Shown: positions 1 through 41,911 of the stretch, piece by piece
How positions within the stretch are numbered: the first letter of the stretch is position 1
Layout of the letters: each line of letters begins with the position of its first letter
Virus record (IMG/VR): IMGVR_UViG_3300036857_000157
Coordinates: 1 to 41,911 of that record
Reading direction: 5' to 3' (one strand)
DNA length: 41,911 bases
Source: a virus
Made by a program: the position numbers and the translations under genes
Notes under the pieces: model-generated
Databases searched by the model: none
Told to the model about the DNA's origin: nothing
What the model saw: only the letters and a program-made list of their open reading frames with translations

Positions 1-158
1 CTTGCGCCGGCAACGCGCGCCGCGCAAGCCGATGAGTTCTTTACGCCGGAGCAAGTCCAGCTAATCAAGCGGCAACTACTCGCGCCCCGGAACCGCGAGG
101 CGAGCGACGATGAGTTGGCGTTGTTCTTGTACCAGTGCTCACGCACGCGGTTGGACCC
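1..158. repeat. Terminal direct repeat, left copy (assembly overlap)
   Basis: Bases 1-158 match 41754-41911 except for T127 versus C41880. The repeat lies inside the recT coding frame and the difference is a silent Leu codon change (TTG/CTG). Such an end-to-end overlap is expected when a circular or circularly permuted phage genome is assembled as a linear contig. A genuine short terminal repeat is possible, but its position inside a gene argues against it. Confidence 0.93.
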
Positions 159-951
159 GTTCGCGCGGCAAATCTACGCGGTGTTCCGGTGGGACGGTCG
201 CGCGAAGGCTGAACGCATGGTCGTGCAAGTCTCCATCGACGGCTTGCGTCTAGTGGCGGAGCGCACCGGTCGTTATCTCGGACAGACCACGCCGCTGTTC
301 ACGGGACCAGGCGACGATGACCCGTGGGTGGACGTGTGGCGCGGAGCGGGGCCACCTTTCGCGGCGAAGGTCGGCGTATGGAAGGCGGGGAACCCGGAGC
401 CCACGTACGCGGTCGCGGAGTTCAGCGAATACGCGCCGCGCGACGCGCAAGGCAAGCTGACCGGCCTTTGGCCGAAAATGCCGGCGAACATGAACGCCAA
501 GTGCGCGGAAGCGCTCGCGCTCCGGAAGGCGTTCCCGGCGGAAACCTCCGGTCTCTACACGACGGAGGAAATGGCGCAAGCGGGCGACCCACAGTTGCCC
601 AACGACGCGCGCACGCTCGATGACGTGGCGAAGTACATTCCGCCCGCCGAGACCGTGACGGTTGGCCCGGAGCATGCGAGCGCGGAGCCCGAGCGCCCGA
701 GCATGGAGGACCGGCTAGCCGAAGGCGTCGCGAAGGCGAAGGAAGACCCGGACCGGCCGATGACCCCCGAGGAAATCGGCACCCTCGCGAAGTACATCGA
801 GGAATCGCAAACGTCCCCCGGCTTCGTGCGGATGACGCTGATAGGCGAAGGCGTCACGGACGTGGGCGAACTCGACGTGTTGCTACCGAAGCTGACCGTT
901 TCGCAAGGGCATCGCGTCCTGGAAGCCATCCGGGCGAAGCGCGGGGAGTAG
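1..951 (+). CDS. recT: RecT/Bet-family single-strand annealing protein (5' end truncated by window edge)
   Basis: Recombinase that coats ssDNA and promotes annealing in phage recombination. The frame is open from base 1. The true start is ATG 41736 at the other end of the window, giving a 322-residue protein. The region after residue 45 carries the Bet/RecT hallmark (FLYQCSRTRLDPFARQIYAV) and then VVQVSIDGLRLVAERTG. The conserved core ends near KAFPAETSGLYTTEEM, followed by an acidic, variable tail. The PD-(D/E)XK exonuclease gene lies 280 bases downstream, the usual annealase plus exonuclease pairing. The start overlaps the preceding winged-helix gene (ATGA). Confidence 0.92.
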   Translation, partial: LAPATRAAQADEFFTPEQVQLIKRQLLAPRNREASDDELALFLYQCSRTRLDPFARQIYAVFRWDGRAKAERMVVQVSIDGLRLVAERTGRYLGQTTPLFTGPGDDDPWVDVWRGAGPPFAAKVGVWKAGNPEPTYAVAEFSEYAPRDAQGKLTGLWPKMPANMNAKCAEALALRKAFPAETSGLYTTEEMAQAGDPQLPNDARTLDDVAKYIPPAETVTVGPEHASAEPERPSMEDRLAEGVAKAKEDPDRPMTPEEIGTLAKYIEESQTSPGFVRMTLIGEGVTDVGELDVLLPKLTVSQGHRVLEAIRAKRGE

Positions 952-953
952 CA

Positions 954-1241
954 ATGCTCCCGCTGGTCTCCCGCGAGCGCGGCAACCTTCCGCACGTCCA
1001 TCGCTGGCGCATGCTCATGCACGTTGATGGGTGCCATTGGTTCACGTTCTCCTACACATGTGAGTGCGGCGCGACGATGAACTCTCGCGATGAGCGAGAC
1101 CCGGAGTTCGATCCGTGGTCGGTCATGTGGTACGCCGACGATTGCGGGCGCTGCAACGAACTCGCCAAGGGCGCGCGCGGCCAACACGCGGTCATGGTCG
1201 TTTCGCGCGACGGCTCGACGGAGGTCGAGCGTGTCCGTTGA
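954..1241 (+). CDS. Small zinc-binding hypothetical protein
   Basis: Encodes 95 residues, starting two bases after recT ends. It contains HxxxW, a CECG pair and a DDCGRC pair (residues about 35-67), an arrangement compatible with one structural zinc. It lies between recT and the exonuclease and overlaps the start of the latter by 11 bases, so it is probably translationally coupled. No family is recognised. A nucleic-acid-binding accessory role is only a guess from the location. Confidence 0.72.
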   Translation: MLPLVSRERGNLPHVHRWRMLMHVDGCHWFTFSYTCECGATMNSRDERDPEFDPWSVMWYADDCGRCNELAKGARGQHAVMVVSRDGSTEVERVR

Positions 1242-2037
1242 GGAAGTCATCAAGCTTGAGCGGACGTTGCCGGACGGATCGCTCATCGAATACGAGGAAC
1301 GCATAACCGGCTGGCGCGCCTATCACTACACGACGGCCGATGGCAAGCGCACGCGCTACCCATCCGTTACGACCATTCTCGGCGAGGTCATGCCAAAGCG
1401 CGGTCTCTTGGAGTTCTACGAAGAGAGAGGCGCGGAGGGCGCGGCCATCCTTGCGCGTCGGGGCGGTCTCAAGGGTGTTGACCCTTCGCAAGCGGTGGAG
1501 GTCGTGCGAGGCGCGGGGTTGGGTGCGAAGGATGCCGCGCGGGAAGCCGCGACCCGTGGAATCGGCGTCCACGCCATCTTGCAGCGTTACGCGACGGATG
1601 GCGACGTGCCCAACCCCGCCGATTACCCCGCCGAAATGCGCGGCTATATCCGAGGACTAATCCTTTGGTTGCTCAAGGCGGACCCGACTCCAACGGCAAT
1701 CGAGCAACTGGTTGCCAACCCCAATCACCGCTACGCCGGCCGTTACGACCTACGCGCCGGCATCTACAACCTGGACACGCTGGTTGATCTAAAGACGAAC
1801 CGACGTTGCCAAATCTACCCGGAGGCAGCGTTGCAGGTGACCGGCTACGCCTACGCGGACATAGCGTGCGGCGCGCCGGCACCGGAGCGCTTATTGCTGG
1901 TCGCGGTTGGTCCGGATGGCTCCTACGCGGAGGCGACTCCCGGCTACGGGACCGACGTTGCATGGCATCGAGCGCTCGATTGGTACGCGGCGAAGCAAGC
2001 CATGCAAGAGGTCATGGCGCTACCGGAGGCAGCGTAA
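1231..2037 (+). CDS. PD-(D/E)XK exonuclease, probable RecT partner
   Basis: Encodes 268 residues from GTG 1231, chosen because GGAGG lies 6 bases upstream at 1220-1224; upstream in-frame codons cross the neighbouring gene. The nuclease signature is visible: an early HAILQRY helix, then D173 in GRYDLRAG, and D186-L-K188 in TLVDLKTN, followed by a glutamine-containing helix (ALQVTGYAYAD). This matches the RecB/Cas4/lambda-exo-like fold used by phage 5'-3' dsDNA exonucleases. By family knowledge it would resect ends for the RecT annealase. The stop overlaps the next ATG. Confidence 0.86.
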   Translation: MSVEEVIKLERTLPDGSLIEYEERITGWRAYHYTTADGKRTRYPSVTTILGEVMPKRGLLEFYEERGAEGAAILARRGGLKGVDPSQAVEVVRGAGLGAKDAAREAATRGIGVHAILQRYATDGDVPNPADYPAEMRGYIRGLILWLLKADPTPTAIEQLVANPNHRYAGRYDLRAGIYNLDTLVDLKTNRRCQIYPEAALQVTGYAYADIACGAPAPERLLLVAVGPDGSYAEATPGYGTDVAWHRALDWYAAKQAMQEVMALPEAA

Positions 2038-2387
2038 TGGGGCGACCGAGGTTGGTCATCTGCGGACGACGCAATTGCGCGAAGTGCGGACGATGGCGAC
2101 ACGTAAGCGATTTCTCAGCGAACCGGCGCGATCCGGAGACCGGGGAAGTCCTTTGGCTGAACGGCTATTGCGTTGCATGCGAACACGCGCGCATGCGCGA
2201 GCGAGCGGAAGACCCGTTGTGGCGCTTGGCGAAAGCAGAGTATGCACGCATTCGACGCCGGCTCCGCGCCGAGCAGGAGGGACGCACCATTGCCGCGTAC
2301 CCGGTCAAGAGTCCGTGGACCGGCCGGCGGATGAGCGTAGAGCGACTGAACGCCGAACTTACTAGACGTGGGGTTGTGTTCGATTGA
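2037..2387 (+). CDS. Zinc-ribbon protein, 116 aa
   Basis: ATG 2037 overlaps the exonuclease stop (TAATG) and follows GGAGG at 2025-2029. Two cysteine pairs (CAKCGRWRHVSDFSANRRD at about 13-31 and GYCVACEHAR at about 43-52) form the short zinc ribbon found at the front of phage endonuclease VII-like and HNH-like proteins. No catalytic HNH or EndoVII residues follow. The rest is basic and helical (YARIRRRLRAE). It is probably a nucleic-acid-binding accessory of the recombination operon. Confidence 0.78.
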   Translation: MGRPRLVICGRRNCAKCGRWRHVSDFSANRRDPETGEVLWLNGYCVACEHARMRERAEDPLWRLAKAEYARIRRRLRAEQEGRTIAAYPVKSPWTGRRMSVERLNAELTRRGVVFD

Positions 2388-2758
2388 GCGCCGAACCGAT
2401 GAGCTACGCCGACGCGAACGAACGCATGGTGCGCGTGACGAAGCTACTCCGAGACCTTGAGACCCAACACGCGCTTGCCGTGGAAGCGGCGGCGAACTCC
2501 GAAGCGGCGTACCGGACCGCGCTCGCGCAACGCATGGACGCCTACCGGGAGGAAGGACTAGCGCAGGAACACGCGATGGCGAAGGCGCGCGCCGATTGCG
2601 CCGTACTGTCACGCGAGCGCGACGAAACGGCCGGCAAGGTGCGCACCGTCCTTGAGCAACTAGAGAACCGACGCGGCGAACGCGAAGGCGTCTACCGCTT
2701 GGTCGCGTGGTCGCACTCCGTTGCCATCCGCGACGGACAGGGACCGACCTATGGCTAA
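2384..2758 (+). CDS. Coiled-coil protein of the recombination operon
   Basis: Encodes 124 residues from TTG 2384, which overlaps the previous stop (TTGA). ATG 2399 is an alternative start, and neither has a strong ribosome site. Nearly the whole protein is heptad-like, charged helix (residues about 10-105), with alanine-, glutamate- and arginine-rich segments and no cysteines. Coiled-coil proteins are common beside phage annealase/exonuclease pairs, but nothing here identifies a specific family. Confidence 0.72.
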   Translation: MSAEPMSYADANERMVRVTKLLRDLETQHALAVEAAANSEAAYRTALAQRMDAYREEGLAQEHAMAKARADCAVLSRERDETAGKVRTVLEQLENRRGEREGVYRLVAWSHSVAIRDGQGPTYG

Positions 2759-2807
2759 GCGCTATCGCTTCGTTCGGGATGACCCGATGGGGGAGCGCGC
2801 CGCATGA
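2751..2807 (+). CDS. Possible 18-residue peptide
   Basis: A tiny frame (MAKRYRFVRDDPMGERAA) overlaps the gene before it by 8 bases and the gene after it by ATGA. That chain of overlaps is the only support. A GGGA lies 8 bases upstream. It may be a coupling peptide or noise. Confidence 0.33.
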   Translation: MAKRYRFVRDDPMGERAA

Positions 2808-2980
2808 GCGCTCGTCCGTGGTGGTGGCCGCGCTGCTGGCGTTGCGGACGTTGGTTGAGTTGGGACCGCGCCGTCGTCGTTTCGACGGACGAGCACCCGA
2901 CATGCCAGCGCTGTTCAGGAGGCGCAGCGGTGAACGCGCGCCGTGGGGTAGAAGAGGTAGCGGGGAATGGTGCTAATTGA
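2804..2980 (+). CDS. Small Trp-rich zinc-ribbon protein, 58 aa
   Basis: ATG 2804 sits in an ATGA overlap. The protein begins with a tryptophan cluster and has two cysteine pairs (CWRCGRW at 11-17 and CQRC at 34-37), spaced as a four-cysteine zinc site. It overlaps the next gene by 14 bases. Function is unknown. It is the third small zinc protein in this early operon. Confidence 0.68.
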   Translation: MSARPWWWPRCWRCGRWLSWDRAVVVSTDEHPTCQRCSGGAAVNARRGVEEVAGNGAN

Positions 2981-3209
2981 GGTACGTAACGCTTCGGGCA
3001 AGGTCACCCGTCGATGCGATGGCCGTTGCCATGGCGCTAAACCATTGCCGCGCGGCAAGCGCTCGCACTGTGTATGCGGCGGCATCTTCCGGGGTCTCAC
3101 CTACAACGGCGGGAGCGCGCTCAACGTTCCTACGGCGCTACTTGCGGCAGCGCGGGAGAACGTCGAGCTACGTCCCGGCGAATCAATCCAACTGAGGATC
3201 GGAGCATGA
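2967..3209 (+). CDS. Small Cys-rich protein of the RCxxRC/CVCGG type
   Basis: Encodes 80 residues from ATG 2967, preceded by GAGGTAGCGGGGA. The motif RRCDGRCHGAK followed by HCVCGG resembles a small family seen in actinobacterial genomes and their phages, in which a paired-cysteine knot is followed by a CxCGG turn. The C-terminal half is helical and then ends in short strands. Function is unknown. The next gene starts inside its stop codon. Confidence 0.72.
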   Translation: MVLIEVRNASGKVTRRCDGRCHGAKPLPRGKRSHCVCGGIFRGLTYNGGSALNVPTALLAAARENVELRPGESIQLRIGA

Positions 3210-3604
3210 GCGACAACGGCCATAGCGAGGAAGAGAACGGCGGCGGAGGGACGCGCTATCTCGTCCTTGATGATAGGGGCGAGTTCGTCTTGGAACTCCC
3301 CGAGGGGCACTATATGACGTTTGGAATGGTCAACCCCGGAGCGGGCGACAGGGGATACGACCGGAATTTGCACTGCCTCCGCGTGTGGCAAGGCACGGGC
3401 AATAGCAAGGTGTTGCGCGCCGTGTTCGGCAGCGTGCGCGGCTTCCGGGACTTGTCGCTACCGCTCGCGCGGAAGGTCAATAAGGAAGTGGGGAACGCCG
3501 AATGGACGATGGACTCCGCCGGCAACTTTGACCGCTCCGTCACGCGACGCATGCTGCCGTCCGAGTTTGAGCGCGAACCGTTCCCCGGACCCGACGATTT
3601 CTAG
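3206..3604 (+). CDS. Hypothetical protein, 132 aa
   Basis: ATG 3206 overlaps the previous stop and follows GGATCGGAG. After an acidic, glycine-rich N-terminus (residues 1-15), the protein looks like a compact beta-rich domain (TRYLVLDDRGEFVLELP, then LHCLRVWQG and AVFGSVRGFRDL). It lacks recognisable motifs or membrane segments. It is part of the rightward replication/recombination operon. Confidence 0.72.
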   Translation: MSDNGHSEEENGGGGTRYLVLDDRGEFVLELPEGHYMTFGMVNPGAGDRGYDRNLHCLRVWQGTGNSKVLRAVFGSVRGFRDLSLPLARKVNKEVGNAEWTMDSAGNFDRSVTRRMLPSEFEREPFPGPDDF

Positions 3605-3607
3605 ACC

Positions 3608-3931
3608 ATGAGCGCCGGCACGCGCGGAACCGGTCGTGAGCGCCAAGTGCGTGCGCTCGCGCTTGGCTACGGATGGGTGGTGTACCGCGCCGCCGGCTCA
3701 CACGGGAACGCCGACTTGGTAGCGCTCAAGCGCGGACACGTCCCGCTGCTTATCCAAGTCAAGGCATCGGCCGGCGGACCGTTCGAACACTTCCGCCCGG
3801 ACGAGCGCCAAATGCTGTTCGCGGAGGCGCGCGAGTCCGGCGCTCGCGCGTTCCTCGCATGGTGGCCGGCGAGGAAGCCGCTCGCTTGGTACGTCGGTCC
3901 GGCGTGGGAGCCCCACGCGTCCCCGCTATGA
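3608..3931 (+). CDS. Hjc-like Holliday-junction resolvase / PD-(D/E)XK nuclease
   Basis: Encodes 107 residues. The order of motifs fits archaeal-type Hjc: an N-terminal GRERQVRALAL helix supplies the glutamate, AGSHGNADLVAL supplies the catalytic aspartate (residue about 37), and LLIQVKAS supplies the (E/Q)-x-K pair at about 50-52. The usual Glu of E-V-K is replaced by Gln, which occurs in some members of this superfamily but could lower activity. It lies immediately before the PrimPol gene, so recombination or branched-DNA processing is likely. Confidence 0.8.
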   Translation: MSAGTRGTGRERQVRALALGYGWVVYRAAGSHGNADLVALKRGHVPLLIQVKASAGGPFEHFRPDERQMLFAEARESGARAFLAWWPARKPLAWYVGPAWEPHASPL

Positions 3932-5868
3932 GCATGCAAGCCGACATGGCGAGTGAGCTAGCCGCGCTTGGCTACTACGTCTTTCGCGCGAAGGAACGCG
4001 GCAAGGTCCCGTTGACCGAACACGGGTTCAAAGATGCGACGCGCGATGAGCGAGTCATCCTGCACGCATGGGACGCAACTCCCTACGCCAACATCGGCAT
4101 AGACCTAGGGCGCTCCGGCTGTTGGGTGCTCGACATAGACCCACGCGAGGGAGTAGACCCCGAAGACGTAATCGACGCGCTCAACCTGGACCGCGACGCG
4201 CTCACAATCGTGTGGACCGGCGAAGCGCCGGAGCCCGACACCGAATACCCGCGCTCGCTCGCCGGCACGCGCGGTGCGCACCTTTGGTTCCGAGGGCACA
4301 TGCCGACCATGAAAACGGCCATGCCCGGTATCGAAGTGCGCGGGGATGGCGCGTACGTCATCGCTCCCGGCTCCATCCACGAATCGGGCGTCATCTACCA
4401 GGGGGCATTGCCTCCGCTGAACGGTGCCGGCGATGCGCTCATGCCCGTGCCCGATGGCGTGGCGCGGCTGCTCAAGGCGACGCGCAAGCCCGACGTGCCG
4501 GCAGCGGTGGACGGACCGATCCCCGCCGGAGCCCGCAACGACACGCTCACGTCCTTTGCCGGCTCGATGCGCCGACGCGGCATGAGCGAGGCGTCCATCC
4601 TCGCGGCGCTCCGAGTGGAGAACGCGCGCTGCACTCCCCCGCTCGATGACCGCGAGCTACAGACCATCGCGCACTCGATTGGCACGCGACCGCCCGACGC
4701 CGACGCCAACGCGGTGCCCGAGCCCGACCCGGACCCGGAGGGCTTCACGTCCCCCCGCATCGTCCTGGACCTAGCGGAGTGGATCGCGCGAGCGGACGAG
4801 CCCGTTCCGTGGCGCGTGCAGGACGTGGCGGCCGAAGGTGCCGTGACCACGCTCGCGGGGATGCGCGGCGAGGCGAAGTCGTGGCTGGCGCTCGCCATGT
4901 GCGCGGCGCACAACCGGGGCGATGGCGTGGCCGGCATGACGTGCGAGCGCGGACGGTCGCTCTACGTCGATGCGGAGAACGGGCGTCGGACCATCGGGCG
5001 TCGATTCAAGTTGCTAGGGCTAAGCGCGGACGCCTTCACGATGGTAGACGGCAACGGCATGCACCTACCAAAGGATGCGGGCGAACTCCGCCGGCTCATC
5101 ATCGGGACACGCGCAACGTTGTGCGTGCTCGATTCCCTACGGCGGTTAGCGCCCGGAGCGCGCGAAGACAAGTCCGACGACATGGCACCGATCTTCGCGG
5201 CGCTCGCGAGCATCGCTCAACAGACCGGTTGCGCCATCGTTGTCTTGCATCACCGGTCGGTCAAGTTCGACGCGCCGGACACGCGCGGATCATCGGCCAT
5301 CGAGGATCAATCCGACCTGATTTACGTACTGGAGCGGGACCGCATGGACCCGGAAGGGCAGTACCGCAAGCGGTTGCGCTGTACCAAGAATCGCATCGAC
5401 CGCGAGGGCAAGCCGCGCTGGTTGCGGTTCGACCTGATCGCGGGGGTAATGGCGGTCAACATTGCGGAGCCCTACGAACGCGAGGAAGACTCCCCGGCAA
5501 GCGCTCACGACGCAATGATGGACGGCATACGCATGCTAGGTCCACGTGTGCAACAGGACGGTGCATGGCCACCCTCGCGCATTGCCGAAGCGCTAGGCGT
5601 CGGGGTTGCGCATGGGACATTCGTACGGGCGTTGCGCGCTTTGGTCGATGGCGGGGAATGGGAAGCTGAGGGAGCGACCCGCGCACGCGTCTACAGACCT
5701 TCCCCGCCAAGCGGCGGAGAACGTGGCGCGAAAGACGAAGGGGACCGCCTATTCCCCGACGACAAGCCAAATCCTTTCCCGTCAAGTGATGGCGGGGAAT
5801 GGGAGCCGTACCGCTCCGATGAGCCCGATGACGACGCCGAGGATGAGGGCGAATGGTGGCAGAACTAA
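3928..5868 (+). CDS. Bifunctional primase-polymerase fused to RecA-like helicase
   Basis: Encodes 646 residues. ATG 3928 overlaps the preceding stop (ATGA). The N-terminal PrimPol domain shows D69-I-D71 (metal binding), T114-R-G-A-H118, and the GIEVRGDGAYVIAPGSIH block at 134-151. The C-terminal half is a RepA/DnaB-like ATPase with Walker A G311-MRGEAKS and Walker B D402 (LCVLDSL), then a sensor-like VLHH segment. A winged-helix-like stretch and an acidic tail with repeated GGEW units follow. By family it primes and unwinds DNA at phage replication forks. No separate phage polymerase is seen, so host polymerase is presumably used. Confidence 0.93.
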   Translation: MSMQADMASELAALGYYVFRAKERGKVPLTEHGFKDATRDERVILHAWDATPYANIGIDLGRSGCWVLDIDPREGVDPEDVIDALNLDRDALTIVWTGEAPEPDTEYPRSLAGTRGAHLWFRGHMPTMKTAMPGIEVRGDGAYVIAPGSIHESGVIYQGALPPLNGAGDALMPVPDGVARLLKATRKPDVPAAVDGPIPAGARNDTLTSFAGSMRRRGMSEASILAALRVENARCTPPLDDRELQTIAHSIGTRPPDADANAVPEPDPDPEGFTSPRIVLDLAEWIARADEPVPWRVQDVAAEGAVTTLAGMRGEAKSWLALAMCAAHNRGDGVAGMTCERGRSLYVDAENGRRTIGRRFKLLGLSADAFTMVDGNGMHLPKDAGELRRLIIGTRATLCVLDSLRRLAPGAREDKSDDMAPIFAALASIAQQTGCAIVVLHHRSVKFDAPDTRGSSAIEDQSDLIYVLERDRMDPEGQYRKRLRCTKNRIDREGKPRWLRFDLIAGVMAVNIAEPYEREEDSPASAHDAMMDGIRMLGPRVQQDGAWPPSRIAEALGVGVAHGTFVRALRALVDGGEWEAEGATRARVYRPSPPSGGERGAKDEGDRLFPDDKPNPFPSSDGGEWEPYRSDEPDDDAEDEGEWWQN

Positions 5869-5917
5869 TTCCCGCCACTTCCGCCTCTCCCTATAGGGGG
5901 GTTGGCGGAGGCGGGAA
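5647..5917. repeat. TGGCGGGGAA-type repeats, candidate origin iterons
   Basis: GATGGCGGGGAATGGGA occurs exactly at 5647-5663 and 5788-5804. The core TGGCGGGGAA occurs inverted (TTCCCCGCCA) at 5700-5709. One-base-shorter forms occur at 5869 (TTCCCGCCA) and 5910 (GGCGGGAAA). The repeats span the 3' end of the primase-helicase gene and the following gap. Clustered boxes inside or beside an initiator gene are typical of phage origins, but coding constraint on the GGEWE protein repeats could also explain two of them. Confidence 0.4.
5869..5917. terminator. Hairpin after the primase-helicase gene
   Basis: TTCCCGCC (5869-5876) pairs with GGCGGGAA (5910-5917), TCCGCC (5880-5885) with GGCGGA (5904-5909), and the loop contains CCCTATAGGG. 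It lies immediately after the primase stop and before the convergent integrase gene, so it probably terminates in both directions. There is no U-tract. The region may also overlap the attachment site. Confidence 0.7.
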
Positions 5918-5944
5918 ACGACAAGAGGGGAGGGAGAACCGTCG

Positions 5945-6181
5945 ATGAGTGACCTACCGCCGGCCGCGCGCGAGCGCGTCCAACGACTTGCGGACCAAAT
6001 CGCGCGCCGACTCCTGTCAGAGGAACTTGACCGCGATGCGCTCCGCGCCGACGCCACCCTTGGCGATGACGACCGACTCGATGGTGGCCCGGATGAGCGC
6101 GCGGCGTTCGTCCAGGGTCATCGCCTCACGGTCGGCGGCGTCCCGGAAGCGGAAGCGCCGCATGCCGCGCGTGACGGCTAG
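5945..6181 (+). CDS. Short ORF running into the integrase 3' end
   Basis: ATG 5945 has an excellent ribosome site (GGGAGGGAG, 5929-5937). The first 24 or so residues (MSDLPPAARERVQRLADQIA and onward) look like a genuine amphipathic helix. From 6017 the frame is antisense to the integrase and its sequence looks like shadow translation. It could be a small real gene, a remnant of a gene interrupted when the integrase module arrived, or an expressed antisense leader. Confidence 0.35.
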   Translation: MSDLPPAARERVQRLADQIARRLLSEELDRDALRADATLGDDDRLDGGPDERAAFVQGHRLTVGGVPEAEAPHAARDG

Positions 6182-7381
6182 CCGTTCGTTGGCCGCTCGC
6201 GCGTCGTCGCGCTCGCGCCGGAGTTCGGCTAGCTCTTCCTGCGCGGAGGGTTCGTCCATGACGCCGGCCGCGATGAATCCACGCACGGCAGCGTCTAGCT
6301 TGGTCTGAGCGGCATCGAAGCGCACTTGCGCCGCGACCGCCCGTTCCTCGCGCGACGCGTGTCCTTCGATATCGGCCGCGCGCTCGCACGCGGCGTCAAA
6401 CGTCATCTGCTCGACCAACACCGCGTTGATGGACACGCGCGCGGGACACCGGTCACGATGCGCCGCGCACTTGTAGAACGGATATACGCGCCCGTTCTGG
6501 CGTTGCGTGCCCACGACCATGCGGCTTCCGCACGTCTCGCACCTGAGAACGTCCAGGCGGGCAAGCAGGCGGTCCGACTTAGCGCGCCGGCCGCGCTTCA
6601 CGCGCACGCGCTGAACGCGGTCCCATAGCTCACGCGGGACGATGGCGTCATGCGCCGCAAGGTTCGGTTCATACTTGCCGAAGTGGATTTCGCCAAGGAC
6701 GACGCGCGAACTCAAGAGCGTTTGCACCTTCCGATAGGAGAGGTCCAAACCGTTGTCCTTGAGGAACGCTCGCACGTCATCGAGCGTTGCGCCGGTCGCG
6801 CGGAGTTCGTAGGCGCGTTTGACCACGGGAGCAACGTCAACGTCAACGTGGAACTTGCCGTCATCGCCACGCCGGTAGCCGGGGGTCACGTAGGGCCACG
6901 GGGGCACGCCACGCTCAATCGCTGCCTGTTGGGCGGGATGGATTTTCTCGGCGGTCATGCGGGAGTAATACTCATTGAGCATTCCGATGGTTGTCGCGCT
7001 TAGCCATTGCGCGGACGTGGCGTGGGAGATGTTCCCGAAGTCTACGGCGCGGACGCGACCCTTGGCGTTGTCCACGCGCGTAAGGACTTCATCTTGGACG
7101 TTGAGCGAGCGGGCGAGTCGGTCGAAATAGCCGACGATGAGCACTTCTGCCTCGCCGGACTCAATGCGCTCGACCGCTTCGCGGAGACCATGGCGCTTGG
7201 CGAGCGGGCGCTTGCCGGAAACGTCAATCTCCTCTAGCACGTCGATTAGCTCGACGCCTTCGCGTTCGCAATCCTCGCGCATGCGCTCCGCTTGGATGCG
7301 GGGCGACATGAACGAATCGCCTTCGCGCTCGCCTTTGTCTGATACGCGCGCCACACCGATGGCGCGCAGGGGCATGGTCAT
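6017..7381 (-). CDS. int: Large serine integrase
   Basis: Encodes 454 residues. The N-terminal resolvase domain has the nucleophile S14 (GVARVS) and the GYFDRLARSL helix near residue 84. The recombinase domain follows (TAEKIHPAQQAAIERGVPPW, TPGYRR), then a zinc ribbon (CETCGSRM and further cysteines, CAAHRDRCPA), then a coiled coil and a C-terminal tail. This is the full domain order of phage integrases that join attP to attB without supercoiling. It starts at a conserved start-associated sequence shared with four small genes on this strand. A serine enzyme predicts an attP near the gene, most likely in 5869-6016 or 7382-7405. Confidence 0.95.
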   Translation of the reverse strand: MTMPLRAIGVARVSDKGEREGDSFMSPRIQAERMREDCEREGVELIDVLEEIDVSGKRPLAKRHGLREAVERIESGEAEVLIVGYFDRLARSLNVQDEVLTRVDNAKGRVRAVDFGNISHATSAQWLSATTIGMLNEYYSRMTAEKIHPAQQAAIERGVPPWPYVTPGYRRGDDGKFHVDVDVAPVVKRAYELRATGATLDDVRAFLKDNGLDLSYRKVQTLLSSRVVLGEIHFGKYEPNLAAHDAIVPRELWDRVQRVRVKRGRRAKSDRLLARLDVLRCETCGSRMVVGTQRQNGRVYPFYKCAAHRDRCPARVSINAVLVEQMTFDAACERAADIEGHASREERAVAAQVRFDAAQTKLDAAVRGFIAAGVMDEPSAQEELAELRRERDDARAANERLAVTRGMRRFRFRDAADREAMTLDERRALIRATIESVVIAKGGVGAERIAVKFL

Positions 7382-7399
7382 TGCAAGGACCCTTTCGGT
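7382..7399 (-). promoter_or_regulatory. Start-associated sequence before int
   Basis: Minus-strand ACCGAAAGGGTCCTTGCA directly precedes ATG. GAAAGG is the Shine-Dalgarno part, but the conservation continues through GTCCTTGCA to the start codon at six genes in this window. Confidence 0.85.
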
Positions 7400-7405
7400 A
7401 GTTGG

Positions 7406-7624
7406 CTAGACGCGCGACTGCACGCCGTAGGTCATGTCAAGCGCGGCAATCGCGAGCGAATACCACGCGTCCCGCGTGTCGGCGGTCATCTTGGACCAAC
7501 CGACTGCATCGGGGCTACGCAACGGGCGCGCCTGAAATAGCGCACGCGCCACGCGCTCGATATCGCGCGGTGGGTACGGTCGCGCTCCGGTCGTGCGGTA
7601 CGGCGCGTATGCGTCGTCGCTCAT
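7406..7624 (-). CDS. Hypothetical protein, 72 aa
   Basis: Starts in an ATGA overlap with the upstream 74-residue gene, and its stop lies 24 bases before the int start-associated sequence. The sequence (PPRDIERVARALFQ, then AWYSLAIAALDM) suggests two helices, as in small phage proteins of the type 'all residues helical, no cysteine'. No family is recognised. Confidence 0.68.
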   Translation of the reverse strand: MSDDAYAPYRTTGARPYPPRDIERVARALFQARPLRSPDAVGWSKMTADTRDAWYSLAIAALDMTYGVQSRV

Positions 7625-7845
7625 GCCGTCACCGGCTCGATGGCCGCGACATGCGCGGGGTTGAGAGTGACCGGCTCCGAACGGAACGCCACAGACTTGT
7701 GCCCCCTGAACGGGACGCCGGCCTCCATCGCTTCGTCTAGTTCGGTCACGTCGTCACAGACCCATATCTCACGGCCAGTGCGAAGCGTGACCTTGGCGGT
7801 AGGGCCGAAGCCGTTCGGCCCGCCAACGGCGGTGAGTTCCCTCAT
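7621..7845 (-). CDS. Hypothetical protein, 74 aa (small beta barrel-like)
   Basis: The predicted protein alternates short strands (AKVTLRTGREIWVCDD, VAFRSEPVTLNPAHVAAIEPV), suggesting a small SH3-like or beta-barrel fold. It has ATGA-type overlaps at both ends (stop at 7621, and start within the stop of the 7842 gene). Function is unknown. Confidence 0.7.
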   Translation of the reverse strand: MRELTAVGGPNGFGPTAKVTLRTGREIWVCDDVTELDEAMEAGVPFRGHKSVAFRSEPVTLNPAHVAAIEPVTA

Positions 7846-8126
7846 GTGCGCGGTCCCCCGATGAGTTCGGCAACTCGCACCTTGATAGCCATGCGCTCCG
7901 TGTCGGTCGTGGGAATCGCGCCAATCTTCGCGTTCGTTTCCTCCGCGATGGAGCGCGCGGCAGCGTCGGCAACGCGGCTAAGCGGTGCAACGTCCGGACC
8001 CCGTTGGAGTCGGACAACCTCTTGCGCGAGCGCGACGACTTCGGACATGTCGAGCGTGCGCCCGTTGTCGAGCGCATCCGCTACTAGGTCGACGTGCGGA
8101 TTCACGCCGCGTTCGATGACGGCCAT
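7842..8126 (-). CDS. Hypothetical helical protein, 94 aa
   Basis: ATG at 8124-8126 overlaps the stop of the secreted-protein gene (TAATG), with GACGGGG upstream. The protein is mostly helical (VALAQEVVRLQRG, DAAARSIAEETNAKIG, ERMAIKVRVAELIGG). The coupling places it in the same transcript as the secreted protein, but no function can be assigned. Confidence 0.7.
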   Translation of the reverse strand: MAVIERGVNPHVDLVADALDNGRTLDMSEVVALAQEVVRLQRGPDVAPLSRVADAAARSIAEETNAKIGAIPTTDTERMAIKVRVAELIGGPRT

Positions 8127-8545
8127 TACGATGCCCCGTCGAACGTCACGCGCTCGCGCCCGTGGGTGGCCGTGAACTTGGCATACGGATCTTCGTTGGC
8201 GTCGTTGGCCATGCGGTAGCTGATACGCCACGTCCCGCCATCCCAACGCGCGCCTCCGATGTGGACCTTGGTCGGGATGCGGCCGGAGTGATTGCCCGCG
8301 TAGACCTGGACCATTCCGCCGATGGACTCCGCGACCAAGCAGCGCGGCGCATAGCCGTCCGTCTTGCGCGGGAGGTTGATGGCACGGAGGTTGTAGATGA
8401 CCGGGAACGTGTTCCGGTCGATGCCGCCGTACGTCTTGCCGTCGCACTTCACGACCGGCGTTGCAGCGGAGGCGTTGCCGGCGAGCATGGCTCCGGCCAG
8501 TATGGCGGCGCTCACAAGCGCGAGCGCCAACAGTCGAATGTTCAT
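8126..8545 (-). CDS. Secreted protein with signal peptide, 139 aa
   Basis: ATG follows TTAGGAGACCCAA. Residues 1-28 form a Sec signal (short basic start, then a long Leu/Ala/Ile core, then an AxA-type end at NASA-A), so the mature protein of about 110 residues would be exported. The mature part has two cysteines (VKCDGKTYGGID and PRCLVAES), which could form a disulfide, and a VHIGGARWDGGTWRISY strand pair. It is encoded among leftward genes beside the integrase. Secretion from a prophage could alter the envelope or block superinfection, but this is inference. No enzyme motif is seen. Confidence 0.82.
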   Translation of the reverse strand: MNIRLLALALVSAAILAGAMLAGNASAATPVVKCDGKTYGGIDRNTFPVIYNLRAINLPRKTDGYAPRCLVAESIGGMVQVYAGNHSGRIPTKVHIGGARWDGGTWRISYRMANDANEDPYAKFTATHGRERVTFDGAS

Positions 8546-8573
8546 TTGGGTCTCCTAACAGGTTGGTGTCTCG

Positions 8574-8777
8574 TCAGGCGTGGCTACCAATGCCACGCGT
8601 CGGAGGCGACATGTCGTCATCCTCCGATTCGTCTTCCTGTTCGTCTAGGAATTTCCAAGCCGCTTCCTCATCGGGGAAGCGGAACGTCTGCGCGCCGTTG
8701 GGCGTCCGCAACGTGACCAACCAATCCGGTCGGTTGCGCCGCCCAACCTGTCGCGCGTCGATGTAGGGAGCGCTCAT
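8574..8777 (-). CDS. Small acidic-tailed protein, 67 aa
   Basis: The start ATG (8775-8777) overlaps the stop of the neighbouring gene. Residues 17-47 resemble a compact strand-strand-helix unit (DWLVTLRTPNGAQTFRFPD then EEAAWKFLDEQ), ending in an acidic tail. It is a typical small phage protein of unknown role. Confidence 0.7.
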   Translation of the reverse strand: MSAPYIDARQVGRRNRPDWLVTLRTPNGAQTFRFPDEEAAWKFLDEQEDESEDDDMSPPTRGIGSHA

Positions 8778-8983
8778 TCCCAACCCTCCGCCGCGCACTC
8801 TGCGCAGAAATCGCCAGAGTGACGAGCGGACCATTTGGCGTCCGCTAGCGTCCGGTCGTTGACCCCATCGCCGTGAATGCATGTTGTCCGATACTTCACG
8901 GACGAACCGTGCGATGGGGAGTAGCGCACGACCGCGCCCGTGCGCGGAGCCGTGAAAATGACTTCCCCCGGAGCGCGCCTCAT
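8774..8983 (-). CDS. Small protein with Cys/His pair, 69 aa
   Basis: Start chosen at 8981-8983 because it forms ATGA with the upstream gene; an in-frame start farther out is less likely. CIHGDG (about 35) and FCAECAAEG (about 58) provide three cysteines and a histidine that could bind zinc. Function is unknown. Confidence 0.68.
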   Translation of the reverse strand: MRRAPGEVIFTAPRTGAVVRYSPSHGSSVKYRTTCIHGDGVNDRTLADAKWSARHSGDFCAECAAEGWE

Positions 8984-9240
8984 CAGAACGGAATGTCGTC
9001 GGGGTTGAACGGAGCCCATCGCACAACCTGGACCAACGCGCGCTCTGCGCTGTAGGCGTCGATGATGCGGCGCGCTGCCGCGTAGTCCGGGTCATCCGCG
9101 ATGCGGTACCCGTTGTAGAACGTCATGGCGTCGTAAGGGTCGAACCCCATAGACACGGCACCCATGCCGAACTCGGCGCGCTGCTCGCCTTCGGCCTCAT
9201 GTGCGCGGTCAACGTACTCGATTGCTTCGTCAATGGTCAT
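8983..9240 (-). CDS. Hypothetical protein, 85 aa, with conserved start sequence
   Basis: Starts at the second copy of the start-associated sequence. The protein is acidic, with helices at both ends (MTIDEAIEYVDRAHEAEGEQ, AAARRIIDAYSAERALVQVV) and a central GFDPYDAMTFYNGYRIAD segment. It heads a run of four overlapping small genes (9240 to 8126 or beyond). No family is recognised. Confidence 0.75.
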   Translation of the reverse strand: MTIDEAIEYVDRAHEAEGEQRAEFGMGAVSMGFDPYDAMTFYNGYRIADDPDYAAARRIIDAYSAERALVQVVRWAPFNPDDIPF

Positions 9241-9258
9241 CGCAAGGACCCTTTCGGT
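9241..9258 (-). promoter_or_regulatory. Start-associated sequence
   Basis: Minus-strand ACCGAAAGGGTCCTTGCG directly before ATG. This copy ends in GCG rather than GCA. Confidence 0.85.
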
Positions 9259-9262
9259 TGGA

Positions 9263-9511
9263 TTAGATGGCGTCGTCTGCGGCGCGCTGAATGCGCCCCG
9301 CTGCCGCTTCGTAGGTTGCGGCGGTTGTACGGAGCCAACGCCGATGGTCGGCGTTGTGCGGTCCCGCGTTCTGCCGAAGCTTCGCGGCGCGGCGATTCTC
9401 GCGGGCCATGAGGTAGAGACCCGCTGCCGCGTCGATGGCGTCGGAGCGCTCGATGGCGACCGGGTTACGGTCGGCTTCGGGGTGGCGCTGGCTGGTCGTG
9501 TAGTTGGTCAT
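9263..9511 (-). CDS. Hypothetical helical protein, 82 aa
   Basis: Start taken as ATG 9509-9511, with GGGGTG 7 bases upstream; GTG 9518-9520 is an alternative that overlaps the upstream gene. The sequence is strongly helical and alanine-rich (IDAAAGLYLMARENRRAAKL, TAATYEAAAGRIQRAAD). It follows the 79-residue gene with a 3-base overlap (stop-start). Unknown function. Confidence 0.68.
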   Translation of the reverse strand: MTNYTTSQRHPEADRNPVAIERSDAIDAAAGLYLMARENRRAAKLRQNAGPHNADHRRWLRTTAATYEAAAGRIQRAADDAI

Positions 9512-9513
9512 CG

Positions 9514-9753
9514 TCAGCACCCCGCGTAAACGGCGTCGGTAATGTCGATGGCCGCAACGTCGGGGTAGGCGTCGAGCATGTCCCCGATGTACCGTTGCAC
9601 GTCGGCGGAGTCGTAACGGTCCATCGTGTCGTAATGGTCTCCGGAGAGACCGGCGACGACGGACCGCGCGCCGCGCTCGATTGCGTCGAACTCAGCGGCG
9701 GTAAGGCAGCGCTCATTAGCGCTCATCGGCTCTGAGGTTGCGTCGGTATTCAT
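9514..9753 (-). CDS. Hypothetical acidic protein, 79 aa, with conserved start sequence
   Basis: Preceded by the third copy of the start-associated sequence, one T shorter than the others. The protein is acidic, with likely helices ERCLTAAEFDAIERGARSVV and DVQRYIGDMLDAYPDVAAID. Such small acidic proteins are frequent among phage host-takeover or DNA-mimic factors, but nothing specific supports that here. Confidence 0.72.
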   Translation of the reverse strand: MNTDATSEPMSANERCLTAAEFDAIERGARSVVAGLSGDHYDTMDRYDSADVQRYIGDMLDAYPDVAAIDITDAVYAGC

Positions 9754-9770
9754 TGCAAGGACCCTTCGTT
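9754..9770 (-). promoter_or_regulatory. Start-associated sequence (variant)
   Basis: Minus-strand AACGAAGGGTCCTTGCA before ATG. One A is missing from the GAAAGG element. Confidence 0.8.
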
Positions 9771-9794
9771 GTTGGTTGGTACTGCATGAGCGGC

Positions 9795-9833
9795 CGGGTA
9801 TCGAAACCCGCGAAGCGCCAATTCGCGCCGCTT
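9795..9833. terminator. Tandem small hairpins between two leftward genes
   Basis: CGGGT/ACCCG (9795-9799 with 9806-9810) and AAGCG/CGCTT (9813-9817 with 9829-9833) form two hairpins just after the stop of the 76-residue gene and before the next start. They probably form a weak terminator or an mRNA processing or stability element. Confidence 0.45.
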
Positions 9834-9837
9834 GGTT

Positions 9838-10068
9838 CTAGTCCAGCGATGCAGCCATCGCCCGGAGGCGCGCGGCGCGCTCCGGGTCGGACTGCTCGAC
9901 CAGCCCCGCAAGGATGGTCTGTTGCAGCGCGCAGTACGCCTCAAGGACGCGCACGCGCCCCCAACGGCCGGTCGCAATCGCATCGCCCATAGCGGCATCG
10001 CGCCGATGGCCGAAGTCCGTAAGCTTGCGCTCGACGTTGGCGATGATGGGGTCGGGATGGTTGGTCAT
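9838..10068 (-). CDS. Hypothetical helical protein, 76 aa, with conserved start sequence
   Basis: Preceded by the fourth start-associated sequence. Almost entirely helical (IIANVERKLTDFGHRRDAA, RVRVLEAYCALQQTILAGLV, PERAARLRAMAAS), without cysteine pairs or membrane segments. Tandem hairpins follow its stop. Unknown function. Confidence 0.72.
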   Translation of the reverse strand: MTNHPDPIIANVERKLTDFGHRRDAAMGDAIATGRWGRVRVLEAYCALQQTILAGLVEQSDPERAARLRAMAASLD

Positions 10069-10086
10069 TGCAAGGACCCTTTCGGT
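10069..10086 (-). promoter_or_regulatory. Start-associated sequence
   Basis: Minus-strand ACCGAAAGGGTCCTTGCA directly before ATG, identical to the int copy. Confidence 0.87.
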
Positions 10087-10098
10087 TGGGGTTGGGGG

Positions 10099-10437
10099 TC
10101 ACCCGTAGATGGAGACCCAATCGGTGTCGTTGAGGTTGCGGGACTCGACGTAGCTGCGCGACGTAAGTCCATGCTCGATGGCGTCGTTCGCGCGGACCTG
10201 CAAGTCCACCGCGCCGGCATCGGCCATGGCCCAATTCAGCGCCGTGTAAAGCTGGTCATCCGCCGCTGCCTTTGCGTCGGCAACGCCGTGGTAGTAGACC
10301 ATGCCGTCATCATCGAGCAGCCGGAACGTGAAGGTCTCACCCTCAAGCGGTGCCTTCGTGCCGAAGCCGACTCGCGAGGGGCAATCGTCGGTGCCAAACT
10401 CCTGCGCGAGGTAATCGCGGTCAATCTTCCAAGCCAT
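10099..10437 (-). CDS. Hypothetical protein, 112 aa, first gene of the leftward int-side array
   Basis: Carries the fifth start-associated sequence and is the first gene downstream of the AT-rich region at 10611-10680. It appears as a mixed alpha/beta domain (EGETFTFRLLDDDGMVYYHG, then an alanine-rich helix AKAAADDQLYTALNWAM). It may be the first cistron of the transcript that runs to int. No family is recognised. Confidence 0.75.
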   Translation of the reverse strand: MAWKIDRDYLAQEFGTDDCPSRVGFGTKAPLEGETFTFRLLDDDGMVYYHGVADAKAAADDQLYTALNWAMADAGAVDLQVRANDAIEHGLTSRSYVESRNLNDTDWVSIYG

Positions 10438-10455
10438 TGCAAGGACCCTTTCCGT
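10438..10455 (-). promoter_or_regulatory. Start-associated sequence (variant)
   Basis: Minus-strand ACGGAAAGGGTCCTTGCA directly before ATG; one base differs from the int copy. Confidence 0.85.
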
Positions 10456-10563
10456 TTCGTGGCGACTCTTTCAGGATGGGGTGCCAATCCCCATCGACGG
10501 TTCTCCCTCCGGCTGTTCGACGCCGTGCCGTTCCTTCGGGCCGGTTGACATTGAGGGTCGCTT

Positions 10564-10599
10564 CCCCGGCTCCCGAACCCGGTTCCCATGTCTCCGGGG
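10564..10599. terminator. Hairpin downstream of the 65-aa leftward gene
   Basis: CCCCGG (10564-10569) can pair with CCGGGG (10594-10599), with a GAACCCGGTTC palindrome inside the loop. It lies in the roughly 300-base gap between two leftward units and could terminate transcription from 11.1 kb. Confidence 0.4.
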
Positions 10600-10604
10600 G
10601 GTTC

Positions 10605-10680
10605 GCTCTGTGTGCTACGCACACTGTACTACATATATCGACAGCCGTGGACACGACTGTAGGGTAAAAGTAGTAGTGGG
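10605..10680 (-). promoter_or_regulatory. AT-rich probable promoter for the leftward array
   Basis: This is the most AT-rich patch in the 10438-10733 gap. On the minus strand it has GATATATGTAGTACAGT, with TAGTAC or TACAGT as possible -10 boxes and no good -35. GTGTGC-TAC-GCACAC (10610-10624) is a perfect dyad, and TTTTACCC at 10662-10669 matches a half of the operator described elsewhere in this window. Confidence 0.45.
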
Positions 10681-10733
10681 CGCGTAGCCGCTCTATGTCC
10701 CACGGGCGCGCCACGCGCGCGCACGCGAGGGGG

Positions 10734-10931
10734 CTACAGGCGTGAGAGGGTGCGGTCGCGCTGCCGGCGCTTGCGCGTTGCGTGGCGCTTGAGCATGGCG
10801 CGATGCGCGGGCGCGAGCACACGCGCGCCGACGATGGGGTGGACGGGGCAGCGGCGCGAGCGCGTGCCCATCTTCACGTCGGGGCGCGTGTGGAGCGCTC
10901 CGCCGACCGATCCGTAAGACGCGCGCGTCAC
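10734..10931 (-). CDS. Small basic protein, 65 aa
   Basis: GTG start at 10929-10931 overlaps the stop of the 51-residue gene (GTGA). The protein is very basic, with a short CPVHPIVGARVLAPAHR segment and a C-terminal Arg/Lys tract (MLKRHATRKRRQRDR), consistent with nucleic-acid binding. A similar RCPxH-plus-HR layout recurs in small phage proteins. Assignment rests on composition and overlap only. Confidence 0.55.
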   Translation of the reverse strand: MTRASYGSVGGALHTRPDVKMGTRSRRCPVHPIVGARVLAPAHRAMLKRHATRKRRQRDRTLSRL

Positions 10932-11083
10932 GCGTGCCCCTTCGTCTTGAGCGCCGGCACGTCGTGCGCCTCCGCGCACGCGGCCATCGCGGCGGCGTGT
11001 TGCGCCATCGCGGCGGACATTTCCTTGGCGGCAGCGATGAGGCGAGCATTGGCCCGCTCAAGCGCGCGAGTAGGGCGGTCCAT
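10928..11083 (-). CDS. Small helical protein, 51 aa, possibly leaderless
   Basis: ATG at 11081-11083. No ribosome site is seen. Instead, TAAAGT lies 11 bases upstream inside the dyad at 11096-11113, so the transcript could begin at or just before the start codon. The protein is a single alanine/methionine-rich helix (RALERANARLIAAAKEMSAA). Short and of unknown function. Confidence 0.55.
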   Translation of the reverse strand: MDRPTRALERANARLIAAAKEMSAAMAQHAAAMAACAEAHDVPALKTKGHA

Positions 11084-11095
11084 GATGGCGCACAC

Positions 11096-11113
11096 TTTAC
11101 CCGTATGGGTCAA
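11096..11113. promoter_or_regulatory. Dyad operator A overlapping a leftward promoter
   Basis: Plus-strand TTTACCCGTATGGGTCAA is an imperfect palindrome centred on GTAT. Its minus-strand form contains the -10-like TAAAGT for the 51-residue gene. The same dyad appears at 11549, 40588 and 40642. Confidence 0.65.
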
Positions 11114-11253
11114 GCGCCGGAGCGCGACTGCCCCATCGCTGTACGCGCCCCGGCGGTTGATCCTCGCACACGGGTGCGCGCGACGCGTGCCCACATCCCC
11201 AGCATCAACGCCGCGCGCTGCCCGTTTCCTCCCTCAAGCGCGACGGTTGGGGG

Positions 11254-11505
11254 TCACCCGCCGGCCATCGGAGCCACGATGATGGTTTCGCGCGGCGCGG
11301 TCTCCGGGTCGAACCCGGCGCGCACGTCGGCGCGGGGCATGTCCGTGAGCGTTTCCCCGTTGTAGAACATGAGCCCGTCGCGCGCCGACGCCGACCAAAT
11401 GGCTTCGCACCGCGCGATGGACTCCGGCCTCTCCGTGTCCCACGACAGGCGGTTGGGTCCGACCAGCCGCGCGGCTCCGCCGCGCAGCGAAAGCGTGCCG
11501 TTCAC
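11254..11505 (-). CDS. Hypothetical protein, 83 aa
   Basis: GTG start at 11503-11505 with a strong ribosome site (TAGGAGGTAG). Central DGLMFYNGETLTDMPRADVR and an ending ETIIVAPMAGG suggest a small alpha/beta protein. It is the first gene of the leftward region and is transcribed from a well-formed promoter (11547-11575) overlapped by operator B. Unknown function. Confidence 0.72.
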   Translation of the reverse strand: MNGTLSLRGGAARLVGPNRLSWDTERPESIARCEAIWSASARDGLMFYNGETLTDMPRADVRAGFDPETAPRETIIVAPMAGG

Positions 11506-11546
11506 GTCGCCTACCTCCTAGAGTCCGCTTGGACCGAACGGCTCAC

Positions 11547-11575
11547 GGTTTACCCCTATGGGCCAACGTACGCAA
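11547..11575 (-). promoter_or_regulatory. Leftward promoter with dyad operator B
   Basis: On the minus strand TTGCGT (11570-11575), a 17-base spacer and TAAACC (11547-11552) make a plausible sigma-70-type promoter. Operator TTTACCCCTATGGGCCAA (plus strand, 11549-11566) covers the -10 and most of the spacer. The plus strand over 11529-11556 (TTGGAC, 16 bases, TACCCC) may be a facing promoter. Confidence 0.65.
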
Positions 11576-11631
11576 GGGGCCAGCGTCTTTGCACGGGTTC
11601 TCGCTGGTAGGTTGGACAAAGACCCCTCACG

Positions 11632-11660
11632 TTGCAGGATTGACCCATGTTGGTTAGAAC
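11632..11660 (+). promoter_or_regulatory. Rightward promoter before the 178-aa regulator
   Basis: TTGCAG (11632-11637), 17 bases, TAGAAC (11655-11660). The spacer contains TTGACCCAT, which matches half of the dyad operator. The ATG of the gene lies 45 bases beyond. Confidence 0.5.
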
Positions 11661-11704
11661 TACGGCGCATCGGGCACACGCACATGCCGGACGGAGGTAG
11701 GGAC

Positions 11705-12241
11705 ATGGTGCTCAGGAACGGAACGTCGGTCATCGACCAAGCGCGGGTGCTGCTCGCGGCGGCGCGAGCCGAAGCCGGGGAACTCGACGCCGAGCGCCAA
11801 GCGCTCATCGCGGACCGCGAGCGCGAGATTGCAGAAGTGCGCGAGCGCTTCGGGGAGCGCCTTCGCGCGCTCGATGAACGGCGCAAGCTGGCTGGCCGGC
11901 TCGAATACGCGCTGGACCCCAACGCGTCGCGCGGAGGGCCGAAACGCAAGCGGACACCGAAGCCGGGGACTGACGAACGGAAGCCGCGTGCGTGGACCCC
12001 GGCGCAAGACAAGCTGGACGGCATCATCCGGGCCATCGCGGCCGGCGAGGCGAACACGGTCACGTCGATTGCCGAAGTGCTCGACGTGTCGCACACGACC
12101 GTGAAATACGGACTCGACGCGATGCGCGAAACCGGCCTCATCCGGCTTGCCGGCCAGAACGACAATTCGGCAGCGTTGTGGGCGCTCACGCGCGAGGGGG
12201 TCGCCCGCGCGGATGAACTCAATGGCGTGGGTGCGGTCTAG
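11705..12241 (+). CDS. Coiled-coil plus winged-helix DNA-binding protein
   Basis: Encodes 178 residues from ATG 11705, fixed by GGAGGTAGGG immediately upstream. Residues 10-65 form a heptad-rich coiled coil (AAARAEAGELDAERQALIAD). A basic linker with RGGPKRKRTPKPG follows, then a helix-turn-helix (TSIAEVLDVSHTTVKYGLDA) and a wing (LWALTREGV). It is likely a dimeric transcription regulator that opens the rightward middle region. It diverges from the 83-residue leftward gene, and operator B lies between them. Confidence 0.78.
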   Translation: MVLRNGTSVIDQARVLLAAARAEAGELDAERQALIADREREIAEVRERFGERLRALDERRKLAGRLEYALDPNASRGGPKRKRTPKPGTDERKPRAWTPAQDKLDGIIRAIAAGEANTVTSIAEVLDVSHTTVKYGLDAMRETGLIRLAGQNDNSAALWALTREGVARADELNGVGAV

Positions 12242-12243
12242 CC

Positions 12244-12666
12244 ATGGCGTCGCTCAAGCTTGAGGATTTCAGCGACCGTGAGTTGCTGTACGCGTTGGAG
12301 GACTACGCCGACGCGGACGGCTTGGTCTCAACGCAAGCGCTCGCGGAGGGGTTGGGTCTCAGGGCGCTCAAGCATCCGGTGCAGTCCATCGCGGTGCGCT
12401 TGTCGTGGCTCAAGCGCTACGGTGTCGTGCAGAGGGACGTGGAGACCGGTCGTTGGGGTCTCACGTCCGTGGGGGAGGGCATCATGCACGGACGCCTCAG
12501 CGGCGCGCAATCGCGCCTATTGGAGAACGTGGACCCGGACAACCTGTTTGCGGTTGTGCATGCGGTGGGTGGCCACCTGGGGCGCGCTCACCCCGAAGCC
12601 GCGACGATGGCCGCTAGGGAGTGGCGGTACAACCTAGCCGCACGGAAGCGCCGCAACGGGAGGTAA
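12244..12666 (+). CDS. Winged-helix protein, 140 aa
   Basis: Starts 3 bases after the preceding regulator. Residues 5-85 fit a winged helix: DRELLYALEDYADADG, then a recognition helix in HPVQSIAVRLSWLKRYGVV and a wing (RDVETGRWGLTSVGEGI). The C-terminus is helical and ends in a basic tail (ARKRRNGR). It is probably a second DNA-binding regulator in a small regulatory operon. The target is unknown. Confidence 0.75.
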   Translation: MASLKLEDFSDRELLYALEDYADADGLVSTQALAEGLGLRALKHPVQSIAVRLSWLKRYGVVQRDVETGRWGLTSVGEGIMHGRLSGAQSRLLENVDPDNLFAVVHAVGGHLGRAHPEAATMAAREWRYNLAARKRRNGR

Positions 12667-12729
12667 CGCGGTGGAGCCCGAGTACGGGGAGCTACCCCGA
12701 GTACAAGCAACCGCGAGGGAGGCGGGCGA

Positions 12730-13653
12730 ATGACAACGACCGTTGAAACCGCCGACGAACTCCGCGCACGCGCGGCGGGCCTTGACGAACGCGTCGAGGC
12801 GATGCGCGAGGAAGCGCGCGCGCTCGCATGCCAAGCCGCTGCCTATCGAGCGCAAGCGCGTGACATTGAGGCGCAGGAAGCCAAGACACGCATCGACCCG
12901 TTGTCCCGGCTCAATGGTCATCGCGAGCTAGGCGAAATGCTGGTCGAGATTTTGGACGCGTGCGATGAGCCGCAACCAATCTCGGCGTTGGTCGAGGTAC
13001 TAGGCGAGGATGGCAATACGCTTCGCCCGGTCCTTGAGCGATTGGCCGAACTCGGCGTTGTCGTGCGGACCGGCCTCAAGCGCGGGACGCGCTATCGACT
13101 GGCGCGAGAGGGCGAGGAAGTAGACGCGACCATTCCGCAGGGGCAGCGCTACGAAACGGCAGTACGCGACGCGGCGCGCGAACTCGGAACGTTCACGCTC
13201 GCGGAGCTACACGCCAAGGTGCCCGACATATCCGACCAAACCGTGACCCGTTGGTTGCGTGCGTGGACGGAGCAAGGCGTGCTCGATGTTGCCAAGGTGG
13301 GGACCACGAACGTCTACGCGTACGTGAAGCCGGATGGTCCGCAACCGACGCGCGCGCCGCGTTCGGACCCGAAGCCGTGGGAGCGCCCGAAGGATGCGCC
13401 CCCGATCCCGCAGCGTGGGCAAGCCGTCGAGGGCGCGGGGCGCTCGCGCAAGTTCGGCACGCACAAGGAACTCAACAAGCTTGCGCGTGAGGCAGCGCAA
13501 TTCGGCGTTGAGGTCAAACGGGCGGGCGGTGGGCACCTTCGGTGGATTCTGCCGGACGGACGTTGGGTGCAGAGTTCATCAACCCCTAGCGGCAACTCCA
13601 TGGTCATTACCCGCAAGAATCTTCGGGACCTAGGCGTTCCCGTCGCACCGTGA
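12730..13653 (+). CDS. Double winged-helix protein with HicA-like C-terminal domain
   Basis: Encodes 307 residues with ribosome site GGGAGGCGGG. Domain order: N-terminal coiled coil (10-55); winged helix 1 (ELGEMLVEILDACDEPQPIS, 66-127); winged helix 2 (TLAELHAKVPDISDQTVTRW, 142-200); a proline/charge-rich linker (200-240). Residues 245-305 follow the HicA mRNA-interferase layout, with a helix, VEVKRAGGGHLRWILPDG containing H269, SSSTPSG, and a last helix. HicA domains bind RNA and some cleave it; whether this one is active is unknown. No HicB-like antitoxin is adjacent. Confidence 0.72.
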   Translation: MTTTVETADELRARAAGLDERVEAMREEARALACQAAAYRAQARDIEAQEAKTRIDPLSRLNGHRELGEMLVEILDACDEPQPISALVEVLGEDGNTLRPVLERLAELGVVVRTGLKRGTRYRLAREGEEVDATIPQGQRYETAVRDAARELGTFTLAELHAKVPDISDQTVTRWLRAWTEQGVLDVAKVGTTNVYAYVKPDGPQPTRAPRSDPKPWERPKDAPPIPQRGQAVEGAGRSRKFGTHKELNKLAREAAQFGVEVKRAGGGHLRWILPDGRWVQSSSTPSGNSMVITRKNLRDLGVPVAP

Positions 13654-13657
13654 GGGC

Positions 13658-13969
13658 ATGAGCACATCGAGCGCCCCGATTGAATGGGTCCTAGTGTGCG
13701 TGGCGTTGCCCGCGTTCTACGCGGGACCGGACGTAACCGGCATGGCGTTGGAATGGTCCGACGTTGACGCTGAGGGTGGGCGCGGCGCGTCGGCGTTCAC
13801 GTTGGCACCCGAGCGCGCGCAACGCTTCCCCAATGCGGGAGCGGTCATGGAGGAATGGAAGCGGCAATCCACAGTGCGTCCGCTTCGCCACGATGGCAAG
13901 CCGAACCGGCCGCTATCGGCATTCACCATTTCTCCACGGAGGCTTGAGGAATGGACAGCCACGTTGTAA
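13658..13969 (+). CDS. Hypothetical protein, 103 aa
   Basis: ATG 13658 follows GTGAGGGC. Residues 8-35 are hydrophobic (IEWVLVCVALPAFYAG), but the stretch is short and broken, so a membrane segment is doubtful. The remainder contains an FTLAPERAQRFPNAGAVMEEW helix. Its 3' end overlaps the excisionase-like gene by 19 bases. No family is recognised. Confidence 0.65.
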   Translation: MSTSSAPIEWVLVCVALPAFYAGPDVTGMALEWSDVDAEGGRGASAFTLAPERAQRFPNAGAVMEEWKRQSTVRPLRHDGKPNRPLSAFTISPRRLEEWTATL

Positions 13970-14247
13970 GCGTGCGCGAGGCGGCGCGCCAGCTTGGCGT
14001 GCATGAGAACACGGTCCGCAATTGGATGGACGCCGGCACCATGGCGTATCGGACCGCCGGTTCATGGCGGCGTCCGTTGGTCTCCGAGGTTGCGCGACTC
14101 AAGGCGGACCCACCAGCCACGCGCGCACGGACGCGACTCGACGCGCTAGAGGAACGGCTAGAGCGGCTAGAGAACGTGGTTCGCACACTCCCCTACTTTG
14201 CGAGCAAGCTTGATGGCGAATCCGATTACACCGATTCAGGCGTTTGA
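13951..14247 (+). CDS. Excisionase-like MerR-type HTH protein with coiled coil
   Basis: Encodes 98 residues with GAGGA before ATG. Residues 5-50 are a classic excisionase-family HTH (VSVREAARQLGVHENTVRNW, then MAYRTAGSWRRPLVSEV), followed by a leucine-rich coiled coil (LDALEERLERLENVV) for oligomerisation. Family members act as DNA architectural or regulatory factors. In a phage with a serine integrase this is a candidate recombination directionality factor, though it lies about 6.6 kb from int and directionality factors of serine integrases are diverse. Confidence 0.78.
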   Translation: MDSHVVSVREAARQLGVHENTVRNWMDAGTMAYRTAGSWRRPLVSEVARLKADPPATRARTRLDALEERLERLENVVRTLPYFASKLDGESDYTDSGV

Positions 14248-14386
14248 CCGACTGATGGAGGCGCGCCTACTGGCGGAGCTATGGCGTCGGTCATCGGACC
14301 CGAACGTCCGCATCATGGGGGCCGATCTACTGCAAGTCATCGACGGGGACGCAACCGCCGACGATGTGCCCGTAACCCGTGTCTAA
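14213..14386 (+). CDS. Small helical protein, 57 aa
   Basis: ATG 14213 lies inside the end of the excisionase-like gene; ATG 14255, just after that gene's stop, is an alternative. The sequence AFDRLMEARLLAELWRRSSD suggests one long helix. The ribosome site is poor for both starts. Confidence 0.5.
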   Translation: MANPITPIQAFDRLMEARLLAELWRRSSDPNVRIMGADLLQVIDGDATADDVPVTRV

Positions 14387-14407
14387 CCGTTGAGGGAGGT
14401 TCGACGC

Positions 14408-14632
14408 ATGGACAGACCAGTTTGGCTAGGCATGTGCTCATGCGGTGAGCCAACCGGCTTGGTAGTTCTCGCGCAAGTGAAGCCGCAGCCGCGCAACGTG
14501 CCGTTGCCCGGACACGAAGGGCACACCGTAAAGGTCATCCGGTTGGACCACGGACCGAACGACAATCTCACACCGAAGCAACACAAACTCTTGATGCAAG
14601 CGATGGAGGTTCACGCCGACCATGCCGCTTGA
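14408..14632 (+). CDS. Small hypothetical protein with CxC and HxxH residues, 74 aa
   Basis: ATG 14408 chosen for GGGAGG eight bases upstream. It has MCSCGE near the N-terminus and later GHEGH, so metal binding is possible. The C-terminus is helical (PKQHKLLMQAMEVH). It overlaps the next gene by 11 bases. Unknown function. Confidence 0.68.
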   Translation: MDRPVWLGMCSCGEPTGLVVLAQVKPQPRNVPLPGHEGHTVKVIRLDHGPNDNLTPKQHKLLMQAMEVHADHAA

Positions 14633-15014
14633 GTTCGACCCGGAGGAAGAGACCCCGGACGGCCGGTTCCGTATCCGCCGCGTGTGTGTCATGGCGTCGG
14701 AGGACAAGCCGTTGGTTTGGGAGGTTGCGCCGAACACGACGGTGCTCTTGGCGCGCCCGTTGTGGGTTTGGTATTTCGCATCCCCGTTGGTTGACCGCTG
14801 GTTGCCGTTGGGGCAATCGACCAACGGGGAGTCGCCTAACCGCTTCGCCATCCTTGAGCACCAACGTACGCATGTGCTCGCGCGCATGCTCGCCAACAAT
14901 GGTATGGCGTGGGATGAGATAGAGGAACCGCGAGGCATCATCGACAAGCCGGACGGCGCGGGCTACGTCGTCGCGGTAGACGGAAAGGTGCTCAAGTTGG
15001 AGCTACCCGAGTGA
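14622..15014 (+). CDS. Hypothetical protein, 130 aa
   Basis: The ATG is preceded by GGAGG 12 bases away and overlaps the previous gene. The first half is strand-rich (FRIRRVCVMASEDKPLVWEV, TTVLLARPLWVWYFA). The middle is a helix (FAILEHQRTHVLARMLANN), and a final strand pair follows (GYVVAVDGKVLKLEL). No motif is recognised. The stop overlaps the GTG of the next gene. Confidence 0.7.
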   Translation: MPLEFDPEEETPDGRFRIRRVCVMASEDKPLVWEVAPNTTVLLARPLWVWYFASPLVDRWLPLGQSTNGESPNRFAILEHQRTHVLARMLANNGMAWDEIEEPRGIIDKPDGAGYVVAVDGKVLKLELPE

Positions 15015-15229
15015 CGCGCTTCCTGTTGCAGGACACGACGGTCAACCCCGCCGGCCTCTTTCGCTGTTGTCTGTTCTCCCTAATGGAGGCAAACGAACGT
15101 GCGCCCGACAACACGGCCACACCGGGGCAGGAAGTCTTCTGCCGGTACTGCGGCGAGCGCATGACCCTTGACGAATTCGGAATGTGGAATTGGGACCCGG
15201 AGAATGAGCCAACTATTAGACGCAAGTGA
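15011..15229 (+). CDS. Small zinc-ribbon protein, 72 aa
   Basis: GTG 15011 in a GTGA overlap. Cysteines at FRCCLF (about 18-20) and FCRYCGERM (about 44-47) make a four-cysteine site, and WNWDPEN ends the domain. The layout resembles small phage zinc ribbons. Unknown function. Confidence 0.7.
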   Translation: MTRFLLQDTTVNPAGLFRCCLFSLMEANERAPDNTATPGQEVFCRYCGERMTLDEFGMWNWDPENEPTIRRK

Positions 15230-15263
15230 AGTCGCAACGCGGCCGAACGGTTGAGGAACCGCG

Positions 15264-15473
15264 ATGGACGTTCGTAAGGTCCGCCGGTACGTGAGCCTTG
15301 AGCTACGGCGCGCCGAAGTGGAAGTGCCTACCGAACACATCGCGTATGTGCTCATCATCTTGGCTAACGGCCACCTTTTGCGCGACTTCGATTGCACGCC
15401 GGAGGAATACCAAGCGCGAGTGCAAGAGGCAATGCGCGAGGCGTTCGACAGGGTAATTTCGCGGAAGGCGTGA
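15264..15473 (+). CDS. Hypothetical protein, 69 aa
   Basis: ATG 15264 after TGAGGAACCGCG. Mixed helix and charged residues (RKVRRYVSLELRRAEVEV, then PEEYQARVQEAMREAFDRVI). It is the last gene before an internal promoter at 15484. Unknown function. Confidence 0.68.
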   Translation: MDVRKVRRYVSLELRRAEVEVPTEHIAYVLIILANGHLLRDFDCTPEEYQARVQEAMREAFDRVISRKA

Positions 15474-15483
15474 CACGGCCGAT

Positions 15484-15513
15484 TTGACAAATGCGGGATA
15501 ATGTATGTATGGC
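15484..15513 (+). promoter_or_regulatory. Internal rightward promoter with consensus -35
   Basis: TTGACA (15484-15489) is a perfect -35. A -10 such as TATGGC (15508-15513) lies 18 bases on. The -35 sits inside the dyad ATTTG-A-CAAAT (15482-15492), and GATAAT at 15497-15502 adds AT richness. It probably drives the 66-residue gene and the metallopeptidase; the dyad suggests regulation. Confidence 0.6.
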
Positions 15514-15541
15514 TCAAAACAACGAACGAAAGGAACCGGCC

Positions 15542-15742
15542 ATGCATTACGACCATTCCGCACTCGATTGGATCAAGCTTGGCGACTCCGGTTGGCGTCG
15601 CGCAAGCGTCACGCTTGACGCGGGCGACACGGCATGGCAGCCGGGGTCAACCTCGCGCGTGATCTACGGACCGGCAGTCGTCACGTACGACGAAGCGCCG
15701 GACGGCGGCACGGATGCCAAGGTGGGGAAGGTGGCGGCATGA
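15542..15742 (+). CDS. Hypothetical protein, 66 aa, first gene after the internal promoter
   Basis: ATG 15542 selected because GAAAGGAA lies 7 bases upstream; in-frame ATGs at 15491 and 15509 fall in the promoter. The product is short and strand-rich (WIKLGDSGWRRASVTLDAGD, SRVIYGPAVVTYD). Its stop overlaps the metallopeptidase start (ATGA), so the two are probably co-produced partners. Confidence 0.7.
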   Translation: MHYDHSALDWIKLGDSGWRRASVTLDAGDTAWQPGSTSRVIYGPAVVTYDEAPDGGTDAKVGKVAA

Positions 15743-16245
15743 TCGACCCGACGAAGGCGCGGGAGGCGAAGGCTTCCCGCGCACGCGAACTCGCAATGCA
15801 CGTCGTCGCGTGCGCGAACTTTCACGGCATCGACGTGGAGGAACACACGGGAGGCGGGCGCGCCGTGCCGTCCCAACGCGCGATCCGCATCCGGCCCGTT
15901 ACGGGCATGACGAGCTACTACGTCGCGCTGCACGAAATCGGCCACCTGATTGGCCGTGGCCGCGCCGCGCCGAAGCTTGAGCGGGAAGCGAACGCATGGC
16001 AATGGGCGCTCGACAACGCCAAGTTCCCGCCGACGCCGGGGGTGCGGCGGGGCATCGAGCGCCGCTTGCGGTCCTACTTGCGCCGGCACGCGCGCATGGC
16101 GTTGCGGCGGCGCGTCCGTTGGCCGGAGCCGTCGCATGTCTTCTGGACGTTGGCCAACGCAACGCCGACATGGAGCAAGGGCACGGGCGCGCCTACGCGC
16201 ATCGTCCTGCACGACTACCCGTTGGAGACCATCACTCTTGCCTGA
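15739..16245 (+). CDS. HEIGH zinc metallopeptidase (ImmA/IrrE-like)
   Basis: Encodes 168 residues. The zinc-peptidase signature H65-E66-I-G-H69 is followed by E83 in LEREANAWQWA, the spacing of the ImmA/IrrE (DUF955-like) group. No signal peptide is present, so it would act in the cytoplasm. The C-terminal half is basic and helical (RRGIERRLRSYLRRHARMAL). Members of this group cleave phage or ICE repressors or act as stress regulators. Here the gene follows an internal promoter, so a role in repressor inactivation is plausible but unproven. Confidence 0.8.
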   Translation: MIDPTKAREAKASRARELAMHVVACANFHGIDVEEHTGGGRAVPSQRAIRIRPVTGMTSYYVALHEIGHLIGRGRAAPKLEREANAWQWALDNAKFPPTPGVRRGIERRLRSYLRRHARMALRRRVRWPEPSHVFWTLANATPTWSKGTGAPTRIVLHDYPLETITLA

Positions 16246-16271
16246 TATCGAGAACGAAGCGCCGGGGCCCG

Positions 16272-16670
16272 ATGGGCGCGCTTGAGGAATGTCGCGCCGC
16301 GCGGCGCATCGTGGACGAAGCGCTACAGGCGACCGTGCGCGAGCGCGATGCGTTGCGCGCCGACCTAGAGCGTAGGCGCATCGAGGTCGAGGAATACGTT
16401 CAGCGCGTCATGGAGTTGAAAGCGGAGCGCGACGAACTCCAACGCGTCGAGCGCGTGGCGCGCGAGCAGCGCGACGAACTCCGCACCGAGCGCGACGACG
16501 CAACGCGCCTACTCGCGGAGGCGAGCGCGAAGGCGCTGCTTGCCATCGACCATTGCCAATGGTTGGTCGGTCTCGATGACCCGGCGGCAGCGCCGCTCCG
16601 CCAGCGCGTGACGTTGGACGGCATCATCAAGTCGGCGCGCACGGCGCTTGGTCTCCCGGACGGACTCTGA
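16272..16670 (+). CDS. Coiled-coil protein, 132 aa
   Basis: ATG 16272 with GGGG upstream. Residues 5-90 form an unbroken charged coiled coil (RERDALRADLERRRIEVEEY, REQRDELRTERDDATRLL), followed by a small helical C-terminal domain (RQRVTLDGIIKSARTALGL). It is the last gene before the 16.7 kb promoter. Unknown function; structural or regulatory. Confidence 0.7.
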   Translation: MGALEECRAARRIVDEALQATVRERDALRADLERRRIEVEEYVQRVMELKAERDELQRVERVAREQRDELRTERDDATRLLAEASAKALLAIDHCQWLVGLDDPAAAPLRQRVTLDGIIKSARTALGLPDGL

Positions 16671-16700
16671 CCGAATCCTGAACGCGCTTGGTCGTGCGCA

Positions 16701-16739
16701 TTGCGGTTCCGTTTGCCCGTGCGCTATTCTCACGGGCAA
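16701..16739 (+). promoter_or_regulatory. Promoter with 9-bp dyad for the 74-aa SAS gene
   Basis: TTGCGG (16701-16706), 18 bases, TATTCT (16725-16730). The inverted repeat TTGCCCGTG (16713-16721) and CACGGGCAA (16731-16739) brackets the -10. This suggests an operator, or a hairpin if transcribed from farther upstream. Confidence 0.62.
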
Positions 16740-16769
16740 CCGCTCGCGTATTGGGCGCGGGCAACGGGA

Positions 16770-16787
16770 CGAAAGGGTCCTTGCACC
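16770..16787 (+). promoter_or_regulatory. Start-associated sequence (plus strand)
   Basis: CGAAAGGGTCCTTGCACC precedes ATG 16788. This is the only copy on this strand, and it has two extra C bases before the start. Confidence 0.8.
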
Positions 16788-17012
16788 ATGGCAGACAACG
16801 ACACGGGCGCGGTTGACGTTTCGGCAGCGGTCGCGCAGCTTGACCAGACCATCGAAGCGCTCGAAACCGAAATCGGTGCGGATGAGACCGCGCTGAACGT
16901 CAAGCGCGCGCGCCTCAACGCGCTCAAGAAGGGCCGGCGCGGTCTGGAAGCAGCGGCGGACCCGGATATCCAGCCGCTTCGGCGCGGGGGTCGCAAGCCG
17001 GCAGCGGCGTGA
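16788..17012 (+). CDS. Small coiled-coil protein in its own transcription unit, 74 aa
   Basis: ATG 16788 follows the plus-strand start-associated sequence. Residues 12-50 are a coiled coil (VAQLDQTIEALETEIGADET) and the C-terminus is basic (LKKGRRGLEA, PLRRGGRKPAAA), consistent with nucleic-acid binding. The gene has its own promoter (16701) and terminator (17058), so it is a monocistronic unit. That organisation and the shared start sequence suggest separately controlled, perhaps abundant, expression. Function unknown. Confidence 0.75.
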   Translation: MADNDTGAVDVSAAVAQLDQTIEALETEIGADETALNVKRARLNALKKGRRGLEAAADPDIQPLRRGGRKPAAA

Positions 17013-17057
17013 CGCGGTAGCCTTCCTGCCCTTACGACGGGGAGTTCTGGCCATAGC

Positions 17058-17102
17058 GGGCGATGGAACCCTAGGCGTAGCGTCTAGGTCATTCCATCGC
17101 CC
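17058..17102 (+). terminator. Strong terminator after the 74-aa gene
   Basis: GGGCGATGGAA (17058-17068) pairs with TTCCATCGCCC (17092-17102), with inner CCTAG/CTAGG. GTTTGCG follows. The 11-bp outer stem makes this one of the clearest terminators in the window. Confidence 0.85.
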
Positions 17103-17162
17103 GTTTGCGTTCCTGTACCCGATTCCCTTCGGGCCATCGTGCGCGCCGGCATCCTGCGCTTG

Positions 17163-17651
17163 ATGATGGTCTCGACCGCGCCGGCCTCGCGGCTCGATGC
17201 GATGCCTCGCACGCGCGGTACGCCCGAGCATCGCCGGCCCACGGGGGAAGCGACGCCGACGTGGGAAAGCCTCGCGCGCGCGCTCGACGCGGCAGAGACC
17301 GTTGAGGAAGTCGTGCGCGTCGGGCAGCGCGTGCGCGCCGAGGTCGTTGCAGCGACCCGGCGAACCATGGTGCGATCAACCACAGAAAGTGCCACAGAGT
17401 TAGCCGAACGGATTGTGGGCGATGGCGCTGGTTGGCCGGCCGATGATGTGGCGACGGCCATGCGCTGCAACGTGTCGTTCGTGACGCGCGCGCGCCTCGC
17501 GGCCGGCCGCGACCCCGAGACCGGCCTACTGCCGCGCGACGCCGATCCCTACGAACTCGCGAGCGAGCTACGCGCGCAGGGGCGCTCCTATCGGACCATC
17601 GCGGCGCTCACGGGCATACCGCGCTCGACGTTGCACGACCGCTTGAGCTAG
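17163..17651 (+). CDS. HTH DNA-binding protein, 162 aa (start uncertain)
   Basis: No good ribosome site is visible; ATG 17163 is used, with GTG 17139 and ATG 17199 as alternatives. The middle is helical (RALDAAETVEEVVRVGQRV), and WPADDVATAMRCNVSFVTRA resembles a first HTH. The C-terminus ELRAQGRSYRTIAALTGIPR is a resolvase/sigma-4-like HTH ending at the stop. It lies immediately before the terminators that precede the late operon, so it could be a late-gene activator. That is inference from position. Confidence 0.68.
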   Translation: MMVSTAPASRLDAMPRTRGTPEHRRPTGEATPTWESLARALDAAETVEEVVRVGQRVRAEVVAATRRTMVRSTTESATELAERIVGDGAGWPADDVATAMRCNVSFVTRARLAAGRDPETGLLPRDADPYELASELRAQGRSYRTIAALTGIPRSTLHDRLS

Positions 17652-17652
17652 C

Positions 17653-17715
17653 CTCGCGCGGCGCGAGCAGGGGTGCGCCCGGAGGGCGACGGGGGTGGGG
17701 TCGCGCTCCGGGCGC
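17653..17715 (+). terminator. Tandem terminators at the middle/late boundary
   Basis: CTCGCG-CGG-CGCGAG (17653-17667) is followed by a long hairpin. In the latter GCGCCCGGAG (17675-17684) pairs with CTCCGGGCGC (17706-17715), and inner GCGAC (17686-17690) pairs with GTCGC (17700-17704). Together they would insulate the late operon from upstream transcription. Confidence 0.82.
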
Positions 17716-17991
17716 GTAACGCATCCCTACGTCCGTCGTGGGCGGCCTTCCGTGCCCCCTGCCGGCCGTTGGGGGCGACCGGCTCCCGACGTACCCTACT
17801 CCCCCCGCATGGGCACAGAGCGCCTTCCTGGCGCTCCTATGAGCCCGCGCGACGTTGCGCCGAAATGGCTCACGGTTTAGCCTTCCGGACGCCGGACGCC
17901 GCTTGCGCGTGCCCGAACGCTGCCGATCCCGTCCCTCAACGGGTCGCGGTGTCCGGCGGTCTTGCATGGCCAACCCCCCATCGGAGGCGAC
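17716..17991 (+). promoter_or_regulatory. Non-coding late-operon leader with candidate promoter
   Basis: There is no credible gene here. A promoter TTGCGC (17855-17860), 17 bases, TAGCCT (17878-17883) fits. The 13-mer GGCTCACGGTTTA at 17867-17879 also occurs at 11540-11552. A hairpin GAGCGCC/GGCGCTC (17818-17836) and a tandem CCGGACG repeat near 17886 are also present. It is the best candidate for the late promoter region. Confidence 0.55.
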
Positions 17992-18162
17992 ATGTCCGAG
18001 CAGGAACCGACGCCGGAGCCCGCCGAGCCCGAGCGCAAGCCCGACGAAATGACACCGGAAGAGGAAGAGTCCGAGCGCCTTGCGCGGCCGGACGAGACCG
18101 ACCAAGACGACGACGACGGAGACCAGGGCGATGGCGACGAAGCGAAGCAAGCTTCCCGCTAG
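17992..18162 (+). CDS. Very acidic small protein, 56 aa
   Basis: ATG 17992 after GGAGGCGAC. About half the residues are Asp, Glu or Pro (TPEPAEPERKPDEMTPEEEE, then DQDDDDGDQGDGDE), so it is probably disordered. First gene of the presumed late operon. It overlaps the next gene by 32 bases. Function unknown. Confidence 0.7.
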   Translation: MSEQEPTPEPAEPERKPDEMTPEEEESERLARPDETDQDDDDGDQGDGDEAKQASR

Positions 18163-18397
18163 CGCGTTCGCCATCCCGTCGCGCCGGCTCTACCCCATCG
18201 ACACAATCAAGCGCGCGCGAGCGGCGCTCGCCTACAGCGCTCGACCCGACACGCGCGGTAGCTACTCGACCGTGCGTCGTGCGGTGCTCAAACGCTACCC
18301 GTCATTGGGCGAGGCGTCGCGTAAGCGGCCGGGGCCAACAACCACGCGTTCGGTCAAGCGCGGTCGCTCGCGCCGGCAATCCACCATGCGCAAGTGA
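18131..18397 (+). CDS. Small basic protein with SAFAxPxxRxYPI motif, 88 aa
   Basis: ATG 18131. Residues 7-53 (LPASAFAIPSRRLYPIDTIK, then ARAALAYSARPDTRGSYSTV and KRYP) match a short conserved module that often appears near phage head genes or fused to prohead-protease regions. The C-terminus is Arg/Ser-rich (RSVKRGRSRRQSTMRK). A structural or packaging role is likely by association. Known members vary in context. Confidence 0.72.
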   Translation: MATKRSKLPASAFAIPSRRLYPIDTIKRARAALAYSARPDTRGSYSTVRRAVLKRYPSLGEASRKRPGPTTTRSVKRGRSRRQSTMRK

Positions 18398-18550
18398 ATG
18401 GTCTTTGCCGCGTGGACGGACTACATAGCGGCAGCGCCGATTAGCTTCGCGGCCGGCCTCTTGGTCGGATGGGTGATTAGCAACCGATGGGCCATCGTGA
18501 AGCGCGCCGCTCCGGATGAGTCCCGCGACGCATCGCATGACCGTGACTGA
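18398..18550 (+). CDS. Single-pass membrane protein, 50 aa
   Basis: ATG 18398 immediately follows the previous stop (TGAATG). One membrane helix is predicted at about residues 9-27 (AAAPISFAAGLLVGWVI), followed by a charged cytoplasmic tail. First of four small membrane proteins here. Holin-type or envelope functions are possible. Confidence 0.68.
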   Translation: MVFAAWTDYIAAAPISFAAGLLVGWVISNRWAIVKRAAPDESRDASHDRD

Positions 18551-18842
18551 CGATGAGGTTGCCCCTCCGCTTCCCGACCCTCGCGCGTTGCGCCGCACGC
18601 CGAATTACCGCCCGGTCGTAACGGCAGCGGTCATCGGTGGGGGAATCTGCCTACTCGCGGTCATCGTCGGATTGGTCGTGTTGGGCATCAAGGACAACGC
18701 GGACGAGCAAATCTCTAGCACTGGTCTCGCATCAATCGGTGCGACATTGGCCGGCGGGTTCGCCGCATGGATCGGACGGACCACGGGGCAACAGAACCCG
18801 CCGACCGATGACAGGCGAGTGACCGACAAGCCGAAGGATTGA
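18537..18842 (+). CDS. Membrane protein, 101 aa
   Basis: ATG 18537 overlaps the previous gene (18516 is an alternative start). A proline-rich N-terminus precedes a strong helix VVTAAVIGGGICLLAVIVGL (about 27-47), and a second weaker segment is ASIGATLAGGFAAWIG (about 65-80). A polar tail follows. The topology fits a class II-like holin, but its position more than 18 kb before the endolysin is unusual. Confidence 0.68.
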   Translation: MTVTDDEVAPPLPDPRALRRTPNYRPVVTAAVIGGGICLLAVIVGLVVLGIKDNADEQISSTGLASIGATLAGGFAAWIGRTTGQQNPPTDDRRVTDKPKD

Positions 18843-18934
18843 AACGCGGTGATTGGTTGGTCCTGTTCGTCTGCTTCGTTTGCATCGGTGTAGTCGTCGC
18901 AATCTTCCTCGCCTATCACGTCGCCAACCCATGA
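18839..18934 (+). CDS. 31-residue membrane peptide
   Basis: TTG 18839 overlaps the preceding stop (TTGA), and the stop overlaps the next ATG (ATGA). After MKRGD the sequence is a single membrane helix (LVLFVCFVCIGVVVAIFLAY) with a short tail. Overlaps at both ends support it despite its size. Confidence 0.6.
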   Translation: MKRGDWLVLFVCFVCIGVVVAIFLAYHVANP

Positions 18935-19149
18935 ACGCCTACCGCGATGGCCACGAAATCACGCTATGCGATACGTGCTACCGCGTGCCCCCTGTTAGGT
19001 CGATGGTCGTGAAGCCGGGGCGCGTTCGGTCGCTTCGCATGCGTGACCAAGAGCGCATCGCGGGTGAGGGCATCAACCACCTGGACAGTCTGCACTTCTG
19101 CAACACCGAATGCGCGGAGCAATACGAAGCGCCGCGCCGGAGGAACTAG
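18931..19149 (+). CDS. Small zinc-binding protein, 72 aa
   Basis: ATG 18931 in an ATGA overlap. LCDTCY (about 11-14) and HFCNTECAEQYE (about 57-62) give four cysteines in a zinc-finger-like arrangement reminiscent of TRASH/FLZ-type folds. Basic end. Unknown role in the early part of the late operon. Confidence 0.7.
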   Translation: MNAYRDGHEITLCDTCYRVPPVRSMVVKPGRVRSLRMRDQERIAGEGINHLDSLHFCNTECAEQYEAPRRRN

Positions 19150-19151
19150 TC

Positions 19152-19346
19152 ATGGAGTCATCGAGCACCGCGAGCAAGTCCACGTCGAGCAAGCCGTCTG
19201 CATCGAGCGCGCCGAAGGCCGGCGACGCTGAGGCACCGGGGCCGATCACCCCGTCGCATGAGTCGGGTTCGTGGGAGCAAACCGCCAAGGTGGACGAAGC
19301 GCGCGAGGCACTGCTTGACGCGCAGAAGACAACCGCAAAGAGCTAA
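19152..19346 (+). CDS. Ser/Ala-rich disordered protein, 64 aa
   Basis: ATG 19152 with GGAGGAA 7 bases upstream. The first 40 residues are Ser, Lys and Ala rich (SSSTASKSTSSKPSASSAPK), and a C-terminal helix follows (AKVDEAREALLDAQK). Probably disordered; no family recognised. Confidence 0.66.
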   Translation: MESSSTASKSTSSKPSASSAPKAGDAEAPGPITPSHESGSWEQTAKVDEAREALLDAQKTTAKS

Positions 19347-19351
19347 CCGTT

Positions 19352-19495
19352 ATGGCGCTGGTACTGGTCATCCTTGGCGTGGTCCTTTGGCTCACGGTCG
19401 CGCCATGGCTTGGCATCGTCCTGTTGGTCGTGGGTCTCGTCCTGTTGGTTGCGACCCCCGGTCCATACGGCGGACGTGGGTACTGGCACCGATGA
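19352..19495 (+). CDS. Small two-helix membrane protein, 47 aa
   Basis: ATG 19352. Almost entirely hydrophobic (ALVLVILGVVLWLTVAPWLG then IVLLVVGLVLLVATPG), consistent with a helical hairpin or one long membrane segment, with a short polar end (YGGRGYWHR). With the three upstream membrane proteins it is a holin candidate. No direct evidence separates them. Confidence 0.65.
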   Translation: MALVLVILGVVLWLTVAPWLGIVLLVVGLVLLVATPGPYGGRGYWHR

Positions 19496-19552
19496 CTTGC
19501 ACTGCCCGTGTTCTGCTCATTGCACGGGTGAGCGCGAGGGAGAGGGAGTGCG

Positions 19553-19606
19553 CGGGCAAGGTCTCCTACCTCCGGGGGTCCACCCACCCCCTTACGTCCT
19601 TGCCCG
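19553..19606. repeat. Inverted repeat before the HNH gene
   Basis: CGGGCAAGG (19553-19561) pairs with CCTTGCCCG (19598-19606) across a 36-base loop, in the 129-base gap between the membrane gene and the HNH gene. A smaller CCCGTG/CACGGG pair precedes it. It could be an attenuator. Confidence 0.45.
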
Positions 19607-19624
19607 TGCCCCCTGCCTAACGCC

Positions 19625-19900
19625 ATGCGTGTCTGTTCGGTCCCCGGATGCGGGACGTTGGTAGTCAAGGGTCGATGCCTCTCTCATGGTGGGCAGCGGT
19701 ACGGCGCACCCCGACGCAACGCACCTACCCACGTCATCGCCAAGGTGCTGCGTCGAGCGAGGGGACGGTGCGCACGATGCGGGCGACGGAGCCCGCGCCT
19801 AGAGGTTCATCACCGCACGCTCTACTCCGAGGGCGGGAGCCACGGCATCCACAACCTTGAAGCCCTTTGCCCCACCTGTCACGGGCACGTGCATGAGTGA
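19625..19900 (+). CDS. HNH endonuclease
   Basis: Encodes 91 residues. An N-terminal zinc finger (CSVPGCGTLVVKGRCLSHGG) is followed by a complete HNH core: RCARCGRRSPRLEVHH, then GIHNLEALCPTCHGHVH, with paired cysteines and the HH and H residues. Phage HNH proteins next to terminase genes commonly assist TerL cleavage during packaging. Placement just before TerS supports that role. Confidence 0.9.
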   Translation: MRVCSVPGCGTLVVKGRCLSHGGQRYGAPRRNAPTHVIAKVLRRARGRCARCGRRSPRLEVHHRTLYSEGGSHGIHNLEALCPTCHGHVHE

Positions 19901-20114
19901 GGCGGGGCCGGACCGACTCGACACAGGGGAGCGCGGCCGGCCCGACCCCACGTAGGCGACTAGCCATAGCGCATCGCGCATCGCCTTGCCTTCATCCACA
20001 ACGGGTGATGCCCGAAGGGGGGTGGGGTGGGGGGTCAAGGGGTGCGCGCGTGTCCACGCGAGCGCTTCACGCCGCACTCTGAGCCAGAAACCCCCCAACG
20101 CACATTTGGGCGAC
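19901..20114 (+). promoter_or_regulatory. Non-coding gap before TerS with G-quadruplex motif
   Basis: There is no plausible gene in 214 bases. At 20017-20042 four G-runs (6, 4, 6 and 4) separated by T, T and TCAA form a textbook G-quadruplex motif. Together with the adjacent HNH and terminase genes, this gap is a natural candidate for the cos or pac site. The packaging assignment is inference. Confidence 0.5.
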
Positions 20115-20498
20115 ATGGACGGACCAACGAATCTCAACGCGGTTGGGCGCGAGGCATACGCACGCGCCGTTGTCGTTCTGCAAGCGACCGGAGAGAACCC
20201 GGAGCATTCGCGCGACGCCATCGAGCGCTACGCGCGCGCATGTGACGACGCGGCGGAGCTACGCGCGGCGTGGGAACTCGACGGCCGGCCCGTGTACGCG
20301 GTTGGCTCGACCGATCAACTCATTGTGCATCCGATGGTCAAGGGGTTGCGCGACGCGGAGGCGCACGCCGCCAAGATGGCGGAGCCGTTGGGACTCACGC
20401 CGGCCGCCCGCGCGCTGCACAAGCGCGTTGCCGGCGCGCCTCCCGGCGTCGGTCGCTCCGAGGACCGCAAGCCGACCGATCTACGCAAGGCGGCGTAG
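20115..20498 (+). CDS. terS: Terminase small subunit, P27-like
   Basis: Encodes 127 residues from ATG 20115 (TTTGGGCGAC upstream). The protein has the P27-type layout: an N-terminal helix AVGREAYARAVVVLQ, the LERYA-like IERYARACDDAAELRAAW helix, VYAVGSTDQLIVHPMVKGLR and the PLGLTPAARALHKRV segment. It would recognise phage DNA and load the large subunit. TerL follows after a structured 130-base gap. Confidence 0.85.
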   Translation: MDGPTNLNAVGREAYARAVVVLQATGENPEHSRDAIERYARACDDAAELRAAWELDGRPVYAVGSTDQLIVHPMVKGLRDAEAHAAKMAEPLGLTPAARALHKRVAGAPPGVGRSEDRKPTDLRKAA

Positions 20499-20612
20499 CG
20501 CGGAGAGCCGGACTTACTCCCCGCGTCGTGGCGCATTACCACGGTTGCGACCCCAATGGGGCTACGCGGGACGCCTTTGCAGCCGACGTTACGAGCGTCG
20601 GCGCTCTCCGCG
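20499..20612. repeat. Inverted repeat between terS and terL
   Basis: CGCGGAGAGC (20499-20508) is complementary to GCTCTCCGCG (20603-20612). CCGACG/CGTCGG forms a nested hairpin at 20583-20601. Both arms lie outside the confident terS and terL coding sequences. Possible mRNA structure or packaging element. Confidence 0.55.
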
Positions 20613-20628
20613 ACGCGGAGCCTACCAA

Positions 20629-22149
20629 GTGAGTGACTACGGCGCATACGAGTGGACGGAGGTTGACGCGTTCGCGACGTTCTGCCGCGACGAATGCGTG
20701 CAGTCCATCGACACGTTCGACGGTCAACCGCTCATCCTCGCGCCGTGGCAATACGCGCTGTTTGACGACGCGATGCGTTGCAACGCCGACACGGTGCCGT
20801 ATTGGAACTCCGTTGCCATCGTCCTGCCGCGCAAGAATGGTAAGACAACCATGTTGGCCGCGTACGCGCTGTACGCGCTCATGTGTCGGGAGGGGATGCC
20901 CGAAATCCTGCTCTGCGCGTCGAGCGACAAGCAAGCCGGCCGGCTGTTCGATGCGGTCGTGTCGTTTGTCGTGCGCAACCCCCGGTTGCAACGTCAACTC
21001 ATCGTCCGCGAGTGGATCGGGGAGATTAGCCGCGCCGACCGTGGCGGCAAGATTCTGCGCATGTCATCGAGCCCCGAACGGCTCCATGGCTATAACCCGT
21101 CGCTGGTCATCGCCGATGAGGTTGCGCAATGGCTGACGCCAAGTCTCCGGCGCGCGTGGGCGGCGCTCACGACGGCGGGCGGCGCGCGTCAGCTAACACA
21201 GACGTTCACCATTTCGGTTGCCGGCGCGGCGCATGAGCGCGAGGAAGGCATCCTAGGCCGGCTTATCGACGCCAACGAACGAAGCGGCGCGGTCGAGCAG
21301 AAGACGGAAGCGCTCCGTATCTCCCGCAACCACGAAGCGCGCACGCTGGTTTTCAACTACAGCGCCCCCACGGTCGAGCGCGACGATATCGACGCCATCA
21401 TGTCGGCGAACCCCGCCGACTGGATCGACCGCAGATACATCGAGCGCCAGTCGCGCAACCCCGAACTCACGGACGCCGACTTCCTGCAATTCCACGGGTG
21501 CGTGTGGAGCGCGGCCGAAGACGTGTGGCTTGCGCCCCGGCATTGGGACGATATCGAGCGCGAGGGCGACCCGATCCTCAAGGGCGAGCGCGTGGCACTT
21601 GGTTTCGACGGGTCGCGGTTCATGGACTCGACGGTCCTAGTCGCGTGCCGGCTGGAAGACGGTCTAGTGGCAGTGCTCGACGCGTGGGAGCGCCCGGAGG
21701 GCAAGGCCGGCCGTGGGTGGGAGGTCTCCGTGCCCGAGGTCAACGCCGCTATCGAGGAAGCCATGCACCGCTTCCGCGTTGTCCGGTTCTACGCCGACCC
21801 ACCCTATTGGCAGACGGAGATTGCCGCGTGGGCGCATGAGTTCGGGGACCGCATCGTCATCCCGTGGGCGACCAACCGCATGACACAAATGTCGGCAGCG
21901 GTCGAGCGCTTCCGGACCGACGCGATAGCCGGCGTCCTGTCGCACGATGGTGGCTCCCTCTTGCGCCGGCACGTTCTCTCCGCGCACATGCGCAAGGTGC
22001 GTGTCGGCTACTGGATCGAAAAGGCGTCGGCGCACTCCCCGGACAAGATCGACGCGGCGGTTGCTGCCGTGCTCGCCTACGAAGCGCGTAACGACGCCAT
22101 CGCGGCCGGCCTTGGTCGTGACCGCTCGCGCGTCCCGGTCTCGCTCTAG
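20629..22149 (+). CDS. terL: Terminase large subunit
   Basis: Encodes 506 residues from GTG 20629. The ATPase domain has Walker A in LPRKNGKTT (K72) and Walker B VIADEV (D163-E164), preceded by PWQYALFDD. The C-terminal nuclease domain shows ALGFDGSRFMDSTVLV, a later acidic VVRFYADPPYWQ and a terminal SPDKIDAAVAAVLAYEA. It cuts and translocates DNA through the portal. The family resembles terminases of actinobacterial phages that start with VQSIDTFxGQPLxL. Confidence 0.95.
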   Translation: MSDYGAYEWTEVDAFATFCRDECVQSIDTFDGQPLILAPWQYALFDDAMRCNADTVPYWNSVAIVLPRKNGKTTMLAAYALYALMCREGMPEILLCASSDKQAGRLFDAVVSFVVRNPRLQRQLIVREWIGEISRADRGGKILRMSSSPERLHGYNPSLVIADEVAQWLTPSLRRAWAALTTAGGARQLTQTFTISVAGAAHEREEGILGRLIDANERSGAVEQKTEALRISRNHEARTLVFNYSAPTVERDDIDAIMSANPADWIDRRYIERQSRNPELTDADFLQFHGCVWSAAEDVWLAPRHWDDIEREGDPILKGERVALGFDGSRFMDSTVLVACRLEDGLVAVLDAWERPEGKAGRGWEVSVPEVNAAIEEAMHRFRVVRFYADPPYWQTEIAAWAHEFGDRIVIPWATNRMTQMSAAVERFRTDAIAGVLSHDGGSLLRRHVLSAHMRKVRVGYWIEKASAHSPDKIDAAVAAVLAYEARNDAIAAGLGRDRSRVPVSL

Positions 22150-22151
22150 CT

Positions 22152-23615
22152 ATGCCCATCGTTCAACTCCTAGCGGCCATCAACGGCGGCACGCCTCAAC
22201 CGGCGGCGGAAGCGGCTCCGGATACCGTCGCCTATTGGCTGAATCGCTTGTGCGCGGCGCTCGATGAGCAAGCCGAACGCGCGATCTTCTATGAGGCGTA
22301 CTACGCCGGCGATCACCCGATGCAATTCGCTACTGCCAAGTTCCGCGAGGCATTCGGGTCGCTGTTTTCCGAGTTCGCGGACAACTGGTGTCCCGTCATC
22401 GTTGACTCATCGGTCGAGCGGTTGCAGGTGCAAGGCTTCCGCTTCGGTACGGGCGAGGACTACGAAGGCGACGATGCCGCGTGGCAAATCTGGCAAGCAA
22501 ACGAACTCGACGCCGACTCAATCTCCGCGCACTTGGAAGCCATCAAGACGGGGACCGCCTACGTCATCGTGGATGCGGGCGACCCTCCGCGAATCACCGT
22601 AGAGCATCCGTGCGAAGTCATCGTCGCGCACGAACCCGGCAACCGGCGCTTGCGCGTTGCCGCGCTCAAGCGGTGGGTCGATTACGACCGCGTGCAGCAT
22701 GCGACGGTGTATCTCCCGGAGGGGACGTACCGGTTCGTGTCGCAGAACACGGTGTCGGAGCATGCGTCGCAAGTCGTGTGGGAGCCCGATTCGCCCGAGC
22801 GCGTTGATAACCCGTTCAACCGGATTATCCCGGTACTCCCGATGCGCAACAACCCCGGCATGCTGTTGGGTGGGCGTTCGGACCTTGACCCCGTTGTCGA
22901 TATCCAAAACGCCATCAACAAGCTTGTCACGGACATGTTGGTTGCGTCGGAATATGCGGCGTTCCGGCAGCGGTGGGCAAGCGGCATCGAGATTCCGATT
23001 GACCCGGAGACCGGCCGGCCCAACGCGTCGCGTTTCCTCTCGGCGGTCTCGCGCATGTGGGTTGTCGAGGATGAGAACGCCAAATTTGGCGAGTTCGACG
23101 TAACCGATCTACAGAACTACGTCCGCGCGGTCGAAATGCTGATTCAGCACCTAGCCGCGCAGACTCGCACCCCTCCGCATTACCTCACGGCCGGCCTAGG
23201 TCAATGGCCATCGGGCGATTCGCTCAAGGCGTCCGAGACAGGATTGGTCGCGAAGGTCAAGCGCAAGCAAATCGACTTTTCGGAGGCGTGGGAGGAAGCA
23301 ATGCGCCTCGCGTTCTACGCGATGGGCGACATGACCAAGGCGCAAGCAACCGACGCCGAAGTGATTTGGGCCGATCCCGAGTTCCGTACCGAAGGCGAGC
23401 GCGTCGATGCGCTGGTCAAGATGGCGACTCTTGGCGTGCCCGAGGAAGCGCTATGGCAACGGTGGGGAGCGACCCCGCAAGAGATTGAGCGTTGGCGCGG
23501 TATGGCCAACGACCAAGCAGTCCGACAGGGAATCGCGAACGGCGCGACGCCGACGATTCCGCCCGGTACGACGGTTACCGCGACGGTGCCCGTACCGCAA
23601 ACCCCAACCCCCTAA
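22152..23615 (+). CDS. Portal protein, SPP1 gp6-like
   Basis: Encodes 487 residues, starting 2 bases after terL. It has the SPP1-type portal features: NWCPVIVDSSVERLQVQGFR, the ETGLVAKVKRKQIDFSEAWE stem region, and PPHYLTAGLGQWPSGDSLKA. A proline/threonine-rich tail ends it. It forms the dodecameric DNA channel at the capsid vertex. Scaffold and capsid genes follow in the usual order. Confidence 0.94.
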   Translation: MPIVQLLAAINGGTPQPAAEAAPDTVAYWLNRLCAALDEQAERAIFYEAYYAGDHPMQFATAKFREAFGSLFSEFADNWCPVIVDSSVERLQVQGFRFGTGEDYEGDDAAWQIWQANELDADSISAHLEAIKTGTAYVIVDAGDPPRITVEHPCEVIVAHEPGNRRLRVAALKRWVDYDRVQHATVYLPEGTYRFVSQNTVSEHASQVVWEPDSPERVDNPFNRIIPVLPMRNNPGMLLGGRSDLDPVVDIQNAINKLVTDMLVASEYAAFRQRWASGIEIPIDPETGRPNASRFLSAVSRMWVVEDENAKFGEFDVTDLQNYVRAVEMLIQHLAAQTRTPPHYLTAGLGQWPSGDSLKASETGLVAKVKRKQIDFSEAWEEAMRLAFYAMGDMTKAQATDAEVIWADPEFRTEGERVDALVKMATLGVPEEALWQRWGATPQEIERWRGMANDQAVRQGIANGATPTIPPGTTVTATVPVPQTPTP

Positions 23616-23624
23616 TAGGACGCG

Positions 23625-24188
23625 ATGACCGAACAGGGAACGGCACCCGCGACGGGTGCCGAAACGCCGGCCGGAGAGGGCGCGAAGCCCGACCAGCCAA
23701 CTTCCGCTACCCCGGAGCCCGTGCGCGATGCCGGCACCGGGGGCGACCCCGACGCCGAACAGGACGCGCGCGACGCGCAACTGGCATCGGAGGAAGTCTT
23801 GCGAGCGCTCCGGTCGGAGCGACGCCGCAACCGCGAACTAGAGCGAGAGACCAAGGCGTTCCGCGATGCCGCGAAAGCGGCGGAGGACGCCGGCAAGTCC
23901 GACATGCAACGTGTGACCGAGGAACGGGACGCACTGCTTGCACGCGTTTCTGAAATGGAGCGCGCGAAGCAAGCCGTAGACGTGGCAACCGAATTCGGCG
24001 TACACGAATGGGCGGACGAACTCGCGAAGGATGAGGACACGCGCGCGATGCGTGCCCACGCTCAACGAATCCGTGACCGGTTGGGGCGAACCTCACCCGG
24101 CATGGACGGAGGCGTTCGCGGCATGGGCGTTCCGCCTAGCCCGCAAGGCATGGACGACATGATTCGTGCGGGAGTAAGGCGTCAGTAG
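23625..24188 (+). CDS. Scaffolding protein
   Basis: Encodes 187 residues. A disordered Gly/Ala/Pro/Thr-rich N-terminus (1-50) is followed by a long charged coiled coil (RALRSERRRNRELERETKAF; VTEERDALLARVSEMERAKQ). A short C-terminal end follows (GMDDMIRAGVRRQ). Position between portal and capsid and the composition are typical of phage scaffolds. No protease motif is visible, and none was recognised nearby. Confidence 0.85.
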   Translation: MTEQGTAPATGAETPAGEGAKPDQPTSATPEPVRDAGTGGDPDAEQDARDAQLASEEVLRALRSERRRNRELERETKAFRDAAKAAEDAGKSDMQRVTEERDALLARVSEMERAKQAVDVATEFGVHEWADELAKDEDTRAMRAHAQRIRDRLGRTSPGMDGGVRGMGVPPSPQGMDDMIRAGVRRQ

Positions 24189-24221
24189 CTAGCAACTACC
24201 GACGCGAAAGGAAGTGCCGGC

Positions 24222-25163
24222 ATGGCCGGCGTTTACGACTCAATGATTACGCGCGGCGATGCCGCGCCGCTGATTCCGGAGCAAGAGGCTACGGAAATCA
24301 TCAAGGCGGTTCCGCAAGCTTCGGCTGCAATGTCGCTGCTTCGGTCCGTCCGCATGTCTACCAAGGTTCTGACGCAACCGGTCCTTGGTTCGTTTCCGCT
24401 CGCCTATTGGGTGAACGGGGATACCGGTCTCAAGCAGACGACGGACGTTCTGTGGAACGGCATTACGTTGACCGCCGAGGAAATCGCGGTCATCGTGCCA
24501 ATCCCGGAAGCCGTCATTGCCGATTCGGCCTACCCGATTTGGGCGGAGGTTCGCCCGCTGCTCGCGGAGGCAATTGGCATCAAGCTTGACCAAGCGGTGT
24601 TCTCCGGCATCGACAAGCCGGCAACGTGGCCCGCTGCCATCGCGCCGGCAGCGGTTGCGGCCGGCAATGAGAACACGGCCGATAGCACGCCGGAGCAAGG
24701 CGGCATGGCCAACGACCTGCTCGAAACGTTCGATGACGTGGAAGAGGACGGATACGACGTTACGGGCATCGCGGCACGCCGCACCATTCGCGGCGCGCTC
24801 CGCAAGTCGCGCGACACGACGGGGCAAAAGCTGCTCGACGTGTCCACGGGCGAGGTCGAGGGAGTGCCCATCAACTACGTGGGCGCGGGTGTCTTCGATG
24901 ACACAACGCTTGCCATTGCCGGGGACTGGACGATGGCCATTCTCGGCGTGCGGCAGGACTTGACGTGGAAGATGCTGGACCAAGCCGTCATCACAGACGA
25001 TACCGGCAAGGTTCTACTCAACCTCCCGCAGCAAGACTCCGTTGCCATGCGCGTTGTCGCGCGCTTCGGCTACGCGCTCGCGGCACCGATCACCCGTGTG
25101 GAGTCCGACAACACGGGCGACCCGTTCCCGTTCGCGGTTCTCCATCCGGCCGCAACGCCGTAA
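24222..25163 (+). CDS. Major capsid protein, HK97 fold
   Basis: Encodes 313 residues with ribosome site GCGAAAGGAAG. It has HK97-type elements: an N-terminal arm (LIPEQEATEIIKAVPQASAA, MSLLRSVRMSTKVLTQPVLG), the E-loop/spine region (LTAEEIAVIVPIPEAVIADS) and the P-domain (LTWKMLDQAVITDDTGKVLL). A C-terminal VAMRVVARFGYALAAP strand follows. The length fits the smaller members that use a separate scaffold. It builds the icosahedral shell. Confidence 0.94.
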   Translation: MAGVYDSMITRGDAAPLIPEQEATEIIKAVPQASAAMSLLRSVRMSTKVLTQPVLGSFPLAYWVNGDTGLKQTTDVLWNGITLTAEEIAVIVPIPEAVIADSAYPIWAEVRPLLAEAIGIKLDQAVFSGIDKPATWPAAIAPAAVAAGNENTADSTPEQGGMANDLLETFDDVEEDGYDVTGIAARRTIRGALRKSRDTTGQKLLDVSTGEVEGVPINYVGAGVFDDTTLAIAGDWTMAILGVRQDLTWKMLDQAVITDDTGKVLLNLPQQDSVAMRVVARFGYALAAPITRVESDNTGDPFPFAVLHPAATP

Positions 25164-25176
25164 GGGAATTCCCATC

Positions 25177-25788
25177 GTGTCCGGGTCCGCTCCCGACACG
25201 TCGCGCCAGCGCCCCTCTGTTGAGGACGTGGCCACGCTGTTGCGTGCGCGCACGAAGGATGCAGAGGGGCGCGAGGTCGGCACCTTCAACGAAGACACGC
25301 GCCCGACGGCCGAAGATGTGGAGACCCACATTGACGCCGCCATGGGGTTGGTTGGCGTGCGCTTCCCCGGCGATATCCCCGATGAGTTTGGGCCGGCCTT
25401 CGCCTCGCTTGTCGCGTATCGCGCGGCAATGCGCATAGAGAAAAGCTACTTCCCCGAGCAGGTTCGCTCCGAGCGCTCGCCATACGAGGAACTACGCCAA
25501 GAGTACGTTGACGATTTGCAAGCGCTGGTTGACGCCATGGAGGGCGCAACCGATGACCCATGGGGCACTCCCGGCCGGCGCGCATGGTCGGAACCCACAC
25601 CGACGTTCCTGCGCGTCTACGGGTCCGGTTGGGGATGGTGGGACTCACCCTTCCCGCCCGGTTTCGATCATTGGCCCGAACCGGAGAACCCCGCCAATTG
25701 GCAGAACCCCTTTCAACCCCCGCGTGAACCGCCGCTGCCGGAAGACCTTCCGGTAGGTGATGAACCGGCGAGTGGGTGGCCGGCGTGA
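25177..25788 (+). CDS. Head-tail connector (adaptor) with Trp/Pro-rich tail
   Basis: Encodes 203 residues from GTG 25177, with a weak GGGAA upstream. The first 120 residues are helical (EDVATLLRARTKDAEGREVG; FGPAFASLVAYRAAMRIEKS), as in adaptor proteins that follow capsid genes. The last 60 residues are unusual, rich in Trp, Pro and Phe (GWGWWDSPFPPGFDHWPEP), with no known connector counterpart in my memory. Confidence 0.78.
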   Translation: MSGSAPDTSRQRPSVEDVATLLRARTKDAEGREVGTFNEDTRPTAEDVETHIDAAMGLVGVRFPGDIPDEFGPAFASLVAYRAAMRIEKSYFPEQVRSERSPYEELRQEYVDDLQALVDAMEGATDDPWGTPGRRAWSEPTPTFLRVYGSGWGWWDSPFPPGFDHWPEPENPANWQNPFQPPREPPLPEDLPVGDEPASGWPA

Positions 25789-26129
25789 GGGCGAAGGTCG
25801 AGACCGACTCGCGCGCGGCAGAGCGCATGCTGACCAATCTTGGCAACGCGGCGCACGAACAAAAGCCGGTCATGGCGCGCATGGCGCAGGACACGGCTAA
25901 GCGCATTACCGGTATCCCCGTAGACACCGGAGCCCTTGAGCAGTCGGTTGGCGTGCTGCTAGCCGAAGCGCACGGCTTCGTGGTCGGGACCAAAGGCGTG
26001 CCGTATGCACGCTACGTCTTCCGTGGGACTCGCTATGTGTCGGCTCAACCGCCGAAGGTTCCCTCCGACGTTGGGGCACGCACGGCGCATGCCGTTGGCT
26101 CCAACCTCATGCACGCCGCCCGCCGATGA
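25785..26129 (+). CDS. HK97 gp10-like head-tail / tail completion protein
   Basis: Encodes 114 residues. GTG 25785 overlaps the stop (GTGA); GTG 25776 is an alternative. It shows the gp10-type pattern: an N-terminal helix with RAAERMLTNLGNAAHEQKPV, then PVDTGALEQSVGVLLAEAHG and VGTKGVPYARYVFRGTRYV. Such proteins join or complete the neck and tail. Confidence 0.8.
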   Translation: MRAKVETDSRAAERMLTNLGNAAHEQKPVMARMAQDTAKRITGIPVDTGALEQSVGVLLAEAHGFVVGTKGVPYARYVFRGTRYVSAQPPKVPSDVGARTAHAVGSNLMHAARR

Positions 26130-26833
26130 GTGCCATAGACGTTAGGTCCGTGTTCGGCCGGCTGGTCGGCGCGCACCATGTTGAAAACGCTGTCGTCAAC
26201 CTGCTCGATACGTGGGTTGACGAATACCTCGCGCAGGTTGAGCGCATTTCCTCCGAGGAAGTCAACTCGATACAGCGCCCCCGCGCGGTCCGGGTCAGTA
26301 GCGAGCAAGAGAAGATGCCGGAAGATCAAACCCCGGCGCTCATCGTCGCTTCGCCCGGTCTCACCGATACCCCGTGGACCGAAGGTCCCGATAAGTACAC
26401 GGCACGTTGGGACATTGAGGTTGGCTTGGTCGTGTCCGCGAAAGGGATCACGGAATACGGCTCCCCGCGTGCGCTCCGACTGGCGCGCATGTATGCGCTA
26501 GCGGTTCGCGCCATTGTCGTGCAACAGGTAGACGCGGATGGCGTCCTATTTCGGCGTGACTGGATAGACGAACGTTACGACACGTTGGATTCGATAGATG
26601 ACCGCACCATTTGCCTCTCGCGCGTGCGGTTCTCCATCGAGGTTCCCGACACGCTCACGCGCTCCGATGGTCCGCTTGAGCCCGGAACCGGTCCGTTCCC
26701 CGAACCGGCACCGGATTGGCCGGTCGCGATTGACGCGGACATTGAGGTTCAAAAGTACCCCCTAACGGAGGATTTCGACAGTGAGGCGACTCCTATCGAA
26801 ACACGCCGAACTTATCGGCGGAACGATGGTTGA
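26126..26833 (+). CDS. Putative tail terminator / neck protein
   Basis: Encodes 235 residues with ATGA overlap. N-terminal VENAVVNLLDTWVDEYLAQV is followed by a strand-rich domain (ALIVASPGLTD, RWDIEVGLVVSAKG). A proline-rich C-terminal extension follows (LEPGTGPFPEPAPDWPVAID). Position directly before the sheath and the fold pattern fit a terminator capping the tail tube. Direct homology is not recognised. Confidence 0.68.
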   Translation: MSAIDVRSVFGRLVGAHHVENAVVNLLDTWVDEYLAQVERISSEEVNSIQRPRAVRVSSEQEKMPEDQTPALIVASPGLTDTPWTEGPDKYTARWDIEVGLVVSAKGITEYGSPRALRLARMYALAVRAIVVQQVDADGVLFRRDWIDERYDTLDSIDDRTICLSRVRFSIEVPDTLTRSDGPLEPGTGPFPEPAPDWPVAIDADIEVQKYPLTEDFDSEATPIETRRTYRRNDG

Positions 26834-26966
26834 ACCCGGCGCAGAGTTTGACGAATCCAACGCGGATGAGGTCACGCTAAAGCGCTTGGAAAAGGCCGGC
26901 CTATTGGGCGATGCAGCAAAGCCGGCGTCTAAGTCTGCGGCTTCCAAGACGGAGGACAAGAGCTAA
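26781..26966 (+). CDS. Small protein before the sheath, 61 aa
   Basis: GTG 26781 has GGAGGA eight bases upstream and overlaps the previous gene by 53 bases. N-terminal MRRLLSKHAELIGGTMVEPG and KRLEKAGLLGDA resemble the short proteins often encoded just before phage sheath genes. The tail is Lys/Ser/Ala-rich. The stop shares a base with the sheath start. Confidence 0.7.
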   Translation: MRRLLSKHAELIGGTMVEPGAEFDESNADEVTLKRLEKAGLLGDAAKPASKSAASKTEDKS

Positions 26967-28420
26967 TGCCGCGACCCGGAACGGACGTAATCATCACAGA
27001 CGGTTCCGGCCCGAGCGCTGCCGTGCTCGACACGGGACAAGCGTTCATGGTCGGAGTGACCGAACGTGGGCCAACCGACGAAGCGCTCAAGCTGGTTTCG
27101 CTTCGGCGCTACGAAGCCGCGTATGGGGAACGCGAAGGTGGCTCCCTCATGTACGACGCGGTTAGCGCGTATTTCTCCGAAGGCGGAGGCGTGCTCTACG
27201 TGTCGCGCCTGTCCGGTCCCGATGCGGTGCCGGCCACTATCGCGTTCGGAAGCCTCACGGCCAACGCGAGTTCCCCCGGCGAGTGGGGCAACGATGTGAC
27301 GGTCTCATCCGTCGCGCCGGTCACGTCCGCTGAGACCCTTGCGGCCGAACTCGCGGCCGGCGAAGGCGTGGTCGTGGTCGTTGAGTACCAGGACGTGCCC
27401 GTAGAGCGGTCTCCCGTCCTGTCTGACGCCGATGCGCTGGTCGCGTGGGCCGACAAGTCGTCGGCGTTCGTGCGCTTCGTCAAGGGCGCGGACAACGTGA
27501 TCCCGCCGGCCGGCACGACCGCCGACCTTGCCGGCGGCGTCGATGACACGACGGTTGATGGCGACACCGTGACGGCGGCGCTTGAGCGGTTCGACTACGC
27601 GCTTGGTCCGGGGCAAGTGCTCGCGCCCGGACTGGTCAACGATGAGGTCCACACGGCGGTGCTCGCGCACGTCAACACTGCCAAGCGCGTGGCCGTGCTC
27701 GACGCGCCCGACGACGCCGACCCCACCGCGTTGGGCGCGAGCGTTCAGGCGCTCTACGGAATCACGGGCGTGCGCTTCGCGTCGTTGTGGGGGCCATGGG
27801 CGGTCTACCCCGGACCCGTGAGCCCCACAACCGTGGTCATGCCCTACAGCCCGATTGCGGCCGGCCTCATCGCACGGCTCGACCGCTTCGGGAACCCCAA
27901 CGCGGCAGCGGCGGGTGCCGATGGTATCTCGCGGTTGGCCGTGGGGTTGGCGCAGAATTACACGGACGTTCAGCGCGAAGCGCTCAACGAAATGGGCGTT
28001 TGCCTCGCCAAACCGGTCTATGGCGACATTCGCTCCTACGGTTTCCGCACGGCAGCGGGACCGGACGATGACAATTGGCTTTGGTTCTCCAATAGCCGGG
28101 TCATCATGGCAATTGCGCACGAATGCGACGCGGCCGGAGAGGACTTTGTTCTCAAGCAGATTGACGGACGGGGACACCTGTTCTCCCGGCTCAATGCTCG
28201 CCTTCGCGGCATTTGCCAACGGTATTACGACATGGACGCGCTGTTTGGGGAGACCCCGGCGGACGCGTACGACGTTGACACGGGACCCGGCGTCAACACA
28301 ACCGAGACCATCAAGAACGGTGAAATTCACGCCATCGTGAAGGTCAAGTGTTCGCCCGCCGCTGAGTGGGTGGTCATCGAGGTTGTGAAGGTCCCGATTG
28401 ACCGCGCTATCGCGGCATAG
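26966..28420 (+). CDS. Contractile tail sheath protein
   Basis: Encodes 484 residues. The protein matches the XkdK/FI-type sheath: MPRPGTDVIITDGSGPSAAV at the start, AFMVGVTERGPTDEA, YDAVSAYFSEGGGVLYVSRL, an SSLWGPWAVYPGP-like segment and a C-terminal ETIKNGEIHAIVKVKCSPAA. The sheath contracts on infection and defines this phage as a myovirus. The length is typical for small contractile systems. The next gene is the tube. Confidence 0.95.
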   Translation: MPRPGTDVIITDGSGPSAAVLDTGQAFMVGVTERGPTDEALKLVSLRRYEAAYGEREGGSLMYDAVSAYFSEGGGVLYVSRLSGPDAVPATIAFGSLTANASSPGEWGNDVTVSSVAPVTSAETLAAELAAGEGVVVVVEYQDVPVERSPVLSDADALVAWADKSSAFVRFVKGADNVIPPAGTTADLAGGVDDTTVDGDTVTAALERFDYALGPGQVLAPGLVNDEVHTAVLAHVNTAKRVAVLDAPDDADPTALGASVQALYGITGVRFASLWGPWAVYPGPVSPTTVVMPYSPIAAGLIARLDRFGNPNAAAAGADGISRLAVGLAQNYTDVQREALNEMGVCLAKPVYGDIRSYGFRTAAGPDDDNWLWFSNSRVIMAIAHECDAAGEDFVLKQIDGRGHLFSRLNARLRGICQRYYDMDALFGETPADAYDVDTGPGVNTTETIKNGEIHAIVKVKCSPAAEWVVIEVVKVPIDRAIAA

Positions 28421-28433
28421 ACCAACCACGCAT

Positions 28434-28479
28434 GCCACCCCGGCGGCGTTACGGGAAGGTCTACGCCGCTAGGGGTGGC
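28434..28479 (+). terminator. Strong hairpin between sheath and tube genes
   Basis: GCCACCCC (28434-28441) pairs with GGGGTGGC (28472-28479), and inner GCGGCG (28443-28448) with CGCCGC (28464-28469). It has a 15-base loop and no U-tract. It may be a partial terminator or RNA stabiliser that sets sheath to tube dosage. Confidence 0.68.
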
Positions 28480-28496
28480 TCCCTCATGGAGGCACC

Positions 28497-28922
28497 ATGC
28501 CGAACACGGCTCCCACGCGGGAAGATACGTGGCTAACCTCCCTCGCCATCGACGGTCGCGATCTTGAGATTTGGGACCGTTGGTCCGGCGGCGAAATCGA
28601 CTCTGACGAATCGAAGTATCGCCCCGGCGGAATGGCCGCTGAGATTAGCCTAGGCGGAACCCGCACGGTCGGGAACATCACCATTGGCCGGAACTATGAC
28701 TATCTCCGCGATCACCCTATCGTCCCTTGGCTCATTTCGAGGGTCGGCGCTGGTCGCGGCGTCCTAGGTCGGCAACCGCTCGATATCAACGGCAGCCCGC
28801 AAGGTGCGCCGCTTACCTACACGGGCACGCTCAAGGCGGTGACCCCGCCGGATATCGACTCAACGTCGAATGACCCCGCCATCTTGGAACTTGAGTTCAC
28901 GCTAGACGGGTATCCGGCATGA
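28497..28922 (+). CDS. Tail tube protein, XkdM-like
   Basis: Encodes 141 residues with GGAGGCACC before ATG. The pattern RWSGGEIDSDESKYRPGGMA then EISLGGTRTVGNITIGRNYD matches the XkdM/FII-type tube subunit of contractile tails. DNA passes through the tube inside the sheath. It overlaps the chaperone start by 4 bases. Confidence 0.92.
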   Translation: MPNTAPTREDTWLTSLAIDGRDLEIWDRWSGGEIDSDESKYRPGGMAAEISLGGTRTVGNITIGRNYDYLRDHPIVPWLISRVGAGRGVLGRQPLDINGSPQGAPLTYTGTLKAVTPPDIDSTSNDPAILELEFTLDGYPA

Positions 28923-29440
28923 GCGAGTTCCCGCGCATCGTGCCGGCGGGGACGACGGAGGATGAACCCGTATCGGTGCGGGAGGAATCCCCGAACTCCC
29001 TCATCGCCCGGTTGCGCGAGCGCACGGCGCGTCAACAGGAAGGGCGCACCCTGGACGTTGACGTTCCCGGCTTCGGCGGCGAATTGCTGTTGCGATTCAA
29101 GCCGCTGGACTTGACCACGCTCGACCACATCTTCGGCAACCAATCCCCGAAGTCGTCGGGCATCAATGAGACCATCGAAGCGCTCACGCGGTCGTGCGTC
29201 GGCGTGCTCGCGCGCGACGGGGACGAGTTGGTCCAGCTATCCGACGCCGAAGGTCCCGTGTTGCTAGAGGACCGGTTGGCCGTGCTGCTCGACATGCCGC
29301 ACCCCGCCGGACCGCTCACGGGGCGCGAGGTCGTGTTGGCGTTGTTCGGTGGGAACGCGTTCGCGCTAGGCGCGTTCGTGGACCGCGTTGTCACGTGGAT
29401 GGGCGACCCCGACGCGGTGCAGACACCGGGGGAAGCCTAG
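28919..29440 (+). CDS. Tail assembly chaperone, short (pre-frameshift) form
   Basis: Encodes 173 residues. Begins within the tube stop. The central domain VPGFGGELLLRFKPLDLTTL and TIEALTRSCVGVLARDG resembles the N-terminal product of frameshifted chaperone pairs that help load tape measure. It ends at TAG 29438, immediately after the run GGGGGAA. A second frame continues past the stop. Confidence 0.8.
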   Translation: MSEFPRIVPAGTTEDEPVSVREESPNSLIARLRERTARQQEGRTLDVDVPGFGGELLLRFKPLDLTTLDHIFGNQSPKSSGINETIEALTRSCVGVLARDGDELVQLSDAEGPVLLEDRLAVLLDMPHPAGPLTGREVVLALFGGNAFALGAFVDRVVTWMGDPDAVQTPGEA

Positions 29441-29640
29441 GCGGGGATTGGCTGGATTCGCTGGCCGCGTGCGCGATGGCCGGCATTTCCCCCGTAGCCG
29501 TTCTCCGCACCGATCCGATCGAGCGGCAGCTACTCCTAGAGGTTGCCGCGCGAACCGTGCGCATGGCCGATGACCGCGACGAAGCCTTGGCGCGCCGCAT
29601 CATCCGGGTACTGGCGGAAGCGCTCAAGCGCGGTCGATAG
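28919..29640 (+). other. Probable -1 frameshift product of the tail chaperone gene
   Basis: GGGGG at 29428-29432 lets a P-site Gly-tRNA move back one base (GGG to GGG). Reading on as GGA AGC CTA GGC avoids the stop. The new frame adds about 69 residues (GGDWLDSLAACAMAGISPVA onward) and ends at 29640. Such shifts are widely conserved in phage tail chaperones. The downstream segment has no good start of its own. Confidence 0.72.
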
Positions 29641-29753
29641 CGCGACGCCGGCCCGTCGTGCCTTTCTCCGTGGGGCGCATCCGGCCCGAAGGCATGAGGA
29701 CCGTTCCCACGGGTGCCGGCTTCCGCGCCGACGCCGCTTCGCCAGTGTAGATC

Positions 29754-31292
29754 ATGGCCAGTAACGATGTAATCACGCGCCTTCGCATGCTTGGCGCTGC
29801 CGCTTTCAAGTCGGCGGCGGAGGGAGCGGCATCGAGCGTTTCCGACATTGGCAAGGCGTCGGAGACCACGACTAGGCAAACCGCCGACCTTGAGCGAGGG
29901 ACCGGCAAGCTTCGTCAGCAATTCGGGAAGTGGGGGAAGCGCATTGCCGCTGCCGGCGCAATCGCGGCGGTAGGCAAAGCAGCCAAGGATGCGGTCACGG
30001 AAACCATGGACTTGGCGAAGTCCACCATTGCGCTAGAGCGCGCGACCGGTCTCGACACAAAGACCGCGAGTGGGTGGGCGGAGATTACGCGTGTGCGTGG
30101 CATTCAGACCAAGCAACTACAGGTTGGGTTTACCAAGCTAAGCAAGGTTATGGAAGCCGCGCGCGGCGGCAACGAAAAGGCAGCGGCGTCGCTCGCGCAA
30201 GTCGGGGTCAACCAAGATCAAATTGCCAAGGGCGACGTGTCCGGCGCGGTCCTGCGCATTGCCGATGCGTTTCAGTCCATGACCAACCCCGCTGAAAAGG
30301 CAGCGGCGGCACAGAATCTCCTAGGGCGCGCGGGGGTCGCGCTCTTGCCCGTGCTCAATAGCGGTAGCGCCGGCATCCAAGAGCAACTAGACCTAGTGAA
30401 CAAGTACGGCGCGACGCTTGGCAACACGGCCGGCGCGAAAGAACTCATCGCGCGTCAGCGCGAACTCAAGTACGCGTCCGATGGTCTCAAGGTTTCGCTT
30501 GGCACCGCGCTACTGCCGGCGATCCTCTCCGTTACGCGCATCCTCACGCAGCTAACGGCAGTGATGCAACCGCTGTTGCGCAACACAACGGCGCTGAAGA
30601 TCCTGATTGGCGCGCTCGCCTACGCGTTCGTTGTGCTCAAGGTCAACGCGCTCTTGGCGGCGTTCGGCATGACGACGCTAAGCGCGTCCATCCTGCTCAT
30701 CCCGCTTGCCATCGCTGCAATCGGCATCGCCTTGGTCATCGCCTACCGCAAGGTGAAATGGTTCCGCGACGCGGTGAACGCGGTTGCCGACTTCATCAAG
30801 GCGCATTGGCGCGCGATCCTCTTCGCACTGTTCGCGCCGCTGCCCGCGCTCATCATCCTTGCCATCAAGCATTTCGACAAGCTGAAGTCCTACGTCCGCG
30901 CGCTGCCCCGGCTCTTCGTGAGCGTTGGTAAGTCGATAGTCCGCGCTCTCATCGAGGGCATCAAGGCAGCGCCGCACGCCATCGTGGACGCTATCAAGTC
31001 GCTACTTCCCGGCGGCAAGGTTGGTCGAGCGGCTTCGAAGCTGATTGGCGGCGTCGTCGGCTCTTTCCAACACGGAGGCATTGTCCCCCGTACTGGCATC
31101 GGACTGGTTGGCGAGTCGGGACCCGAGTTGGTCTCCCTCACTCGCGGCCAACGCGTCGTCCCGCTGCCGGCCGGTGTTCCGATGCCGACCATCGAGGGCG
31201 GCGGGACCGTGGTAGCCAAGGTCTACCTACAGAACCGCGAGATTGCGCAAGGCGTCGCGCAGCACACGTCCAACGTCATGGCTAGGCGGTAA
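29754..31292 (+). CDS. Tape measure protein
   Basis: Encodes 512 residues. N-terminal helical region (AAFKSAAEGAASSVSDIGK; ETTTRQTADLERGTGKLRQQ), then TMP-type segments. Hydrophobic helices at about 250-330 (LLAAFGMTTLSASILLIPLA; IGIALVIAYRKVKWF) are followed by a glycine-rich C-terminus (GIVPRTGIGLVGESGPELV) typical of tape measures. By the usual 0.15 nm per residue it predicts a tail of roughly 75 nm. Its start shares no overlap with the chaperone; 113 bases intervene. Confidence 0.93.
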   Translation: MASNDVITRLRMLGAAAFKSAAEGAASSVSDIGKASETTTRQTADLERGTGKLRQQFGKWGKRIAAAGAIAAVGKAAKDAVTETMDLAKSTIALERATGLDTKTASGWAEITRVRGIQTKQLQVGFTKLSKVMEAARGGNEKAAASLAQVGVNQDQIAKGDVSGAVLRIADAFQSMTNPAEKAAAAQNLLGRAGVALLPVLNSGSAGIQEQLDLVNKYGATLGNTAGAKELIARQRELKYASDGLKVSLGTALLPAILSVTRILTQLTAVMQPLLRNTTALKILIGALAYAFVVLKVNALLAAFGMTTLSASILLIPLAIAAIGIALVIAYRKVKWFRDAVNAVADFIKAHWRAILFALFAPLPALIILAIKHFDKLKSYVRALPRLFVSVGKSIVRALIEGIKAAPHAIVDAIKSLLPGGKVGRAASKLIGGVVGSFQHGGIVPRTGIGLVGESGPELVSLTRGQRVVPLPAGVPMPTIEGGGTVVAKVYLQNREIAQGVAQHTSNVMARR

Positions 31293-31951
31293 TGGCGCGT
31301 GCGCTCCAAACCGCCGGCTATATCCCGCCCGGTCGCGTGCGGCTTCGGTGCGGTGACCCGAAGCTTGACATTACGCCATGGCTAGGGACTGACGCGCCGC
31401 GCTTGGAAGCCGGCTTTGGCGGATGGACGGTTACCGGCCGGCCGCGCGAGGTTGGGATGACGACATGGGATGGCGTTGAGCCTTTCCAGTTGTCGCTACC
31501 GATCATGTTCGACGGATGGGTGGCCGGTCTCTCGCAAGAGACCGACATTGCCAACCTGATTGCCGTATCGCGAGGCGACCGCGAATCGCCCCCCGGCATC
31601 GTGACGGTGGAAGGACTACCGCTCCCGGTCGATTCGTGGGTCATCGAGAACCTGGACTTTGGCGACCCCATCTACGCGCTCGATGGCAACCGGCTTCGCC
31701 AACCGGTAACCGTCACGCTTCGCGAGTTCGTCCCTCCCGAATACCTCCGGCGCTATCAGACGGCGGCATCGAAGGCGTCAACCAAGACGGTAGTCATTCG
31801 TGCGAAGCGGGGCGACACCCCGGCGAAAATCGCCAAGCGCCGCAAGGTCAAGTGGACCGACCTACGCACCCTGAATAAAGCGCTGATCAAGAAAGCCAAT
31901 CAGGTGCTCAAGGAAGGCGCACGCATCCGCGTGCCCAAAGCGAACAAATGA
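31292..31951 (+). CDS. LysM-domain tail protein, XkdP-like
   Basis: Encodes 219 residues. The N-terminal 165 residues fit the XkdP/gp53-like baseplate family (VRLRCGDPKLDITPWLG; TTWDGVEPFQLSLPI). The C-terminal LysM (VVIRAKRGDTPAKIAKRRKV, LRTLNKALIKKANQVLKEGA, IRVP) is an approximately 45-residue peptidoglycan-binding module. It lies between the tape measure and the hub, exactly as in PBSX. Confidence 0.9.
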   Translation: MARALQTAGYIPPGRVRLRCGDPKLDITPWLGTDAPRLEAGFGGWTVTGRPREVGMTTWDGVEPFQLSLPIMFDGWVAGLSQETDIANLIAVSRGDRESPPGIVTVEGLPLPVDSWVIENLDFGDPIYALDGNRLRQPVTVTLREFVPPEYLRRYQTAASKASTKTVVIRAKRGDTPAKIAKRRKVKWTDLRTLNKALIKKANQVLKEGARIRVPKANK

Positions 31952-33891
31952 CGGCTACGTCCCCGTTCGATACCGACCTAGACCTTTCCGAACTCCGGTT
32001 CGATTGGGTCTCGCCTACCGTGCGCGATATCGACGTGCGCGGTGCGGTGACGGCCATTGCCATGGAGCGCACCCTAGAGGGAGCGTCAACGGTCACGGTC
32101 ACGTTGGAGGACCCCGACGCCGCGTTGTTCTCCGACGCGAAGATTTGGGCACCGAAGGGCAAGCGAACTCCGACCGAGCGCGACGTTACCGGCGCGACGG
32201 TCCGCCGACCGGTGTTGCGCGGTCGAGCGATGGAGATTCGCCTAGACAACATCGTGTTCCGCTTGGTCCAGGCGAGCAAGAGCGGAGACCAATACACCCT
32301 CACGTTTGAGGATCGGGTCATCTACTGGTTGCGCCGCAAGGGTGGCAAGGCGCGCCGCGTGCAGTGGAACGAAGTAACCCGCGCGCAATTCATCCTGTCG
32401 TTGCTGCGCGAAATCAAGGCGGAGCGCGTCCGCTTCGTCTGCCCCGAACTCAACCTACGCCAACCGCAAACGCGCACGACAAGCAAGCCGGTCGGGTCGA
32501 GCCGCGCCAGCGGCGGAGGTCTCTCCAACACCCCATTGACCGTGAAGGGCGCGACTGCGACCGCCGAGCAGCGCCGGCTAGGCGAGCAGTGCCTAGACGT
32601 GGCCAACGGCAAGAACGCCGGCCCGAAAGCCACGCTCGCGCTCATGGAGGCGGTCATTGTCGAGAGTCAGATACGCAACCTCCCCGGCGGAACCGGTTCG
32701 TCCGTGGGCATCCTGCAATTGCTCGATATCCACGGGTCCAAGCAGCGCCGCATGGACGTGGAATGGTGCGTTGGCCAATTCCTCACGGCCGGCTTCACGG
32801 GACGCGGCGGAGCCATCAAGCTAGCGCGGTCGAGCGGACTCACGGCCGGTCAAGTCGCGCAAGCCGTCCAGGGGAGCGCCTACCCCACGCGGTATGACGA
32901 GCGCCGCAACGAAGCGCAACGATGGCTCGACGCCTACGGCGGCAGCGGTGCCGGCGGCAACAACCCCGAAGCCGACGCGGCGTCTACCTCCGGCGGTTCG
33001 TCCTATGGGAGCTACCAGTACGCGCGCGAAAAGGACGAAGACTCCTGGACGTGCATTCAGCGTCTAGCCGGCGAAGTCAATTGGCGCTGCTTCATGCTTG
33101 GTCGAGCGCTCTACTACATGAGCGAGGAAGACCTATTTCGTCGGCAAGTCGCGTACAAGGTCACGCCGGATGACCCCGCCATCATCGACTTTGACTTTGA
33201 CGTTGATTGGGGCAAGACGACAAGCGAACTCCAATTGCGCGTTGTGCTCGCGCGTTGGAAGTGCCCGCCGGGGAGCATCGTCCAGGTGTCGGGCTACGGT
33301 CCCGCCGATGGTCGCTGGTTGGTCGCGTCATGGCGGCGTGACTATTTCAACCCTATTGCCGACGTAACGCTCCGCCAACCTTCACGGGAAAAACTCGAGC
33401 CCGCTCCGCAACCGGAGAGTACATCGGCCGGCGGAACCGGTACCGGCCTAGAGTCGGACAAAGCCTCCGGAGTTGCCGGTCTCGATGAGTCAACGCGTGT
33501 CATGCGTGCCTACCGTCGAGCGGAAGCCATCGACCGCAAGGCTCAACCGTACAAGTGGGGCGGCGGTCACGGCTCATTCAATGACCCCGGCGGTTACGAC
33601 TGTTCGGGGTTCGTGTCAAGCGTGCTCAATGCCGGCGGAATGATGAGCGGCACGGGCGCGCCGATGACCACGCAAGGTCTCGCATCGTGGGGCGAAGCTG
33701 GCACCGGTAAGTACATGACCGTGTACGTGAAGGAAACCGGTAACCCGCGCATGTCGCACACGTTCATGGTTTTCAACCTCAAGGGCACGGACCGATACGC
33801 CGAAGCCGGCGGCGCGGAATCCGGGCGCACCGGTTGGCATCGCCCACGGTCGAAAGCGGGGTTCGCTCCCCGCCACTGGCCCGGTATCTAA
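31948..33891 (+). CDS. Baseplate hub fused to transglycosylase-like and NlpC/P60 domains
   Basis: Encodes 647 residues. Residues 1-170 and about 360-470 are the two parts of an XkdQ/gpD-like hub. Between them, residues about 215-330 carry a lysozyme/SLT-like insert ([15 protein letters not shown] with E239, then SVGILQL). A linker rich in Gly, Ser, Thr and Ala precedes an NlpC/P60 domain with C552 (YDCSGF) and H604 (MSHTFMVF). The hub would thus deliver two wall-cutting activities, one glycan and one peptide, on the tail tip. Confidence 0.9.
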
Positions 33892-34739
33892 TGCCCGAAC
33901 TCTCCGATCTATTCGACGCGGTGCGAAGTGTTCCACCGTATCCGTTGGTCATTGAGGGACTGTTGGTCGTGCGGTCCGATGGCCGCTATATCGCGCCGAC
34001 CAATGGCGAAGGTCTCATCGGACCAATCGCGGGCGCGAGCGGTTCGGAGGGTGACCTGATTTGCGTCGGCATGTCGCAACAGGGGCGACCGTTCCAAATG
34101 GGCGGCGGCGGCGGTGGGGGCGACGTTGACGTGGATGCAACCGCGAGCGCCGCGACCCTTGGTCCCGGCAGCGCCGCGACCGTTGATGTAACCGAACCAT
34201 CGGACAACCTCTTCCATTTCGCGTTCGGCATTCCCGAAGGCGACGTTGGCGCTCAAGGCGCGAAGGGCGACACGGGCGCGGCTGGCGCTCCCGGCGCGCA
34301 GGGGCCGAAGGGAGACACCGGGGCGCAGGGTGTCCCCGGCGCGGCCGGAGCGCAGGGGCCGAAGGGCGATACGGGCGCGCAGGGACCGCCCGGAGCCGAC
34401 GCGCCGGCACCGGAGGCATGGCACAACGTCGGCGCGGCGGGGGAGCCCGCATTCGGCGCGGGAGTCTCCAACTTTGGGAGCGGCAACCAGGTGTTGCGCT
34501 TCCGGCAGGACCGAGGGCGCGTCTACATCGAAGGCGTGATCTTCGATAGCACGGCAAACCTCCCGATCTTCACGCTACCGGTTGGCTACCGCCCGCTAGC
34601 AATTCAGTCGTTGTGCGTCGTGCTCATCGGCGGCGTCACGCATAGCGCCGCTTCAGTGTCAGCGGCCGGAGTCGTGCAAACCGGCGTTGGCCGTAACGGT
34701 CTCGCGACCGGCATTCAGGGTTCCTTCGGACTCAACTAG
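33891..34739 (+). CDS. Collagen-like baseplate/tail fibre protein
   Basis: Encodes 282 residues (TAATG overlap). The N-terminal 70 residues ([37 protein letters not shown]) sit where XkdR is in PBSX. A polyglycine stretch follows and then about 16 Gly-X-Y triplets ([16 protein letters not shown]-type, about 117-165), predicting a trimeric collagen-like rod. The C-terminal 100 residues form a beta-rich head ([20 protein letters not shown]). Confidence 0.8.
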
Positions 34740-34743
34740 AGCC

Positions 34744-35073
34744 ATGGATGACGTGCCACACATCGGCTTGCCGATTCGGCTTGCTGGCGTCACCTACGCG
34801 ACCGTGCAACAGGACACGGACGATGAGGTTACCGCGACGGTAACCGCTATCGCGTCGTTCCCCATCGGTTGGCGTGAGGAAGCGCCCGAGTTCGGCGTAA
34901 CCCCGATGGAGTTCCAAGGGCAACCGCTCGACACAACCGATCTAGAGCAAGCGTGCGAGACATGGGAGCCGCGAGCGCGTATCCGCATCGTGGACCGGTC
35001 CCCCGGCTCTAGTGACCCCACGGCGGCGCGCCTCCAAATCGAAGTGTCCATGTTCACCGCTGAGGACGAATGA
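34744..35073 (+). CDS. Baseplate wedge protein, gp25/XkdS-like
   Basis: Encodes 109 residues. The pattern VTAIASFPIGWREEAPEFGV (IGER/PefG-like) followed by an ETWEPRARI helix and a final IEVSMF strand fits the gp25-like family, which links baseplate to sheath. The normal location is before gpJ. The stop overlaps the next start. Confidence 0.85.
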   Translation: MDDVPHIGLPIRLAGVTYATVQQDTDDEVTATVTAIASFPIGWREEAPEFGVTPMEFQGQPLDTTDLEQACETWEPRARIRIVDRSPGSSDPTAARLQIEVSMFTAEDE

Positions 35074-36272
35074 TGGCCGAATACATCGAGCTACCGTTGA
35101 CCGCCGACGCAACCGCATTGTCCGACCTTGGCAAACAGTACATGTCGGACAACATCCCCGGTTGGGTTGGCCGGCCCGGAAACGTCGAAACCATCCTTCT
35201 GGAAGCAGACGGCCAGATGGGGGCAGAGGTCGTTGACCAAGCGTCACAGATCCCGCCGATTGTCTTCGCGTACTTTGGTCAGTCCATCCTAGGCATCCCG
35301 ATTCGCGAAGCCGTACCGGCAACCGGGGTCGCCACTTTCACGTTCAACGCCGGCTTTGTCGGCACGGTGCCAAGCGGCACCATGGTCGCCTTCCCCAACG
35401 CGGACGGCAACTCCTACGCCTTTCAGACGGACGCCGACGTTCGCTCCGATGGCGACCCCTCCATCGGCGTGACCGCGCTTGAGCCCGGAACCGAAGCGAA
35501 CGGCTCCGTGGGCGATGGTCAAGTCATCGACGCGGTAGATGGCGTGTCGAACGTCGTCATGGTCTCGGCGGCGGCCGGCGGCGTCGCGGAAGAGACCGAA
35601 GACGAATACATCGACCGCTTGGCGGACGCGTTGACCATCCTCGCGCCTCGCCCGATCCTCCCGCAAGACTTTGCCACCCTCGCGCGTCAAGTCCCCGGCG
35701 TCGGGCGCGCGGTCGCCATCGACCTATTCCAACCGCCCGCATCGAGCGGCGGCGTAGGCGGTCCCCCATGGGGCGCGGAGCCCGACGGCTCGACCCCCGT
35801 CGAGCGGTGCGTGACGGTTGCCATTACCTCCGAGGAAGGGACCGCGCCGAGCGCCGGCCTCATGCATGACGTGTGGGAATTGCTCGACGCAAACCGCGAG
35901 GTCAACTTTCTGTCGTACGTCGTGCCCCCCACCTACACGACCATTGACGTGCAAGCCACGGTCGTGCCATTCCCCGGCTACCTCCCGGCAACCGTGCAGG
36001 AAGCCGCAGAGGACATGTTGCGCACATGGCTCGACCCTCAGACGTGGGGGAGCGAAACGGCCGGCGAAGTCACGTCATGGGCGACCGATGATCGGGTGCG
36101 CATCTTCGAAGCCGTGGACTTCCTCAACCGCGCGGCCGGCGTGCATTTCGTTGAGACCGTGCAGCTACGCGTGCATGGCGACGCGGCATGGTCGGACGAA
36201 GACATTCCGCTAGACGGCATCGCGCCGCTTCCGATGGCCGGCGATCTAAACGTCACGGTCAATGTCAGCTAA
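35070..36272 (+). CDS. Baseplate protein J / XkdT-like
   Basis: Encodes 400 residues from ATG 35070 (35073 also possible). Features: VPATGVATFTFNAGFVGTVP-type strands, ALEPGTEANGSVGDGQVIDA, EETEDEYIDRLADALTIL and VGRAVAIDLFQP, which are conserved in baseplate J family wedge proteins. It forms the triangular wedge of the contractile baseplate. Overlaps the next gene by 11 bases. Confidence 0.93.
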   Translation: MMAEYIELPLTADATALSDLGKQYMSDNIPGWVGRPGNVETILLEADGQMGAEVVDQASQIPPIVFAYFGQSILGIPIREAVPATGVATFTFNAGFVGTVPSGTMVAFPNADGNSYAFQTDADVRSDGDPSIGVTALEPGTEANGSVGDGQVIDAVDGVSNVVMVSAAAGGVAEETEDEYIDRLADALTILAPRPILPQDFATLARQVPGVGRAVAIDLFQPPASSGGVGGPPWGAEPDGSTPVERCVTVAITSEEGTAPSAGLMHDVWELLDANREVNFLSYVVPPTYTTIDVQATVVPFPGYLPATVQEAAEDMLRTWLDPQTWGSETAGEVTSWATDDRVRIFEAVDFLNRAAGVHFVETVQLRVHGDAAWSDEDIPLDGIAPLPMAGDLNVTVNVS

Positions 36273-36897
36273 CGGCGGACCGCCTACCCCTCCCGCAACC
36301 CCGTACGGGCAGCGCCTCCGCGAGCGCACGTCCCCGCTGCAACCGCACGATGACGATTACGGATGGGCGCACTGGATCTTGTGCGAGGGCATCGGGGCGA
36401 TCTTCCTAGAGCTACAAGAGGTATTCGACCCCGAGGGCGACGTGCCCCCGGTCGCGCCGATCCTCTCCGTGGACCTTTGCCCCGATTGGGCATTGCCATG
36501 GCTTGCGCAATTTGTCGGCGTGAGCATCCCCGTTGGAACCGACCCGGCGAACGCACGGCAACTCATCCGCGCCGTGTCGGGGTTCTCGCGCGGAACCCCT
36601 GCCGCGTTGCGCGCCGCTGCCGGCTTCGCGCTCACGGGGACCAAGACGGTGTTTTTCAACGAACGCAAGGACGGAAACGCGTACGCCTTGCAGGTGGCCA
36701 CGCTCACCCCGGAAACGCCGGACCCGGACACGGTATTGGCGTTACTGCTCGCGCAGAAACCCGGCGGAATCCTCCTGGATTACGAAACCGTCATGGGCAA
36801 TAGCTACGCGCGCGTTGAAGCGGAGTTCGAAGACTACGCCGAGGTCGAATCCACGTATGCAACCTACGCCGACCTGTTGGCGGACAACCGGAGCTAG
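36262..36897 (+). CDS. Tail protein I / XkdU-like
   Basis: Encodes 211 residues. The N-terminal 60 residues (CEGIGAIFLELQEVFDPEGD) and the CPDWALPWLAQFVGVSIPVG motif with RQLIRAVSGFSRGTPAALRA are hallmarks of phage tail protein I (the gpI family of baseplates). The C-terminus has tyrosine-rich repeats (EDYAEVESTYATYADLL). Last of the conserved baseplate genes. Confidence 0.88.
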   Translation: MSANGGPPTPPATPYGQRLRERTSPLQPHDDDYGWAHWILCEGIGAIFLELQEVFDPEGDVPPVAPILSVDLCPDWALPWLAQFVGVSIPVGTDPANARQLIRAVSGFSRGTPAALRAAAGFALTGTKTVFFNERKDGNAYALQVATLTPETPDPDTVLALLLAQKPGGILLDYETVMGNSYARVEAEFEDYAEVESTYATYADLLADNRS

Positions 36898-36902
36898 CGA
36901 CC

Positions 36903-37517
36903 ATGGGAACCACCCCAAACCAACATCTGCCCTACCCCGTCCCCGAAGATTCGGCAGACATTCCGCGCGATATCAAGGCGCTTGCCGACGCGCTCGACGC
37001 GCTCTTCGCGGTTACGGGTGCGGCGCTCCCGGCCTCGCCGGTCGATGGGCAGGAGTTCTTTTACCAGCTTGCCGGCAACGCCGGCCGATGGCACCTTCGT
37101 TACAACGCCGGTTACGCGGATGCGTACAAGTGGGACGTACTCGGCGGACCGGACCTTGCGGCCATGCTCTACGCCGAAACGCAATTCAACCCCGGCAACT
37201 CGCAATTCGTCAAGGTGGCCGCACCGCAACTCGACCTACCGCTCAAGGGCATCTATCACGTCGCCTACGGCTTCCCGCACATCTACATGACTGGCGGGTT
37301 TGCTCAAGGGACCATCTTCCTCGCGAACGTGGACAAGTCCGACCGGACCATCTGCGGTTCGCAAGCGGCGGGACCGAGCGGCTATCACAATTGCCACGCG
37401 GTTGCCACGAACCTGGAAGTGGCCGCGCCGAGCCCGGTCAACCTTGGCGGATACGCGACGGCCGTTGCCGCGTGCATGAACATGTACCTTCGCGCTCAAC
37501 CGGTGCGCGTCGGTTAG
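36903..37517 (+). CDS. Putative tail fibre / receptor-binding protein
   Basis: Encodes 204 residues. N-terminal LPYPVPEDSADIPRDIKALA resembles the N-terminal attachment stretch common in minor tail and fibre proteins. Beta-rich domains follow (FFYQLAGNAGRWHLRYNAGY; KGIYHVAYGFPHIYMTGG). Position after gpI and before the lysis genes makes receptor binding plausible. No specific carbohydrate-binding fold is identified. Confidence 0.75.
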   Translation: MGTTPNQHLPYPVPEDSADIPRDIKALADALDALFAVTGAALPASPVDGQEFFYQLAGNAGRWHLRYNAGYADAYKWDVLGGPDLAAMLYAETQFNPGNSQFVKVAAPQLDLPLKGIYHVAYGFPHIYMTGGFAQGTIFLANVDKSDRTICGSQAAGPSGYHNCHAVATNLEVAAPSPVNLGGYATAVAACMNMYLRAQPVRVG

Positions 37518-37527
37518 GGGGGGCACC

Positions 37528-38583
37528 ATGCCGTACGGAGACCTAACGGAAGCCGAACAAGCGCACTGGAATGAGTACACGAACCTGCGCGGAATCTCCG
37601 ACTGGCCGGGGTTCGACGACGCGCAGGACAAACGCCGGCAGGACTCGCGCGATTGGCTGGTCAATCAACGCAAGTTCATCTGGCGATGCGCCGAGGGCAA
37701 AGAGACCCCGAAGTATGACGCCGGTTGGGGCATCAACCAACGGCAGGCGCGTTACGACTTCCTCAAGGACGACAACCTCAACTCCGGCGCGCCAAAGCAC
37801 GAAGTCACCTTGCCGTGCCCCGGCAGCGCAACGGACACCGAAAAGGTCTACATCGAGGAACGCGAGGTCTACCTAGTCTTTACGTCCACGACGGACGAGC
37901 AGAAAGCGCGCAAGCAAGCGAACGTCGATTGGCTGGTCTCGCGCCGCAAGGACCTTTACCGGCTCATCAACTCATCGAGCGACCAAGAGAACAAGAACAA
38001 CGGTCGGTCTGACCGCTACTCGGCGTTGTGCATCGCCACGCACTATGGCGACGCATACAAGCAATGGGACGCCACGCATAACAAGTGGGGCAAGGCGGAG
38101 AGTACGTCCACCGGTAAGGGGCGCTCATGGTGCGCGCAGCACGCCGCGACGTTCCTTGGCGTGGCGGAGAACCCGCCGAACTCCAACCGTGGCAACCCCG
38201 AGCCCGACAAGTGGCAACAACGCGTCTACGGCTCCGCCGGAGTCCCATGGTGCGCGTGTTTCTCTACGTCGATGGTTTGGGATGCCGGCGTGGCCGGCTC
38301 ATCGTCGGCGGGCGTGTCGGTCATCGTGGACATGGCCAAGAAAGGTCAAGGCGCATTCAAGGGTTGGACAACCGACCCGTCCAAGGTTCACACGGGCGAT
38401 ATGGCCATCATCGGCTGTTCGTCCTGTCACATCGGCCTAGTCGTTGACCCCCCGTACGGAACCATCGAAGGCAATACCTCGCCCGGTTCCGAGGGGAGCC
38501 AATACAACGGCGGTTGCGTAGCGCGCAAGACGCGCTCGCGGTCCGAAATCGTCGGGTGGGCGTTGGTTCGCTTTCCCGACTAA
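37528..38583 (+). CDS. Endolysin with CHAP-type amidase/peptidase domain
   Basis: Encodes 351 residues. The C-terminal CHAP-like domain is marked by VAENPPNSNRGNP, then VPWCACFSTSMVWDAG (C242) and CHIGLVVD (H301), with EGNTSPGSE as the likely third catalytic region. The N-terminal half (about 1-180) has two related WLVNQRKFIWR / WLVSRRKDLYRL segments and may be a wall-binding repeat. It would cut peptide bonds of the wall at lysis. No signal peptide is seen, so a holin is needed. Confidence 0.87.
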   Translation: MPYGDLTEAEQAHWNEYTNLRGISDWPGFDDAQDKRRQDSRDWLVNQRKFIWRCAEGKETPKYDAGWGINQRQARYDFLKDDNLNSGAPKHEVTLPCPGSATDTEKVYIEEREVYLVFTSTTDEQKARKQANVDWLVSRRKDLYRLINSSSDQENKNNGRSDRYSALCIATHYGDAYKQWDATHNKWGKAESTSTGKGRSWCAQHAATFLGVAENPPNSNRGNPEPDKWQQRVYGSAGVPWCACFSTSMVWDAGVAGSSSAGVSVIVDMAKKGQGAFKGWTTDPSKVHTGDMAIIGCSSCHIGLVVDPPYGTIEGNTSPGSEGSQYNGGCVARKTRSRSEIVGWALVRFPD

Positions 38584-38600
38584 CCCGAAAGGGGCACCCC

Positions 38601-38822
38601 ATGCCCGAGAAAGGTTCGGACGAACTCTTGCGCGCGAGCGCGGATTGGAGCGCCACCCTCGCGGGAGTAGCGGAAGAGGAAGCGCGCGGCGAAGCAGAAG
38701 AGGACCGGTTGAGCGAGGTTGATCCCGCGACCGTGGATGAACCCGGCGAGGAATACCCCGACCCCGGAGCGCCCCCGCCGAACGAACCGCACGATGAGTA
38801 CAACCCCCTGCCTCCGGAATGA
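38601..38822 (+). CDS. Small acidic protein between lysis enzymes, 73 aa
   Basis: ATG 38601 with CGAAAGGGG upstream. Extremely acidic and proline-rich (EEEARGEAEEDRLSEV; DPGAPPPNEPHDEY), without membrane segments, so it is not a holin. Stop overlaps the next gene. Unknown function. Confidence 0.68.
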   Translation: MPEKGSDELLRASADWSATLAGVAEEEARGEAEEDRLSEVDPATVDEPGEEYPDPGAPPPNEPHDEYNPLPPE

Positions 38823-39178
38823 GCGTTGCGCTTGCCGTGCTCGCTATCATGGCTCCCGGTCACCATGAGGGCTGCTTGACCCCTTCGTGCGAACGAAGGA
38901 TGGACCGCAAAGAGCATCGCAAGACGTTGCGCAAGTGGCGGCGCGTTGCTCGACCGTACGGCGGATGGCTTCGCTCCACACGCATGTGCGAGTCCGGCGG
39001 TCGCTATTCCACGAACACCGGCAACGGGTTCTACGGCGCGTACCAATTCACGCTTGGCTCATGGCGCGCCGTGGGTGGCCGGAGGATGCCTCACCTGGCG
39101 GAGCCCGCCGAGCAGGACTACCGGGCGGTCCGTCTGCTGTGGGTCCAGGGACGCGGCGCGTGGCCGGTCTGTGGCTAG
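38819..39178 (+). CDS. Rpf-like transglycosylase (second lysis enzyme)
   Basis: Encodes 119 residues. The core RMCESGGRYSTNTGNGFYGA with catalytic E58, then YQFTLGSW and EQDYRAVRLLWVQGRGAWPV, is the transglycosylase-like domain of resuscitation-promoting factors, which cleave the glycan strands of actinobacterial walls. The N-terminal SVALAVLAIMAPG is a possible weak signal or anchor. With the CHAP endolysin it provides the glycan half of wall lysis. It points to an actinobacterial host. Confidence 0.88.
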   Translation: MSVALAVLAIMAPGHHEGCLTPSCERRMDRKEHRKTLRKWRRVARPYGGWLRSTRMCESGGRYSTNTGNGFYGAYQFTLGSWRAVGGRRMPHLAEPAEQDYRAVRLLWVQGRGAWPVCG

Positions 39179-39287
39179 GTGCAGCGCGGGCGGCTTGTCC
39201 AGACCGTTTGCCCGTCAACGGAGGGGCATGGCGTGCGCCGACTCCCGCGCCGACGTTCATGCTAGCCGGTCTCTACGATGAGCCGTA

Positions 39288-39356
39288 GGGGTGCCGGGGC
39301 CGGCTAGGGTGTTGGACTCGCAAGGACCCCCCTAGCCACACTGTCCCCGGCACCCC
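39288..39356. terminator. Large bidirectional terminator hairpin
   Basis: GGGGTGCCGGGG (39288-39299) pairs with CCCCGGCACCCC (39345-39356), and GGCTAGGG (39302-39309) with CCCTAGCC (39330-39337). It lies between convergent late and immunity operons. Its loop holds CGCAAGGACCC (39319-39329), the complement of the start-associated sequence. Confidence 0.88.
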
Positions 39357-39372
39357 GCTTCGGCCCGCTCCC

Positions 39373-39543
39373 CTAGAGCGCCGCTAGGGCGATGAGTACC
39401 CGCGCGAGCGCTTCGTGATCGCCCGCATGGGCGCGGCACACGTCACACCCGCACGCCGGCCGATGCTCCATGGCGATGGAGGCGATGGCTTCTGCCGCCG
39501 TGAACAGGCGGGCAACGTCGGGTGCCGGCGCTCGACCGCTCAT
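39373..39543 (-). CDS. Small Cys/His protein in the immunity operon, 56 aa
   Basis: ATG at 39541-39543 overlaps the stop of the preceding gene (ATGA). CGCDVCRAHAGDHE (about 31-44) contains three cysteines and two histidines. The helical flanks (VARLFTAAEAIASIAMEH; ALARVLIALAAL) suggest a small zinc-binding helical protein. Last gene of the leftward immunity operon. Function unknown. Confidence 0.72.
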   Translation of the reverse strand: MSGRAPAPDVARLFTAAEAIASIAMEHRPACGCDVCRAHAGDHEALARVLIALAAL

Positions 39544-39962
39544 GGCGTCGCCTCGCGCCCGATGGCGATTCCGCCGATGACCGAGCAGCGGATGAGCGCC
39601 TTCGAGCTATGGCCATCCGCGACCGGCTCCAACGCTTCGGCTACCTCTTCCGACGCCGCTAGGGTGTCTTCATAGGGGAGGCGACCGCGCGTCCAGGCGG
39701 CGAACGTCGCGCGCGTGGGCAGCGTCAGCAACCGCCCGCCGGCCTCCGGGTAGCGCGCCAGCATTTCGTGCGCCACGTCCATAATGCTCAGCGGCGGCGC
39801 GATCAACGCGCGCGCGGACGGCACGGCTCCGTAGAGCCCGTCCAGTAGGTCTCCGATCATGTCCCCGAGCGCGGGCGTCCCTCCCCGCGCCGCGTGCGCT
39901 TCGGCCGCGCGCGCTATGTCCTGCACTAGCCGTACGTTGGCGTAGCTCTCCTCTTCCGACAC
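39540..39962 (-). CDS. Hypothetical protein of the immunity operon, 140 aa
   Basis: GTG at 39960-39962 with GGGAGGGAA immediately upstream. Alternating helices (VRLVQDIARAAEAHAARGG; MIGDLLDGLYGAVPSARAL) and a segment LTLPTRATFAAWTRGRLPYE. No DNA-binding motif is evident. Co-transcribed with the repressor, so it may act in lysogeny, exclusion or maintenance. Confidence 0.7.
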   Translation of the reverse strand: MSEEESYANVRLVQDIARAAEAHAARGGTPALGDMIGDLLDGLYGAVPSARALIAPPLSIMDVAHEMLARYPEAGGRLLTLPTRATFAAWTRGRLPYEDTLAASEEVAEALEPVADGHSSKALIRCSVIGGIAIGREATP

Positions 39963-40058
39963 GCGTTCCCTCCCATGCTCCCCCAATCCATGACCCGGCC
40001 GGGGCACCCTACCGGGTCGCGTCCGGCGTGCCTAGGTCTGTGGGGGGTTTGCGCACAT

Positions 40059-40490
40059 TCAGGGGTCCGGCTTGAGGGAATCGAGCGCCTTGAGCATGCT
40101 GTCGATTTTGTCGCGTAGGTGGGCGAAACCATCGTTCGCTTGGTCCACCTTCGCGGTTAGGTCATCGACTGTTTGCAACCGGTCACGCACATGGTCGGCG
40201 GTTGCTTTGGCGATGCGCTTTGCAGCGCGCTCAATGACCACGGTTTCGGGGTCTGTCTCTTGCCCCTCCATGCCGCGAAGAATGAACCACGGTGGGACCT
40301 TGGTCGCTTCGCCTATGGCGATGAGTTCGTCTGCGGGCACCTTGCGTTTGGCTGCTTCTGTTCGCTTGACGGTCGCGAGCGCTACGCCGAGCGCCGTAGC
40401 TAAGTCGCTTTGACTCATGCCGGCCCACGCGCGAGCAGCCCGGACGCGCCGCGCATGTTCCTGTTCTTCGGTAATTCGGGCCTTCGCCAT
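40059..40490 (-). CDS. XRE-family phage repressor (immunity)
   Basis: Encodes 143 residues from ATG 40488-40490 (CAGGGGA upstream). Residues 17-72 are an XRE HTH (WAGMSQSDLATALGVALATV; KRTEAAKRKVPADELIAIGE). Residues 85-140 are a coiled coil for dimerisation, not a LexA-like peptidase domain, so RecA-driven self-cleavage is not expected. It is divergent from the double-XRE gene and flanks the dyad operators. Best candidate repressor. Confidence 0.85.
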   Translation of the reverse strand: MAKARITEEQEHARRVRAARAWAGMSQSDLATALGVALATVKRTEAAKRKVPADELIAIGEATKVPPWFILRGMEGQETDPETVVIERAAKRIAKATADHVRDRLQTVDDLTAKVDQANDGFAHLRDKIDSMLKALDSLKPDP

Positions 40491-40575
40491 TCGAGCAAGT
40501 CCCCTGTGTCGAATCTGCTCAGCGTACGCATATGGCAGGACGCTTGCACGCAAACGGTACTCCGGTTGCACGCGG

Positions 40576-40605
40576 ATGGTATCCCCGTTGGTCCCATACG
40601 GGCAA
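40576..40605 (-). promoter_or_regulatory. Leftward repressor promoter overlapped by operator C
   Basis: Minus strand TTGCCC (40600-40605), 18-base spacer, TACCAT (40576-40581). The dyad at 40588-40606 (core CCCATACGGG 40593-40602) covers the -35 and upstream spacer, consistent with autoregulation. The start codon lies about 86 bases downstream. Confidence 0.6.
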
Positions 40606-40641
40606 ACGTGTTCGTTGCGTGAAGCCCATGTCAAACCGGGG

Positions 40642-40660
40642 TTGACCCCTACGGGCGCAA
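40642..40660. promoter_or_regulatory. Dyad operator D in the rightward control region
   Basis: TTGACCCCTACGGGCGCAA, a copy of the dyad at 11096, 11549 and 40588 with the inner TACG variant. It lies 68 bases before the double-XRE start. The TTGACC could be a -35, but no clear -10 follows. Confidence 0.6.
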
Positions 40661-40727
40661 GTGGGAGCCTCAGCGGCGCAGGGGGTTGGAGGCTGATTTC
40701 CGACCCGAGGGCACGCCGGAGTGAGGG

Positions 40728-41141
40728 ATGCGGGACGCTATTGCGTCAGATTTTCGCGCGGTCCGTTGGCACCGCGTAAACGCTGGTCTCAACGCGGAGG
40801 ACTTGGCGTCGATGGCCGGCGTTTCGCGCGGCACGGTCTCTCACCTTGAGAACGGCCGGCACGGCTCCCCCGGCGCAATCCAGCGCATCGCGCGAGCGCT
40901 AGGGGTCGAGCCCGAAGCGCTCATGACGCACCCGGAGGACCCCGCCGTACCGCTTGAGCTAGCGGTCTTGCGCCAACGTCGCGCGCTCACGCTCGCGGAC
41001 GTGGCGATGGCCACGAAGGTCTCGGAGCGCGTCATCGCCCGAGCGGAGCGCGGCGGGACCATCAACCTCGCGCGCGCGAAGGCGCTATCGGATTTCTACG
41101 GCGTCCGCACGACCGATTGGCTCCCGGTGGACGCGGCATGA
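40728..41141 (+). CDS. Double XRE-HTH regulator (Cro-like position)
   Basis: Encodes 137 residues with GGAGTGAGGG before ATG. Two full XRE domains lie in tandem: 13-66 (LNAEDLASMAGVSRGTVSHL) and 77-131 (LTLADVAMATKVSERVIARA). A tandem arrangement could let one chain bind a whole dyad. It opens the early operon and faces the repressor, so a Cro or early-regulator role is likely. Confidence 0.82.
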   Translation: MRDAIASDFRAVRWHRVNAGLNAEDLASMAGVSRGTVSHLENGRHGSPGAIQRIARALGVEPEALMTHPEDPAVPLELAVLRQRRALTLADVAMATKVSERVIARAERGGTINLARAKALSDFYGVRTTDWLPVDAA

Positions 41142-41362
41142 GGCGTCGAGCCGTCATCGTCGCGGGCGCGGCCGGCTTCATCGTCTTTGCAGCCTCAGAG
41201 ACCGCCCGTACGCGGCGTCTAGCGGCCATCGACGCCGAGCGCGATGCATTCCGCCGGCTCCTGCCGGCCGGCCCGCAGAACGGTCGTACGTGCCCCATGT
41301 GCGGAGCCCCGCTGCACGCGGGCGAAGTGCTCAGGCGGTGGGACATGGAGCGGCGCGGATGA
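41138..41362 (+). CDS. Small membrane-anchored zinc-ribbon protein, 74 aa
   Basis: ATG 41138 overlaps the preceding stop. Residues 4-20 (RAVIVAGAAGFIVFAAS) form one membrane segment; a coiled region follows (RTRRLAAIDAERDAFRRLLP), then a TCPMCGAPLHAGE half zinc ribbon. Unknown function; such single-pass proteins are frequent in early operons. Confidence 0.68.
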   Translation: MRRRAVIVAGAAGFIVFAASETARTRRLAAIDAERDAFRRLLPAGPQNGRTCPMCGAPLHAGEVLRRWDMERRG

Positions 41363-41739
41363 GTGAGCCAAGCCTCTTCGGGGACTGGCCATGGGAGCCG
41401 CGCGAGCATGCGCGCTCGACCGATCCCGATACGTCGCTACAGGCGGCGCACGAACTCGCGACCGAGGACGAGCAGCGCCTAGAGGCGTTGGCTTGGCGCT
41501 GCCTAGTTCGCATCGCCAACGCGTCCGAAGGCAGGACGGCAAGGGAGGTCGGACGCGACATTGGCGAACCCGAGGCATGGAAGCGGGTTTCCGACCTAAA
41601 GCGGCTCAACCTCATCACCTACAACGGCAAGAGGGTTGACCCGTACACGCATCGCCAAGGGTACGTCTGTTGGATCACGACTAGAGGGCGCTTGGCGATT
41701 CGCAATGGGCATCTTCCCGACGAAGGGACAGACCAATGA
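41359..41739 (+). CDS. Winged-helix DNA-binding protein before recT, 126 aa
   Basis: ATG 41359 overlaps the preceding stop, and its own stop overlaps recT. N-terminal ARSTDPDTSLQAAHELAT is a conserved lead-in of small phage winged-helix proteins. Then EGRTAREVGRDIGEPEAWKR is an HTH, and LITYNGKRVDPYTHRQGYVC the wing. Likely a replication or transcription factor of the early operon. Confidence 0.78.
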   Translation: MSEPSLFGDWPWEPREHARSTDPDTSLQAAHELATEDEQRLEALAWRCLVRIANASEGRTAREVGRDIGEPEAWKRVSDLKRLNLITYNGKRVDPYTHRQGYVCWITTRGRLAIRNGHLPDEGTDQ

Positions 41740-41911
41740 GCGCCGAGATTGAACTTGCGCCGGCAACGCGCGCCGCGCAAGCCGATGAGTTCTTTACGCC
41801 GGAGCAAGTCCAGCTAATCAAGCGGCAACTACTCGCGCCCCGGAACCGCGAGGCGAGCGACGATGAGTTGGCGTTGTTCCTGTACCAGTGCTCACGCACG
41901 CGGTTGGACCC
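41736..41911 (+). CDS. recT: RecT/Bet annealing protein (3' truncated by window edge)
   Basis: The first 58 codons of the recT gene, whose remaining part begins at base 1. ATG 41736 overlaps the previous stop (ATGA). The first six residues (MSAEIE) are encoded only here; bases from 41754 repeat the window start. Confidence 0.9.
   Translation, partial: MSAEIELAPATRAAQADEFFTPEQVQLIKRQLLAPRNREASDDELALFLYQCSRTRLD
41754..41911. repeat. Terminal direct repeat, right copy
   Basis: Second copy of bases 1-158, with C41880 in place of T127. It shows that the sequence closes into a circle. Confidence 0.93.

Follow-up and report, generated by a model that had tools for sequence, protein, structure and literature searches.

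Start-associated sequences (SAS) are known from actinophages. In cluster K mycobacteriophages, the SAS is a 13-bp sequence, GGGATAGGAGCCC, which is found at 11-19 gene starts, is conserved beyond the part that pairs with rRNA, and is of unknown function (PMC3203893, PMC11373665, PMC12699233). Microbacterium cluster EF phages have a SAS with the sequence GGGAAAGGACCCC, in which conservation likewise exceeds rRNA pairing (PMC7302621), and we found nine start-anchored copies with this published consensus in the EF phage AnnaSerena. In addition, the K1 phages Anaya, Adephagia, Angelica and CrimD each carry a single reversed SAS away from a gene start (Pope et al., PMC3203893). What SAS do has been an open question since 2011, and the lone reversed K1 copy had been recorded without an explanation. 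Here we analyse a repeated sequence at gene starts of a phage represented by IMG/VR record IMGVR_UViG_3300036857_000157, the whole 41,911-nt stretch of which is called the window below. Judging from a terminal repeat of 158 nt, the window is probably a complete assembly (about 41.75 kb), and its portal and integrase place the phage among actinophages.

Copies of the element and the genes that carry it

The 15-base sequence GAAAGGGTCCTTGCA lies directly 5' of the ATG of a serine integrase gene and of five small, unrelated genes, and its core, AAGGGTCCTTGC, is identical in all six copies, each of which is anchored to a start and in the sense orientation to its gene. With up to 3 mismatches allowed, CGAAAGGGTCCTTGCA has six matches in the window against 0.33 expected from shuffles, which confirms the repeated, start-anchored element on both strands that had been claimed from the letters of the window (hereafter, the sequence-only reading). 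Three of these matches are exact, namely, those at the integrase gene (element 7382-7397, gene 6017-7381, minus strand; Resolvase, Recombinase and Zn ribbon), at a 76-aa orphan gene (10069-10084 and 9838-10068, minus strand) and at a 74-aa gene (16770-16785 and 16788-17012, plus strand). The other three, all on the minus strand, are variants: the copy at an 85-aa orphan gene (9241-9256; gene 8983-9240) has G as its last base, the copy at a 112-aa gene (10438-10453; gene 10099-10437) has G as its first base, and the copy at a 79-aa orphan gene (9754-9769; gene 9514-9753) lacks one A (CGAAGGG). When the position relative to the start was compared, as the sequence-only reading had suggested, all six copies adjoined an ATG, with no intervening base at the five leftward genes and two (CC) before gene 16788. 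Given the density of ATG-ORFs (only 2.5% of 12-mers have an ATG-ORF of at least 35 aa at a distance of 1-3 nt), the chance of six out of six copies being so anchored is about 2.5e-10. When repeats anchored to starts were sought de novo, the element word ranked first in the window; the known cluster K SAS was recovered from TM4 in this way, and nothing was found in three other actinophage records.

Conservation was said to run past GAAAGG up to the ATG, and this is borne out, as AAGGGTCCTTGC is invariant and the tail GTCCTTGCA is kept in all six genes. Frequent occurrence of the motif away from starts would have spoken against the sequence-only reading, but this is not what we see: the 10-mer GGGTCCTTGC has one further copy in the window that is off gene starts, a reversed one at 39320-39329 (minus strand) not mentioned in that reading. 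Recent gene duplication was a second possible objection, and we rejected it as the cause, because the six proteins have no mutual similarity beyond that of shuffles and the flanks have diverged; column identity drops to the background level upstream of about -16 and downstream of the start codon, save for a common ATGACC.

Five of the six genes belong to a leftward operon of twelve genes, for all of which the open frames were checked. The 112-aa gene, which has a weak match to phrog_12268 (function unknown), is its first gene, and the integrase gene is its last. We considered a gene that overlaps or touches its neighbour as coupled, and one separated by more than 5 nt as gapped. The element is present at five of the six operon genes that need their own initiation and at none of the six coupled genes (Fisher p = 0.015). 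The five are the first gene and the genes that follow gaps of 22, 24, 30 and 84 nt. Of the five downstream gapped genes, only that at 8126-8545 is an exception, having an ordinary ribosome-binding site, AGGAG. The rightward gene at 16788 forms its own unit, with a gap of 117 nt to its neighbour. The element is limited to non-structural genes, those of the integrase operon and gene 16788. Several HTH genes are located near the element sites. A search of the 9753 gap for a tRNA remnant with ARAGORN found none. The restriction to uncoupled starts points to the use of the element in independent translation initiation. Alternatively, the element might be a short shared gene-boundary sequence that aids shuffling by recombination and plays no regulatory role, since the neighbouring orphan genes are unrelated and the intergenic gaps that hold the copies are short. 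However, every copy is tied to a start codon, none occurs at a coupled junction, and the element includes a ribosome-binding site, so we consider such a linker highly improbable.

Related phages were to be scanned as a check on the sequence-only reading, and the motif was found at starts in no other public contig searched. Specifically, scans of IMG/VR gave chance matches only, none of them both repeated and start-anchored; 50 portal relatives and six tail-protein relatives contained no start-anchored copy; and a pattern scan of viral and genome contigs for integrase relatives returned none. Among 21 other long relatives (by portal), however, the distant relative G031 (IMGVR_UViG_3300036832_000873) has an element of its own, ACACGTAAGC-(AACCAACA)-CAGGAGAGAACC-(A)-ATG, which contains a Shine-Dalgarno sequence and is anchored to four starts, the fourth being that of the gene for a 567-aa serine recombinase. 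This element is longer than that of the window and unrelated to it in sequence. Therefore, integrase-associated start elements exist with two unrelated sequences. Repeated start-anchored words in G014, G015 and G028 were rejected as apparent coding repeats or chance, leaving G031 as the only convincing case.

The seventh copy and the reversed SAS of K1 mycobacteriophages

The reversed copy of GGGTCCTTGC lies in the gap between two convergent genes (39179-39372), within a long hairpin (39288-39356, plus strand) that consists of an outer 12-bp stem (39288-39299/39345-39356), an inner 8-bp stem (39302-39309/39330-39337) and a 20-nt loop (39310-39329), with a predicted folding energy of -45.4 kcal/mol over 75 nt (z = -3.1). 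The loop contains the candidate anti-element CGCAAGGACCC (39319-39329, plus strand), which complements the element perfectly over 10 nt, and over 11 nt in the case of the 9240 site; the loop has a few weak internal pairs in the minimum-energy fold and is open in the centroid. The predicted duplexes between the loop and the six starts range from -20.6 to -27.1 kcal/mol, although the predictions for some unrelated stretches of sequence were equally strong. The chance of some off-site 10-mer match to the element is 0.46, and the copy is notable only through its placement in a loop, which was spotted post hoc. A perfect stem as strong as the closing stem of the hairpin is found around only 0.9% of positions, and the joint chance of an off-site copy and a strong stem is about 0.4%, again judged post hoc. 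An Rfam search of the window and of the K1 hairpin region (see below) gave no match, and a 15-mer scan for homologues of the window hairpin gave ten matches, none in a comparable hairpin context.

The seventh copy also bears on the palindrome within the element. The imperfect palindrome described in the sequence-only reading is present, AAGG-GT-CCTT being near-perfect, but it does not look like the functional part of the element: the sites are orientation-specific relative to genes, and the seventh copy has GGGTCCTTGC without AAGGGTCCTT. If AAGGGTCCTT were a DNA operator at which a phage repressor stops transcription, in the manner of stoperators, this would agree with the palindrome, with the dispersed short sites typical of stoperators and with the HTH genes close by. 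Nevertheless, the sites are tied to ATG and to gene orientation, conservation spans the asymmetric GAAAGGGTCCTTGCA, and what the seventh copy retains is the asymmetric part, which makes an operator the least probable of the explanations weighed here.

The window led us to predict that the reversed K1 SAS should sit in a hairpin loop, and we then tested this prediction. In both Adephagia and Anaya, a long hairpin in an intergenic gap indeed has CCUCCUAUCC as its 10-nt loop, while only 0.44% of Adephagia 10-mers lie in such a hairpin loop. The K1 hairpin region is present in 152 mycobacteriophage records, and a comparison of ten representatives showed an unchanging loop on a variable stem. In this comparison, 92.9% of cells stay paired, and none of 500 shuffles and none of the slid controls reached the observed covariation score. 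Pairs with both sides changed number three, which is not above shuffles. The 16 consensus pairs contain 20 G-U cells versus 0 A-C cells, counts that, like those of pairing, are of non-independent events in related sequences. The wobble pairs thus fit the rightward strand only, on which the loop reads antisense to the SAS. This matters for another explanation, in which the element is the target, on RNA, of a phage or host RNA-binding protein, and the hairpin, which when read leftward has GGGUCCUUGCG in its loop, is a decoy or autoregulatory site. The same data would suit such a protein, and as the hairpin is 17 nt beyond the leftward stop codon at 39373, leftward transcripts would include it, but the strand indicated by the K1 wobble pairs is the opposite one, and we regard this explanation as improbable.

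The K1 hairpin is not a general companion of SAS. In Hammy, Unicorn and Cain, the hairpin is present, but its loop is a related, pyrimidine-rich sequence whose pairing with the SAS is weaker (about -15 to -16 versus -21 to -23 kcal/mol). No such loop was found in Keshu, Pixie, SirPhilip, Marshawn and Yuna, yet all five keep the SAS. Searches with short cores for anti-SAS hairpins found none in Pixie, TM4, AnnaSerena (searched with an 8-mer) and G031 (a partial contig). Hence, exact anti-SAS pairing with SAS is not universal, and since cluster K phages outside the K1/K5 type and AnnaSerena are without an exact anti-SAS loop, SAS function cannot need such an RNA generally. The K1-type loop could also be a mimic of the rRNA tail. 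We regard it as possible but doubtful that phage hairpin RNAs with an exact anti-SAS loop target SAS-type elements in two or more unrelated phage groups, with this phage and the K1 mycobacteriophages as the two cases. No report of an anti-SAS hairpin was found in the literature covered, which did not extend to the ZoeJ transcriptome paper (cited by PMC11373665).

Putative roles of the element and the hairpin

The 3' tail of actinobacterial 16S rRNA carries CCUUUC, to which GAAAGG of the element is complementary, while the last nine bases of the element are outside this pairing and the conserved GTCCTTGCA is beyond normal Shine-Dalgarno pairing. We consider the element to be a SAS-like translation-initiation element with a probability of roughly 0.7. 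GAAAGG(G), at a favourable 9-11 nt from the ATG, would pair with the 16S rRNA 3' end and thereby permit de novo initiation at the uncoupled starts of the leftward operon and at one rightward gene. We infer its action in translation from its sequence, its position and the uncoupled starts, and such an element may exert coordinated control over a gene set including the integrase. The translational control of an integrase-containing set put forward in the sequence-only reading accordingly fits the anatomy, in that there is a Shine-Dalgarno core, uncoupled starts alone carry the element, and a relative has an unrelated element at its integrase.

An alternative explanation is a plain strong ribosome-binding site, in which one good 5' end was copied by short recombination and no trans partner is involved. 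The Shine-Dalgarno sequence is good and well spaced, and other genes of this phage have GAAAGG at 8-11 nt (24222, 38601 and 15542). However, those starts lack GTCCTTGCA, the six unrelated genes, on both strands, have an identical tail despite the divergence of the sequence 5' of it, and a separate copy of the tail is found in the hairpin loop. We therefore regard a plain ribosome-binding site as rather unlikely.

Under the SAS-like reading, the 3' part, GTCCTTGCA, may be retained through recognition in trans, in which case the genes with the element, integrase included, would be jointly controlled. The best trans candidate is encoded by the phage itself, the hairpin at 39288-39356. Upon rightward transcription, for example if late-gene transcripts extended through it at their 3' end, the loop would expose GCAAGGACCC, which could pair with GGGUCCUUGC and so mask the bases from the end of the Shine-Dalgarno sequence to the start codon; the hairpin RNA may thereby switch off the element genes together. 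We propose only tentatively that this hairpin is the partner of the element. Antisense control of the element genes is plausible, with the hairpin RNA and its role as a repressor both putative. The most useful result of this analysis is the hairpin that mirrors the element, together with its K1 counterpart, as it offers a testable mechanism. Should the reversed copy prove to be an antisense RNA loop, it would give a concrete and testable answer to the question of SAS function in a tractable system, Adephagia and M. smegmatis, and one phage RNA would tune many genes, the integrase among them, through a sequence repeated at start codons.

Comparison with known systems

Short dispersed repeats also include the stoperators of cluster A phages and the intergenic repeats of clusters O and EG, but neither is tied to start codons, and stoperators act in transcription (PMC3203893, PMC4351075). 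Trans-acting antisense stem-loop RNAs resemble the window hairpin in having a loop complementary to the initiation regions of their targets (here perfect over 10-11 nt); covariation is seen in the K1 counterpart, and no homologue of the window hairpin was found. The EF SAS is alike in its position and its GAAAGG core, and differs in its tail (ACCCC versus GTCCTTGCA) and in its linked ESAS.

The likeness to the cluster K SAS that the sequence-only reading had drawn, with a different sequence, is apt; GAAAGGGTCCTTGCA does not match the consensus GGGATAGGAGCCC even with up to 2 mismatches. The cluster K copies are more numerous (11-19 versus six), are 3-7 nt from mostly ATG starts rather than 0-2 nt from ATG in all six cases, and mostly occupy gaps of more than 50 bp, as opposed to 22, 24, 30, 84 and 117 nt plus an operon-first gene in the window. 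Moreover, about half of them have an upstream ESAS inverted repeat, whereas the window sites have no conserved block from -60 to -17, and unlike in cluster K, the start copies in the window are on both strands and include the integrase. On the other hand, both are repeated, Shine-Dalgarno-containing elements at ATG starts of non-structural genes, both show conservation in excess of rRNA pairing, and the window shares with K1 phages a single reversed off-start copy within a hairpin loop. Judged by these sequence features, the window element is a SAS in kind, with a new sequence.

Window ends and helix-turn-helix genes

The first and last 158 nt of the window (1-158 and 41754-41911) form a direct repeat with 99% identity, and the window is therefore probably a complete circular assembly. 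Three rightward genes with starts at 11708, 12730 and 13951 (region 11708-14247 (+)) encode HTH domains, and we consider them candidate regulators of the divergent operons.

Sequences around the integrase operon

A perfect 19-nt repeat, GGAGGGAGAACCGTCGATG, containing an RBS and ATG, occurs in the window at 5929-5947 (+) and 10492-10510 (-). The former copy opens, at 5945, an ORF of 78 aa that overlaps the 3'-terminal part of int; the latter opens, at 10494, a 7-codon leader peptide (MGIGTPS) immediately 5' of the first element-bearing gene. An imperfect palindrome, TTCCCGCC..TATA..GGCGGGAA, lies at 5869-5920, flanked by prim-pol and the int 3' end, and is a candidate terminator or attP. Within the 84-nt gap 5' of the 9753 gene, the stretch 9775-9830 (-) contains a tRNA T-arm-like stem (CGGGTTTCGATACCCG), but ARAGORN called no tRNA there.

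Start-associated elements in other phages

In G031, a distantly related contig (IMGVR_UViG_3300036832_000873), an independent start-associated element of up to about 34 nt (C1 18373-20131; loci L181 and L182, also L114) precedes four genes, one of them a serine integrase. Among K1-type mycobacteriophages, an intergenic hairpin with an anti-SAS loop is conserved (locus L225, 30655-30725, corresponding to Adephagia 58654-58724; homologues at L222 and L228-L235), where annotation is either absent or consists of hypothetical ORFs overlapping the hairpin. In the window, GAAAGGGGCACCCC (38584-38600, 5' of the ATG at 38601) is closer to the SAS of Microbacterium cluster EF phages than to the window's own element.
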